In this document: in pieces, positions 1 to 64,000 of the stretch | Layout of the letters: each line of letters starts with the position of its first letter | Numbering within the stretch: position 1 is the stretch's first letter | Assembly: GCA_963082975.1 (NCBI GenBank) | Contig: OY720348.1 | Span: 68,349,719-68,413,718 of the forward strand | Reading direction: 5' to 3' | Source: Labia minor | Taxonomy: Eukaryota > Arthropoda > Insecta > Dermaptera > Spongiphoridae | Length of the DNA stretch: 64,000 nucleotides | Notes under the pieces: model-generated | Seen by the model: the letters and a program-made list of their open reading frames with translations, nothing else | Told to the model about the DNA's origin: nothing | The model's database searches: none | Program-made: the position numbers and the translations under genes

Positions 1-314
1 GCAAATATTAAATGTCACTCAATTTTCAATTATACTACTATAGTATATCAATTAATGTTTATTTTAATTCTTTATTAATTTTAAATTAAATTTCTTGTTA
101 TAGTATATTATTTCTAGTCTTTTCTTTTTATATATTACATTGGTTTTTATTTGGCTCTTTATTTTAAAATAATTTTCAATGATTTAAAAATTTAATAAAA
201 TTATCGAAAATTTGTCCAATCATATTTTTTTGTTATTTCAGAAAGATAACTCCATACAATTAGTGTTAATAAAGTTATAATTGTTATTATTATTTATCTA
301 TCTAAACTCTAAAC

Positions 315-544
315 CAGTGATTCTTAACCTTTTTTTACCGCGGCACACTTTTAACGGTTTAAAAATTTGTCGGCACACAAAGAAAAAGATAAGTTTACCG
401 AATTGAAAAAAGTGGTCGCAAAAACGGTTTACCTTTTTTTTAGAACCTAATTGGAAAAATTTAGAAAAAAAATCGGAAATGTTTAAGAGCTTCTTTACAT
501 TAGTAATAATTTGGTGGCACATTTTGATAAGTTAAGAATCACTT
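315..544. mobile_element. hAT-type MITE (copy A)
   Basis: A 230-bp element without coding capacity. The ends are inverted: the left begins cagtgattcttaac and the right, read in reverse complement, begins aagtgattcttaac. It is flanked by a perfect 8-bp target duplication ctctaaac (307-314 and 545-552). Length, end sequence and 8-bp duplication are those of non-autonomous hAT elements. The same insertion is present in all three units. Confidence 0.88.
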
Positions 545-1532
545 CTCTAAACCTTTGATTCAATTGAGAATATAAAATTTGGATGTTGTTATCCATGAGT
601 ATTCTATTGGAGATGATGCTCCCTTGAAATTTCTTGTCAAAGTGACTCTGTGAAAGGCATCACTTCAGCTTAAATAGCAAAAAGTTAATATATTATACAA
701 TTCTAATCCGATAATTATCATCTTTTGGTTTTGAAAAAAATAAAATAATTTCAAAAGAAATAAATTTATATTTTTGATAATTTATATATTTAATAACGAA
801 AAGTGTTCTAATCTTAATTTTGATTTTTCAGAAAGATAACTCCATACATCGATGAGAAAAAAGGAGAAGAAATATTGATGAATTTTTATGTATTTATTTA
901 TATATTTATTTATAATTATCATATGTAACTTTTTCTGTAATTTGTGAATGAATACTAATAATAAAACGAACAAATGTAAATAATTATGAAGTTTTAATTT
1001 GAAGTAAACATTCTTATCTTTACCTTTATATATTCCTATTCATCATATATACTCATTACATACATATATATATATATATACCAGTTTAAATTCGAATTAA
1101 AAAAATGTTCCAATGATACAAAATTAAATACAATGTTGAAATACCAAAATAATAAAAAAAATAGTTCATTTAATAATTTAACTTTATATTGAAAGAAAAA
1201 TAAACAGTAAAAATATAAATATAGGTAAAACGAATTTAGGAGAGACTCTAATACAATGAATATACACGTAATTAAGTTTTAACACAGAGATTGGTTCCAG
1301 AAAAAACCACTAAAAAAAACGTATAAAACAAAACATTGATCTTATGGAAAATTGGTGATTGGTTCCTTATCTCTAAAACCTATGAAAATTAGAGAAAAAT
1401 AGGGATTTTTTAAGAATATGTATTCAGGTTTATTTATTAAATCACAGATATAATGTGTATTTAAGCATAATTATTAAAGAAAAAAAATAAGCACTCTAAG
1501 CTTGATAGTTCTTACAGTGGCCTCGTTTAAAC
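545..1532. other. Decayed modules, TA tract, no gene
   Basis: This stretch holds an exon-like block (581-722; one frame reads VIHEYSIGDDAPLKFLVK before a stop), then a block with a pyrimidine-rich acceptor-like end followed by aaagataactccatac (from 829). A (TA)n tract follows near 1062-1080, then AT-rich DNA with nothing recognisable. Equivalents are 26818-27822 in B, where the TA tract is longer, and 57827-58832 in C. Confidence 0.5.
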
Positions 1533-2289
1533 CAGTGGCGAACCTAGAACTTTTGCCGCCCGGGGCGATCTCCAGTTTGCCGCCCTTTTTATTATAAGTC
1601 AATCAAACAGTGGTATTTATAAATTAATGCACATAAATAAATTATTAAGTTATTTAATCAATATTAATTAATACACAGAGAGTAAATTTTTTATACATAT
1701 TTGTATGCACTCGTAAACATATTAATATAATATTTACTCTTCTAGCTTTCATACTAGAAAAATCGTGTAAAATGCTCTCAAAATTTATATTTATATTTTT
1801 TCCACCGGCCTGCTTTTCAAAAGAAAAATCGATAATTTAAAAAAATATTGCTATATCACTTCAAAGTAATCATAGAAACTTTTCAAAAGAAATGACATCT
1901 ATAAACTGATATCAAAAAATTTTAGTTAGGAAAAATTGCTGAACAAAATCGTAAAGATGCGTTTACGAATTCAACGAATTTTAATGAATACAATAAAATA
2001 AAATTATTATCCTGTTCTTGGAAGTAGAATTTAAAATTTACACTAAAATGTATTTATTTACACCGAGGAATAATATTCGAAATCATATAGTTAATCATAA
2101 TTTATAGAAATCAAATAGTAAACTTATAATAATCATAATAATCATTTATTATTTAAGAAAGAAAAAAAAATAAATATGAAATGAATACGTTGCTTTTTAC
2201 AACTATAACTAAATATAAAAAATGCCGCCCCAAGATAAGTGCCGCCCGGTGCGGACCGCACCCCCCGCACCCCCCTAGGTACGCCACTG
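1533..2289. mobile_element. Non-autonomous hAT, left copy (unit A)
   Basis: A 757-bp element with inverted ends cagtggcgaacctag and, in reverse complement, cagtggcgtacctag, plus GC-rich subterminal segments. No transposase is visible. The immediate flanks do not match each other: gtttaaac on the left (1525-1532) and aggtaatt on the right (2290-2297). Each matches the far flank of the second copy at 14009-14689, so this copy looks like a recombination hybrid of two insertions. Confidence 0.85.
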
Positions 2290-2500
2290 AGGTAATTAGA
2301 GTTTTTATATCAATAAATGAGACAATTAACTAAATTAAATAATTTCATTTGAATCAAATATATATTTGAAATACTGGTTTTGTTTAAGATGGTATCAATT
2401 CACTCTCTTTAATACAAACAATAAATTTATTATTCTACTGTTAACTTATCAAGTAACATTATATTTCTATTCATATTCGTCTTATTATTATATTTTTAAT

Positions 2501-2725
2501 ATCTCGCCAGAGATAGTATTGCGATCATCAAAATTTGCGATGTCGAGATTTTGATGTTTTTATACGTTTTGAAGATTCCCGAATCATTTTAACTAAGGTT
2601 GAGAAAAATGTCTGTCTGTGTGTGTGTGTGTGTATGTATGTAGGCAAGATTACGCAAAAACGGTTTGAGCTAGAATCATGAAATTTGTGAAAGGGCCGAG
2701 CGATAGCTCGGTGTTCCAGGTATTA
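2501..2725. repeat. Dispersed repeat with GT tract and terminal hairpin
   Basis: A roughly 220-bp block with a (TG)n tract, a segment acgcaaaaacggtttgagc and a perfect short palindrome ccgagcgatagctcgg (2696-2711) just before its apparent end. The end segment, from gagcgatagctcggtgtt to caggta, recurs in opposite orientation near 15343-15370. The hairpin near an end resembles Helitron-like elements, but no CTRR end follows, so the class is left open. Equivalents are 28789-29011 and about 59806-60028; in C one base of the palindrome has changed. Confidence 0.5.
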
Positions 2726-2984
2726 ATATTATATTTATATATTATATGAATACCATTGTTCCCTGTAAAATATAAATCAAATTGTGCATTATATACAATC
2801 AATTAATTACAATAAGTATATTCAAATTGCATACCCTTGTAAAAATTAAAAATTCGCCCGAAATACAATCATCAATATTAATATTAATCAGTTAAATATA
2901 TAATATTTTAAAGATATAAACATAAAACTATAAAGTATATAACATTAATCAAAGTAAGAATCAAAAATAATCTTTAGTCAACAT

Positions 2985-3430
2985 TAATAAGCCTTTTATT
3001 CAAACGGTGTGTATTAATAAATTTTAAATAATTTTCTTTTTACATTAATTTCATACCTAAAAATATTTTACCTGTATGAATTGCTAAATTAAAATTTAAA
3101 TATGATTAAATTAAATTTAAAATGCTTTTCTCGTGTAAGAAATAAAATAAGGATTTTTATAGTTTCTTTTTTATTTACAATAATTATAGTTTAATAAAAT
3201 GACATAGTTTAGATTTGTATAAATGAATAATAAATACATTAACATAAGAATAATAAAATGATAGTATTCTTAAATATAATAGATAATTAGTAATAGTATA
3301 TTAATTACTAGAGCAAATAAAATACTAAGTTAAATAAATCAGATTTTTATTGATTTAAACTATAATTTGTGCTATAAAGTAGAGAAGCTATATTTAAAGA
3401 AAATCTTGTTTTCATTATTAAGCCTGTTTT
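2985..3430 (-). pseudogene. Decayed zinc-finger tail, copy A
   Basis: Downstream of the minus zinc-finger gene lies a second degenerate 3' end. Read on the minus strand, 3070-3140 keeps a trace of a finger linker (caattcatacaggtaaa, compare IHTG-E/K), and 2985-3015 resembles the final codons and stop region of the intact gene. No reading frame survives. A related remnant lies beyond the plus-strand gene at about 12361-12450. Equivalents are about 29270-29718 and 60285-60745. Confidence 0.5.
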
Positions 3431-5331
3431 TCAAACATTATGTATTAGTAAATGTTTATGTAAACTTGATTTAACTTTAAATTTCTTTTCACAATAATTA
3501 CATTCAAAAGGTTCTTCTCCTGTATGAATTAATAAATGCGTTTTCAAATTTGATTTCATATTAAATTTCTTTTCACAATAATTACATTCAAAAGGTTTTT
3601 CTCCTGTATGAATTAGTAAATGATTATTTAAACTTGTTTTTCGATTAAATGTTTTTTTACAATAATTACATTCAAAAGGTTTTTCTCCTGTATGAATTAG
3701 TAAATGATTATTTAAAATTGTTTTGCGATTAAATGTTTTTTTACAATAATTACATTCAAAAGGTTTTTCTCCTGTATGAATTAATAAATGTTTTGCTAAA
3801 TCAGATTTCTGCTTAAATCTCTTTTCACAATAATTACATTCAAGCGGTCTTTCTCCTGTATGACTTAATAAATGAAAATCTAAATGTGATTTCGTTTTAA
3901 ATTTCTTTTCACAATAATTACATTTAAAAGGTTTTTCTCCTGTATGAATTAGTAAATGATTATATAAAATTGTTTTTCGATTAAATGTTTTTTTACAATA
4001 ATTACATTCAAAAGGTTTTTCTCCTGTATGAATTAGTAAATGATTATTTAAAGTTGTTTTTCGATTAAATGTTTTTTTACAATAATTACATTCAAAAGGT
4101 TTTTCTCCTGTATGAATTAGTAAATGATTATTTAAAATTGTTTTTCGATTAAATGTTTTTTTACAATAATTACATTCAAGCGGTCTTTCTCCTGTATGAC
4201 TTAATAAATGAAAATCTAAATGTGATTTCGTTTTAAATTTCTTTTCACAATAATTACATTTAAAAGGTTTTTCTCCTGTATGAATTAGTAAATGATTATA
4301 TAAAATTGTTTTTAGATTAAATGTTTTTTTACAATAATTACATTCAAAAGGTTTTTCTCCTGTATGAATTAGTAAATGATTATTTAAAATTGTTTTTCGA
4401 TTAAATGTTTTTTTACAATAATTACATTCAAAAGGTCTTTCTCCTGTATGAATTAATAAATGTCTATCTAAATCAGATTTCATCTTAAATCTCTTTTGAC
4501 AATAATTACATTGATTACGATTTTCTTCTGTATGGATTGAATCAGTTTCTTCCTCAAATTTTTCTTCTAAATATTTCTCTCTATCCTTTTTGAGTTTTAC
4601 ATTATTTTTTAAAATTGAAAATATTTGCTTATGAAAACATTTTTTTAAATGTTTCGATAAAAATTCCTCACTTATAAAATTCATATGACAGTAAACGCAA
4701 GAATATAGAGGACCTGAAAAAAAAGAATTGTTTTCGTTATTTTAAATCTTAATATTTTATATATCTAACTATTTTATATTTCAATTTAAGGAATAATATC
4801 ATTTCAAATAATATTTAAAAAATTAATTTTAGTGACATTAACATTACTTTCGATCAAAAATTAGAAATAAAAATTACCGGAAATTATTAATGAAATAAAT
4901 ATTTAATTTTAGCTATAAAAAATATTTTATTTTTATTCAAATAAGTTTTAATAGCATTTAAATTAATATTTAATTTTGTTTAAAATAATATTTTTTATTT
5001 TCTATAATATTTAATTTAATTTTTATTAAACAAATATTTACTTTTTTTACAAAATAATTTAATTTAACCTACTCCACAGATATATATGCATTTTTTAATA
5101 GTTTTTATTTCGTAAACTAGGGGCATCCCCAAAAATATCATAAGAAATGTTTATTAGAATAAAAAAAGGAATGCACTGGTAAAGTTTTATTCTAATCCAC
5201 GTTAAAATAACTTTTTTGTATAATTACCATTTTAGTGCCAATTACCATTACTTTCGATGAAAAAAAATATAGTTATAAAAATTACCTATATATATTGGGT
5301 ATTTTCTGTTTTCTTGTGGATTCAGATCCAT
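3431..5331 (-). CDS. C2H2 zinc-finger protein, 13 fingers (unit A)
   Basis: Probable nuclear DNA-binding protein of about 442 residues in two exons. Exon 1 (5286-5331) encodes MDLNPQENRKYPIYI and splits a Gly codon at a GT donor. The intron is 4714-5285 and has a pyrimidine-rich CAG acceptor. Exon 2 (3431-4713) begins GPLYSCVYCH. This start is preferred over the in-exon Met at 4684 because the spliced leader supplies Cys21 and Cys24, which pair with His37 and Cys41 to make a C2HC finger. A charged linker follows, then 13 fingers of C-x2-C-x12-H-x3-H from about residue 84, joined by HTGEKPFECNYC linkers. Recurrent recognition helices include NRKTILNN, KTKSHLDF and KQKSDLAK. No KRAB, ZAD or BTB domain is visible. 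It is head-to-head with the gene at 10591. Target and partners are unknown. Confidence 0.88.
5104..5205 (+). repeat. Short dispersed repeat, type 1
   Basis: About 100 bp starting near tcgtaaactaggggc and ending after actggtaaagttttattc. A diverged copy lies at 9627-9735 in the same orientation, with shared starts (tcgtaaactagg) and shared ends (ccactggtaaagttttatcc). It lies in the intron of the minus zinc-finger gene. Equivalents are about 31056-31157 and 62083-62184. Family unknown. Confidence 0.45.
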
Positions 5332-5749
5332 TTTTACTTGATTGATGTATTATCAAGTGAAGATCTGTGTCAAATATATTGAATAATTAACTTTTCTGAG
5401 ATAAACGAGAAGGTACGGATACTCTGTGAAGAAATGTCACCGATGATATCAGCAACGATCAACGATATTCGTCTCACCGACTATCCCTATGTGTGTTTGT
5501 TAGTGTTAGTTCTCTTTGCATCCACAAGAGGTGCGAATTTAAAAAAATTGTGTGTGCCATTTTTTAAATTGAAATTATATTTGTTTTTATAATAAATATA
5601 ATAATTTTATTTGTTCTTTTATTTCATCGATCTGAATTTGTATAGAATAATTATTAATTAAAATTATTAATTAATTAATTGATAATTCTATAGAAACTGT
5701 TAAGTTATATTTAATAGTGATATCTTTAAAAATTGAAAGATCTATCTTT
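5332..5749. other. Spacer upstream of the minus zinc-finger gene
   Basis: AT-rich DNA 5' of the zinc-finger start with one copy of a sequence running from caccgatgatatcagc to gcatccacaagagg. In units B and C the same sequence is partly duplicated (see 31386-31691). No promoter element is convincing. Confidence 0.4.
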
Positions 5750-6183
5750 GTGGGTCCACGGAACTCGAAATTGTTTGGCCGCAGTAACATCATTTCTCCA
5801 AGTGTCCCTATTCTGAGCTGCACACATCTAACTAGTATTTTCTCCCATCTCTCCCACGCTGTTTTCGACATTGTCCGCACCACAGACCATCCGTTACCGC
5901 ACACCTCGTCCTTGGTCTTCTAAAAGAACATTTCCCAACAAATATATTTTTCTCCTGCCCAACGCAACCTTCTCAATTTTATGACCCTAACTGGAGATGC
6001 ATAGAGGTCATGCAATTATTCATCGTTATGCAGTCTACGCCATTTCCTGGTGACCTCATCTTTCTTTGGCCCATAAACGCCTCGAAGAATCCTCTTCTCA
6101 AATACTCTAAATCTACTCTCATCTCCTAAGGTCATAGACCACACCTCACACCCATACAATATAACCACCAAAATAATTGTTCT
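5750..6183 (-). mobile_element. Non-LTR retrotransposon fragment, 3' coding end (unit A)
   Basis: Read on the minus strand, this encodes the downstream end of an endonuclease/reverse-transcriptase type polyprotein. The order is CEVWSMTLGDESRFRVFEKRI, then YGPKKDEVTRKWRRLHN, LHDLYASP, and IKLRRLRWAGEKYI. These are the hallmarks of the region after the RT domain in many arthropod LINEs. The frame is interrupted and only the 3' part is present. The clade is uncertain. A related fragment, in the other orientation, lies inside the Helitron at 53452-55463. Confidence 0.7.
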
Positions 6184-6196
6184 ATATAATTAATTT

Positions 6197-6865
6197 TGAT
6201 TTCCTTTGATAACAATTTTGACGAGAGAAGCCCCTTTTCTGCATGATATCAGGCGCTTCCCGATAGCAACCTCAATTTAAATACATTTTTCTCGAATATT
6301 ATTACCCTTCGTAATTACTGAACCTAAGTATTTATTCTATTCATTTTACAATTCTAAGTTTCTTATGTTAACACTATTGCTACTAAATATTTAGTTTTAA
6401 CTATTTAATTAAATACAAAATAATATATATATATATATATATATAGTAGAAATGATCAAAATCTTTCAACCAACTAGGTAGATAAATTAAACCAAAAAAT
6501 TTATTCGAAAATTCTAATTCAAAAAAACTAAGTCTTTTCTAATTGTAATACCTAATATTAGAATTGTTAAGGATTTAATTCAAATATTGAATATATATAT
6601 AAATATAATTTTGATATTAATAATTTTCTTTGTGAAGAGTAGATGTATAGTATTTCTCTCAATAGGGCTTTTATTCTATTTTTGGATACATCTCCTTTTA
6701 ATTTAACTATACAAAAATGAGAGGAAAGTAAAAAATTGTTTTGCTTTTACTTGATTAAAGTTTTGAAAATAATTATATATTAATTAAATTATTAGAAATT
6801 CTAAATTACTGATCAGGATTTTACATAAGTATTATAAATAAGATATATCTTTAATATTATCTAAA
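6197..6865. other. AT-rich spacer with TA tract
   Basis: No gene is visible. It holds a (TA)n tract near 6422-6446 and unique AT-rich DNA. The first about 170 bp may extend the old non-LTR fragment (cgcttcccgatagcaacctc). The equivalent in B is 34394-35069. Confidence 0.4.
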
Positions 6866-7174
6866 ATGGAACGAGGAAAGGCGCAAAGAGATAATGATTA
6901 GAATAATTTTCCACAAGAAGGTCTCACCTTAGATAACTTTTATGAATTTTTTGCTCCGTATGGAGCTATAGAAAATATTCAGATGCGAACTTAAATTGAT
7001 AATGCAGCAAATAAAACTATTTTTAAAGGATCCGTTTTTGTAATATTTAAAGAAAAAGAAAAAGCCGAAGAATTTTTAAAAATAGATTCAATCAAATACA
7101 ATGAACAAGAGTTAATTAAAAAATGGAAAGAAGCTTAGAAAGGAAAAGAAAAGAAAAGAACGAATGGAGAATAA
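6866..7174 (+). pseudogene. Processed La-protein (RRM) pseudogene (unit A)
   Basis: An intronless fragment closely resembling the first RNA-recognition motif of the La autoantigen, which binds the 3' oligo(U) of nascent RNA polymerase III transcripts. Visible motifs are GLTLDNFYEFFAPYGAIENIQMR, split here by a stop after the MR-T, then FKGSVFVIFKEKEKAEEFL (RNP1 type), YNEQELIKKWKEA and a basic KGKEKKR run. The order and spacing match La. Three in-frame stops interrupt it (after codons 11, 42 and 92), and the N-terminal La motif is missing. It was probably a retrocopy, truncated at its 5' end, though no target duplication or poly(A) is clear. Confidence 0.75.
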
Positions 7175-7195
7175 GTTAATTCAAAATGCTCTAAA

Positions 7196-7266
7196 GCATG
7201 GGTGTCTAAACTAGACCATTCGTGGGCCACGTTGCAGAAAAAATTATGCTGGGCCGCACATAAATA
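7196..7266 (+). mobile_element. hAT end fragment (unit A)
   Basis: A short segment with gggtgtctaaactagacc, gtgggccac and ctgggccgcacat. These phrases are typical of the terminal region of hAT elements of the 'ggccgc' type. Only one end is present. The equivalent in B is 35400-35470. Confidence 0.4.
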
Positions 7267-7297
7267 TTTTTTCAAGAAATGGAAATAAAATTAACTA

Positions 7298-7409
7298 CAG
7301 TAAAACCTCTCTCTAGGACACGTCTAATAGTTACTTCATTCATTTTAATTCACAATAAATATAGTTTTTAAGAGTATTTTGAGAATGTCCTTGTAGAGAG
7401 GTATTACTG
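7298..7409. mobile_element. pogo/Tigger-like MITE (unit A)
   Basis: A 112-bp element with inverted ends: cagtaaaacctctctctagg on the left and, in reverse complement, cagtaatacctctctacaag on the right. It is flanked by TA on both sides. CAGTAAAACCTCTC ends with TA duplication are diagnostic of pogo-type MITEs. Internal DNA is non-coding. Confidence 0.85.
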
Positions 7410-8070
7410 TATATATAGTTTTATTAAAATAAAATATAACTTCTTTTTTTATAATTTTTTTATTTGAATTATAGAAATATTTATAAAATTATATCTCAAA
7501 GGGTTTTGGGTTTATTTTTTATATCTTATATAGCTTTTTTATAAATCAACTAATAATTGGATAAATACAAAAATGATTTAGATGATATATTATGAATTTT
7601 GAAAATCCTAATACTTTCAAATCTCTACTAACTGAAAGTAAGCTTTCAGAAGGAATATTTTTGAATTTTCTATTCAAATATTATATTTCATCAATTCTTT
7701 TCTCTTAACTCTTCTTTAATATTTATTTATTTATTATTTCAATGAGATATTATTAACGTAATAATTATTTTTTTAGTTACTTTTTTTTTCTAATAATTTA
7801 TACATTTCATATGGTTAACGAAAATTTGTCTAATATTAGTTTTTGAATTTTCAGAAAGATAACTCCATACCTCAATAAGAAAGATGAAAGCTAAAAAAGA
7901 AGGGGGAGAAAGGATCTTTAAATCAATATTGATGAATTTTTATGTATTTATTTGTTTATAATTATCATATGTAACTTTATGTAATTTATGAATTTGTGAA
8001 TAAAAAAAAACAAATGTAAATAATTATGAAGTTTTATTTGAGTTGAATTCCTACCCTTTCCTTTTATATT

Positions 8071-8110
<40 letters not shown>

Positions 8111-8418
8111 GAGTGCTGATTCCTATCCCATTCCCTGGGGACATTTATTAAATCGGTGGTAAGTTTTGACATCATCGTACTGGTTTTGATGTGCCTTTCA
8201 CAATGGGGCATATCTGGGGTCAATTAGTTCCAAGGTGGGCACGATGAATCCTGAATTGATAATTCTTAGTATTGAGATTGATGGGTTTATGAACCCATCA
8301 ATGGATGTATATTGGTCTTAATGATTGTTAATGATGATAATGATGATCGTTATCATTATTACCTTCGCAGCCAAATCTTGCATAGCATACATGTATTCTA
8401 AAGAAGATTCTTCTTTTT
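7410..8418. other. AT-rich spacer with acceptor-type block
   Basis: It holds another copy of the block beginning ttttcagaaagataactccatac (from 7849), a (TA)n tract near 8076-8106 and a short segment with the inverted pair gatgggttt/aacccatc (8279-8302). No gene is seen. In B the interval is 35614-38961 and is split by the hAT-like insertion. Confidence 0.4.
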
Positions 8419-8830
8419 TCATTCTTCTTCTAGAAAGTTCTTTGTGTATGTCGGCACTGTTGACTTTTTCACTTTTACACCGAATTCAGATTTTAATTTA
8501 CTTTTTAATCTTGTCCATGTGTCTATTCCTCTTTCACCATTGATATACAATTTGGCTATTCCTTTTAATGATTTTTTCGCAAAAAGTAATTTTTCAAGGT
8601 CATTAAATTTTATAATTCACGATAATTCTTCAAAATCGTTATACCAGTTTTCTATAGCATAAGAACCTTCACCATTGAACGATCGAATTGAAACTTCAAT
8701 GTCCTTAAAATTCATTGTATATCGGGGCGAATTTTTATTTTTTAATAAAGTAATTTTTTCTTTCTTCTATTGATCATTATCATTATATTCCTTAACATCT
8801 TCGTACACCTTAGGACGTACAAAAGTCAGA
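8419..8830 (-). mobile_element. LTR-retrotransposon gag fossil (unit A)
   Basis: Broken fragment of a gag-like region from an LTR retrotransposon, read on the minus strand. It is recognised by similarity to the better preserved counterpart at 38962-39400. No LTRs, protease, reverse transcriptase or integrase are seen nearby. It predates the A/B duplication. Confidence 0.5.
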
Positions 8831-9231
8831 GGTTTTTTTTATATGTATTTATATATTCGGGTGAAAAGAATTAAAAACTGTAACGAGAACATATTGTTAC
8901 TGATTTATTAAATATTAGATACTTTTATTTTAATTACCTGAAAATTACCTTTATGGAGGTGTGATTGGGTTTTCGAAAAATTATATTGGGATCGATGATC
9001 ACAAAAGTTTTACGACCCCTGTAACAGAGTTTAATATTTGTTAATAATTTTGAAATTTTGATTTCATTGCTTGATTTTTATTGAATATTTTTTATTATAA
9101 TGAAATTTAAGAACATCTAAAGTTAAAGACTTGATACATTTTATTAAAGTAAAATCAATATTTTTAACGTTTTAAAAATACATTTTAATAATAACAGTAT
9201 TAATTTAAATTAATTGATTTATTTGTATTTT

Positions 9232-9440
9232 ATTAATTTTTCTATAATTTCTCCATCGTTATTCTCGTCCTTCTGAAGAAACTTATTTAACTGAAAGGCG
9301 CTAGGGGATTCGAAAATTATTAGTCTCTGTTCTGACTCACCATCATCCAACATCTGTTCTCTCACAAGTTCCTCAAGTTCTCCTTTAACTTGGGTCTACC
9401 AACTGAAGGTTTCTCATTCGGTCTGCCCAAAATCAATCAA
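9232..9440 (-). pseudogene. Unrecognised coding-like remnant (unit A)
   Basis: The minus strand has a 58-codon open frame ending near 9232 with protein-like composition: ELEELVREQMLDDGESEQRL, later FLQKDENNDGEIIEKL. Just upstream, another frame reads EKPSVGRPKL, which contains an AT-hook-like GRPKL. This suggests one protein split by a frame change. In unit B (39832-40050) an extra roughly 25 bp within the acidic segment ends the frame earlier. No family is recognised, and it may be transposon-derived. Confidence 0.3.
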
Positions 9441-9626
9441 GTCTTGGCTTCTAGTCACGTGATCTATATATTTAATTTACATTTGTTGATTCTTTATATT
9501 AAAATACACATTTTCATTTTGTTAATGTATATACGTTTTAATAAATCGAAAATTAATGAATAAGTGAATAATTAGTCAATAAAACATTGCTCATTCGTAA
9601 CTAGTCTATCTGTCAAATTTTAATAA

Positions 9627-9735
9627 TTTGTATCTCGTAAACTAGGAGCGACCGCCACATACTGGTTGAAGAAACTTTGTTTGGAAGCAAAATAGGAATC
9701 CACTGGTAAAGTTTTATCCAAATCCATCTTACATC
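9627..9735 (+). repeat. Short dispersed repeat, type 1 (second copy)
   Basis: A diverged direct copy of 5104-5205. Shared anchors are tcgtaaactagg at the start and actggtaaagttttatc at the end. The equivalent in B is about 40227-40335. AT-rich DNA from 8840 to 9231 and from 9740 to 10228 shows nothing else recognisable. Confidence 0.45.
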
Positions 9736-10228
9736 GGTTAGACTGATCAATTACCGATAATTCTTTAATTTATTATTTTTGTTAAATGTTCCTTTGCTTT
9801 TGGCTATTAATTCTTTATTTTGGCCAAATCTCTTTTTTTGGAGAGTTATTTTTTATTCGTCTGCAAACAGTAGGTATATACAGTGTATAATAAAACAATT
9901 CAAAACACAATTTGTTCAATTTGATCATCGTTTTTATCGGCTCATAACAGGGTGCATAGTCTATAAACAAATAATAGTAGATTCATTAAAACATTTATAA
10001 ATTTTACAATGTAATGAATGGTGGCATGGTGTTTGAAGGTTGGAAGTATAAGATATGCTTTATGAGGTTAGGACCTAAAACCAACTAATAAGTAGCCCAT
10101 TTAATATTAAATAAGAATTAATATGAATCAACTAAAAGAAAATATTTATACAAGGTTGTATTCAGTTTGGGTGTGGCATAGCGTGATAAGAGGTAGAGAC
10201 GTAAAGATGGACGGACAGACAGAGATCA

Positions 10229-10352
10229 TGCTAAAAATGCTTTTTTCTGTTAACAAAAAACATGATTCGTAAAGATATGTAAAAATCTCCACATGTGAAG
10301 TTTAGTGTAAAAACCATACCTTCCCTTCCTATCGTCGGGCGGTAAAAATGTA
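10229..10352 (+). repeat. Short dispersed repeat, type 2 (upstream of plus zinc-finger gene)
   Basis: About 120 bp: gattcgtaaagatatgtaaa, ctccacatgtgaagttt, ccttcccttcctatcgtcgg. Diverged copies lie at 12470-12590 in the same orientation and, inside the Helitron of unit B, at 54299-54417 in reverse. The equivalent in B is 40811-40934. It is followed by gcgccatcta, a phrase common in insect dispersed repeats. Class unknown. Confidence 0.55.
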
Positions 10353-10590
10353 ATTTATCGACATCAGCGCCATCTAACAATGATAAGAGTAAAAACAAAC
10401 AAGGTTCCCGGAAGTCAAATTTGCATGTCATCCACCTGCTTGCTACGTATCTTAAAGACAAATAGTTGGTTGTTATTTTAATCGTAAATCAAAATCAAAA
10501 TTTAAAAGGTTTATGTCACAGATCATCTGGTTTATATTACTTATCACCTAGTATATATTTTATAATTGATATTACATTAATTAAATAAAA

Positions 10591-12064
10591 ATGGATCTTG
10601 AAACTCAAGAAGACAGAAAATATCCAATATATATAGGTTAGTTTTTATTTCTATGTTTTTTTGTCATTAAATTTATTTTTTAATATTATTTGAAATGATA
10701 TTATTCCTTAAATTGAATTATAAAATAGTTAGATCTATAAAATATTAAGATTTAAAATAACGAAAACAATTCTTTTTTTAGGTCCTCTATATTCTTGCGT
10801 TTATTGCCATATGAATTTTATAAGTGACGAATTTTTATCGAAACATCTAAAAAAATGTTTTCATAAACATATATTTTCAATTTTAAAAGATAACATAAAA
10901 CTCAACAATGATACAGAGAAATCTTTAGAAGAAAAATTTGGGGAAGAAACTGATTCAATCCATACAGAAAACAATCGCTTTGAATGTAATTATTGTAAAA
11001 AAAAATTTAATCAGAAATCAACTTTAGATTTTCATTTATTAAGTCATACAGGAGAAAGACCGTTTGAATGTAGTTATTGTGAAAAAAGATTTAATCGGAA
11101 ATCAACTTTAAATCAACATTTATTAATTCATACAGGAGAAATACCTTTTGAATGTAATTATTGTAAAAAAACATTTAATCGAAAAACAATTTTAAATAAT
11201 CATTTACTAATTCATACAGGAGAAAAACCTTTAAAATGTAATTATTGTGAAAAGAAATTTAAAACGAAATCACATTTAGATTTTCATTTATTAAGTCATA
11301 CAGGAGAAAGACCGTTTGAATGTAATTATTGTGAAAAGAAATTTAAAACGAAATCACATTTAGATTTTCATTTATTAAGTCATACAGGAGAAAGACCGTT
11401 TGAATGTAATTATTGTGAAAAGAGATTTAAGCAGAAATCTGATTTAGCAAAACATTTATTAATTCATACAGGAGAAAAACCTTTTGAATGTAATTATTGT
11501 GAAAAGAAATTTAATCAAAAAACAATTTTAAATAGACATTTATTAATTCATACAGGAGAAAGACCGTTTGAATGTAATTATTGTGAAAAGAGATTTAAGC
11601 AGAAATCTGATTTAGATAGACATTTATTAATTCATACAGGAGTAAAACCGTTTGAATGTAATTATTGTAAAAAAACATTTAATCAGAAATCAACTTTAAA
11701 TACACATTTATTAATTCATACAGGAGAAAAACCTTTTGAATGTAATTATTGTAAAAAAACATTTAATCGAAAAACAATTTTAAATAATCATTTACTAATT
11801 CATACAGGAGAAAAACCTTTTAAATGTAATTATTGTGAAAAGAAATTTAATCAAAAAACAATTTTAAATAGACATTTATTAATTCATACAGGATAAAGAC
11901 CGTTTGAATGTAATTATTGTGAAAAGAGATTTAAGCAGAAATCTAATTTAGATAGACATTTATTAATTCATACAGGGAAAAAACAAATTGAACATAATTA
12001 TTGTGAAAATAAATTTAATTCTAAATCACATTTAAATTAACATTTATTAATACATAATGTTTGA
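10591..12064 (+). pseudogene. C2H2 zinc-finger gene interrupted after finger 11 (unit A)
   Basis: Plus-strand partner of the gene at 3431-5331. Exon 1 (10591-10636) encodes MDLETQEDRKYPIYI, the intron is 10637-10781 (145 nt, GT-AG), and exon 2 starts at 10782 with GPLYSCVYCH. The frame runs 386 codons: C2HC leader finger (Cys21, Cys24, His37, Cys41), charged linker, then 11 C2H2 fingers. It stops at 11894-11896, where GAA of the HTGE linker has become TAA. A twelfth finger and a degenerate thirteenth, with one zinc Cys replaced by His and a second stop, follow to an HNV-TGA end at 12064. A protein of 11 fingers could still be made. It may be a polymorphic truncation or a pseudogene. Confidence 0.82.
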
Positions 12065-12469
12065 AAAATAGGCTTAATAATGAAAACAACATATTCTTTG
12101 AATATAGCTTATATACTTTATAACTCAAATTATAGTTTAAATTTTAAACCAATAAAAATCTGATGTATTTAACTTAGTATTTTATTTCCTCTATTAATAA
12201 ATAAATTATTATTAAATATCTATTACATTTAAGAATCCTATCAGTTTATTATCCATATGTTAATTTATTTATTATTTTTTTATACAAATCTAAAATGTGT
12301 CTAATGATTCTTTCATTTTATAATAAACTACAATTGTAAATAAAAAAGAAACTTTATAAAAATCCTTGTTTTAATTCTTACACGAGAAAATCATTTTGAA
12401 TTTAATTTAATCCGATTTAGATTTTAATTTACTAATTCAAACAGGTAAACATTTCAACCTGAATACGGA
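12065..12469. other. 3' region of the plus zinc-finger gene with decayed finger trace
   Basis: The sequence following the stop is the reverse complement of that following the minus gene (gcttaataatgaaaaca, later aataaaaatctgatg). At 12361-12450 ttcttacacgagaaaa and attcaaacaggtaaa match the remnant beyond the minus gene. This makes the two genes arms of a large decayed inverted repeat. The equivalent in B is 42479-42885. Confidence 0.5.
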
Positions 12470-12590
12470 CTAAAAATACTTTTTCCTATTAACAAAATCG
12501 ATGATTCGTCGAGATATGTAAAATCTCCACAAGTGAAATTTGGTGTGAAAACAATCCCTTCCCTTCCCAGCGTCGGTCGGTCAAAATGTT
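12470..12590 (+). repeat. Short dispersed repeat, type 2 (downstream copy)
   Basis: Direct copy of the 10229-10352 repeat, diverged: gattcgtcgagatatgt, ctccacaagtgaaatttggt, ccttcccttcccagcgtcgg. The two copies bracket the plus zinc-finger gene. The equivalent in B is 42886-43003. Confidence 0.55.
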
Positions 12591-12835
12591 AATATTTTTA
12601 TTTTAATCAAATATGAGAAAAAAGTCCGAGTTGTCACACGTCTTTTCCAAATATGAATACGAATGCAAAGGATTAATTTAAACTGAGCTATGCTTTGCCA
12701 AAACTCTCAATCATTTGTGAACAGAAATATTGAATGTTCTTAGTTCGATTACAGTTGATCTAATGCTGACCGATTTGGCAGAATCCGCATTGATTTGCTC
12801 CTAAAATTATTCCATTTCATTTGAATAGAATAGAG

Positions 12836-13979
12836 CAGCGGTCCGCAGGTGTTGTTCGAGGGGTACAGTCTAGCTTCTGTACAAAATGGCCAATGTTATT
12901 AATTTTTTGGGATAATAATAAATTTTCTAGATTTTTTAATAAGTTTAATAAAACATAAAATAGTATTTATTTAGAATAGTATCATGATTCATCATCATCA
13001 ATCAAATGAAAACCTAAAATTCAAAACAAAAATTAAGTCTAAAAGACGTCCGAAGAAAAAACGAAACAGATTCGGTTTTACAAGATGCAAATTACAACAC
13101 GGAATAAAAAATAAAATAAGTACTTAAGTATACAGTTTATGTCTAATAGTTTATCTATTTTATTGTTTTGCTTTCTACGTAGATTGTAACAATAAACATT
13201 AAATAAATAAAACGTTATTTTTCTAGAATTATGTAGTTTTTATTAAAATATTAATATTAATAAAGTTTTTGGATAGTTAGTACGTTAAATAGCTAATTTC
13301 TTATACATACGGTATGTATAAATAGCCACATCTAAATAAAAACTATCCTGGTTTATCCTCAAAAGATGAAGAAAAACTGATTGAAATTTGCCACGACTCC
13401 ACATATAAAGAAAAATTTTCTTGTGTGCCTGTTTCGACATTTTGGATTACACTTCAAGAACTTTTTCCAAATGTTCCTAAAAAGGCCATTATACGACTTT
13501 TGCTGTTTGTCGCTACTTATTTATGTGAAAGTGGCTTTGCAAAATATTGTGATACCAAAACAAAACAAAAAAAAAAAAAAATAAATTAAACGCATCAGCG
13601 GACATTCGATGTTAATTGACGTCTTGGAAACCAAATTATGAAAAAATTGCTGAAAATTTAACACAGCAAGTTTCTCATTAGCAATGAAATTTATATATTT
13701 GTAATTAGTTATTTGTTTATTATATATTTTATATTTATTGTTTCTAGGTTTATAATTTAATCATGTATTGGCATTTTTCTTTATTGTTTCATTATTTTTC
13801 ACTATTAAACATAAATTTATATTTTTTTTAATTTCACAAAATAAAATGTCAGAAATGAAAAATTTAGTTATTTGTATTTGAACCTTAATCTTGCATTTAA
13901 AAAACCGAATAGGAAAAGGGTACTTACAAAAAAAATGTAAAACTATGGGGTACGCCTGAAAAAAGGTTGAGATCCACTG
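12836..13979 (+). mobile_element. hAT element, internally deleted (unit A)
   Basis: Left end cagcggtccgcagg; right end, in reverse complement, cagtggatctcaacc. Flanks are gaatagag (12828-12835) and taatagag (13980-13987), 7 of 8 matching. The 3' part keeps transposase sequence with VPVSTFWITLQELFPNV and YLCESGFAKYCDTK, typical of the hATC dimerisation end of ZBED5/SCAND3-like transposases. The 5' coding half seen in unit B is absent and replaced by about 240 bp of unrelated AT-rich DNA (12987-13225). Confidence 0.75.
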
Positions 13980-14008
13980 TAATAGAGAATTGAATGAATC
14001 AGGTAATT

Positions 14009-14689
14009 CAGTGGCGAACCTAGAACTTTTGCCGCCCGGGGCGATCTCCAGTTTGCCGCCCTTTTTATTATAAGTCAATCAAACAGTGGTATTTATAAAT
14101 TAATGCACATAAATAAATTATTAAGTTATTTAATCAATATTAATTAATACACAGAGAGTAAATTTTTTATACATATTTGTATGCACTCGTAAACATATTA
14201 ATATAATATTTACTCTTCTAGCTTTTCAAAAGAAAAATCGATAATTTAAAAAAATATTGCTATATCACTTCAAAGTAATCATAGAAACTTTTCAAAAGAA
14301 ATGACATCTATAAACTGATATCAAAAAATTTTAGTTAGGAAAAATTGCTGAACAAAATCGTAAAGATGCGTTTACGAATTCAACGAATTTTAATGAATAC
14401 AATAAAATAAAATTATTATCCTGTTCTTGGAAGTAGAATTTAAAATTTACACTAAAATGTATTTATTTACACCGAGGAATAATATTCGAAATCATATAGT
14501 TAATCATAATTTATATAAATCAAATAGTAAACTTATAATAATCATAATAATCATTTATTATTTAAGAAAGAAAAAAAAATAAATATGAAATGAATACGTT
14601 GCTTTTTACAACTATAACTAAATATAAAAAATGCCGCCCCAAGATAAGTGCCGCCCGGTGCGGACCGCACCCCCCTAGGTACGCCACTG
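14009..14689. mobile_element. Non-autonomous hAT, right copy (unit A)
   Basis: The same family as 1533-2289 in the same orientation, 681 bp because of a roughly 70-bp internal deletion. Its left flank aggtaatt (14001-14008) equals the right flank of the left copy. Its right flank ctttaaat resembles that copy's left flank gtttaaac. A near-identical sequence with reciprocal flanks points to recombination between two former insertions. Confidence 0.85.
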
Positions 14690-15606
14690 CTTTAAATCAA
14701 ACATTTTACCAAGAAATGTTGAGCCTTCTCCATTTCGAAGGCGATATAAAATTTCAATTTTGGTTTTCAAGGAAGTGGCTTTTCGTTTTGATTTTGTATT
14801 TGTAGTCTTCGACATTTTCTTTTAAGGATAATAAAATTAAAAATATACAAATAATTTAAAGAATAGAAAATATTTTTTCGCTTACCTTTTATCTAAGTGC
14901 GTTAAAATTAAATTTTATATATAACGTTGGAAAAACAAACTTGCGTTTAAAAAATGTCTTTACCAAACAGGTGGGATTCCATTGATATTTCACAAAATAC
15001 TAAAACGTTTCTACATATTGCAAAAAGGGAATTCCTTTAAATTTTTGCCATTTAGAATTTCTCTGACCAGTAAATTTGCTTGAATGTATGTACACAATTT
15101 AAACAGAAAAAAAAACGAAAGAGAAACCAATAGATACATATAATCTTTATGCTCTTTCTGTTTTTTATGTTTGTAAGCTGAGTGTGTTTTTATTTATGTG
15201 TGTTATGATAGTTTGAACCGTGCTAAAACAAATAAAATCGTGTAAAAAAAATAAAATTCTTGATTTTCAATCCGTGTTAAATCAAATTCGTGTAAAAAAA
15301 GACCGTGTAAAAACAGAAACAGGTGTATATAGTACCTGAAACACCGAGCTATCGCTCGCCCGTTTAACAAATTTATACAATTTATTATTATAAACTTTAA
15401 AAATTATACAATTTTTTAATTATTTATTACAATTGTGAAAAATGATCCATCAAAAAATTTTTCCTAAAATGGTACAAATTAATAAAAAAAAAAATTGATT
15501 TTCATTTCAGGATGAAAATATATTGAAATTTACTTGATAAAATATTTGATCCTATATTATATTTATATATGTTGTTATAATTAAATGGCCTCAGTATTAT
15601 ATTTAG
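14690..15606. other. AT-rich spacer with inverted copy of the hairpin end
   Basis: No gene is seen. Near 15222-15320 there are repeated (c)cgtgtaaaa phrases. At 15343-15370, caccgagctatcgctcgccc is the reverse complement of the end of the repeat at 2501-2725. The equivalent in B is 45909-46827. Confidence 0.4.
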
Positions 15607-15711
15607 GAAAGAAGGCCAAAGGCAGATGAATCTCATCCAAGAGATTGCTGTGCAGGAATTAAAAAACAATTGTCCCCTTCAAGATCACAGATAAGCAAAG
15701 CATTTAGGATG
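15607..15711 (+). other. Possible exon of an unrecognised gene (unit A)
   Basis: A 105-nt segment bounded by a tatatttag acceptor and an ATG|GTATGT donor. Two frames are open over much of it. One reads QMNLIQEIAVQELKNN before a stop; the other (ERRPKADESHPRDCC) is open throughout. The segment is conserved in B (46828-46932) with the same splice-like signals. No partner exon is identified. Confidence 0.3.
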
Positions 15712-16524
15712 GTATGTGTGGCGACAACATGTCGGGGAAATTTATAAATATATATAATTAATATATCAGTGAAAAGTTATAAATCTAGAATTTATAAAAT
15801 TAAATTTTTATAGAAATATTTTTTTAAAGTCAAGTATCTCGGTTTTAATTAATAGGAATAAATAAATTTACAATTAATACTTGATTAGGGAAGGATTGAA
15901 GGATGATTTCGGTGGAGAGGCCGGTTAACATCTTCCACTGGAAAGGAAATGGGAACTGAGTGCGCTCCTCGTGCTCGAAGCTCACCGGCAGGCCAGGAGG
16001 GAGGGTTGGTGGGAGGTGAGGTGGGGTGGCGGGGGGATCATCATGGCGGCAAATCTTTTCAATCTGTCAAAATACAATAATTAATATTTAATTAACGAAG
16101 CACCGTAAAATTATATAATAGTAGTGAAAATTAATCTACGTTTCATAATGAATCGATTCGTATAGGTTTTACCTGTTGTTATGAGGCAATCTTTTTGTTG
16201 AACTGTAAACATAAACCGATATTAAAATTAATTAAAAATTTCCATTTCATGATACGAAAAATCAATTTTATTTAGAATCTGGCTAAAATTATGTTCAATT
16301 GATTTATTTTGGTCACAATTTACAAGATTCAGTCAAAAATTTTAATAAAATGAAAAACATGGATTTGCTTGGTTTTTTCTAATTCTCCAAAGCGTTCTAT
16401 AAATATGAGTTCCAAATTTTATACTATTGTGAAGCGTTGGAGAGGTGGGTCCTCTCAGAGGCACTTGATATGTCTCACTTGTCAATTAAAGGGTTTTGCT
16501 AGTCGAAGAATTGACGTGATCTGG

Positions 16525-16569
16525 ATATATTTGAATTAAACCCCCTTCAGGGGTTTAATTCAAATATAT
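16525..16569. repeat. Perfect 20-bp-arm hairpin (unit A)
   Basis: Arms atatatttgaattaaacccc and ggggtttaattcaaatatat flank the loop cttca (16545-16549). A second hairpin follows directly (16569-16596; 13-bp arms around aa, with ggagactct/agagtctcc). No ORF crosses it. Confidence 0.9.
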
Positions 16570-16678
16570 ATAGGAGACTCTAAAGAGTCTCCTATAAAAG
16601 ACGATAATTTCATTTTTATTTCTTTTTAATGACTCTATGCTAGGTATTCTCCTTCATCCAAATAAATTTGATTTTTTG

Positions 16679-16870
16679 ATGGATCCAGGGAGGGGAGGGG
16701 GGAAGAGTAAGCGTAAGGGAATGGATGGAAAGGAGTCAACGGTTAAAGAACATGATTCCTCCAGGTAGAAGAGAGATTTAGAAGAAATCATGAGCTCACG
16801 TGAGGGCAGGGACGCTACTCCCTGAAGTAGAAATCTTTTCTATTGGGATCATAGAGAAGAAACTACCCGT
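16679..16870 (+). other. Coding-like open stretch, unrecognised (unit A)
   Basis: An open frame from an ATG reads MDPGRGGGKSKRKGMDGKES to a stop, with a possible CAG|GTAGAA donor at 16764/16765. A second frame further on reads VRAGTLLPEVEIFSIG, then KKLPVTRQNLSNK. Both are kept in B (47903-48130). They may be decayed exons. No family is recognised. Confidence 0.2.
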
Positions 16871-17842
16871 TACCCGTCAAAATCTTTCTAATAAGTCTTA
16901 CTATCTATTTTTTCTATTATTTATTGATATTTATAAGATATAATCATTATTTTTTATTTAAAAATTATGTAATAATTGTTTCTTGTCTATTCTATTTTTC
17001 AATCCTTTTGTCTATTAATCTATTAATTTAATATCTTTTCAGGTTCTCTTTAGCTTTACCTCTTGATCTTTCAATTATCTATTACTAATTTATATATTTT
17101 GTCTTTTACCATTCTAGGATAGATAGTAATACACCAACAAATATTATATATATATATATTTATATTGTTATATTATTTCTATTCTTTATTTTTTATATAT
17201 TATATCGCTTATTTATAAAATATATAATAATTGGATAAATTCAAAAATAATTTAGATGTTATATTATGAATTTTGAAAATCCTAATACTTGTCAATTCTC
17301 TACCACCTAAATGTAAATTTTCATAACGAATATTTTATAATTTTCTATTAAAATATTATATTTCATCAATTCTTTTCTATTTATTTATTTTCATATTTAT
17401 TTATTTATTTATTTCATCTTAGAATTGTACTCACCTTTTTAGTGGGATCCATCCATGATTTGAAAGATTATCAATGAAGTTGTTTCCTGAAAACAGAAAA
17501 AGAAACCAAACAAAACACATCGATGCATATTTTCAATCGATTACAAAATATTTGAAAATATTTTTATAAATAAGTATCAAGAAAATATACTCACTCTGGG
17601 AGTTGTACTCTTAGCAATAAGACAATGGATCGATCATCTGGAATTCATTCATTTAGCTTCCCTCTTGTTTCCTGAATGCCATCCTTCAAGTTCAAGTAGA
17701 ACTAAAAAAATGGAAAAAAATTTTAATTCAATTAAAATCGTACTTTTAATAAAAATGAATCGAGTATAGTTTAAAATTGAAATGAATATAAAAAGTGAAT
17801 AAAATCTAAATTTATATACCTATATTGTATTTTATTTTAGAT

Positions 17843-17972
17843 CAGGCGCCCCAGATCAATTTTTAATGCGCCCTCGCTGGACTTTTTTCCAATATAGTTC
17901 TAAAAAAAAAAGGTAAAATGATTTTGCGGTGAGGATTTTTCAGGCTCTAAGTATCACCAGTGCCCACCCCTG
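17843..17972. mobile_element. 130-bp hAT MITE (unit A)
   Basis: Left end caggcgccccagat; right end, in reverse complement, caggggtgggcac. A perfect 8-bp target duplication ttttagat flanks it (17835-17842 and 17973-17980). Non-coding. Confidence 0.85.
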
Positions 17973-18131
17973 TTTTAGATACTGAACTGAATTTAACCCT
18001 ATTTTACAAGCTTTTTGAGACACTATTTAAAAATTAGTGGTGGGATTTCGAAATAACCACTTGAATCTATTAATTGTTAATATTTGTTTTAAATGTTGGA
18101 AAAATAAAAAAAAGAAAATAAAAGTTTTATA

Positions 18132-18273
18132 TTATTATTATTATTTCCACGGATAGAGGATCACGCAGAGCTATAGAGAGAAAAAATTAATTATTGAATT
18201 TCCTTAGGCTCGAACTCGACCCTTCAATGTGGTAGACTGTCGTGCTAACCACTAAACCTTTGAAGAGTCTAAG
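18132..18273 (-). mobile_element. tRNA-derived SINE (unit A)
   Basis: A 142-bp element flanked by a 9-bp target duplication agttttata (18123-18131 and 18274-18282). Read on the minus strand, it has a pol III A box (tttagtggttagcac) and B box (ggtcgagttcgagcc) spaced as in tRNAs, then a unique body and an (AAT)n tail. The acceptor stem does not pair, so it is not a working tRNA gene. Tail, duplication and promoter boxes together mark a SINE. Confidence 0.88.
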
Positions 18274-18282
18274 AGTTTTATA

Positions 18283-19093
18283 AAATTATTTTAGAAGTCC
18301 CTTGAATTAGATTTCTTACCACACAGGTCAATTTCAATTAATTATTAAAAATATTAATTTATTTCATTAAATAGAATTGAATAAACAGCCCACCAATGAG
18401 ATGCCTCGCTGTCGTTGTGAAGGGATGAGATGAATCTCAATAGCTGGAAATCAACAGACTAAGATGGTTGGAGAGATGTGAATGGTCTGGGGAGAAGGAG
18501 GATGTAAATTCAAACAACAGGGGGAAAGGTGGTAGTATAAACTTTATAAGTAGTTTTATTGTAACAGATAAAAATAATAAATTTATGTTATTAACAGAAA
18601 AATTAAATAATAGAAACGACTTAAAAATAATCCATTTCTTTATATTAGTGAAATATAATTTTTTGTATATCATTGTAAATTGTATTTATATAATGATGAA
18701 CACATATATAATATAAAATGATATTTTTATTGAAACTCGATATTTTCTTGCTATTCATTACAAAATTACATATGTAAACATATGCTTTGATACCATCAGC
18801 TTATCCATTAATTAATCAAATCTTTTGTAATGAACTGATGGGAATAAATGGATACTTTGCAATTCTCATCCAACCCACAGGATTGAAAATAATTAATAAC
18901 ATTATATATATATATATATGTAATTATTTTTTCTGATATTATTAGAATATCTATATATTATTAGATTGCAACTTGAAATAAAATAATCGAATCTGTAAAC
19001 TCATTTTCTTTTTTTTTCTAAAAATAAAAAGATTAAATTAAAAAAAATAGAGATTTTGAATTTTCTCTATTCAATTAGAAAATCAAGTGAATA
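18283..19093. other. AT-rich spacer
   Basis: Short frames are open on both strands over 18437-18716, but none has recognisable features or consistent start context. A (TA)n tract lies near 18903-18919. No gene is supported. The equivalent in B is 49506-50318. Confidence 0.35.
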
Positions 19094-19632
19094 CTCGAGG
19101 GAAGGTCAATAAGTCATGACTTTTTGAATAAAACACAAGTTTTTGGATAAAAAATTAATTTATTTTTCAATGTAGTCTCCTTTGAGCTCTATATACTTCG
19201 TCCAAAGTTTCTGTAATTTTTTTATCCCTTCCAAAAAATAAGATTTGTCGATAACATCAAAATAAGTATTTGTTTGTGAGATGATTTCATCGTTAAAATC
19301 CAATATCTCTTTCCGCCGAGCAATTTCTTCAGGTTTGGAAACAAGAAATAGTCACTCGGGGCTAAATCTGGAGAATAGGGCGGATAAGGAAGCAACGAAT
19401 TCCTCGTAGTATCCCAATTCATGGATCTTGAAGGAAATTCACTTTTTTCAAATTTGTTATCAAATCACGAGGTAGTCTGCTATTAATGGATGTTAAATAA
19501 AAACTAAAAGACCCTGCTGGTTGAAATTTCAACAGGAGTCAGCTGATCGTCGCTTGTTGATAGGAGCAGTGTTTCCATTTCATTTAAAAGACGGGAAATA
19601 CAAAAAGTAACGGACTTATTGACCTGCCCTCG
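19094..19632 (-). mobile_element. Deleted mariner element (unit A)
   Basis: Inverted ends share cgaggg-aggtcaataagtc, and TA lies on both sides (19092-19093 and 19633-19634). The minus strand keeps the 3' end of a mariner transposase: PYPPYSPDLAPSDYFLFPNL with the last catalytic-triad Asp region, LLGGKRY, and then in another frame WTKYIELKGDYIEK at the C-terminus. The 5' half, with the helix-turn-helix domain and the first two Asp residues, is deleted, and the element is only 539 bp. It could be moved only by a transposase supplied elsewhere. Confidence 0.88.
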
Positions 19633-20064
19633 TACCTATAGACATAGACTTGTATATATGATATATATTATTATGTAAATTTGTAATGAATAGGAAAAAA
19701 ATTTTTAACTAAAGAAGGAATTATTTTACTAATAAGTATAATAAATATACATATATATAAATGAGTAAATTTGTTGATATATAATTTTTATTTAATCTTT
19801 AATATTTTTTTATAGTTGAAAATTAGCAAAAACTGATAATTTTTTAAAAAACTCGAAATAAATCTAATGAACTTATGTAAAAACTAGTTATTATTTATTT
19901 ATTAAAAATCAAAAACTGAATAAATTGATATATAATTTTAACTTCAATATTTCATATAGTTGAAAATTAGCAAAAAATCATAATTTTATTTTTTTGAAAA
20001 AGTCGATAGAATAAAAACTTTTAAAGAAATATAAAAACAGTAGGAAGACTCATCCTATTAATAT

Positions 20065-20230
20065 CAGTGTTTCCCAATATGGGGCTTTCGCCCCACAAGG
20101 GGGCAATTTGATTGTAAAGAAGGGCAATTCGAAAATGACTTGACACGAGTTTAACTCTTTTTAATATTACAAATGAATTGATACAAGAGACGTTTGGATA
20201 TCTAAGGTAAGGTACCAAAAGTCAGAAAGA
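20065..20230 (+). mobile_element. hAT left-end fragment (unit A)
   Basis: Starts cagtgtttcccaatatgggg and continues with gggggcaatttgatt and agggcaattc, phrases typical of the 5' end of ZBED5-type hAT elements. No right end is found within several hundred bases. The equivalent in B starts at 51290. AT-rich DNA from 19633 to 20064 shows nothing else. Confidence 0.45.
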
Positions 20231-23200
20231 AAGTGGAGAAACAAGAAAAATCATAAAAATACAACAATAAAGTAAAAACAAAAAATAGATCGGCCTAACA
20301 GGTGAAATTGAACATTTTTCAATTAAATAAGAATTTAGAGATAGAAAGAGATTTTTTAGTATATAAGATTGTGAAGTGATAGCAAAAAATGTTTAAAAGA
20401 AAGGAAATGATAACTAAATAGGAGAGATGAGGTCTCCATTATTATTATATATCTAATAAATAAAAACGAAATGATGATGGTGGTGATAAGAAAATGAATG
20501 TTGAAATTAATAAGACCAAAAAGGTTCATGGTAAGTGAATTAAGTTTATTTGATATTATAATAATTTATTTTAATTAAGAAATTAATAAATTTTATAACA
20601 AGATAGTGAAAGATGAGGAAATGAAATTTTAATTTTTTATTTCGATTTATTTCCATTTAATAAGTTAAATAAAATAAGGGTTCATGTTACTTATGTTGCA
20701 GATACAATATGGAGAACAGACAAATATAAATGGAATGAAGAAAAAATTAGAAAAAAGGGAAAAATACACATATAATTAGAAAATATTATTCTATATTTCA
20801 TTGAATCCAATAATCAAAATATATGTAATTCTATGTATTTCAATAGGCCTGTATGCGTATGATGTAATAGAAATATCAAAAATAAAATTACATTCAATGT
20901 AGAGACTAGAATTGTTATCCATGAGTATTCGGTTGGAGATGTTGCTTCCTTGAGAGTTCTTGTCAAAATGACTCCTCGAAAGATCTCACTTCAGCTTAAA
21001 TAGAAAAAAGATAATATTACATTTCTAATCCGATAAGTGTCCTCTTTTGTTATTGAAAAAAATAAAATAATTTGAAAAGAAATCAATTTATTATTTTAAT
21101 AAAAGCAAATATTAAATGTCAATCAATTATACTTGTATATCCATTATTTTAATACTTATTCAATTTAAATTAGATTTCTTTTTATATTATGTTATATTAT
21201 TTCTATTCTTATATTTTCATCTGTTAGATTGTCTTTTTTATTAAACATCTCTTAATTGAATAAATACATAAATAATTTAGATCTTATATATTTTTTAAAG
21301 TATATTTGAATCGTTGCAAACTAAAAGGTTTATTGGCGATTTTTTGACGGTTTATATATATAAAAATATTAATTAATATGCTTATTAAGGTTTTAGTTTC
21401 AGAAATAAGTTTATTAGCGGAATAAGTATAAATTATAAATTATTAATTATTTTAACCTTCAATTTAAAAGGAAAACATTTTTCCAACATATTTTTAGAAA
21501 TATACTATTTCTAAAATCATCCCTACAATTTATTTTCTTTAAAGTGGATTCAAATTATTTAAATATTTAAATTAATTAATAATAAACAATGAGTTATGTT
21601 TTCAAAAATAGTTTCTTTCAAAGTTTCAAATTAAAGTTATTCTGACATATTTATTTAGTAGTTTATTATATTAATGAGATTTGAGAATTGCTATTTTATA
21701 TTATATTTTTTAATAATTTATATATTTCATATACTTAACTTAAATTGATCTAATTTTATTTTTTAATTTTTTCAGAAAGATAACTCCATACATCAATGAG
21801 AAAGAAGAAAAAGAAGGCAAGATGAGATCTTTGAAGAAATATCCATCAATTTATTTTTATGTATTTATTTATTGAATTTATTGTATTTGTTATTGTATTT
21901 ATATTGTAATAATTTATATATAATTATAATATGTAACTTGCTTTAATTTTTGAAAAACTACAAATAAAAAAAAAACAAATGTAAATAATTATGATGTTTT
22001 TATTTGAGGTTAAATTTCCTATCCTTTCCTTTTAAATTTCTATTCCTTATATATATATATATATATCAATTGAATTTTTTATTCCTATTTTCCTCTACTT
22101 TTGAATAACAAACCATCATTGGTTAAATGCTATTAAATTATGCTAGAAAAATAAAAATGGATAGAATACATAAAAGTTATAGACAGAAAGATAGATAGGA
22201 ATAAAAAAAATGTGTCTTATTAATTTAAATATAAGAGATGAGAATTTCATTTTTATAATTGTATAATAAATTAATTGATGTAAAAAAAGAAAAGATAATA
22301 AATAATATTTTAATAAGTGATATGCTAAGAAGAAATGATACATAAGATGCTGAGACAACAGAAAAACAGCAGAGGGATAAGTAATAGGATTAATAGAAAT
22401 AAGAATAAATTAATAGGAATAAAAAAAGGATATGTATTATTAATCCAAATATAATATAAAAATGATAGATGAGATTTTCATTTTTATTATTTCTTAATAA
22501 ATATCTATAAAGAAGAAGATGTTTGTATTATTAATAAAAACGGTTGATGAGGGTTTTTAATTGTTCATTTCTATCCATTCCTATATATTCAGACTTTAAA
22601 TAAGATAGAAAAAAGATTAAAAATACTATTTCAATTTACATAAAAAGAAAAAAGGTTTTCTAAAATCATTCCTACAATTTATTTTATTTTTTGATTTAAA
22701 GTCGATTTTCAAATTATTTAAATATTTAAATTAAATAATAATAAAGAAAGTGATACACTTTCATAAGTATTTTCTCTCAATTAAAGTTATAATTATTATT
22801 ACTATTTCATTGATTGGTTTTGGATTGGAGATGATGCTCCCTTGGCATTTCATATTAAAGTGACTCTGTGAGAGGAACCACTTCATCTAATATAGCAAAA
22901 AGTTAATATATTAATATTACAATTCTAATCTGATAATTATCCTCTATTACGAAAATATACAATAAATTTATTATTTTAATAATACGAATATTAAATGTCA
23001 ATCAGTTATACTTGAAAGATCTTTTATTATTGTTTATTTTAATTAACATATTTTATTTTCATAATTATTCTTTAATTTATTATATATTTTCTAATAAGAT
23101 TAGACATTTAATATATTCAACAATTTATTTCAAAGTTTCAAATTAAAGTTTTTCTTACATATGTAATTCTATGTATTTCAATAGACCTATATACATATGA

Positions 23201-26200
23201 TGTAATAGAAATATTAAAAATAAAATTACATTCAATCTGGAGACTAGAATTGTTATCCATGAGTATTCGATTGGAGATGTTGCTTCCTTGAGAGTTCTTG
23301 TCAAAATGAGTGAAAGATCTCATTTCACCTTAAAGAGAAAAAAGATAATATTTTTATATTAATATTACATTTCTAATCCGATAATTGTCCTCTTTTGTTA
23401 TTGAAAAAAATAAAATAATTTGAAAAGAAATCAATTTATTATTTTAATAATAGAAAATATAAATGTCAATCAATTATTTTAATAGTTATTCATTTGAAAT
23501 TAGATTTCTTTTTATATTATGTTGTATTATTTAAATTCTTTATTTTTTTATATATTAGATTGTCTTATTTATTAAACATCTTTGAATTGAATAAATACAA
23601 CAATAATTTAGATCTTATATATTATTAAAAGTATATTTGAATCGTTGTAAACTAAAAGGTTTATTGAAGATTTTTTGACAGTATATATATATATATATAT
23701 ATATATAATAATCCCTACAATTTATTTTATATATATATAAACATTAATTAATCTGTCTATAAAGTTTTTAGTTGCAGAAATAAGTGTATTTATGGAATAA
23801 CTATAAATTATAAATTTTTAATTATTTTAACTTTCAATTTAAAAGGAAAACATTTTTTCCAAAATATTTTTGGAAAAATACTATTTCTAAAATAATCCCT
23901 AGAATTTATTTTCTTTATTTCTTTAAAGTGGATTCAAATTATTTAAATATTTAAATTAAATATTAATAAACAAAGAGTTATTGTTTTCAAAAATAGTTTC
24001 TTTCAAAGTTTCAAATTAAAGTTATTCTTACATATTTATTTAGTAGTTTATTATATTAATGAGATTTGAGAATTGCTATTTTATATTATATTTTTTAATA
24101 ATTTATATATTTCATATACTTAACTTAAATTGATCTAATTTTATTTTTTAATTTTTTCAGAAAGATAACTCCATACATCAATGAGAAAGAAGAAAAAGAA
24201 GGCAAGATGAGATCTTTGAAGAAATATCCATCAATTTATTTTTATGTATTTATTTATTGAATTTATTGTATTTGTTATTGTATTTATATTGTAATAATTT
24301 ATATATAATTATAATATGTAACTTGCTTTAATTTTTGAAAAACTACAAATAAAAAAAAAACAAATGTAAATAATTATGATGTTTTTATTTGAGGTTAAAT
24401 TTCCTATCCTTTCCTTTTAAATTTCTATTCCTCATATATATATATCAATTGAATTTTTTATTCCTATTTTCCTCTCCTTTTCAATATCCAATCATCATTG
24501 GTTAAATTCTAAATAAATTATGCTAGAAAAATAAAAATGGATAGAATACATAAAAGTTATAGACAGATAGATAGATAGGAATAAAAAAAAGAATATGTCT
24601 TATTAATCTAAATATAATAATAAAAATGAGAGATGAGATTTTCATTTTTATTATTAATTATTAGATATCTAAAAAGAAGAAGTGAGATGCTGATAAGAAA
24701 ATGTAGGATATTTGTGTTTACAAGGCTCATGAGAGATTTCAATTGTTCTTTACTCTACACAACCCTGTTTAAATAAAAAACAAAATTTAATTAAAAAATA
24801 TCGATGTGTATAATATATTAACTTATAAATATAAATAAAACAAGGATAATCTAGAAATAAAAATTTTGACTTGTGAGAGTGAGAAAAAGATAAAAATTAT
24901 AGATGAGATAAACATTTTTATTATTATATACTAAATTAATTGATATGATAAAAAATAGAAATTAAATAATATTTTCATAAGTGATATGCAATGAAGGAAA
25001 GATACATAAAGATGCTGAGACAACAGAGAATCAGAAGGAAGGGGTAATTAATAATAATATATATATCGAATAAGTAAATAAAATTGTAATAGTGAAATAG
25101 GATATAAATATTATTTAATAATCATAAGAAGTAAAACTTATTTGAAATTGGATGAAATATTTAGACATTTTTTCAACAAATTTTAAAGTTTTTCTAAAAT
25201 CATCCCTACAATTTATTTTATTTTTTATTTAAAGTCGATTCAAATTATTTAAATATTTAAATTAAATAAGAATAAAGAAAGAGTTACATTTTCATAAGTA
25301 TTTTCTCTCAATTAAAGTGATAATTATTATTACTATTTCATTGATTGGTTTTTGATTGGAGATGTTGCTCCCTTGGCATTTCATATAAAAGTGACTCTGT
25401 GAGAGGAACCACTTCATCTAATATAGCAAAAAGTTAATATATTAATATTACAATTCTAATCTGATAATTATCCTCTATTTTGATTATTATTTATTTATTA
25501 TTATTATTTATTTATTTATTTATTATTATTATTTATTTATTTATTTATTATTATGATTATTATTATTAAAATTTATTTATTTAATATTATTAATATTTAT
25601 TTATTAATCAAAATTCACGCTTTTACTATGCAATCATTGATAAAAAATTATGATATCGATGAAATATGAATTTATTCGTGTTTAGATTCAGAAATGGAAG
25701 AAAATGATATCTAATAAATAAATATATCTCTTGTATTTAAAAAAGTAGTACTATACCTAAAATATTTGGAAAAAATCACGCTTTTTCTATGAATTGATGA
25801 CTTTCTGTAATATTTATGAAATACTACTAATAATAAAAAAAAACAAATTTAAATAATTTTGAAATATTTATTTGAAGTTAAATTTCCTGTCCATTTCTTT
25901 TCATTTTCTAATCCTAAATATACTAGATAAATATCAATAAAATTTTCGAAATAATAATAAATAAAGAGTAATATTTTCATAAGTATCTTCTCTCAATTAA
26001 AGTTATAATTGTTATTATTATTTAACTCTCTTAACATTGGATTCAATGGAGAGTATAAAATTTGAATGTTGTTATCCATGGGTTTTTGATTAGAGATGTT
26101 GTTCCTTGAGATATCAAGGCAGTGTCCTTGTGAAAGGCCTCACTTCAGCTTAAATAATAAAAATTAATATATATAATAGATATATTAAATGATTCTAATC

Positions 26201-26273
26201 CGATAATATTTCTCTTATGTTATTGAAAAAAATAAAATAATTTCAAAAGAAATAAATTTACTTTTGAATAATA
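20231..26273. repeat. Array of decayed modules at the unit junction (unit A)
   Basis: A roughly 6-kb AT-rich stretch built from repeated modules. Each has block a (for example 20909-21050, 23245-23390; frame VIHEYSVGDVASLRVLV) and block b (for example 21770-22010, 24157-24400; acceptor-like ttttttcag, then aaagataactccatacatc, frame KITPYINEKEEKEG). Two longer direct repeats, about 20820-23130 and 23150-25490, share most of this. Further block-a traces lie at 22800, 25350 and 26066. A (TTTA/TTA)n microsatellite lies at about 25485-25600. No intact gene is present. A decayed tandem gene family is plausible. Confidence 0.55.
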
Positions 26274-26587
26274 GCAAATATTAAATGTCACTCAATTTTC
26301 AATTATACTACTATAGTATATCAATTAATGTTTATTTTAATTCTTTATTAATTTTAAATTAAATTTCTTGTTATAGTATATTATTTCTAGTCTTTTCTTT
26401 TTATATATTACATTGGTTTTTATTTGGCTCTTTATTTTAAAATAATTTTCAATGATTTAAAAATTTAATAAAATTATCGAAAATTTGTCCAATCATATTT
26501 TTTTGTTATTTCAGAAAGATAACTCCATACAATTAGTGTTAATAAAGTTATAATTGTTATTATTATTTATCTATCTAAACTCTAAAC

Positions 26588-26817
26588 CAGTGATTCTTAA
26601 CCTTTTTTTACCGCGGCACACTTTTAACGGTTTAAAAATTTGTCGGCACACAAAGAAAAAGATAAGTTTACCGAATTGAAAAAAGTGGTCGCAAAAACGG
26701 TTTACCTTTTTTTTAGAACCTAATTGGAAAAATTTAGAAAAAAAATCGGAAATGTTTAAGAGCTTCTTTACATTAGTAATAATTTGGTGGCACATTTTGA
26801 TAAGTTAAGAATCACTT
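26588..26817. mobile_element. hAT-type MITE (copy B)
   Basis: Orthologous insertion to 315-544, with the same 8-bp ctctaaac flanks. Confidence 0.88.
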
Positions 26818-27329
26818 CTCTAAACCTTTGATTCAATTGAGAATATAAAATTTGGATGTTGTTATCCATGAGTATTCTATTGGAGATGATGCTCCCTTGA
26901 AATTTCTTGTCAAAGTGACTCTGTGAAAGGCATCACTTCAGCTTAAATAGCAAAAAGTTAATATATTATACAATTCTAATCCGATAATTATCATCTTTTG
27001 GTTTTGAAAAAAATAAAATAATTTCAAAAGAAATAAATTTATATTTTTGATAATTTATATATTTAATAACGAAAATTGTTCTAATCTTAATTTTGATTTT
27101 TCAGAAAGATAACTCCATACATCGATGAGAAAAAAGGAGAAGAAATATTGATGAATTTTTATGTATTTATTTATATATTTATTTATAATTATCATATGTA
27201 ACTTTTTCTGTAATTTGTGAATGAATACTAATAATAAAACGAACAAATGTAAATAATTATGAAGTTTTAATTTGAAGTAAACATTCTTATCTTTACCTTT
27301 ATATATTCCTATTCATCATATATACTCAT

Positions 27330-27373
<44 letters not shown>

Positions 27374-27822
27374 AGTTTAAATTCGCATTAAAAAAATGTT
27401 CCAATGATACAAAATTAAATACAATGTTGAAATACCAAAATAATAAAAAAAATAGTTCATTTAATAATTTAACTTTATATTGAAAGAAAAATAAACAGTA
27501 AAAATATAAATATAGGTAAAAAGAATTTAGGAGAGACTCTAATACAATGAATATACACGTAATAAAGTTTTAACACGGAGATTGGTTCCAGAAAAAACCA
27601 CTAAAAAAAACGTATAAAAAAAACATTGATCTTATGGAAAATTGGTGATTGGTTCCTTATCTCTAAAACCTATGAAAATTAGAGAAAAATAGGGATTTTT
27701 TAAGAATATGTATTCAGGTTTATTTATTAAATCACAGATATAATGTGTATTTAAGCATAATTATTAAAGAAAAAAAATAAGCACTCTAAGCTTGATAGTT
27801 CTTACAGTGGCCTCGTTTAAAC

Positions 27823-28579
27823 CAGTGGCGAACCTAGAACTTTTGCCGCCCGGGGCGATCTCCAGTTTGCCGCCCTTTTTATTATAAGTCAATCAAACAG
27901 TGGTATTTATAAATTAATGCACATAAATAAATTATTAAGTTATTTAATCAATATTAATTAATACACAGAGAGTAAATTTTTTATACATATTTGTATGCAC
28001 TCGTAAACATATTAATATAATATTTACTCTTCTAGCTTTCATACTAGAAAAATCGTGTAAAATGCTCTCAAAATTTATATTTATATTTTTTCCACCGGCC
28101 TGCTTTTCAAAAGAAAAATCGATAATTTAAAAAAATATTGCTATATCACTTCAAAGTAATCATAGAAACTTTGCAAAAGAAATGACATCTATAAACTGAT
28201 ATCAAAAAATTTTAGTTAGGAAAAATTGCTGAACAAAATCGTAAAGATGCGTTTACGAATTCAACGAATTTTAATGAATACAATAAAATAAAATTATTAT
28301 CCTGTTCTTGGAAGTAGAATTTAAAATTTACACTAAAATGTATTTATTTACACCGAGGAATAATATTCGAAATCATATAGTTAATCATAATTTATAGAAA
28401 TCAAATAGTAAACTTATAATAATCATAATAATCATTTATTATTTAAGAAAGAAAAAAAAATAAATATGAAATGAATACGTTGCTTTTTACAACTATAACT
28501 AAATATAAAAAATGCCGCCCCAAGATAAGTGCCGCCCGGTGCGGACCGCACCCCCCGCACCCCCCTAGGTACGCCACTG
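27823..28579. mobile_element. Non-autonomous hAT, left copy (unit B)
   Basis: Same element and same mismatched flanks as 1533-2289. Confidence 0.85.
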
Positions 28580-29718
28580 AGGTAATTAGAGTTTTTATAT
28601 CAATAAATGAGACAATTAACTAAATTAAATAATTTCATTTGAATCAAATATATATTTGAAATACTGGTTTTGTTTAAGATGGTATCAATTCACTCTTTAA
28701 TACAAACAATAAATTTATTATTCTACTGTTAACTTATCAAGTAACATTATATTTCTATTCATATTCGTCTTATTATTATATTTTTAATATCTCGCCAGAG
28801 ATAGTATTGCGATCATCAAAATTTGCGATGTCGAGATTTTGATGTTTTTATACGTTTTGAAGATTCCCGAATCATTTTAACTAAGGTTGAGAAAAATGTC
28901 TGTCTGTGTGTGTGTGTGTGTATGTATGTAGGCAAGATTACGCAAAAACGGTTTGAGCTAGAATCATGAAATTTGTGAAAGGGCCGAGCGATAGCTCGGT
29001 GTTCCAGGTATTAATATTATATTTATATATTATATGAATACCATTGTTCCCTGTAAAATATAAATCAAATTGTGCATTATATACAATCAATTAATTACAA
29101 TAAGTATATTCAAATTGCATACCCTTGTAAAAATTAAAAATTCGCCCGAAATACAATCATCAATATTAATATTAATCAGTTAAATATATAATATTTTAAA
29201 GATATAAACATAAAACTATAAAGTATATAACATTAATCAAAGTAAGAATCAAAAATAATCTTTAGTCAACATTAATAAGCCTTTTATTCAAACGGTGTGT
29301 ATTAATAAATTTTAAATAATTTTCTTTTTACATTAATTTCATACCTAAAAATATTTTACCTGTATGAATTGCTAAATTAAAATTTAAATATGATTAAATT
29401 AAATTTAAAATGCTTTTCTCGTGTAAGAAATAAAATAAGGATTTTTATAGTTTCTTTTTTATTTACAATAATTATAGTTTAATAAAATGACATAGTTTAG
29501 ATTTGTATAAATGAATAATAAATACATTAACATAAGAATAATAAAATGATAGTATTCTTAAATATAATAGATAATTAGTAATAGTATATTAATTACTAGA
29601 GCAAATAAAATACTAAGTTAAATAAATCAGATTTTTATTGATTTAAACTATAATTTGTGCTATAAAGTAGAGAAGCTATATTTAAAGAAAATATTGTTTT
29701 CATTATTAAGCCTGTTTT

Positions 29719-31283
29719 TCAAACATTATGTATTAGTAAATGTTTATGTAAACTTGATTTAACATTAAATTTCTTTTCACAATAATTACATTCAAAAGGT
29801 TTTTCTCCTGTATGAATTAATAAATGCGTTTTCAAATTTGATTTCATATTAAATTTCTTTTCACAATAATTACATTCAAAAGGTTTTTCTCCTGTATGAA
29901 TTAGTAAATGATTATTTAAACTTGTTTTTCGATTAAATGTTTTTTTACAATAATTACATTCAAAAGGTTTTTCTCCTGTATGAATTAGTAAATGATTATA
30001 TAAAATTGTTTTTCGATTAAATGTTTTTTTACAATAATTACATTCAAAAGGTTTTTCTCCTGTATGAATTAATAAATGTTTTGCTAAATCAGATTTCTGC
30101 TTAAATCTCTTTTCACAATAATTACATTCAAGCGGTCTTTCTCCTGTATGACTTAATAAATGAAAATCTAAATGTGATTTCGTTGTAAATTTCTTTTCAC
30201 AATAATTACATTTAAAAGGTTTTTCTCCTGTATGAATTAGTAAATGATTATATAAAATTGTTTTTCGATTAAATGTTTTTTTACAATAATTACATTCAAA
30301 AGGTTTTTCTCCTGTATGAATTAGTAAATGTTGATTTAAAGTTGTTTTTCGATTAAATGTTTTTTTACAATAATTACATTCAAAAGGTCTTTCTCCTGTA
30401 TGAATTAATAAATGTCTATCTAAATCAGATTTCTTCTTAAATCTCTTTTGACAATAATTACATTGATTACGATTTTCTTCTGTATGGAATGAATCAGTTT
30501 CTTCCTCAAATTTTTCTTCTAAATATTTCTCTCTATCCTTTTTGAGTTTTACATTATTTTTTAAAATTGAAAATATTTGCTTATGAAAACATTTTTTTAA
30601 ATGTTTCGATAAAAATTCCTCACTTATAAAATTCATATGACAGTAAACGCAAGAATATAGAGGACCTGAAAAAAAAGAATTGTTTTCGTTATTTTAAATC
30701 TTAATATTTTATATATCTAACTATTTTATATTTCAATTTAAGGAATAATATCATTTCAAATAATATTTAAAAAATTAATTTTAGTGACATTAACATTACT
30801 TTCGATCAAAAATTAGAAATAAAAATTACCGGAAATTATTAATGAAATAAATATTTAATTTTAGCTATAAAAAATATTTTATTTTTATTCAAATAAGTTT
30901 TAATAGCATTTAAATTAATATTTAATTTTGTTTAAAATAATATTTTTTATTTTCTATAATATTTAATTTAATTTTTATTAAACAAATATTTACTTTTTTT
31001 ACAAAATAATTTAATTTAACCTACTCCACAGATATATATGCATTTTTTAATAGTTTTTATTTCGTAAACTAGGGGCATCCCCAAAAATATCATAAGAAAT
31101 GTTTATTAGAATAAAAAAAGGAATGCACTGGTAAAGTTTTATTCTAATCCACGTTAAAATAACTTTTTTGTATAATTACCATTTTAGTGCCAATTACCAT
31201 TACTTTCGATGAAAAAAAATATAGTTATAAAAATTACCTATATATATTGGGTATTTTCTGTTTTCTTGTGGATTCAGATCCAT
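29719..31283 (-). CDS. C2H2 zinc-finger protein, 9 fingers (unit B)
   Basis: Tandem-copy counterpart of the gene at 3431-5331, about 330 residues. Exon 1 is 31238-31283, the intron 30666-31237, and exon 2 29719-30665. The leader, C2HC finger and linker match copy A almost residue for residue. The array has 9 fingers instead of 13, exactly four 28-residue repeats fewer, so the difference is whole-finger gain or loss. The first and last fingers (KKKSDLDR and NVKSSLHK) correspond to those of A, which places the change inside the array. The frame is intact to the terminal HNV. Confidence 0.88.
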
Positions 31284-31385
31284 TTTTACTTGATTGATGT
31301 ATTATCAAGTGAAGATCTGTGTCAAATATATTGAATAATTAACTTTTCTGAGATAAACAAGAAGGTACGGATACTCTGTGAAGAA

Positions 31386-31691
31386 ATGTCACCGATGATA
31401 AGAGCAACGATCAACGATATTCGTCTCACCGAGTGTGCGTTAGTGTTAGTACTATTTGCATCCACAAGAGGCGCCACTGCGAATTTAAAAATGTCACCGT
31501 GGAAGTTAGAAACGATATTAGCCCTATGTGTGTGTGGAAATGTCACCGATGATATCAGCAACGATATTCGTCTCACCGACTATCCCTATGTGTGTTTGTT
31601 AGTGTTAGTTCTCTTTGCATCCACAAGAGGTGCGAATTTAAAAAAATTGTGTGTGCCATTTTTTAAATTGAAATTATATTTGTTTTTATAA
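31386..31691 (+). other. Unrecognised 101-codon open stretch with internal repeat (unit B)
   Basis: A plus-strand frame beginning about 100 bp upstream of, and divergent from, the zinc-finger start at 31283. It contains two related segments, each with NDIRLT followed by LVLVLFASTRGA, the second with a hydrophobic run. Unit A has a single segment and no equivalent long frame. The minus strand is also open over much of the same DNA, so this may be non-coding tandem duplication rather than a gene. No family is recognised. Confidence 0.2.
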
Positions 31692-31848
31692 TAAATATAA
31701 TAATTTTATTTGTTCTTTTATTTCATCGATCTGAATTTGTATAGAATAATTATTAATTAAAATTATTAATTAATTAATTGATAATTCTATAGAAACTGTT
31801 AAGTTATATTTAATAGTGATATCTTTAAAAATTGAAAGATCTATCTTT

Positions 31849-32282
31849 GTGGGTCCACGGAACTCGAAATTGTTTGGCCGCAGTAACATCATTTCTCCAA
31901 GTGTCCCTATTCTGAGCTGCACACATCTAACTAGTATTTTCTCCCATCTCTCCCACGCTGTTTTCGACATTGTCCGCACCACAGACCATCCGTTACCGCA
32001 AACCTCGTCCTTGGTCTTCTAAAAGAACATTTCCCAACAAATATATTTTTCTCCTGCCCAACGCAACCTTCTCAATTTTATGACCCTAACTGGAGATGCA
32101 TAGAGGTCATGCAATTATTCCTCGTTATGCAGTCTACGCCATTTCCTGGTGACCTCATCTTTCTTTGGCCCATAAACGCCTCGAAGAATCCTCTTCTCAA
32201 ATACTCTAAATCTACTCTCATCTCCTAAGGTCATAGACCACACCTCACACCCATACAATATAACCACCAAAATAATTGTTTT
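31849..32282 (-). mobile_element. Non-LTR retrotransposon fragment (unit B)
   Basis: Copy of 5750-6183. The jockey-type LINE at 32296 inserted directly beside it. Confidence 0.7.
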
Positions 32283-32295
32283 ATATAATTAATTT

Positions 32296-34380
32296 CAAAC
32301 AAACAGATTGGAACAAATTCCGGAATCTTCTAGAAAATTATTTAACCACGAACATCAGGTTAAAAAGCGAAGAAGACATCGATCATGCAGTACAGCACTT
32401 AACTGTTGCAATTCAAAAAGCAGCATGGTTAGCCACCCCCGTTCCTAAGTACAAAAACTCTTTTGTAGATATCCCTGTACACATAAAGGAAGAAATTCTG
32501 GAAAAAAGACGTCTAAAAAAATGTGGCAAACAAATCGTTCCCCCCTAGCAAAATTAAAACTAAATAAATCAACAAGGAAACTAAAAACACTACTTTCCAA
32601 TTATAAAAACAGATGCATACAAACTTATCTGTCTAACTTATCAGCAAATGAAGCAACTGACTATTCACTATGGAAAGCCACCAAAAGAATTAAAAAAACA
32701 CAATGCTTTAAGTCACCAATTCGAGCACAAGATGGCATCTGGGCGAAATCTAGTACAGACAAGGCTAAATGCTTTGCAAATTACCTAGTAGACGTATTTA
32801 AACCCTACCCAACTGAGATTCAAAACAACCTCGAGGAAAAAAAAATTCAAGACTACCTTCTGACCTCCCCTCATCATCCGGTGGACCCAATCAAACCTTA
32901 TAAAATCAGTGAAATTAAAGAACAAATTAAGCTATTGAACAAAAAAAAATCCCCTGGATTTGACTTAATTACAGCTAAAATTTTACAAGAACTTCCTGAA
33001 GTCGCATTCAAATTTTTAACATTCATATTTAAAGCCGTAATTAGACTCACTTACTTCCCCCTGAGCTGGAAAGTCGCTACGATCATAGTCATCCCCAAGC
33101 CTGGCAAACCTCAGGAAGATGTAAGTTCGTATAGACCCATTAGCCTTCTACCAATGATGTCAAAGATCCTGGAAAAACTCTTCAAAAAACATCTTGATAT
33201 AATTATAAATAATAATAATATAATTCCCAACCATCAGTTTGGCTTTAGAAGTTACCACGGAACGATCGAGCAGGTCCATCGAGTTAACAAAAAAATATCT
33301 GAAGCACTGGAGAGCAGAGAATACTGCTCTGTAGTGTTTTTAGATATAAGACAAGCTTTTGACAAGGTATGGCATGTCGGACTATTATACAAAATCAAGA
33401 AACTATTGCCATATAACTACTATCTAATATTGAGATCTTATCTATGTGATAGACATTTCTTGATTAAGTATTCAGATGAACAAACCCCTCTCCATCCTAT
33501 CCAAGCTGGTGTGCCCCAAGGTAGTGTCCTCGGACCCCTTCTTTATCTCATCTACACTAGCGACCTTCCAACATTCTCCAACGCTACCACTGCCACGTTC
33601 GCTGATGACACTGTTATTATGGTATCAGACAGAAATCCACTAGCGGCTACAGATAAACTACAAAATAATATAAATCAAATCCAAGGTTGGCTATCGAAAT
33701 GGCGTATTAAAGTCAACGAAAAAAAATCTAACCATGTAACTTTTACTAATAGGAGGGACACGTGCCCTCCTATTTTTATTAACAACGAACAGATTCCACA
33801 AAGCGACAACGCCAAATACCTTGGTATGCATCTCGATAAGAGGATGACATGGAAAACCCATATAAGAACCAAAAGGAAACAATTAGGAATACTTCTTTTA
33901 ATTTATAAATGTATCTTTAAACCAGTTTGGACGTACGGGCTGGAACTTTGGGGATCAGCCGCCAACTCTAACATTGAAATAGTAGAAAGATTCCAGGCAA
34001 AAATTCTACGTTTGATAGTGAACGCCCCCTGGTTCGTGCCAAACAAGCTGATAGCCAATAACTTAGGGATCCCATCAGTGAAAAAAGTGATATCAAATCG
34101 TTGTGTAAAATATGTAAACAAACTTGAACACCACCCAAGTAACCTAGTTAAAGACTTGATGGACCCCCCCAGTGCAAGAAGATTAAAAAAAAACTTACCC
34201 AGTGATTCTATCCTACGTTTTAATAGTTAAAACAATTTTTAAAAAGAAATAAAAAGAAGCAACCACTGGGTTGTTTCCTAAATGACAGTAATATTATTAA
34301 TCAATCAAAAGATTTACTCATTGTTATATAAATAGTAACAGATTGTAAATTTATAAATAATAAATAAAAAAAACAAAAAA
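32296..34380 (+). mobile_element. Jockey-like LINE, 5'-truncated (unit B)
   Basis: A 2085-bp insertion flanked by a perfect 13-bp target duplication atataattaattt (32283-32295 and 34381-34393). Unit A has the empty site once, at 6184-6196. The element starts between the endonuclease and RT regions, keeps the whole RT and ends in an A-rich tail. Truncation, A-rich tail and variable target duplication indicate target-primed reverse transcription. Confidence 0.95.
32297..34230 (+). pseudogene. Reverse transcriptase of the jockey-like LINE (unit B)
   Basis: RNA-directed DNA polymerase that would copy the LINE RNA at a nicked chromosomal target. RT landmarks appear in order: KKKSPGFDLITAKIL, IPKPGKPQ followed by SYRPISLLP, NHQFGFR, FLDIRQAFDKVWH, AGVPQGSVLGPLLYLIY, the catalytic FADDT at about 33598-33612, and YLGMHLDKRMTWK. 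The N-terminal endonuclease is absent through 5' truncation. One frame change separates 32297-32548 from 32521-34230. It lies in an A run that has 7 As here and 8 in unit C; the 8-A version reads through in one frame as RRLKKMWQTNRSP. The C-terminal end is at 34228. This copy could not move by itself. Confidence 0.88.
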
Positions 34381-35069
34381 ATATAATTAATTTTGATTCC
34401 CTTTGATAACAATTTTGACGAGAGAAGCCCCTTTTCTGCATGATATCAGGCGCTTCCCGATAGCAACCTCAATTTAAATACATTTTTCTCGAATATTATT
34501 ACCCTTCGTAATTACTGAACCTAAGTATTTATTCTATTCATTTTACAATTCTAAGTTTCTTATGTTAACACTATTCCTCCTTGCTACTAAATATTTAGTT
34601 TTAACTATTTAATTAAATACAAAATAATATATATATATATATATATATAGTAGAAATGATCAAAATCTTTCAACCAACTAGGTAGATAAATTAAACCAAA
34701 AAATTTATTCGAAAATTCTAATTCAAAAAAACTAAGTCTTTTCTAATTGTAATACCTAATATTAGAATTGTTAAGGATTTAATTCAAATATTGAATATAT
34801 ATATAAATATAATTTTGATATTAATAATTTTCTTTGTGAAGAGTAGATGTATAGTATTTCTCTCAATAGGGCTTTTATTCTATTTTTGGATACATCTCCT
34901 TTTAATTTAACTATACAAAAATGAGAGGAAAGTAAAAAATTGTTTTGCTTTTACTTGATTAAAGTTTTGAAAATAATTATATATTAATTAAATTATTAGA
35001 AATTCTAAATTACTGATCAGGATTTTACATAAGTATTATAAATAAGATATATCTTTAATATTATCTAAA

Positions 35070-35378
35070 ATGGAACGAGGAAAGGCGCAAAGAGATAATG
35101 ATTAGAATAATTTTCCACAAGAAGGTCTCACCTTAGATAACTTTTATGAATTTTTTGCTCCGTATGGAGCTATAGAAAATATTCAGATGCGAACTTAAAT
35201 TGATAATGCAGCAAATAAAACTATTTTTAAAGGATCCGTTTTTGTAATATTTAAAGAAAAAGAAAAAGCCGAAGAATTTTTAAAAATAGATTCAATCAAA
35301 TACAATGAACAAGAGTTAATTAAAAAATGGAAAGAAGCTTAGAAAGGAAAAGAAAAGAAAAGAACGAATGGAGAATAA
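35070..35378 (+). pseudogene. Processed La-protein (RRM) pseudogene (unit B)
   Basis: Identical in structure to 6866-7174, including the same in-frame stops, so it decayed before the units duplicated. Confidence 0.75.
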
Positions 35379-35501
35379 GTTAATTCAAAATGCTCTAAAG
35401 CATGGGTGTCTAAACTAGACCATTCGTGGGCCACGTTGCAGAAAAAATTATGCTGGGCCGCACATAAATATTTTTTCAAGAAATGGAAATAAAATTAACT
35501 A

Positions 35502-35613
35502 CAGTAAAACCTCTCTCTAGGACACGTCTAATAGTTACTTCATTCATTTTAATTCACAATAAATATAGTTTTTAAGAGTATTTTGAGAATGTCCTTGTAG
35601 AGAGGTATTACTG
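35502..35613. mobile_element. pogo/Tigger-like MITE (unit B)
   Basis: Orthologous copy of 7298-7409 with the same TA flanks. Confidence 0.85.
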
Positions 35614-37023
35614 TATATATAGTTTTATTAAAATAAAATATAACTTCTTTTTTTATAATTTTTTTATTTGAATTATAGAAATATTTATAAAATTATATCT
35701 CAAAGGGTTTTGGGTTTATTTTTTATATCTTATATATAGCTTTTTTATAAATCAACTAATAATTGGATAAATACAAAAATGATTTAGATGATATATTATG
35801 AATTTTGAAAATCCTAATACTTTCAAATCTCTACTAACTGAAAGTAAGCTTTCAGAAGGAATATTTTTGAATTTTCTATTCTAATATTATATTTCATCAA
35901 TTCTTTTCTCTTAACTTGTTTCATATTTATTTATTTATTATTTCAATGAGATATTATTAACATAATAATTATTGTTTTAGTTACTTTTTTTTTCTAATAA
36001 TTTATACATTTCATATGGTTAACGAAAATTTGTCTAATATTAGTTATTGAATTTTCAGAAAGATAACTCCATACCTCAATAAGAAAGATGAAAGCTAAAA
36101 AAGAAGGGGGAGAAAGGATCTTTAAATCAATATTGATGAATTTTTATGTATTTATTTATTTATTTGTTTATAATTATCATAAGTAACTTTATGTAATTTA
36201 TGAATTTGTGAATAAAAAAAACAAATGTAAATAATTATGAAGTTTTATTTGAGTTGAATTCCTACCCTTTCCTTTTATATTTATATACAGTGGCGCAACC
36301 AGGATTTGATCCTGGGGGGGGGTTTTGACTAGCCGCTCCACCTTCCTATGGCGCCCCCCCCCCCCCCCGGGCTCTCTCAAAGACAAATTTTCATTAAGAT
36401 TTTTTTTTTATATTAAATATTTAAAAAAGTTTTGTAAATGAAACACTGATTTCACAAAATCTGGCAATAAAATTTAATTTTGTATTTTATTTACTCGTAT
36501 TCACAGTTTTAGAAAGAAAATATTTTTTTCCAGCTATAAGTAAATCATTTTAGCTTTCCTCATGAAATAAGGATAGCTTATACGATGATCGGAAAATTTT
36601 GAAAATTTTTGCACCGAGATTCTTCGAGATTTCCACTTTTCAGACGATTCTGAATCCAAAGCTGCAAAAAAAAAAATTTTTGAACCGGCTCGTCTAAACA
36701 AAATGAGATATTGTCTTGAAATTTGATATTTAGATGTTTTTTTTTTGGGAATGATGGACGGGGATTGGATTGTTTTTGGACAAGATCGGACCATAAGTAA
36801 GGGTAGTTTAAAGAGGTGTCAAAGCACATTTTATTGATTTTCTCAATAAATACCGATTTTTATGAGAATTATCATACTATCGTATTAAATTTATAGGGAA
36901 TCGAATTTACTAAAAGTTTCATTATATTTATTTTTACCTAAACTTAATAATAAAGGAGTTATTTATAAAAAACTACTTAGAGATTTCGAAAGCTTTTCGT
37001 CGTAGTGGCAGGATATTTTGAAA

Positions 37024-38187
37024 GAAATCATGTAAAAATCCCTAAGAAAAAATCCCTAAATAAAAAATTTCCCTAATTTTTTTTACTTATTTAATAATGA
37101 ATAGCCGAAGAGACTTAAATGAGGTAGTTGGTGTCATCCCATCTGTTCCATCTGGTTTTTTAGCGTCCCATTTTTCATGGTTTGCCTTCATTATAGTCAG
37201 AAGCTTATCATGCGAGTCGCTGAATCGTTTCCTTGGTGAACCAGGCTTCTTACCACGAACTTCACGACAGATTTCAAAAGAGATAAGGTTATGCTCAATA
37301 TGGATTTGCTTAATCAGGTTCCATACTGATATCTTGTAACCTCCTAAGCGTGAACGAAGAGTATTGTTGTAACCTTCCAATGCATTGTTTGTTCGAGGCA
37401 AACCCATCAAAGTGGCATCGGAGATGTTCCAATGTTCCAATGTCGAATTCGGGGTCATAAAAGCCAGCCAAAAATTGTTCACCTAGCCAAATGAGCTCGA
37501 AGTAAGAAAAAAGATCACGAAGTTTTACCCTGTTGGTCGTCCAGATAATGCTTGGTAGGCTACAATGACTTTTGATGGTGGTACCAAAACCAAAGCTGCA
37601 AGAGTTCGTAAATGAGTGGAGTTGTCAGGATTATCTATATCATTATAGAGCTTCAAAACTTCTGGCATTGATTTGATGTTTCTATAAATGCATTGAGCAA
37701 AATGAAAAAGACAACCTCTGATAGTAAATTTCACAAATTGCGTTATATATTCCATGGTGAAATATACGGTGCAAATGGTGTATTTTGTATTTGGAATCAT
37801 TAAGCTATTAAAACGTATGATAATAAACGAAATTTGAGTAAATTCCCTTTATTTTACATTCGAATTTGACACCCCTATTTTTTTGGAAAAATCATGTGAG
37901 TGGGCCTTATCTATGTATTTTTTGACCTATTTTTCCCTACTTTCGGTCCAGGCCCGATTACCTCCTTGGGAGGTCGTGTCTCAGGCAACTGGGTGTCATG
38001 CTCACCTTGTGATTTAATTTTCTGAGTACAATTAAAATTAATACAAAAATGAAAAAAATTGTTTTTAGGGATTTTTTCAGTCAGCGATATTTTTATTTAG
38101 GGGTTTTCGCTTTTGGGGATTTTTGGTTTTAGGGATTTTTGACTTTTATGGATTTTTTCCTTTAGAGAGGGATTTTTACCCGTTTCC
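37024..38187. mobile_element. MULE-type element nested in the hAT-like element
   Basis: A 1164-bp insertion. The flanking 9-bp direct repeat attttgaaa (37015-37023 and 38188-38196) fits the 9-bp duplication usual for MULEs. Both ends carry inverted gtaaaaatccct segments, followed by several further aaaaatccct repeats inside the right end. It carries transposase remnants on the minus strand. Confidence 0.75.
37087..37800 (-). pseudogene. MULE transposase remnant
   Basis: Two adjacent minus-strand stretches resemble the catalytic-domain end of MULE-family (Mutator-like) transposases. The upstream stretch (37525-37800) has RGCLFHFAQCIYRNI and then LRTLAALVLVPPSKVIVAYQAL, which match the conserved GCxFHFxQ and LAALxxVP blocks. 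The downstream stretch (37087-37482) has LPRTNNALEGYNNTLRSRLG, the family's RTNN-x-EG motif. They are in different frames with a frame change between 37483 and 37524. The N-terminal DNA-binding part and the first catalytic acidic residues are missing, so it is not functional. Confidence 0.75.
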
Positions 38188-38961
38188 ATTTTGAAAATAT
38201 TTGTCTTCGCTTCATAATTTTTATGAAATTAGCAATTAATGTATTATTAATAAAAAATATTTAGAATTTGAGTAATATTTTTATTTATTTTATATTTAAA
38301 TAATAGTCAAATTGGAAAATTTCACAATCATCTAGTAATCTTATATTAAGTCTTTTGTTTTTTATAATTTAGGAGAAATAATAAAAAAAAATTTTATTTC
38401 TTATATTTAATTCTGTACGAAATAATAAGCAATTTTTTTGTGTTGAAAAATTTGTTTAAAATAAAATAAACTTACTTATTATACACTAAGTTATACTTTA
38501 AGAATTTTTTTTTTTTCTTTTCTATTTGTAATATAGTACATAATATACAGCAATTTATATTTTTTTCAATCCTGGGGGGGGGTTTTAACCCCCAAAACCC
38601 CCCCCTGGTTGCGCCACTGTTTATATATAAATATATATATATATATATTATAGGAGTGCTGATTCCTATCCCATTCCCTGGGGACATTTATTAAATCGGT
38701 GGTAAGTTTTTACATCATCGTACTGGTTTTGATGTGCCTTTCACAATGGGGCATATCTGGGGTCAATTAGTTCCAAGGTGGGCACGATGAATCCTGAATT
38801 GATAATTCTTAGTATTGAGATTGATGGGTTTATGAACCCATCAATGGATGTATATTGGTCTTAATGATTGTTAATGATGATAATGATGATCGTTATCATT
38901 ATTACCTTCGCAGCCAAATCTTGCATAGCATACATGTATTCTAAAGAAGATTCTTCTTTTT

Positions 38962-39400
38962 TCATTCTTCTTCTAGAAAGTTCTTTGTGTATGTCGGCAC
39001 TGTTGACTTTTTCACTTTTACACCGAATTCAGATTTTAATTTACTTTTTAATCTTGTCCATGTGTCTATTCCTCTTTCACCATTGATATACAATTTGGCT
39101 ATTCCTTTTAATGATTTTTTCGCAAAAAGTAATTTTTCAAGGTCATTAAATTTTATAATTAACGATAATTCTTCAAAATCTTTATACCATTTTTCTATAG
39201 CATAAGAACCTTCACCATTGAACGATCGAATTGAAACTTCAATGTCCTTAAAATTCATTGTATATCGGGGCGAATTTTTATTTTTTAATAAAGTAATTTT
39301 TTCTTTCTTCTTTTGATCATTATCATTATATTCCTTAACATCTTCGTACACTTCACGTTCTTCTTCTTCTAACGATAAACTTGCGTAGGACGTACAAAAG
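38962..39400 (-). mobile_element. LTR-retrotransposon gag fossil (unit B)
   Basis: Fragment of a gag-like polyprotein with the capsid-region pattern IRSFNGEGSYAIEKWYKDFE, then LLFAKKSLKGIAKLYI and TWTRLKSKLKSEFG. These resemble the retrotransposon gag fold of LTR elements. It is an isolated piece without LTRs or pol and is treated as a fossil. Exact family (gypsy-like or other) is uncertain. Confidence 0.55.
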
Positions 39401-41172
39401 TCAGAGGTTTTTTTTAATAGGTATTTATTCGGGTGAAAAGAAGTAAAAACTGTAACGAGTTTACATATTGTTTCTGATTTATTAAATATTAGATACTTTT
39501 ATTTTAATTACCTGAAAATTACCTTTATGGAGGTGTGATTGAGATTTCGAAAAATTATATTGGGATCGATGATCACAAAAGTTTTACGACCCCTGTAACA
39601 GAGTTTAATATTTGTTAATAATTTTGAAATTTTGATTTCATTGCTTGATTTTTATTGAATATTTTTTATTATAATGAAATTTAAGAACATCTAAAGTTAA
39701 AGACTTGATACATTTTATTAAAGTAAAATCAATATTTTTAACGTTTTAAATATTCGTTTTAATAATAACAGTATTAATTTAAATTAATTGATTTATTTGT
39801 ATTTTATTAATTTTTCTATAATTTCTCCATCGTTATTCTCGTCCTTCTGAAGAAACTTATTTAACTGAAAGTCGCTAGGGGATTCGAAAATTATTAATCG
39901 CAACAAGCAGATTCCTCTAACAGTCTCTGTTCTGACTCACCATCATCCAACATCTGTTCTCTCACAAGTTCCTCAAGTTCTCCTTTAACTTGGGTCTACC
40001 AACTGAAGGTTTCTCATTCGGTCTGCCCAAAATCAATCAAGTCTTGGCTTCTAGTCACGTGATCTATGTATTTAATTTACATTTGTTGATTCTTTATATT
40101 AAAATACACATTTTCATTTTGTTAATGTATATACGCTTTAATAAATCGAAAATTAATGAATAAGTGAATAATCAGTCAATAAAACATTGCTCATTCGTAA
40201 CTAGTCTATCTGTCAAATTTTAATAATTTGTATCTCGTAAACTAGAAGCGACCGCCACATACTGGTTGAAGAAACTTTGTTTGGAAGCAAAATAGGAATC
40301 CACTGGTAAAGTTTTATCCAAATCCATGTTACATCGGTTAGACTGATCAATTACCGATAATTCTTTAATTTATTATTTTTGTTAAATAATGTTCCTTTGC
40401 TTTTGGCTATTAATTCTTTATTTTGGCCAAACCTCTTTTTCTGGAGAGTTATTTTTTATACGTCTGCAAACAGTAGGTATATACAGTGTATAATAAAACA
40501 ATTCAAAACACAATTTGTTCAATTTGATCATCGTTTTTATCGGCTCATAACAGGGTGCATAGTCTATAAACAAACAATAGTAGATTCATTAAAACATTTA
40601 TAAATTCATGGTGTTTGAAGGTTGGAAGTATAAGATATGCTTTATGAGGTTAGGACCTAAAACCAACTAATAAGTAGCCCATTTAATATTAAATAAGAAT
40701 TAATATGAATCAACTAAAAGAAAATATTTATACAAGGTTGTATTCAGTTTGGGTGTGGCATAGCGTGATAAGAGGTAGAGACGTAAAGATGGACGGACAG
40801 ACAGAGATCATGCTAAAAATGCTTTTTTCTGTTAACAAAAAACATGATTCGTGAAGATATGTAAAAATCTCCACATGTGAAGTTTAGTGTAAAAACCATA
40901 CCTTCCCTTCCTATCGTCGGGCGGTAAAAATGTAATTTATCGACATCAGCGCCATCTAACAATGATAAGAGTAAAAACAAACAAGGTTCCCGGAAGTCAA
41001 ATTTGCATGTCATCCACCTGCTTGCTACGTATCTTAAAGACAAATAGTTGGTTGTTATTTTAATCGTAAATCAAAATCAAAATTTAAAAGGTTTATGTCA
41101 CAGATCATCTGGTTTATATTCCTTATCATCTAGTATATATTTTATAATTGATAATACATTAATTAAATAAAA

Positions 41173-42478
41173 ATGGATCTTGAATCACAAGAAGACAGAA
41201 AATATCCAATATATATAGGTTAGTTTTTATTTCTATGTTTTTTTGTCATTAAATTTATTTTTTAATATTATTTGAAATGATATTCTTCCTTAAATTGAAT
41301 TATAAAATAGTTAGAACTATAAAATATTAAGATTTAAAATAACGAAAACAATTCTTTTTTTAGGTCCTCTATATTCTTGCGTTTATTGCCATATGAATTT
41401 TATAAGTGACGATTTTTTATCGAAACATCTAAAAAAATGTTTTCATAAACATATATTTTCAATTTTAAAAAATAATATAAAACTCAAAAATGATACAGAG
41501 AAATCTTTAGAAGAAAAATTTGGGGAAGAAACTGATTCAATCCATACAGAAGAAAATCGTAATCAATGTAATTATTGTAAAAAAAAATTTAATCAGAAAT
41601 CAACTTTAAATAATCACATATTAATTCATACAGGAGAAAAACCTTTTGAATGTAATTATTGTAAAAAAACATTTAATCAGAAATCAACTTTAAATAATCA
41701 CATATTAATTCATACAGGAGAAAAACCTTTTGAATGTAATTATTGTAAAAAGAAATTTAAAACGAAATCACATTTAGATTTTCATTTATTAAGTCATACT
41801 GGAGAAAAACCTTTTAAATGTAATTATTGTGAAAAGAAATTTAAGCAGAAATCAAATTTAAATGTTCATTTATTAATTCATACAGGAGTAAAACCTTTTG
41901 AATGTAATTATTGTGAAAAGAGATTTAAACAGAAATCTGATTTAGCAAAACATTTATTAATTCATACAGGAGAAAAACCGTTTGAATGTAATTATTGTAA
42001 AAAAACATTTAATCAGAAATCAACTTTAAATAGACATTTATTAATTCATACAGGAGAAAAACCTTTTGAATGTAATTATTGCGAAAAGAAATTTAATCTG
42101 AAATCAACTTTAAAAAATCACCTATTATTTCATACTGGAGAAAAACCTTTTGAATGTAATTATTGTGAAAAGAGATTTAAGCAGAAATCTGATTTAGCAA
42201 AACATTTATTAATTCATACAGGAGAAAAACCTTTTGAATGTAATTATTGTAAAAAAACATTTAATCGAAAAACAATTTTAAATAGACATTTATTAATTCA
42301 TACAGGAGAAAGACCGTTTGAATGTAATTATTGTGAAAAGAAATTTAATAGGAAATCTCATTTAGATAGACATTTATTAATTCATACAGAAGAAAAACCT
42401 TTTGAATGTAATTATTGTAAAAAGAAATTTAATCAGCAATCACATTTAGATCAACATGTATTAACTCATAATGTTTGA
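41173..42478 (+). CDS. C2H2 zinc-finger protein, 11 fingers (unit B)
   Basis: Intact counterpart of the interrupted gene in unit A; about 386 residues, likely nuclear and DNA-binding. Exon 1 is 41173-41218 (MDLESQEDRKYPIYI), the intron 41219-41363, and exon 2 41364-42478. It has a leader C2HC finger, a linker with KNDTEKSLEEKFGEETDS, then 11 fingers from residue 84 to the terminal HNV. Helices differ in order from copy A (NQKSTLNN twice at the start, then KTKSHLDF, KQKSNLNV, KQKSDLAK and so on), so the array has been reshuffled. One linker reads HTEEKP instead of HTGEKP. A TATA-like tatatattttata lies about 40 bp upstream of the start. Finger targets are unknown. Confidence 0.88.
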
Positions 42479-43249
42479 AAAATAGGCTTAATAATGAAAA
42501 CAACATATTCTTTGAATATAGCTTATATACTTTATAACTCAAATTATAGTTTAAATTTTAAACCAATAAAAATCTGATGTATTTAACTTAGTATTTTATT
42601 TCCTCTATTAATAAATAAATTATTATTAAATATCTATTACATTTAAGAATCCTATCAGTTTATTATCCATATGTTAATTTATTTATTATTTTTTTATACA
42701 AATCTAAAATGTGTCTAATGATTCTTTCATTTTATAATAAACTATAATTGTAAATAAAAAAGAAACTTTATAAAAATCCTTGTTTTAATTCTTACACGAG
42801 AAAATCATTTTGAATTTAATTTAATCAGATTTAGATTGTCATTTACTAATTCAAACATGTAAACATTTCAAGCTGAATACGGACTAAAAATACTTTTTCC
42901 TATTTTCAAAATCGATGATTCGTCGAGATATGTAAAATCTCCACAAGTGAAATTTGGTGTGAAAACAATCCCTTCCCTTCCCATCGTCGGTCGGTCAAAA
43001 TGTTAATATTTTTATTTTAATCAAATATGAGAAAAAAGTCCGAGTTGTCACACGTCTTTTCCAAATATGAATACGAATGCAAAGGATTAATTTAAACTGA
43101 GCTATGCTTTGCCAAAACTCTCAATCATTTGTGAACAGAAATATTGAATGTTCTTAGTTCGATTACAGTTGATCTAATGCTGACCGATTTGGCAGAATCC
43201 GCATTGATTTGCTCCTAAAATTATTCCATTTCATTTGAATAGAATAGAG

Positions 43250-45134
43250 CAGCGGTCCGCAGGTGTTGTTCGAGGGGTACAGTCTAGCTTCTGTACAAAA
43301 TGGCCAATGTTATTAATTTTTTGTGATAATAATAAATTTTCTAGATTTTTTAATAAGTTTAATAAAACATAAAATAGTATTTATTTAGAATAGTATCATG
43401 ATTTCGACTCGACTCGAGTTCGAGTCGTTTTCAGATATTTTTATATCGCTTAATAATTAATAAATGCGTCAGGTATGACATGTGCTATTCCTTTTTTATC
43501 AATATTTAAATAAAAAACAAATGAGAACAAAGTTATAATTGTGTACCTATTCTAATACAAAATTATTCATTAGGAATGTGTTATTTTGTTATCTTTTAAC
43601 TACAATGTAGTACAATGCGTGAAGAACAGGAGTCGTGTGTAGCCGTTTCAGTTAGTACAGTCGAGTCGATGCACATACTGATTTTTATTTTGCGATTTTT
43701 TATTTAAATTTATACTGCTAAATTATAAAAATGGACAACTTTGTGACTAGAGGAATAAAGAGACCAAACGAAAGTTCTGACATGCCTAGCACAATTAGAT
43801 CTACTTCACTTTCTTCAAAACGAAGGTATAATCATGAGGAATATTTAAAATTTGGTATTTATTATTGTGGTGATGAAACACTTCCAATATCATTGTGTTT
43901 AATCTGTAAACAAAAACTCAGTAACAATTGTATGAAGGCCTCGTTGTTGAAAAGATACTTTGAAAAAAATCATCCAACGTTAAATGTAAGCCAATTAATT
44001 ATTTTGAAGAAAAGAAATAAAATTATTTTAAAAAAATCTAAGTTTATGAAGGCGGAATTTACAAATACTAATAAAGAATTAATATTAGTTTCGCTAATAG
44101 CAATTTACCTTATTTTCCTTCAAGGAGAAGCACATACAATTGGTGTTACTTTGATAAAACCCTTCATTATTGACATTTGAAAGACAATGTTTGGACCCAA
44201 AGACTACACACAAATGCCACTATCTAATGATACTGTCAAAAAAAAGAATTTCAAATTGTGTGCAAATGATCTTCTTCAAGAACTTACTAAAAGAGTCAAA
44301 TTGTCGCCTTATTTTAAAATACAACTAGGCGAGAGTACTGATGTAAGTAACTTGGCAACGTTATTTTTCTATAATTATGTAGTTTTTATTATAATATTAA
44401 TATTAATAAAGTTTTTGGTTAGTTAGTACGTTAAACGTAACTACAAATAGCCAATTTCTTATACATACTGTATGTATAAATAGCCACATCCAAATAAAAA
44501 CTATCCGGGTTTATCCTCAAAAGAAGAAGAAAAACTGATTGAAATTTGCCACGACTCCACATATAAAGAAAAATTTTCTTGTGTGCCTGTTTCGACATTT
44601 TGGATTACACTTCAAGAACTTTTTCCAAATGTTCCAAAAAAGGCCATTATACGACTTTTGCCGTTTGTCACTACTTATTTATGTGAAAGTGGCTTTGCAA
44701 AATATTGTGATACCAAAACAAAACAAAAACAAAAAAAATAAATTAAACGCATCAGCGGACATTCGATGTTAATTGACGTCTTGGAACCCAAATAATGAAA
44801 AAATTGCTGAAAATTTAACACAGCAAGTTTCTCATTAGCAATGAAATTTATATATTTGTAATTAGTTATTTGTTTATTATATATTTTATATTTATTGTTT
44901 CTAGGTTTATAATTTAATCATGTATTGGCATTTTTCTTTATTGTTTCATTATTTTTCACTATTAAACATAAATTTATATTTTTTTAATTTCACAAAATAA
45001 AATGTCAGAAATGAAAAATCTAGTTATTTGTATTTGAACCTTAATCTTGCATTTAAAAAACGAATAAGAAAAGGGTACTTACAAAAAAAATGTAAAACTA
45101 TGGGGTACGCCTGAAAAAAGGTTGAGAACCACTG
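43250..45134 (+). mobile_element. hAT element with 5' transposase half (unit B)
   Basis: Longer counterpart of 12836-13979 in the same site, with flanks gaatagag/taatagag. Ends are cagcggtccgcagg and, in reverse complement, cagtggttctcaacc, the usual hAT type. It is 1885 bp with a broken transposase on the plus strand, so it is non-autonomous. Confidence 0.8.
43731..44770 (+). pseudogene. hAT transposase, ZBED5/SCAND3-like, broken (unit B)
   Basis: A transposase that would bind its own ends and cut DNA. It is preserved in pieces. 43731-44180 has a basic N-terminus and a BED-type zinc-binding segment (SLCLICKQKLSNNCMKASLL, then RYFEKNHP). 44187-44360 in a second stretch reads MPLSNDTVKKK and then LGESTDVSN, matching the conserved 'LDESTD' region. 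44539-44770 is the C-terminal end (VPVSTFWITLQELFPNV, FVTTYLCESGFA). The central catalytic region between about 44370 and 44530 is missing, and stops and frame changes separate the pieces. Length is far below the usual 600 or so residues. Confidence 0.75.
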
Positions 45135-45163
45135 TAATAGAGAATTGAATGAATCAGGTAATT

Positions 45164-45908
45164 CAGTGGCGAACCTAGAACTTTTGCCGCCCGGGGCGAT
45201 CTCCAGTTTGCCGCCCTTTTTATTATAAGTCAATAAATAGTGGTATTTATAAATTAATGCACATAAATAAATTATTAAGTTATTTAATCAATATTAATTA
45301 ATACACAGAGTAAATTTTTTATACATATTTGTATGCACTCGTAAACATATTAATATAATATTTACTCTTCTAGCTTTCATACTAGAAAAATCGTGTAAAA
45401 TGCTCTCAAAATTTATATTTATATTTTTTCCGCCGGCCTGCTTTTCAAAAGAAAAATCGATAATTTAAAAAAATATTGCTATATCACTTCAAAGTAATCA
45501 TAGAAACTTTTCAAAAGAAATGACATCTATAAACTGATATCAAAAAATTTTAGTTAGGAAAAATTGCTGAACAAAATCGTAAAGATGCGTTTACGAATTC
45601 AACGAATTTTAATGAATACAATAAAATAAAATTATTATCCTGTTCTTGGAAGTAGAATTTAAAATTTACACTAAAATGTATTTATTTACACCGAGGAATA
45701 ATATTCGAAATCATATAGTTAATCATAATTTATAGAAATCAAATAGTAAACTTATAATAATCATAATAATCATTTATTATTTAAGAAAGAAAAAAAAATA
45801 AATATGAAATGAATACGTTGCTTTTTACAACTATAACTAAATATAAAAAATGACGCCCCAAGATAAGTGCCGCCCGGTGCGGACCGCACCCCCCTAGGTA
45901 CGCCACTG
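45164..45908. mobile_element. Non-autonomous hAT, right copy (unit B)
   Basis: Counterpart of 14009-14689 without the internal deletion. The left flank is aggtaatt (45156-45163). The right flank ctttaaac (45909-45916) matches gtttaaac of the left copy at 7 of 8. Confidence 0.85.
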
Positions 45909-47068
45909 CTTTAAACCAAACATTTTACCAAGAAATGTTGAGCCTTCTCCATTTCGAAGGCGATATAAAATTTCAATTTTGGTTTTCAAGGAAGTGGCTT
46001 TTCGTTTTGATTTTGTATTTGTAGTCTTCGACATTTTCTTTTAAGGATAATAAAATTAAAAATATACAAATAATTTAAAGAATAGAAAATATTTTTTCGC
46101 TTACCTTTTATCTAAGTGCGTTAAAATTAAATTTTATATATAACGTTGGAAAAACAAACTTGCGTTTAAAAAATGTCTTTACCAAACAGGTGGGATTCCA
46201 TTGATATTTCACAAAATACTAAAACGTTTCTACATATTGCAAAGAGGGAATTCCTTTAAATTTTTGCCATTTAGAATTTCTCTGACCAGTAAATTTGCTT
46301 GAATGTATGTACACAATTTAAACAGAAAAAAAAACGAAAGAGAAACCAATAGATACATATAATCTTTATGCTCTTTCTGTTTTTTATGTTTGTAAGCTGA
46401 GTGTGTTTTTATTTATGTGTGTTATGATAGTTTGAACCGTGCTAAAACAAATAAAATCGTGTAAAAAAAATAAAATTCTTGATTTTCAAACCGTGTTAAA
46501 TCAAATTCGTGTAAAAAAAGACCGTGTAAAAACAGAAACAGGTGTATATAGTACCTAAAACACCGAGCTATCGCTCGCCCGTTTAACAAATTTATACAAT
46601 TTATTATTATAAACTTTAAAAATTATACAATTTTTTAATTATTTATTACAATTGTGAAAAATCACCCATCAAAAAATTTTTCCTAAAATGGTACAAATTA
46701 ATAAAAAAAAAAAAATTGATTTTCATTTCAGGATGAAAATATATTGAAATTTACTTGATAAAATATTTGATCCTATATTATATTTATATATGTTGTTATA
46801 ATTAAATGGCCTCAGTATTATATTTAGGAAAGAAGGCCAAAGGCAGATGAATCTCATCCAAGAGATTGCTGTGCAGGAATTAAAAAACAATTGTCCCCTT
46901 CAAGATCACAGATAAGCAAAGCATTTAGGATGGTATGTGTGGCGGCAACATGTCGGGGAAATTTATAAATATATATTATTAATATATCAGTAAAAAGTTA
47001 TAAATCTAGAATTTATAAAATTAAATTTTTATAGAAATATTTTTTTAAAGTCAAGTAATCTCTCCGTT

Positions 47069-48924
47069 TTAATTAATAGGAATAAATAAATTTACAATTA
47101 ATACTTGATTAGGGAAGGATTGAAGGATGATTTCGGTGGAGAGGCCGGTTAACATCTTCCACTGGAAAGGAAATGGGAACTGAGTGCGCTCCTCGAGCTC
47201 GAAGCTCACCGGCAGGCCAGGAGGGAGGGTTGGTGGGAGGTGAGGGGAGGTGGCGGAGGGGATCATCATGGCGGCATATCTTTCAATCTGTCAAAATACA
47301 ATAATTAATATTTAATTAACGAAGCACCGTAAAATTATATAATAGTAGTGAAAATTAATCTACGTTTCATAATGAATCGATTCGTATAGGTTTTACCTGT
47401 TGTTATGAGGCAATCTTTTTGTTGAACTGTAAACATAAACCGATATTAAAATTAATTAAAAATTTCCATTTCATGATACGAAAAATCAATTTTATTTAGA
47501 ATCTTGCTAAAATTATGTTCAATTGATTTATCTTGGTCACAATTTACAAGATTCAGTCAAAAATTTTAATAAAATGAAAATCATGGATTTGCTTGGTTTT
47601 TTCTAATTCTCCAAAGCGTTCTATAAATATGAGTTCCAAATTTTATACTATTGTGAAGCGTTGGAGAGGTGGGTCCTCTCAGAGGCACTTGATATGTCTC
47701 ACTTGTCAATTAAAGGGTTTTGCTAGTCGAAGAATTGACGTGATCTGGATATATTTGAATTAAACCCCCGAAGGGGGTTTAATTCAAATATATATAGAAG
47801 ACTCTTATAGAGTCTCCTATAAGAGACAAGATTTCATTTTTATTTCTTTTTAATGACTCTATGCTAGGTATTCTCCTTCATCCAAATAAATTTGATTTTT
47901 TGATGGATCCAGGGAGGGGAGGGGGGAAGAGTAAGCGTAAGGGAATGGATGGAAAGGAGTCAACGGTTAAAGAACATGATTCCTCCAGGTAGAAGAGAGA
48001 TTTAGAAGAAATCATGAGCTCACGTGAGGGCAGGGACGCTACTCCCTGAAGTAGAAATCTTTTCTATTGGGATCATAGAGAAGAAACTACCCGTGACCCG
48101 TCAAAATCTTTCTAATAAGTCTTACTATCTATTTTTTCTATTATTATTCATGTTTTTAAGAAATAATAATTATTTTCTAATTAAAAATTATGTAATAATT
48201 GTTTCTTGTCTATTCTATTTTTCAATCCTTTTGTCTATTAATCTATTAATTTAATATCTTTTCAGGTTCTCTTTAGCTTTACCTCTTGATCTTTCAATTA
48301 TCTATTACTAATTTATATATTTTGTCTTTTACCATTCTAGGATAGATAGTAATACACCAACAAATATTATATATATATATATTTATATTGTTATATTATT
48401 TCTATTCTTTATTTTTTATATATTATATCGCTTATTTATAAAATATATAATAATTGGATAAATTCAAAAATAATTTAGATGTTATATTATGAATTTTGAA
48501 AATCCTAATACTTGTCAATTCTCTACCACCTAAATGTAAATTTTCATAACGAATATTTTATAATTTTCTATTAAAATATTATATTTCATCAATTCTTTTC
48601 TATTTATTTATTTTCATATTTATTTATTTATTTATTTCATCTTAGAATTGTACTCACCTTTTTAGTGGGATCCATCCATGATTTGAAAGATTATCAATGA
48701 AGTTGTTTCCTGAAAACAGAAAAAGAAACCAAACAAAACACATCGATGCATATTTTCAATCGATTACAAAATATTTGAAAATATTTTTATAAATAAGTAT
48801 CAAGAAAATATACTCACTCTGGGAGTTGTACTCTTAGCAATAAGACAATGGATCGATCATCTGGAATTCATTCATTTAGCTTCCCTCTTGTTTCCTGAAT
48901 GCCATCCTTCAAGTTCAAGTAGAA
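47069..48924 (-). pseudogene. Remnant of an unrecognised multi-exon gene (unit B)
   Basis: Counterpart of 15840-17701. Possible exons are 48818-48924, 48658-48709, 47397-47426 and a terminal segment 47069-47287. The terminal segment has an open frame from gccgccATGATG, a good initiation context: MMIPSATSPHLPPTLPPGLP, then FPFQWKMLTGLS, 66 codons. It is proline-rich and unlike surrounding AT-rich DNA in composition. No family is recognised. It could be a short terminal exon or chance. Confidence 0.3.
47749..47793. repeat. Perfect 21-bp-arm hairpin (unit B)
   Basis: Same arms as 16525-16569 but the centre reads cccccgaaggggg where A has cccccttcagggg. The centre therefore looks inverted rather than substituted. 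The neighbouring second hairpin is also present, slightly diverged. Confidence 0.9.
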
Positions 48925-49065
48925 CTAAAAAAATGGAAAAAAATTTTAATTCAATTAAAATCGTACTTTTAATAAAAATGAATCGAGTATAGTTTAAAAT
49001 TGAAATGAATATAAAAAGTGAATAAAATCTAAATTTATATACCTATATTGAATTTTATTTTAGAT

Positions 49066-49195
49066 CAGGCGCCCCAGATCAATTTTTAATGCGCCCTCGC
49101 TGGACTTTTTTCCAATATAGTTCTAAAAAAAAAAGGTAAAATGATTTTGCGGTGAGGATTTTTCAGGCTCTAAGTATCACCAGTGCCCACCCCTG
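49066..49195. mobile_element. 130-bp hAT MITE (unit B)
   Basis: Orthologous to 17843-17972 with the same ttttagat duplication. Confidence 0.85.
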
Positions 49196-49354
49196 TTTTA
49201 GATACTGAACTGAATTTAACCCTATTTTACAAGCTTTTTGAGACACTATTTAAAAATTAGTGGTGGGATTTCGAAATAACCACTTGAATCTATTAATTGT
49301 TAATATTTGTTTTAAATGTTGGAAAAATAAAAAAAAGAAAATAAAAGTTTTATA

Positions 49355-49496
49355 TTATTATTATTATTTCCACGGATAGAGGATCACGCAGAGCTATAGA
49401 GAGAAAAAATTAATTATTGAATTTCCTTAGGCTCGAACTCGACCCTTCAATGTGGTAGACTGTCGTGCTAACCACTAAACCTTTGAAGAGTCTAAG
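49355..49496 (-). mobile_element. tRNA-derived SINE (unit B)
   Basis: Orthologous to 18132-18273 with the same duplication (49346-49354 and 49497-49505). Confidence 0.88.
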
Positions 49497-50318
49497 AGTT
49501 TTATAAAATTTAGAGTTTTAGAAGTCCCTTGAATTAGATTTCTTACCACACAGGTCAATTTCAATTAATTATTAAAAATATTAATTTATTTCATTAAATA
49601 GAATTGAATAAACAGCCCACCAATGAGATGCCTCGCTGTCGTTGTGAAGGGATGAGATGAATCTCAATAGCTGGAAATCAACAGACTAAGATGGTTGGAG
49701 AGATGTGAATGGTCTGGGGAGAAGGAGGATGTAAATTCAAACAACAGGGGGAAAGGTGGTAGTATAAACTTTATAAGTAGTTTTATTGTAACAGATAAAA
49801 ATAATAAATTTATGTTATTAACAGAAAAATTAAATAATAGAAACGACTTAAAAATAATCCATTTCTTTGTATTAGTGAAATATAATTTTTTGTATATCAT
49901 TGTAAATTGTATTTATATAATGATGAACACATTTATAATATAAAATGATATTTTTATTGAAACTCGATATTTTCTTGCTATTCATTACAAAATTACATAT
50001 GTAAACATATGCTTTGATACCATCAGCTTATCCATTAATTAATCAAATCTTTTGTAATGAACTGATGGGAATAAATGGATACTTTGCAATTCTCATCCAA
50101 CCCACAGGATTGAAAATAATTAATAACATTATATATATATATATGTAATTATTTTTTCTGATATTATTAGAATATCTATATATTATTAGATTGCAACTTG
50201 AAATAAAATAATCGAATCTGTAAACTGATTTTCTTTTTTTTTCTAAAAATAAAAAGATTAAATTAAAAAAAATAGAGATTTTGAATTTTCTCTATTCAAT
50301 TAGAAAATCAAGTGAATA

Positions 50319-50857
50319 CTCGAGGGAAGGTCAATAAGTCATGACTTTTTGAATAAAACACAAGTTTTTGGATAAAAAATTAATTTATTTTTCAATGTAG
50401 TCTCCTTTGAGCTCTATATACTTCGTCCAAAGTTTCTGTAATTTTTTTATCCCTTCCAAAAAATAAGATTTGTCGATAACATCAAAATAAGTATTTGTTT
50501 GTGAGATGATTTCATCGTTAAAATCCAATATCTCTTTCCGCCGAGCAATTTCTTCAGGTTTGGAAACAAGAAATAGTCACTCGGGGCTAAATCTGGAGAA
50601 TAGGGCGGATAAGGAAGCAACGAATTCCTCGTAGTATCCCAATTCATGGATCTTGAAGGAAATTCACTTTTTTCAAATTTGTTATCAAATCACGAGGTAG
50701 TCTGCTATTAATGGATGTTAAATAAAAACTAAAAGACCCTGCTGGTTGAAATTTCAACAGGAGTCAGCTGATCGTCGCTTGTTGATAGGAGCAGTGTTTC
50801 CATTTCATTTAAAAGACGGGAAATACAAAAAGTAACGGACTTATTGACCTGCCCTCG
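50319..50857 (-). mobile_element. Deleted mariner element (unit B)
   Basis: Orthologous to 19094-19632, same length and same TA flanks. Confidence 0.88.
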
Positions 50858-51469
50858 TACCTATAGACATAGACTTGTATATATGATATATATTATTATG
50901 TAAATTTGTAATGAATAGGAAAAAAATTTTTAACTAAAGAAGGAATTATTTTACTAATAAGTATAATAAATATACATATATATAAATGAGTAAATTTGTT
51001 GATATATAATTTTTATTTAATCTTTAATATTTTTTTATAGTTGAAAATTAGCAAAAACTGATAATTTTTTAAAAAACTCGAAATAAATCTAATGAACTTA
51101 TGTAAAAACTAGTTATTATTTATTTATTAAAAATCAAAAACTGAATAAATTGATATATAATTTTAACTTCAATATTTCATATAGTTGAAAATTAGCAAAA
51201 AATCATAATTTTATTTTTTTGAAAAAGTCGATAGAATAAAAACTTTTCAAGAAATATAAAAACAGTAGGAAGACTCATCCTATTAATATCAGTGTTTCCC
51301 AATATGGGGCTTTCGCCCCACAAGGGGGCAATTTGATTGTAAAGAAGGGCAATTCGAAAATGACTTGACACGAGTTTAACTCTTTTTAATATTACAAATG
51401 AATTGATACAAGAGACGTTTGGATATCTAAGGTAAGGTACCAAAAGTCAGAAAGAAAGTGGAGAAACAA

Positions 51470-53451
51470 GAAAAATCATAAAAATACAACAATAAAGTAA
51501 AAACAAAAAATAGATCGGCCTAACAGGTGAAATTGAACATTTTTCAATTAAATAAGAATTTAGAGATAGAAAGAGATTTTTTAGTATATAAGATTGTGAA
51601 GTGATAGCAAAAAATGTTTAAAAGAAAGGAAATGATAACTAAATAGGAGAGATGAGGTCTCCATTATTATTATATATCTAATAAATAAAAACGAAATGAT
51701 GATGGTGGTGATAAGAAAATGAATAAGATAATAATAAGACCAAAAAGGTTCATGGTAAGTGAATTAAGTTTATTTGATATTATAATAATTTATTTTAATT
51801 AAGAAATTAATAAATTTTATAACAAGATAGTGAAAGATGAGGAAATGAAATTTTAATTTTTTATTTCGATTTATTTCCATTTAATAAGTTAAATAAAATA
51901 AGGGTTCATGTTACTTATGTTGCAGATACAATATGGAGAACAGACAAATATAAATGGAATGAAGAAAAAATTAGAAAAAAGGGAAAAATACACATATAAT
52001 TAGAAAATATTATTCTATATTTCATTGAATCCAATAATCAAAATATATGTAATTCTATGTATTTCAATAGGCCTGTATGCGTATGATGTAATAGAAATAT
52101 CAAAAATAAAATTACATTCAATGTAGAGACTAGAATTGTTATCCATGAGTATTCGGTTGGAGATGTTGCTTCCTTGAGAGTTCTTGTCAAAATGACTCCT
52201 CGAAAGATCTCACTTCAGCTTAAATAGAAAAAAGATAATATTACATTTCTAATCCGATAAGTGTCCTCTTTTGTTATTGAAAAAAATAAAATAATTTGAA
52301 AAGAAATCAATTTATTATTTTAATAAAAGCAAATATTAAATGTCAATCAATTATACTTGTATATCCATTATTTTAATACTTATTCAATTTAAATTAGATT
52401 TCTTTTTATATTATGTTATATTATTTCTATTCTTATATTTTCATCTGTTAGATTGTCTTTTTTATTAAACATCTCTTAATTGAATAAATACATAAATAAT
52501 TTAGATCTTATATATTTTTTAAAGTATATTTGAATCGTTGCAAACTAAAAGGTTTATTGGCGATTTTTTGACGGTTTATATATATAAAAATATTAATTAA
52601 TATGCTTATTAAGGTTTTAGTTTCAGAAATAAGTTTATTAGCGGAATAAGTATAAATTATAAATTATTAATTATTTTAACCTTCAATTTAAAAGGAAAAC
52701 ATTTTTCCAACATATTTTTAGAAATATACTATTTCTAAAATCATCCCTACAATTTATTTTCTTTAAAGTGGATTCAAATTATTTAAATATTTAAATTAAT
52801 TAATAATAAACAATGAGTTATGTTTTCAAAAATAGTTTCTTTCAAAGTTTCAAATTAAAGTTATTCTGACATATTTATTTAGTAGTTTATTATATTAATG
52901 AGATTTGAGAATTGCTATTTTATATTATATTTTTTAATAATTTATATATTTCATATACTTAACTTAAATTGATCTAATTTTATTTTTTAATTTTTTCAGA
53001 AAGATAACTCCATACATCAATGAGAAAGAAGAAAAAGAAGGCAAGATGAGATCTTTGAAGAAATATCCATCAATTTATTTTTATGTATTTATTTATTGAA
53101 TTTATTGTATTTGTTATTGTATTTATATTGTAATAATTTATATATAATTATAATATGTAACTTGCTTTAATTTTTGAAAAACTACAAATAAAAAAAAAAC
53201 AAATGTAAATAATTATGATGTTTTTATTTGAGGTTAAATTTCCTATCCTTTCCTTTTAAATTTCTATTCCTCATATATATATATCAATTGAATTTTTTAT
53301 TCCTATTTTCCTCTCCTTTTCAATATCCAATCATCATTGGTTAAATTCTAAATAAATTATGCTAGAAAAATAAAAATGGATAGAATACATAAAAGTTATA
53401 GACAGATAGATAGATAGGAATAAAAAAAAGAATATGTCTTATTAATCTAAA
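51470..53451. repeat. Decayed module, single hybrid copy (unit B)
   Basis: Corresponds to 20231-24612 of A with one of the two direct repeats lost. Its start matches the first repeat of A (cctgtatgcgtatg, ttggcgattttttgacgg) and its end matches the second (ttcctcatatatatat, ctccttttcaatatccaatc). The crossover lies between about 52866 and 53272, where the two repeats are identical. Confidence 0.75.
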
Positions 53452-54298
53452 TCTTATAAATAAAAATGACTTTTGTAATTGCATCACTCAATAACGCCTG
53501 GACCAATTTTGACAATTCTTTTTTTAAAATGTTCGTTGAAGTCCAAGGATGGTTTTTCCGGCGAGAAAAAATCGAATAATTGTCGGGAAAACCCTAAAAA
53601 CAGCCCTTTTCTTTACATTTTCTTATTGATGACGTCACAGCTAGGGAGGACGAACATTTGGAATAAAAGTTGTCGCTTATCTGACCTCCCTACCTCCCCG
53701 AGAAATTCTCACTAAAAATGTTTATAATATTTTTATTTATTAAATCAAACTAAATATTATTTTTTATTTCAATATTTTTTTAATGTTAATACAATAATTT
53801 TTATATTTTATAATCTATAAAATAATTTAATTATTTTAAAAAACGGCGGTCTTCATTTTTTTTACTCTCTACTGACTGTGACTGTAAGGATGATCTGTGC
53901 TGTGAATCCCTTCCTTCTCACTGTCGAATAGAAATAGATGATATTACTTGGATAAATTTTTAAGATAATTAATTAATTTTATCAAATAAATATCTAATTA
54001 TTTTCAGGTAATTTTATATATATTTTAATATTATTATTATAGTTTTAATTTTTTTAAGTAATTTCTTTTTATTTTAATTTTTATATTTAAGCTAAATATC
54101 ATTTAATATTTTTTAAATTTATTAATTTAATTAAATACATTTGTTTAAAATTGTTTTTCATAATATCAAATAGTTTGAATTTCTATTTAAAACGTTTTAT
54201 TTATTTAATTTAATTTTATTTATTTTTTGATCATTTTATTTGTATTTTTATATTAATAATTGTTTTTTTTAGATAATTTAAAACATTTCGATTGCCTT

Positions 54299-54417
54299 TT
54301 TTTACCGACCGACGATAGTAAGGGAGGTATTGTTTTCACACCAAATTTCACATGAGGAGATTTTTTTACATATCACCACGAATGTATTGGTTTTATCCTC
54401 GGGAAAAATCATCTTCA
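54299..54417 (-). repeat. Short dispersed repeat, type 2 (inside Helitron)
   Basis: Inverted copy of the repeat at 10229-10352 and 12470-12590: ccgaccgacgatag, ttcacaccaaatttcacatg, acatatcaccacgaatg. Confidence 0.6.
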
Positions 54418-55034
54418 TTATGTTTTGCATAATTTAAAATTATATGACGTCACCCAGCCCTTCATGACGTCACAGCCTCCTTATTATAATCACGGGCAAC
54501 GCCGGCTACTTCAGCTATATATTATAAATAAAATAAAATTAAAAATATTTATGTTATATTTATATCTGTTTTTTATTACATTAATAGATATATTAAAATT
54601 ATTTGAAATTGTTTCTGTAGCTGGAAATTAATTTATTTCAAACCGTCGGTCGGTTCAGACCTGGCTACAGGTCAACTTATTACTTGATTAATTTTGAATT
54701 TTGATTTTATTTATTTATTTACTTAAAAATTTAATTTTATTAAATAAATATCTAATTATTTTCAGGTAAGTTTATATATTTTTTATTTTTTAATCTCATT
54801 ATGCTAGCTAAAATTGTTTGTTTGTATTAATGGTTTCGAGGCAGGTTTGTATTAATGGTTTCGAGGCAGGAAAAGTGATGGGGTTTGAAATTAATAGTGA
54901 TAATGCAAAATAAATAGTATCAGAGCGAATAATATTTGCAAAGAATTTAAATCGAGGTTGCAATCGGGAAATTATTATCAAAGGGGATCAAAATTAAAAT
55001 ATATAAAACAATTATTTTTTCTGTTGTATTATAG

Positions 55035-55400
55035 GGGTGGGAGGCATGGTCTATAACCCTGGGAGATGAGAGTAGATTCAGAGTATTTGAGAAAAGGATT
55101 CTTCCCAAGATTTATGGGCCAAAGAAAGATGAGGACACCGGGGAATAGCGGAGACTGCATAACAAGGAATTGCATGACCTCTATGCATCTCTAGATATAG
55201 GTTATAAAATAGAGAAGGCTGGGTTCGGCAGGGCACATGGCTAGAATGGGAGAGGAAAAATATATTGGTGGGGAGTTCGATTGGAAAACGTCCGTGTGGA
55301 AGACCAATTGTGAACAGGGAGGACATTGTAGGAAGGAACGTGAGAGAAATGGGACAGGGTAGGAGTTAGATGGTTATAGCTCAGAATAGGGACACTCGGG
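55035..55400 (+). mobile_element. LINE fragment captured in the Helitron
   Basis: Plus-strand sequence homologous to the non-LTR fragment at 31849-32282. Shared segments are gtctata-acc-t-ggagatgagag, atttatgggccaaagaaaga and gcatgacctctatgcatctc. It is diverged and in the opposite orientation to the resident fragment, so it came from another family member or an older copy. No intact frame. Confidence 0.8.
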
Positions 55401-55463
55401 GGGTACAGGGGGCGGAGCCCCCGTCTAGGTGTGGAGAGCGCCGAAGGCGCTCGGAGCAGCTAG

Positions 55464-57281
55464 TATAATAATAAAAATGAGAGATGAGATTTTCATTTTT
55501 ATTATTAATTATTAGATATCTAAAAAGAAGAAGTGAGATGCTGATAAGAAAATGTAGGATATTTGTGTTTACAAGGCTCATGAGAGATTTCAATTGTTCT
55601 TTACTCTACACAACCCTGTTTAAATAAAAAACAAAATTTAATTAAAAAATATCGATGTGTATAATATATTAACTTATAAATATAAATAAAACAAGGATAA
55701 TCTAGAAATAAAAATTTTGACTTGTGAGAGTGAGAAAAAGATAAAAATTATAGATGAGATAAACATTTTTATTATTATATACTAAATTAATTGATATGAT
55801 AAAAAATAGAAATTAAATAATATTTTCATAAGTGATATGCAATTAAGGAAAGATACATAAAGATGCTGAGACAACAGAGAATCAGAAGGAAGGGGTAATT
55901 AATAATAATATATATATCGTATAAGTAAATAAAATTGTAATAGTGAAATAGGATATAAATATTATTTAATGATTAGAAGTAAAACTTATTTGAAATTGGA
56001 TGAAATATTTAGACATTTTTTCAACAAATTTTAAAGTTTTTCTAAAATCATCCCTACAATTTATTTTATTTTTTATTTAAAGTCGATTCAAATTATTTAA
56101 ATATTTAAATTAAATAAGAATAAAGAAAGAGTTACATTTTCATAAGTATTTTCTCTCAATTAAAGTTATAATTATTAATACTATTTCATTGATTGGTTTT
56201 TGATTGGAGATGTTGCTCCCTTGGCATTTCATATTAAAGTGACTCTGTGAGAGGAACCACTTCATCTAATATAGCAAAAAGTTAATATATTAATATTACA
56301 ATTGTAATCTGATAATTATCCTCTATTTTGATTATTATTTATTTATTATTATTATTTATTTATTTATTTATTATTATTATTTATTTATTTATTTATTATT
56401 ATGATTATTATTATTAAAATTTATTTATTTAATATTATTAATATTTATTTATTAATCAAAATTCACGCTTTTACTATGCAATCATTGATAAAAAATTATT
56501 ATTTCGATTAAATATGAATTGATTCTTGTTTAGAATAAAAAATGGAAGAAAATAATAAGTAATAGATAAATTTTAAACTTGTATTTAAAAAAGTAGCATT
56601 TTGCCTGAAATATTAATCAAAAGTCACGCTTTTACTATGCAATCATTGATAAAAAATTATGATATCGATGAAATATGAATTTATTCGTGTTTAGATTCAG
56701 AAATGGAAGAAAATGATATATAATAAATAAATATATCTCTTGTATTTAAAAAAGTAGTACTATACCTAAAATATTTGGAAAAAATCACGCTTTTTCTATG
56801 AATTGATGACTTTCTGTAATATTTATGAAATACTACTAATAATAAAAAAAACAAATTTAAATAATTTTGAAATATTTATTTGAAGTTAAATTTCCTGTCC
56901 ATTTCTTTTTATTTTCTAATCCTAAATATACTAGATAAATATCAATAAAATTTTCGAAATAATAATAAATAAAGAGTAATATTTTCATAAGTATCTTCTC
57001 TCAATTAAAGTTATAATTGTTATTATTATTTAACTCTCTTAACATTGGATTCAATGGAGAGTATAAAATTTGAATGTTGTTATCCATGGGTCTTTGATTA
57101 GAGATGTTGTTCCTTGAGATATCAAGGCAGTGTCCTTGTGAAAGGCCTCACTTCAGCTTAAATAATAAAAATTAATATATATAATAGATATATTAAATGA
57201 TTCTAATCCGATAATATTTCTCTTATGTTATTGAAAAAAATAAAATAATTTCAAAAGAAATAAATTTACTTTTGAATAATA
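55464..57281. repeat. Decayed modules up to the unit junction (unit B)
   Basis: Corresponds to 24613-26273 of A. It holds block-a traces near 56200 and 57075 and the (TTTA/TTA)n microsatellite at about 56325-56448. A roughly 173-bp segment starting tcacgcttttactatgcaat is duplicated in tandem (from about 56461 and 56633); A has it once, near 25616. Confidence 0.6.
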
Positions 57282-57595
57282 GCAAATATTAAATGTCACT
57301 CAATTTTCAATTATACTACTATAGTATATCAATTAATGTTTATTTTAATTCTTTATTAATTTTAAATTAAATTTCTTGTTATAGTATATTATTTCTAGTC
57401 TTTTCTTTTTATATATTACATTGGTTTTTATTTGGCTCTTTATTTTAAAATAATTTTCAATGATTTAAAAAATTAATAAAATTATCGAAAATTTGTCCAA
57501 TCTTGTTTTTTTGTTATTTCAGAAAGATAACTCCATACAATTAGTGTTAATAAAGTTATAATTGTTATTATTATTTATCTATCTAAACTCTAAAC

Positions 57596-57826
57596 CAGTG
57601 ATTCTTAACCTTTTTTTACCGCGGCACACTTTTAACGGTTTAAAAATTTGTCGGCACACAAAGAAAAAGATAAGTTTAACGAATTGAAAAAAGTGGTCCC
57701 AAAAACGGTTTACCTTTTTTTTTAGAACCTAATTGGAAAAATTTAGAAAAAAAATCGGAAATGTTTAAGAGCTTCTTTACATTAGTAATAATTTGGTGGC
57801 ACATTTTGATAAGTTAAGAATCACTT
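57596..57826. mobile_element. hAT-type MITE (copy C)
   Basis: Orthologous insertion to 315-544 with the same flanks. It is one T longer in an internal T run. Confidence 0.88.
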
Positions 57827-58338
57827 CTCTAAACCTTTGATTCAATTGAGAATATAAAATTTGGATGTTGTTATCCATGAGTATTCTATTGGAGATGATG
57901 CTCCCTTGAAATTTCTTGTCAAAGTGACTCTGTGAAAGGCATCACTTCAGCTTAAATAGCAAAAAGTTAATATATTATACAATTCTAATCCGATAATTAT
58001 CATCTTTTGGTTTTGAAAAAAATAAAATAATTTCAAAAGAAATAAATTTATATTTTTGATAATTTATATATTTAATAACGAAAATTGTTCTAATCTTAAT
58101 TTTGATTTTTCAGAAAGACAACTCCATACATCGATGAGAAAAAAGGAGAAGAAATATTGATGAATTTTTATGTATTTATTTATATATTTATTTATAATTA
58201 TCATATGTAACTTTTTCTGTAATTTGTGAATGAATACTAATAATAAAACGAACAAATGTAAATAATTATGAAGTTTTAATTTGAAGTAAACATTCTTATC
58301 TTTACCTTTATATATTCCTATTCATCATATATACTCAT

Positions 58339-58382
<44 letters not shown>

Positions 58383-58832
58383 AGTTTAAATTCGCATTAA
58401 AAAAATGTTCCAATGATACAAAATTAAATACAATGTTGAAATACCAAAATAATAAAAAAAATAGTTCATTTAATAATTTAACTTTATATTGAAAGAAAAA
58501 TAAACAGTAAAAATATAAATATAGGTAAAAAGAATTTAGGAGAGACTCTAATACAATGAATATACACGTAATAAAGTTTTAACACGGAGATTGGTTCCAG
58601 AAAAAACCACTAAAAAAAACGTATAAAACAAAACATTGATCTTATGGAAAATTGGTGATTGGTTCCTTATCTCTAAAACCTATGAAAATTAGAGAAAAAT
58701 AGGGATTTTTTAAGAATATGTATTCAGGTTTATTTATTAAATCACAGATATAATGTGTATTTAAGCATAATTATTAAAGAAAAAAAATAAGCACTCTAAG
58801 CTTGATAGTTCTTACAGTGGCTTCGTTTAAAC

Positions 58833-59590
58833 CAGTGGCGAACCTAGAACTTTTGCCGCCCGGGGCGATCTCCAGTTTGCCGCCCTTTTTATTATAAGTC
58901 AATCAAACAGTGGTATTTATAAATTAATGCACATAAATAAATTATTAAGTTATTTAATCAATATTAATTAATACACAGAGAGTAAATTTTTTATACATAT
59001 TTGTATGCACTCGTAAACATATTAATATAATATTTACTCTTCTAGCTTTCATACTAGAAAAATCGTGTAAAATGCTCTCCAAATTTATATTTATATTTTT
59101 TCCACCGGCCTGCTTTTCAAAAGAAAAATCGATAATTTAAAAAAATATTGCTATATCACTTCAAAGTAATCATAGAAACTTTTCAAAAGAAATGACATCT
59201 ATAAACTGATATCAAAAAATTTTAGTTAGGAAAAATTGCTGAACAAAATCGTAAAGATGCGTTTACGAATTCAACGAATTTTAATGAATACAATAAAATA
59301 AAATTATTATCCTGTTCTTGGAAGTAGAATTTAAAATTTACACTAAAATGTATTTATTTACACCGAGGAATAATATTCGAAATCATATAGTTAATCATAA
59401 TTTATATAAATCAAATAGTAAACTTATAATAATCATAATAATCATTTATTATTTAAGAAAGAAAAAAAAAATAAATATGAAATGAATACGTTGCTTTTTA
59501 CAACTATAACTAAATATAAAAAATGCCGCCTCAAGATAAGTGCCGCCCGGTGCGGACCGCACCCCCCGCACCCCCCTAGGTACGCCACTG
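58833..59590. mobile_element. Non-autonomous hAT, left copy (unit C)
   Basis: Same element and same mismatched flanks as 1533-2289. One extra A lies in an internal A run. Confidence 0.85.
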
Positions 59591-60745
59591 AGGTAATTAG
59601 AGTTTTTATATCAATAAATGAGACAATTAACTAAATTAAATAATTTCATTTGAATCAAATATATATTTGAAATACTGGTTTTGTTTAAGATGGTATCAAT
59701 TCACTCTTTAATACAAACAATAAATTTATTATTCTACTGTTAACTTATCAAGTAACGTTATATTTCTATTCATATTCGTCTTATTATTATATTTTTACTA
59801 TCTCGCCAGAGATAGTATTGCGATCATCAAAATTTGCGATGTCGAGATTTTGATGTTTTTATACGTTTTGAAGATTCCCGAATCATTTTAACTAAGGTTG
59901 AGAAAAATGTCTGTCTGTGTGTGTGTATGTGTGTGTATGTATGTAGACAAGATTACGCAAAAACGGTTTGAGCTAGAATCATGAAATTTGTGAAAGGGCC
60001 GAGCGATAGATCGGTGTTCCAGGTATTAATATTATATTTATATATTATATGAATACCATTGTTCCCTGTAAAATATAAATCAAATTGTGCATTATATACA
60101 ATCAATTAATTACAATAAGTATATTCAAATTGCATACCCTTGTAAAAATTAAAAATTCGCCCGAAATACAATCATCAATATTAATATTAATCAGTTAAAT
60201 ATATAATATTTTAAAGATATAAACATAAAACTATAAAGTATATAACATTAATCAAAGTAAGAATCAAAAATAATCTTTAGTCAGCATTAATAAGCCTTTT
60301 ATTCAAACGGTGTGTATTAATAAATTCTAAATAATTTTCTTTTTACATTAATTGCATACCTAAAAATATTTTACCTGTATGAATTGCTAAATTAAAATTT
60401 AAATATGATTAAATTAAATTTAAAATGCTTTTCTCGTGTAAGAAATAAAATAAGGATTTTTATAGTTTCTTTTTTATTTACAATAATTATAGTTTAATAA
60501 AATGAAAGAATCATAGACATAGTTTAGATTTGTATAAATGAATAATAAATATATTAACATAAGAATAATAAAATGATAGTATTCTTAAATATAATAGATA
60601 ATTAGTAATAGTATATTAATTACTAGAGCAAATAAAATACTAAGTTAAATAAATCAGATTTTTATTGATTTAAACTATAATTTGTGCTATAAAGTAGAGA
60701 AGCTATATTTAAAGAAAATATTGTTTTCATTATTAAGCCTGTTTT

Positions 60746-62310
60746 TCAAACATTATGTATTAGTAAATGTTTATGTAAACTTGATTTAACATTAAATTTC
60801 TTTTCACAATAATTACATTCAAAAGGTTTTTCTCCTGTATGAATTAATAAATGCGTTTTCAAATTTGATTTCATATTAAATTTCTTTTCACAATAATTAC
60901 ATTCAAAAGGTTTTTCTCCTGTATGAATTAGTAAATGATTATTTAAACTTGTTTTTCGATTAAATGTTTTTTTACAATAATTACATTCAAAAGGTTTTTC
61001 TCCTGTATGAATTAGTAAATGATTATATAAAATTGTTTTTCGATTAAATGTTTTTTTACAATAATTACATTCAAAAGGTTTTTCTCCTGTATGAATTAAT
61101 AAATGTTTTGCTAAATCAGATTTCTGCTTAAATCTCTTTTCACAATAATTACATTCAAGCGGTCTTTCTCCTGTATGACTTAATAAATGAAAATCTAAAT
61201 GTGATTTCGTTGTAAATTTCTTTTCACAATAATTACATTTAAAAGGTTTTTCTCCTGTATGAATTAGTAAATGATTATATAAAATTGTTTTTCGATTAAA
61301 TGTTTTTTTACAATAATTACATTCAAAAGGTTTTTCTCCTGTATGAATTAGTAAATGTTGATTTAAAGTTGTTTTTCGATTAAATGTTTTTTTACAATAA
61401 TTACATTCAAAAGGTCTTTCTCCTGTATGAATTAATAAATGTCTATCTAAATCAGATTTCTTCTTAAATCTCTTTTGACAATAATTACATTGATTACGAT
61501 TTTCTTCTGTATGGATTGAATCAGTTTCTTCCTCAAATTTTTCTTCTAAATATTTCTCTCTATCCTTTTTGAGTTTTACATTATTTTTTAAAATTGAAAA
61601 TATTTGTTTATGAAAACATTTTTTTAAATGTTTCGATAAAAATTCCTCACTTATAAAATTCATATGACAGTAAACGCAAGAATATAGAGGACCTGAAAAA
61701 AAAGAATTGTTTTCGTTATTTTAAATCTTAATATTTTATATATCTAACTATTTTATAATTCAATCTAAGGAATAATATCATTTCAAATAATATTTAAAAA
61801 ATTAATTTTAGTGACATTAACATTACTTTCGATCAAAAATTAGAAATAAAAATTACCGGAAATTATTAATGAAATAAATATTTAATTTTAGCTATAAAAA
61901 ATATTTTATTTTTATTCAAATAAGTTTTAATAGCATTTAAATTAATATTTAATTTTGTTTAAAATAATATTTTTTATTTTCTATAATATTTAATTTAATT
62001 TTTATTAAACAAATATTTACTTTTTTTACAAAATAATTTAATTTAACCTACTCCACAGATATATATGCATTTTTTAATAGTTTTTATTTCGTAAACTAGG
62101 GGCATCCCCAAAAATATCATAAGAAATGTTTATTAGAATAAAAAAAGGAATGCACTGGTAAAGTTTTATTCTAATCCACGTTAAAATAACTTTTTTGTAT
62201 AATTACCATTTTAGTGCCAATTACCATTACTTTCGATGAAAAAAAATATAGTTATAAAAATTACCTATATATATTGGGTATTTTCTGTTTTCTTGTGGAT
62301 TCAGATCCAT
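60746..62310 (-). CDS. C2H2 zinc-finger protein, 9 fingers (unit C)
   Basis: Counterpart of 29719-31283 with the same nine-finger array and the same two-exon design. Exon 1 is 62265-62310, the intron 61693-62264, and exon 2 60746-61692. It encodes about 330 residues and is nearly identical to copy B; one visible change is Phe to Ile in the linker before the first finger. An intact frame in three successive units suggests either recent duplication or retained function. The sequence alone does not tell these apart. Confidence 0.88.
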
Positions 62311-62412
62311 TTTTACTTGATTGATGTATTATCAAGTGAAGATCTGTGTCAAATATATTGAATAATTAACTTTTCTGAGATAAACAAGAAGGTACGGATA
62401 CTCTGTGAAGAA

Positions 62413-62718
62413 ATGTCACCGATGATAAGAGCAACGATCAACGATATTCGTCTCACCGAGTGTGCGTTAGTGTTAGTACTATTTGCATCCACAAGAGGCG
62501 CCACTGCGAATTTAAAAATGTCACCGTGGAAGTTAGAAACGATATTAGCCCTATGTGTGTGTGGAAATGTCACCGATGATATCAGCAACGATATTCGTCT
62601 CACCGACTATCCCTATGTGTGTTTGTTAGTGTTAGTTCTCTTTGCATCCACAAGAGGTGCGAATTTAAAAAAATTGTGTGTGCCATTTTTTAAATTGAAA
62701 TTATATTTGTTTTTATAA
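62413..62718 (+). other. Unrecognised 101-codon open stretch with internal repeat (unit C)
   Basis: Same sequence as 31386-31691, with the same two NDIRLT segments and the same divergent position relative to the zinc-finger start at 62310. Confidence 0.2.
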
Positions 62719-62875
62719 TAAATATAATAATTTTATTTGTTCTTTTATTTCATCGATCTGAATTTGTATAGAATAATTATTAATTAAAATTATTAATTAA
62801 TTAATTGATAATTCTATAGAAACTGTTAAGTTATATTTAATAGTGATATCTTTAAAAATTGAAAGATCTATCTTT

Positions 62876-63309
62876 GTGGGTCCACGGAACTCGAAATTGT
62901 TTGGCCGCAGTAACATCATTTCTCCAAGTGTCCCTATTCTGAGCTGCACACATCTAACTAGTATTTTCTCCCATCTCTCCCACGCTGTTTTCGACATTGT
63001 CCGCACCACAGACCATCCGTTACCGCACACCTCGTCCTTGGTCTTCTAAAAGAACATTTCCCAACAAATATATTTTTCTCCTGCCCAACGCAACCTTCTC
63101 AATTTTATGACCCTAACTGGAGATGCATAGAGGTCATGCAATTATTCCTCGTTATGCAGTCTACGCCATTTCCTGGTGACCTCATCTTTCTTTGGCCCAT
63201 AAACGCCTCGAAGAATCCTCTTCTCAAATACTCTAAATCTACTCTCATCTCCTAAGGTCATAGACCACACCTCACACCCATACAATATAACCACCAAAAT
63301 AATTGTTTT
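62876..63309 (-). mobile_element. Non-LTR retrotransposon fragment (unit C)
   Basis: Copy of 5750-6183, again directly followed by the jockey-type LINE. Confidence 0.7.
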
Positions 63310-63322
63310 ATATAATTAATTT

Positions 63323-64000
63323 CAAACAAACAGATTGGAACAAATTCCGGAATCTTCTAGAAAATTATTTAACCACGAACATCAGGTTAAAAAGCGAAGA
63401 AGACATCGATCATGCAGTACAGCACTTAACTGTTGCAATTCAAAAAGCAGCATGGTTAGCCACCCCCGTTCCTAAGTACAAAAACTCTTTTGTAGATATC
63501 CCTGTACACATAAAGGAAGAAATTCTGGAAAAAAGACGTCTAAAAAAAATGTGGCAAACAAATCGTTCCCCCCTAGCAAAATTAAAACTAAATAAATCAA
63601 CAAGGAAACTAAAAACACTACTTTCCAATTATAAAAACAGATGCATACAAACTTATCTGTCTAACTTATCAGCAAATGAAGCAACTGACTATTCACTATG
63701 GAAAGCCACCAAAAGAATTAAAAAAACACAATGCTTTAAGTCACCAATTCGAGCACAAGATGGCATCTGGGCGAAATCTAGTACAGACAAGGCTAAATGC
63801 TTTGCAAATTACCTAGTAGACGTATTTAAACCCTACCCAACTGAGATTCAAAACAACCTCGAGGAAAAAAAAATTCAAGACTACCTTCTGACCTCCCCTC
63901 ATCATCCGGTGGACCCAATCAAACCTTATAAAATCAGTGAAATTAAAGAACAAATTAAGCTATTGAACAAAAAAAAATCCCCTGGATTTGACTTAATTAC
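63323..64000 (+). mobile_element. Jockey-like LINE (unit C, cut by window end)
   Basis: Same insertion as 32296-34380, with the same left target duplication at 63310-63322. The coding frame is continuous from the truncation point to the window edge and includes the linker into the RT start (KKKSPGFDLI). It keeps 8 As where unit B has 7. Confidence 0.93.

Follow-up and report, generated by a model that had tools for sequence, protein, structure and literature searches.

How does a gene-bearing segment come to lie between two copies of one transposon whose target duplications have been swapped? The question is raised by a stretch of 64,000 nucleotides of Labia minor DNA (GenBank assembly GCA_963082975.1, contig OY720348.1, positions 68,349,719 to 68,413,718 of the forward strand), here called the window; features are given in its coordinates and lie on the plus strand unless stated otherwise. 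In the unit of the window that we call A, the left hAT copy (1533-2289, 757 bp) is preceded by gtttaaac (1525-1532) and followed by aggtaatt (2290-2297). The right copy (14009-14689, 681 bp, with deletions of 67 bp and 9 bp) is preceded by aggtaatt (14001-14008) and followed by ctttaaat (14690-14697). We refer to the inner target site as a and to the outer one as b. An earlier note on this DNA had described two nearly identical copies in the same orientation with swapped flanks, and its coordinates are exact. On contig C10 of the same genome the array consists of six tandem units and reaches past the window. All of them (6/6 units, 12/12 copies) read gtttaaac, hAT, aggtaatt at the left copy and aggtaatt, hAT, (g/c)tttaaa(c/t) at the right. 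In the window this includes both copies of unit B (left 27823-28579, flanks gtttaaac and aggtaatt; right 45164-45908, 745 bp, flanks aggtaatt and ctttaaac) and the left copy of unit C (58833-59590, flanks gtttaaac and aggtaatt). The outer right flank is gtttaaac in unit 1, ctttaaac in four units and ctttaaat in unit A. As both outer flanks of unit 1 are the intact gtttaaac (8/8), the mismatch in the other units is best read as later mutation.

The copies of the array are 98.8-100% alike apart from gaps and share one orientation. The element ends in short terminal inverted repeats, CAGTGGCG...CGCCACTG, and the start CAGTGGCG is one that we take to suit a hAT element. Matches to the hAT dimerisation domain are many in the genome (best 150 of 3604 candidates scored). 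The element is small and appears to be non-autonomous and of hAT type. As a control we inspected the flanks of 23 dispersed copies. A script found 19 with flanks agreeing at 7 or 8 of 8 positions, and three more (L038, L044, L045) agree at 8/8 by eye when an extra base or a mutated terminus is allowed for. The 8-bp duplication is thus matched in 22/23 copies, the match being imperfect in L039. Between left flanks of different insertions, none of 253 pairs agrees at 7/8 or more, the mis-called flank of L044 included. Mismatched flanks, which would have spoken against the earlier note had they been general, are therefore not a habit of this family, and the control together with the empty sites described below also rules out chance resemblance. 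The genome searches score the best candidates only, so every absence reported here is an absence among the candidates scored.

Each unit contains a segment S (2290-14008 in unit A) between its hAT copies and a region T outside them. At the left border of the array, 13 other loci match both sides and run across it without a break; the right border falls inside a dispersed repeat. As the chromosome is continuous with T, and not with S, at both borders, T represents the host sequence and S was inserted into it. This continuity rules out the symmetrical reading, in which T was inserted into S, and likewise the reading that the array entered as a whole, in the form of a circular concatemer. The tandem amplification involved a block of 26-31 kb with S included. 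Its breakpoint lies within T (20173/20174), has a 2-bp AT overlap and corresponds to both array borders. The swapped arrangement is present in 6/6 units and is older than the amplification, as the earlier note had proposed.

Both insertion sites can be seen in their empty form, the state before integration being read from paralogs and repeat copies and not from an orthologous locus. Site b sits in a dispersed repeat, TE-b, which spans one outer flank into the other (left half 1260-1532, right half 14690-15325). It is uninterrupted in 8/9 chosen TE-b copies, which provides the empty (g/c)tttaaac site that the earlier note had suggested searching for. A dispersed hAT copy, L052, is surrounded by a motif resembling the TE-b target and is at most a candidate for an insertion in TE-b. 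Site a is empty in three inverted paralogs, where aggtaatt is present once, without hAT, and S_right (8864-14008, its left boundary lying approximately at 8864-8873) runs directly into S_left (2290-5381). TE-b is absent from these paralogs too, and T_end is continuous there with T_start.

Segment S is rotated relative to the three paralogs, whose order is S_right, a, S_left. Between S_left and S_right lies the 5′ part of a dispersed element, TE1 (5382-7510), which is cut at 7510; dispersed TE1 copies continue past this point (4/4). At the junction J (7510/7511; 35714/35715 in unit B) TE1 is joined without homology to a spacer of the C10 family (7511-8110). In 604 Mb, a 33-base pattern across J with at most 3 mismatches allowed gives 6 hits, all of them in the array, and its reversed control gives 0. 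We suspect that J is the junction at which a ring was closed. The cargo of S is a pair of C2H2 zinc-finger open frames, both measured from stop to stop: one at 3431-4741 on the minus strand (436 codons, 12 zf-C2H2 matches) and one at 10733-11896 on the plus strand (387 codons, 11 zf-C2H2 matches). Amplification of the pair has given twelve such frames in the array, and each unit has substitutions, insertions and a number of fingers of its own. Searches against Pfam gave no transposase for three frames of a 2.3-kb element and no significant match for the frame at 38962-39498.

The earlier note had suggested aligning the hAT copies and looking for switch points between two haplotypes. Two haplotypes do separate left from right: five fixed differences distinguish the 6 left copies from 5/6 right copies. 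At two of them, the substitution sites 76 and 276, the right copies carry the base of the old family (found in 13/13 and 12/13 old copies; the table covers 13 of 20, with L043, L044, L045, L047, L049, L052 and L054 omitted). The right copies also carry young-subfamily bases at 164, 242 and 307 and at six later sites. Since 164 and 242 are young and lie between the old-state sites 76 and 276, conversion of the right copies from an old dispersed copy is ruled out. As far as these bases tell, the 5′ part of the right copies points to descent from a different element than the left, and the two haplotypes thus point to two elements. The argument is weakened by the right copy of unit A, whose 5′ part is of the left type, which means that conversion between copies occurs. 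At column 324 the pattern shown by L006, the left and the right copies contradicts that at 76 and 276. The switch point was not located in the hAT alignment, as only five fixed differences distinguish left from right copies and none of them falls between columns 277 and 729. Nor did a tree of the hAT copies, which have too few changes, resolve left from right; 36% of the bootstrap trees unite the right copies.

We consider it probable that a ring of S carrying one hAT element, X, entered a second one, Y, by homologous recombination, and that tandem amplification followed. The target of X would have been aggtaatt in a zinc-finger repeat with relatives in the present cluster at C10:68.14-68.19 Mb, and that of Y, a second member of the family, gtttaaac in TE-b elsewhere on the same chromosome. 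A piece running from the spacer through S_right, X with a on either side, and S_left to the start of TE1 would then have circularised by non-homologous joining of its ends at 7510/7511. When X of this ring recombined with the chromosomal Y, the ring would have been opened at the transposon. Opening at X makes S run from the right of X round to the left of X and leaves each hAT copy with one flank from each site. Later, the block containing S was amplified into the six units. Much of this agrees with the earlier note. Its reading of two original insertions, at aggtaatt and (g/c)tttaaac, that exchanged halves, and of a segment that recombined through hAT as a circle or as one unit of a separate tandem array, is supported by both empty sites, the matched flanks of dispersed copies, the two haplotypes and the presence of the arrangement in 6/6 units. 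That T is host and S insert, that b lies inside a dispersed repeat and that 7510/7511 is a candidate closing junction are additions to it. We infer that two elements were exchanged by homologous crossing-over and that the ring existed as a free circle, not as a single repeat of a tandem array since lost. As for the source of 2290-14008, three rotated paralogs with an empty a were found, but no donor with X at a: of 3014 candidates the best 40 were scored, and among these S_left is complete in the six units, in the three empty paralogs and nowhere else. J could therefore be a later deletion inside a unit of a tandem array. S_right is of two types among the units, one of them nearer to paralog p1 than the other, so a single event is insufficient without later exchange.

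The same final structure would arise if a donor locus on a chromosome had held S in tandem, each a carrying X and J marking where the duplicated units meet, and had served in gap repair or in a double crossover: once Y was broken at b, repair would copy from X through S to the next X. This accounts for J, and the paralogs are indeed clustered locally, 12.1 kb separating two of the empty a sites. Yet no tandem array of S carrying J or X turned up among the candidates scored, and S is single between the hAT copies in 6/6 units; we regard this route as unlikely. Slightly less likely still is a composite insertion of the maize Ac type, in which the ends of X on replicated sister DNA join b together, the forks recopy X and its flanks, both abort, and the broken ends fuse at J. 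It predicts outer flanks that are a fresh duplication of b, inner flanks that are the old duplication of a, and donor flanks that appear switched. In maize, the internal portions are sequences that once flanked the donor elements; they have been switched and meet at a new junction, all within transposon termini, and re-insertion creates an 8-bp target duplication (PMC4270019). The anatomy is the same here. J is consistent with end joining, and one young insertion is enough, full-length near-identical copies outside the array being few (three among the best 40 of 1846 candidates, a list that did not include the shortened right copy of unit A either). However, both bordering copies should then derive from X, whereas left and right show their five fixed differences, two of them old-family bases on the right only; both termini do not appear to come from the donor, the fixed differences falling in columns 72-276. 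Later conversion of the left side might, however, account for these differences. The published reaction also uses two elements, whereas the inner flanks here are one target site that is empty in the paralogs, and the reaction would have to run in a single-element form. We would expect the donor to persist in this model, but it was not found among the best 40 of 3014 candidates. The form that would fit, in which one X, situated at a, inserted both of its ends at b, recopied its flanks and fused them at J, the left copy later being converted by a dispersed young copy, is equally improbable in our judgement.

Unequal exchange in place, with a and b in one repeat unit and S and T left over as whole units after the hAT copies at a and b recombined between misaligned arrays, has in its favour that the paralog unit contains both a and the T_end/T_start junction, 6.5-8.2 kb apart in the same orientation. 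Against it, S and T are not rotations of one unit: in unit A, T matches S in the spacer 7511-8109 only (five stretches of at least 100 bp, the longest 442 columns at 69%). Furthermore, neither the interval from cluster to array nor the 11.7 kb to the right of the array contains a match to S_left or S_right longer than 140 bp, and two separate exchanges must be combined. We consider this very improbable. Misjoins in the assembly at hAT copies so similar and in one orientation are conceivable in principle, but 12/12 junctions agree across six units that each carry their own substitutions, insertions and finger numbers, and the inferred duplications agree with the empty sites; an artefact is extremely improbable.

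Circular DNA is often proposed as a vehicle that moves genes, but we came across few natural examples that preserve, in readable form, the two entry sites with their empty states, the rotation and a candidate closing junction. Here the anchor is a small, apparently non-autonomous DNA transposon, and the cargo a multiplied zinc-finger gene pair. Reciprocally swapped target duplications bordering a rotated segment are a signature that can be searched for in any genome. The locus also makes circle and re-replication testable against each other, by whether the bordering copies come from two elements or from one. If the composite insertion were true, it would extend the maize reaction to the animal kingdom and explain gene-bearing segmental duplications without circles.

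The known systems resemble the proposed ring entering through hAT in different parts. The maize Ac insertions share hAT termini around switched and fused donor flanks with an 8-bp duplication, but both of their termini come from donor elements, whereas here the left and right haplotypes differ and the donor was not among the candidates scored (PMC4270019). In human segmental duplications the order A-B/C-D becomes B-A/D-C, and source ends joined within the copy are taken as the mark of a circle (PMC7450558). The rotated order is as here, whereas integration there is without homology and the junctions here fall within hAT sequence common to both partners. For gene transposition in Arabidopsis that leaves flanking repeats, a similar route has been proposed, a circle with a repeat entering a homologous target and leaving direct repeats; the same source cites a comparable Drosophila case with transposon repeats, and its available text makes no mention of the swapped target duplications that are present here (PMC2869330). 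The close precedent is the SVA/lcr16a cassette of apes. It likewise lies between two copies of one transposon family, with outer flanks that are the duplication of one site and inner flanks that are that of another; the pre-insertion sites are known, the block order is shifted, and the event founded later copies. The two SVAs are clear reciprocal chimeras of two subfamilies, whereas our copies belong to a single young subfamily of hAT type and show five fixed differences, and the SVA/lcr16a product seeded further, partly dispersed copies where the segment described here was amplified in tandem.

In unit A of the array, the left hAT copy (1533-2289) lies between gtttaaac (1525-1532) and aggtaatt (2290-2297), and the right copy (14009-14689) between aggtaatt (14001-14008) and ctttaaat (14690-14697). 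Re-reading the sequence gave exactly the coordinates and flanks of the earlier note. The window occupies C10:68349719-68413718; the array consists of six tandem units on contig OY720348.1 (C10) of a 604 Mb genome, and the five hAT copies within the window are alignable end to end. The order gtttaaac, hAT, aggtaatt is seen at the left copies in 6/6 units, and aggtaatt, hAT and a gtttaaac-like octamer at the right copies in 6/6. The arrangement noted earlier in units B and C is thus present throughout and, as had been proposed, is older than the tandem duplication. The outer right octamer is gtttaaac in unit 1 and ctttaaat in unit A, and the remaining four units carry ctttaaac; this is most simply explained by an outer duplication that was perfect at first and whose right half decayed later.

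As a family control we used 23 dispersed hAT copies, comprising 20 fetched copies and three near-identical ones on C4. A script scored 8/8 matching flank positions in 15 copies and 7/8 in four. By eye, L044 and L045 showed 8/8 with a mutated terminus and L038 8/8 with one extra base, while L039 was imperfect. With both readings combined, 22/23 copies have the matched 8-bp flanks expected of hAT insertions, and the array is the exception. Mismatched flanks in most genomic copies would, according to the earlier note, have refuted its reading.

The array starts and ends at the identical position of the host segment T (14690-27822), at 20173/20174 in unit A and 51398/51399 in unit B, with a 2-bp AT overlap. 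At 13 other loci, 12 of them on C10 and one on C4, the left border and the 600 array bases that follow it form an unbroken stretch, and the right border falls within a dispersed repeat. This indicates that the continuity of T at this position is the tandem-duplication junction, that the single-copy ancestor had the order L - T_end - gtttaaac - hAT - aggtaatt - S - aggtaatt - hAT - gtttaaac - T_start - R, and that S (2290-14008, with the zinc-finger pair) is the insert. Compared with three inverted relatives (paralogs), the first 1.1 kb of S_left (2290-5381) shows substitution differences of 1.0-2.2% and the last 0.8 kb of S_right (8864-14008, left boundary approximate) 1.5-8.2%; the T pieces are less alike, with ∼71-94% identity.

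Three minus-strand loci, C10:68184855, 68172720 and 68144554, also carry the right end of S. In 3/3 paralogs S_right continues through a single aggtaatt, without hAT, into S_left; aggtaatt is therefore one insertion site and S is rotated in the array. Both ends of S in the array fall at the point where its relatives are continuous. Among the best 40 of 3014 candidates scored, no complete S_left was found outside the six units and three paralogs. The outer flanks together make up a dispersed repeat, TE-b, with one half on each side (∼1260-1532 and 14690-15325). Nine TE-b copies were fetched, picked because their match extended to the gtttaaac site, and the site is uninterrupted in 8/9, six of which have exact gtttaaac. 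Empty sites of both kinds were therefore found; the earlier note had suggested a search for an empty (g/c)tttaaac site. In the ninth copy, L032 (C10:31318600-31318980), a different small element with ends CAGGGGTGAGC...ATCCCTG occupies the gtttaaac target with an 8-bp duplication. The dispersed hAT copy L052 is located in atttaaaccgaac; with these two insertions, the gtttaaac-type target is a possible insertion hot spot. In the three paralogous units TE-b is absent and T_end is directly joined to T_start.

Each of the six units has one zinc-finger open frame per strand. Counted stop to stop, the plus-strand frame has 387 codons in 6/6 units and the minus-strand frame 436 or 324 codons, by unit; the Pfam analysis covered the two frames of unit A. 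The plus-strand frame of unit A (from 10733) stops at 11896 and the finger repeat extends to 12056. S_right is of one type in units A and 1 and of another in units 2, 3, B and C, the two being 2.2-2.7% apart among units over 13200-14008. The latter type is nearer to one inverted paralog, p1 (1.5-1.6%), so sequence was probably still exchanged with the neighbouring cluster after insertion. In that cluster (C10:68130001-68190500, L009-L015), ∼64 kb left of the array, these zinc-finger repeats are inverted and their open frames reach 602 codons stop to stop. Among the matches listed, most diverged relatives of S_left and the T spacers fall on C10 and a few on C2, C4 and C9, as if zinc-finger repeats and spacers formed a chromosome-specific family.

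All three paralogs depart from S_left at 5381, where the 5′ end of the dispersed element TE1 starts. In S, TE1 ends at 7510, and the same sequence goes on in 4/4 dispersed copies; at the junction 7510/7511 (J) it is joined to C10-family spacer. A 33-base pattern over J (≤3 mismatches) has six matches in the genome, every one in the array, and the reversed-pattern control has 0. Right of J come fragments of two dispersed repeats (8114-8360 and 8362-8806), followed by S_right; the second fragment looks gag-like by eye, a reading that Pfam did not confirm. J looks like end joining of a 3′-cut element to unrelated DNA and is the obvious candidate for the closure of a ring, although it may also be a deletion. 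TE1 also holds, in units 2, B and C and not in units 1, 3 and A, a 2.1-kb insertion (32296-34380 in unit B) with a reverse-transcriptase frame and ∼13 bp common to both edges. In 5/6 units there is also an element of 2.3 kb (36288-38619 in unit B) whose ends are CAGTGGCG and whose duplications read tttatata. In unit A the corresponding site, at 8077-8080, is exactly empty and has no footprint, and the stretch 7501-8076 of this unit shows 96.4-96.6% identity to the five others.

An alignment check for two hAT haplotypes had been suggested, and five fixed differences (columns 72, 76, 145-146, 276 and a 9-bp unit at 730-738) do separate the 6 left from 5/6 right copies. The right copies carry the old-family base at columns 76 and 276 (13/13 and 12/13 of the old copies, 13 of 20 fetched being taken in), and at 164, 242, 307, 324, 348, 372, 497, 505 and 627 the young left-copy base. 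The chance that two of two substitutions are reversions is ∼3e-5 under uniform mutation. Taken with the young bases at 164 and 242, this makes descent from two elements most likely, one behind the left copies and another behind the 5′ part of the right ones. Conversion of the right copies from an old copy was rejected, as it should have brought 164 and 242 along. Two haplotypes are predicted by recombination between X, the hAT originally at aggtaatt, and Y, originally at gtttaaac, and not by a single-element event. Against descent from two elements count the grouping of right copies in 36% of bootstrap trees (the hAT tree does not resolve left and right groups), the conflict of column 324 with the split, and the left-type 5′ part of the unit A right copy.

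We propose that a ring carrying S and X probably integrated by homologous recombination into Y at gtttaaac, which accounts for the swapped flanks, the rotation, the one private junction and the two haplotypes. The earlier note had named a circle or a unit of a separate tandem array as the donor that recombined through hAT; these four features fit either form, and of a tandem donor no trace was found. A tandem donor since lost, with gap repair, would explain all observations, but with no trace of it we regard this as unlikely. Slightly less probable still is a composite insertion of the type described in maize (PMC4270019), which covers swapped flanks, rotation and private junction but does not explain why there are two haplotypes and why no donor was found.

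Among the literature titles and abstract openings listed, none described a ring that had entered a chromosome by way of a hAT element. The maize Ac work (PMC4270019) is the nearest case on the hAT side, and the closest known case is SVA/lcr16a of apes (PMC9132208), in which target duplications are swapped as they are in the array.
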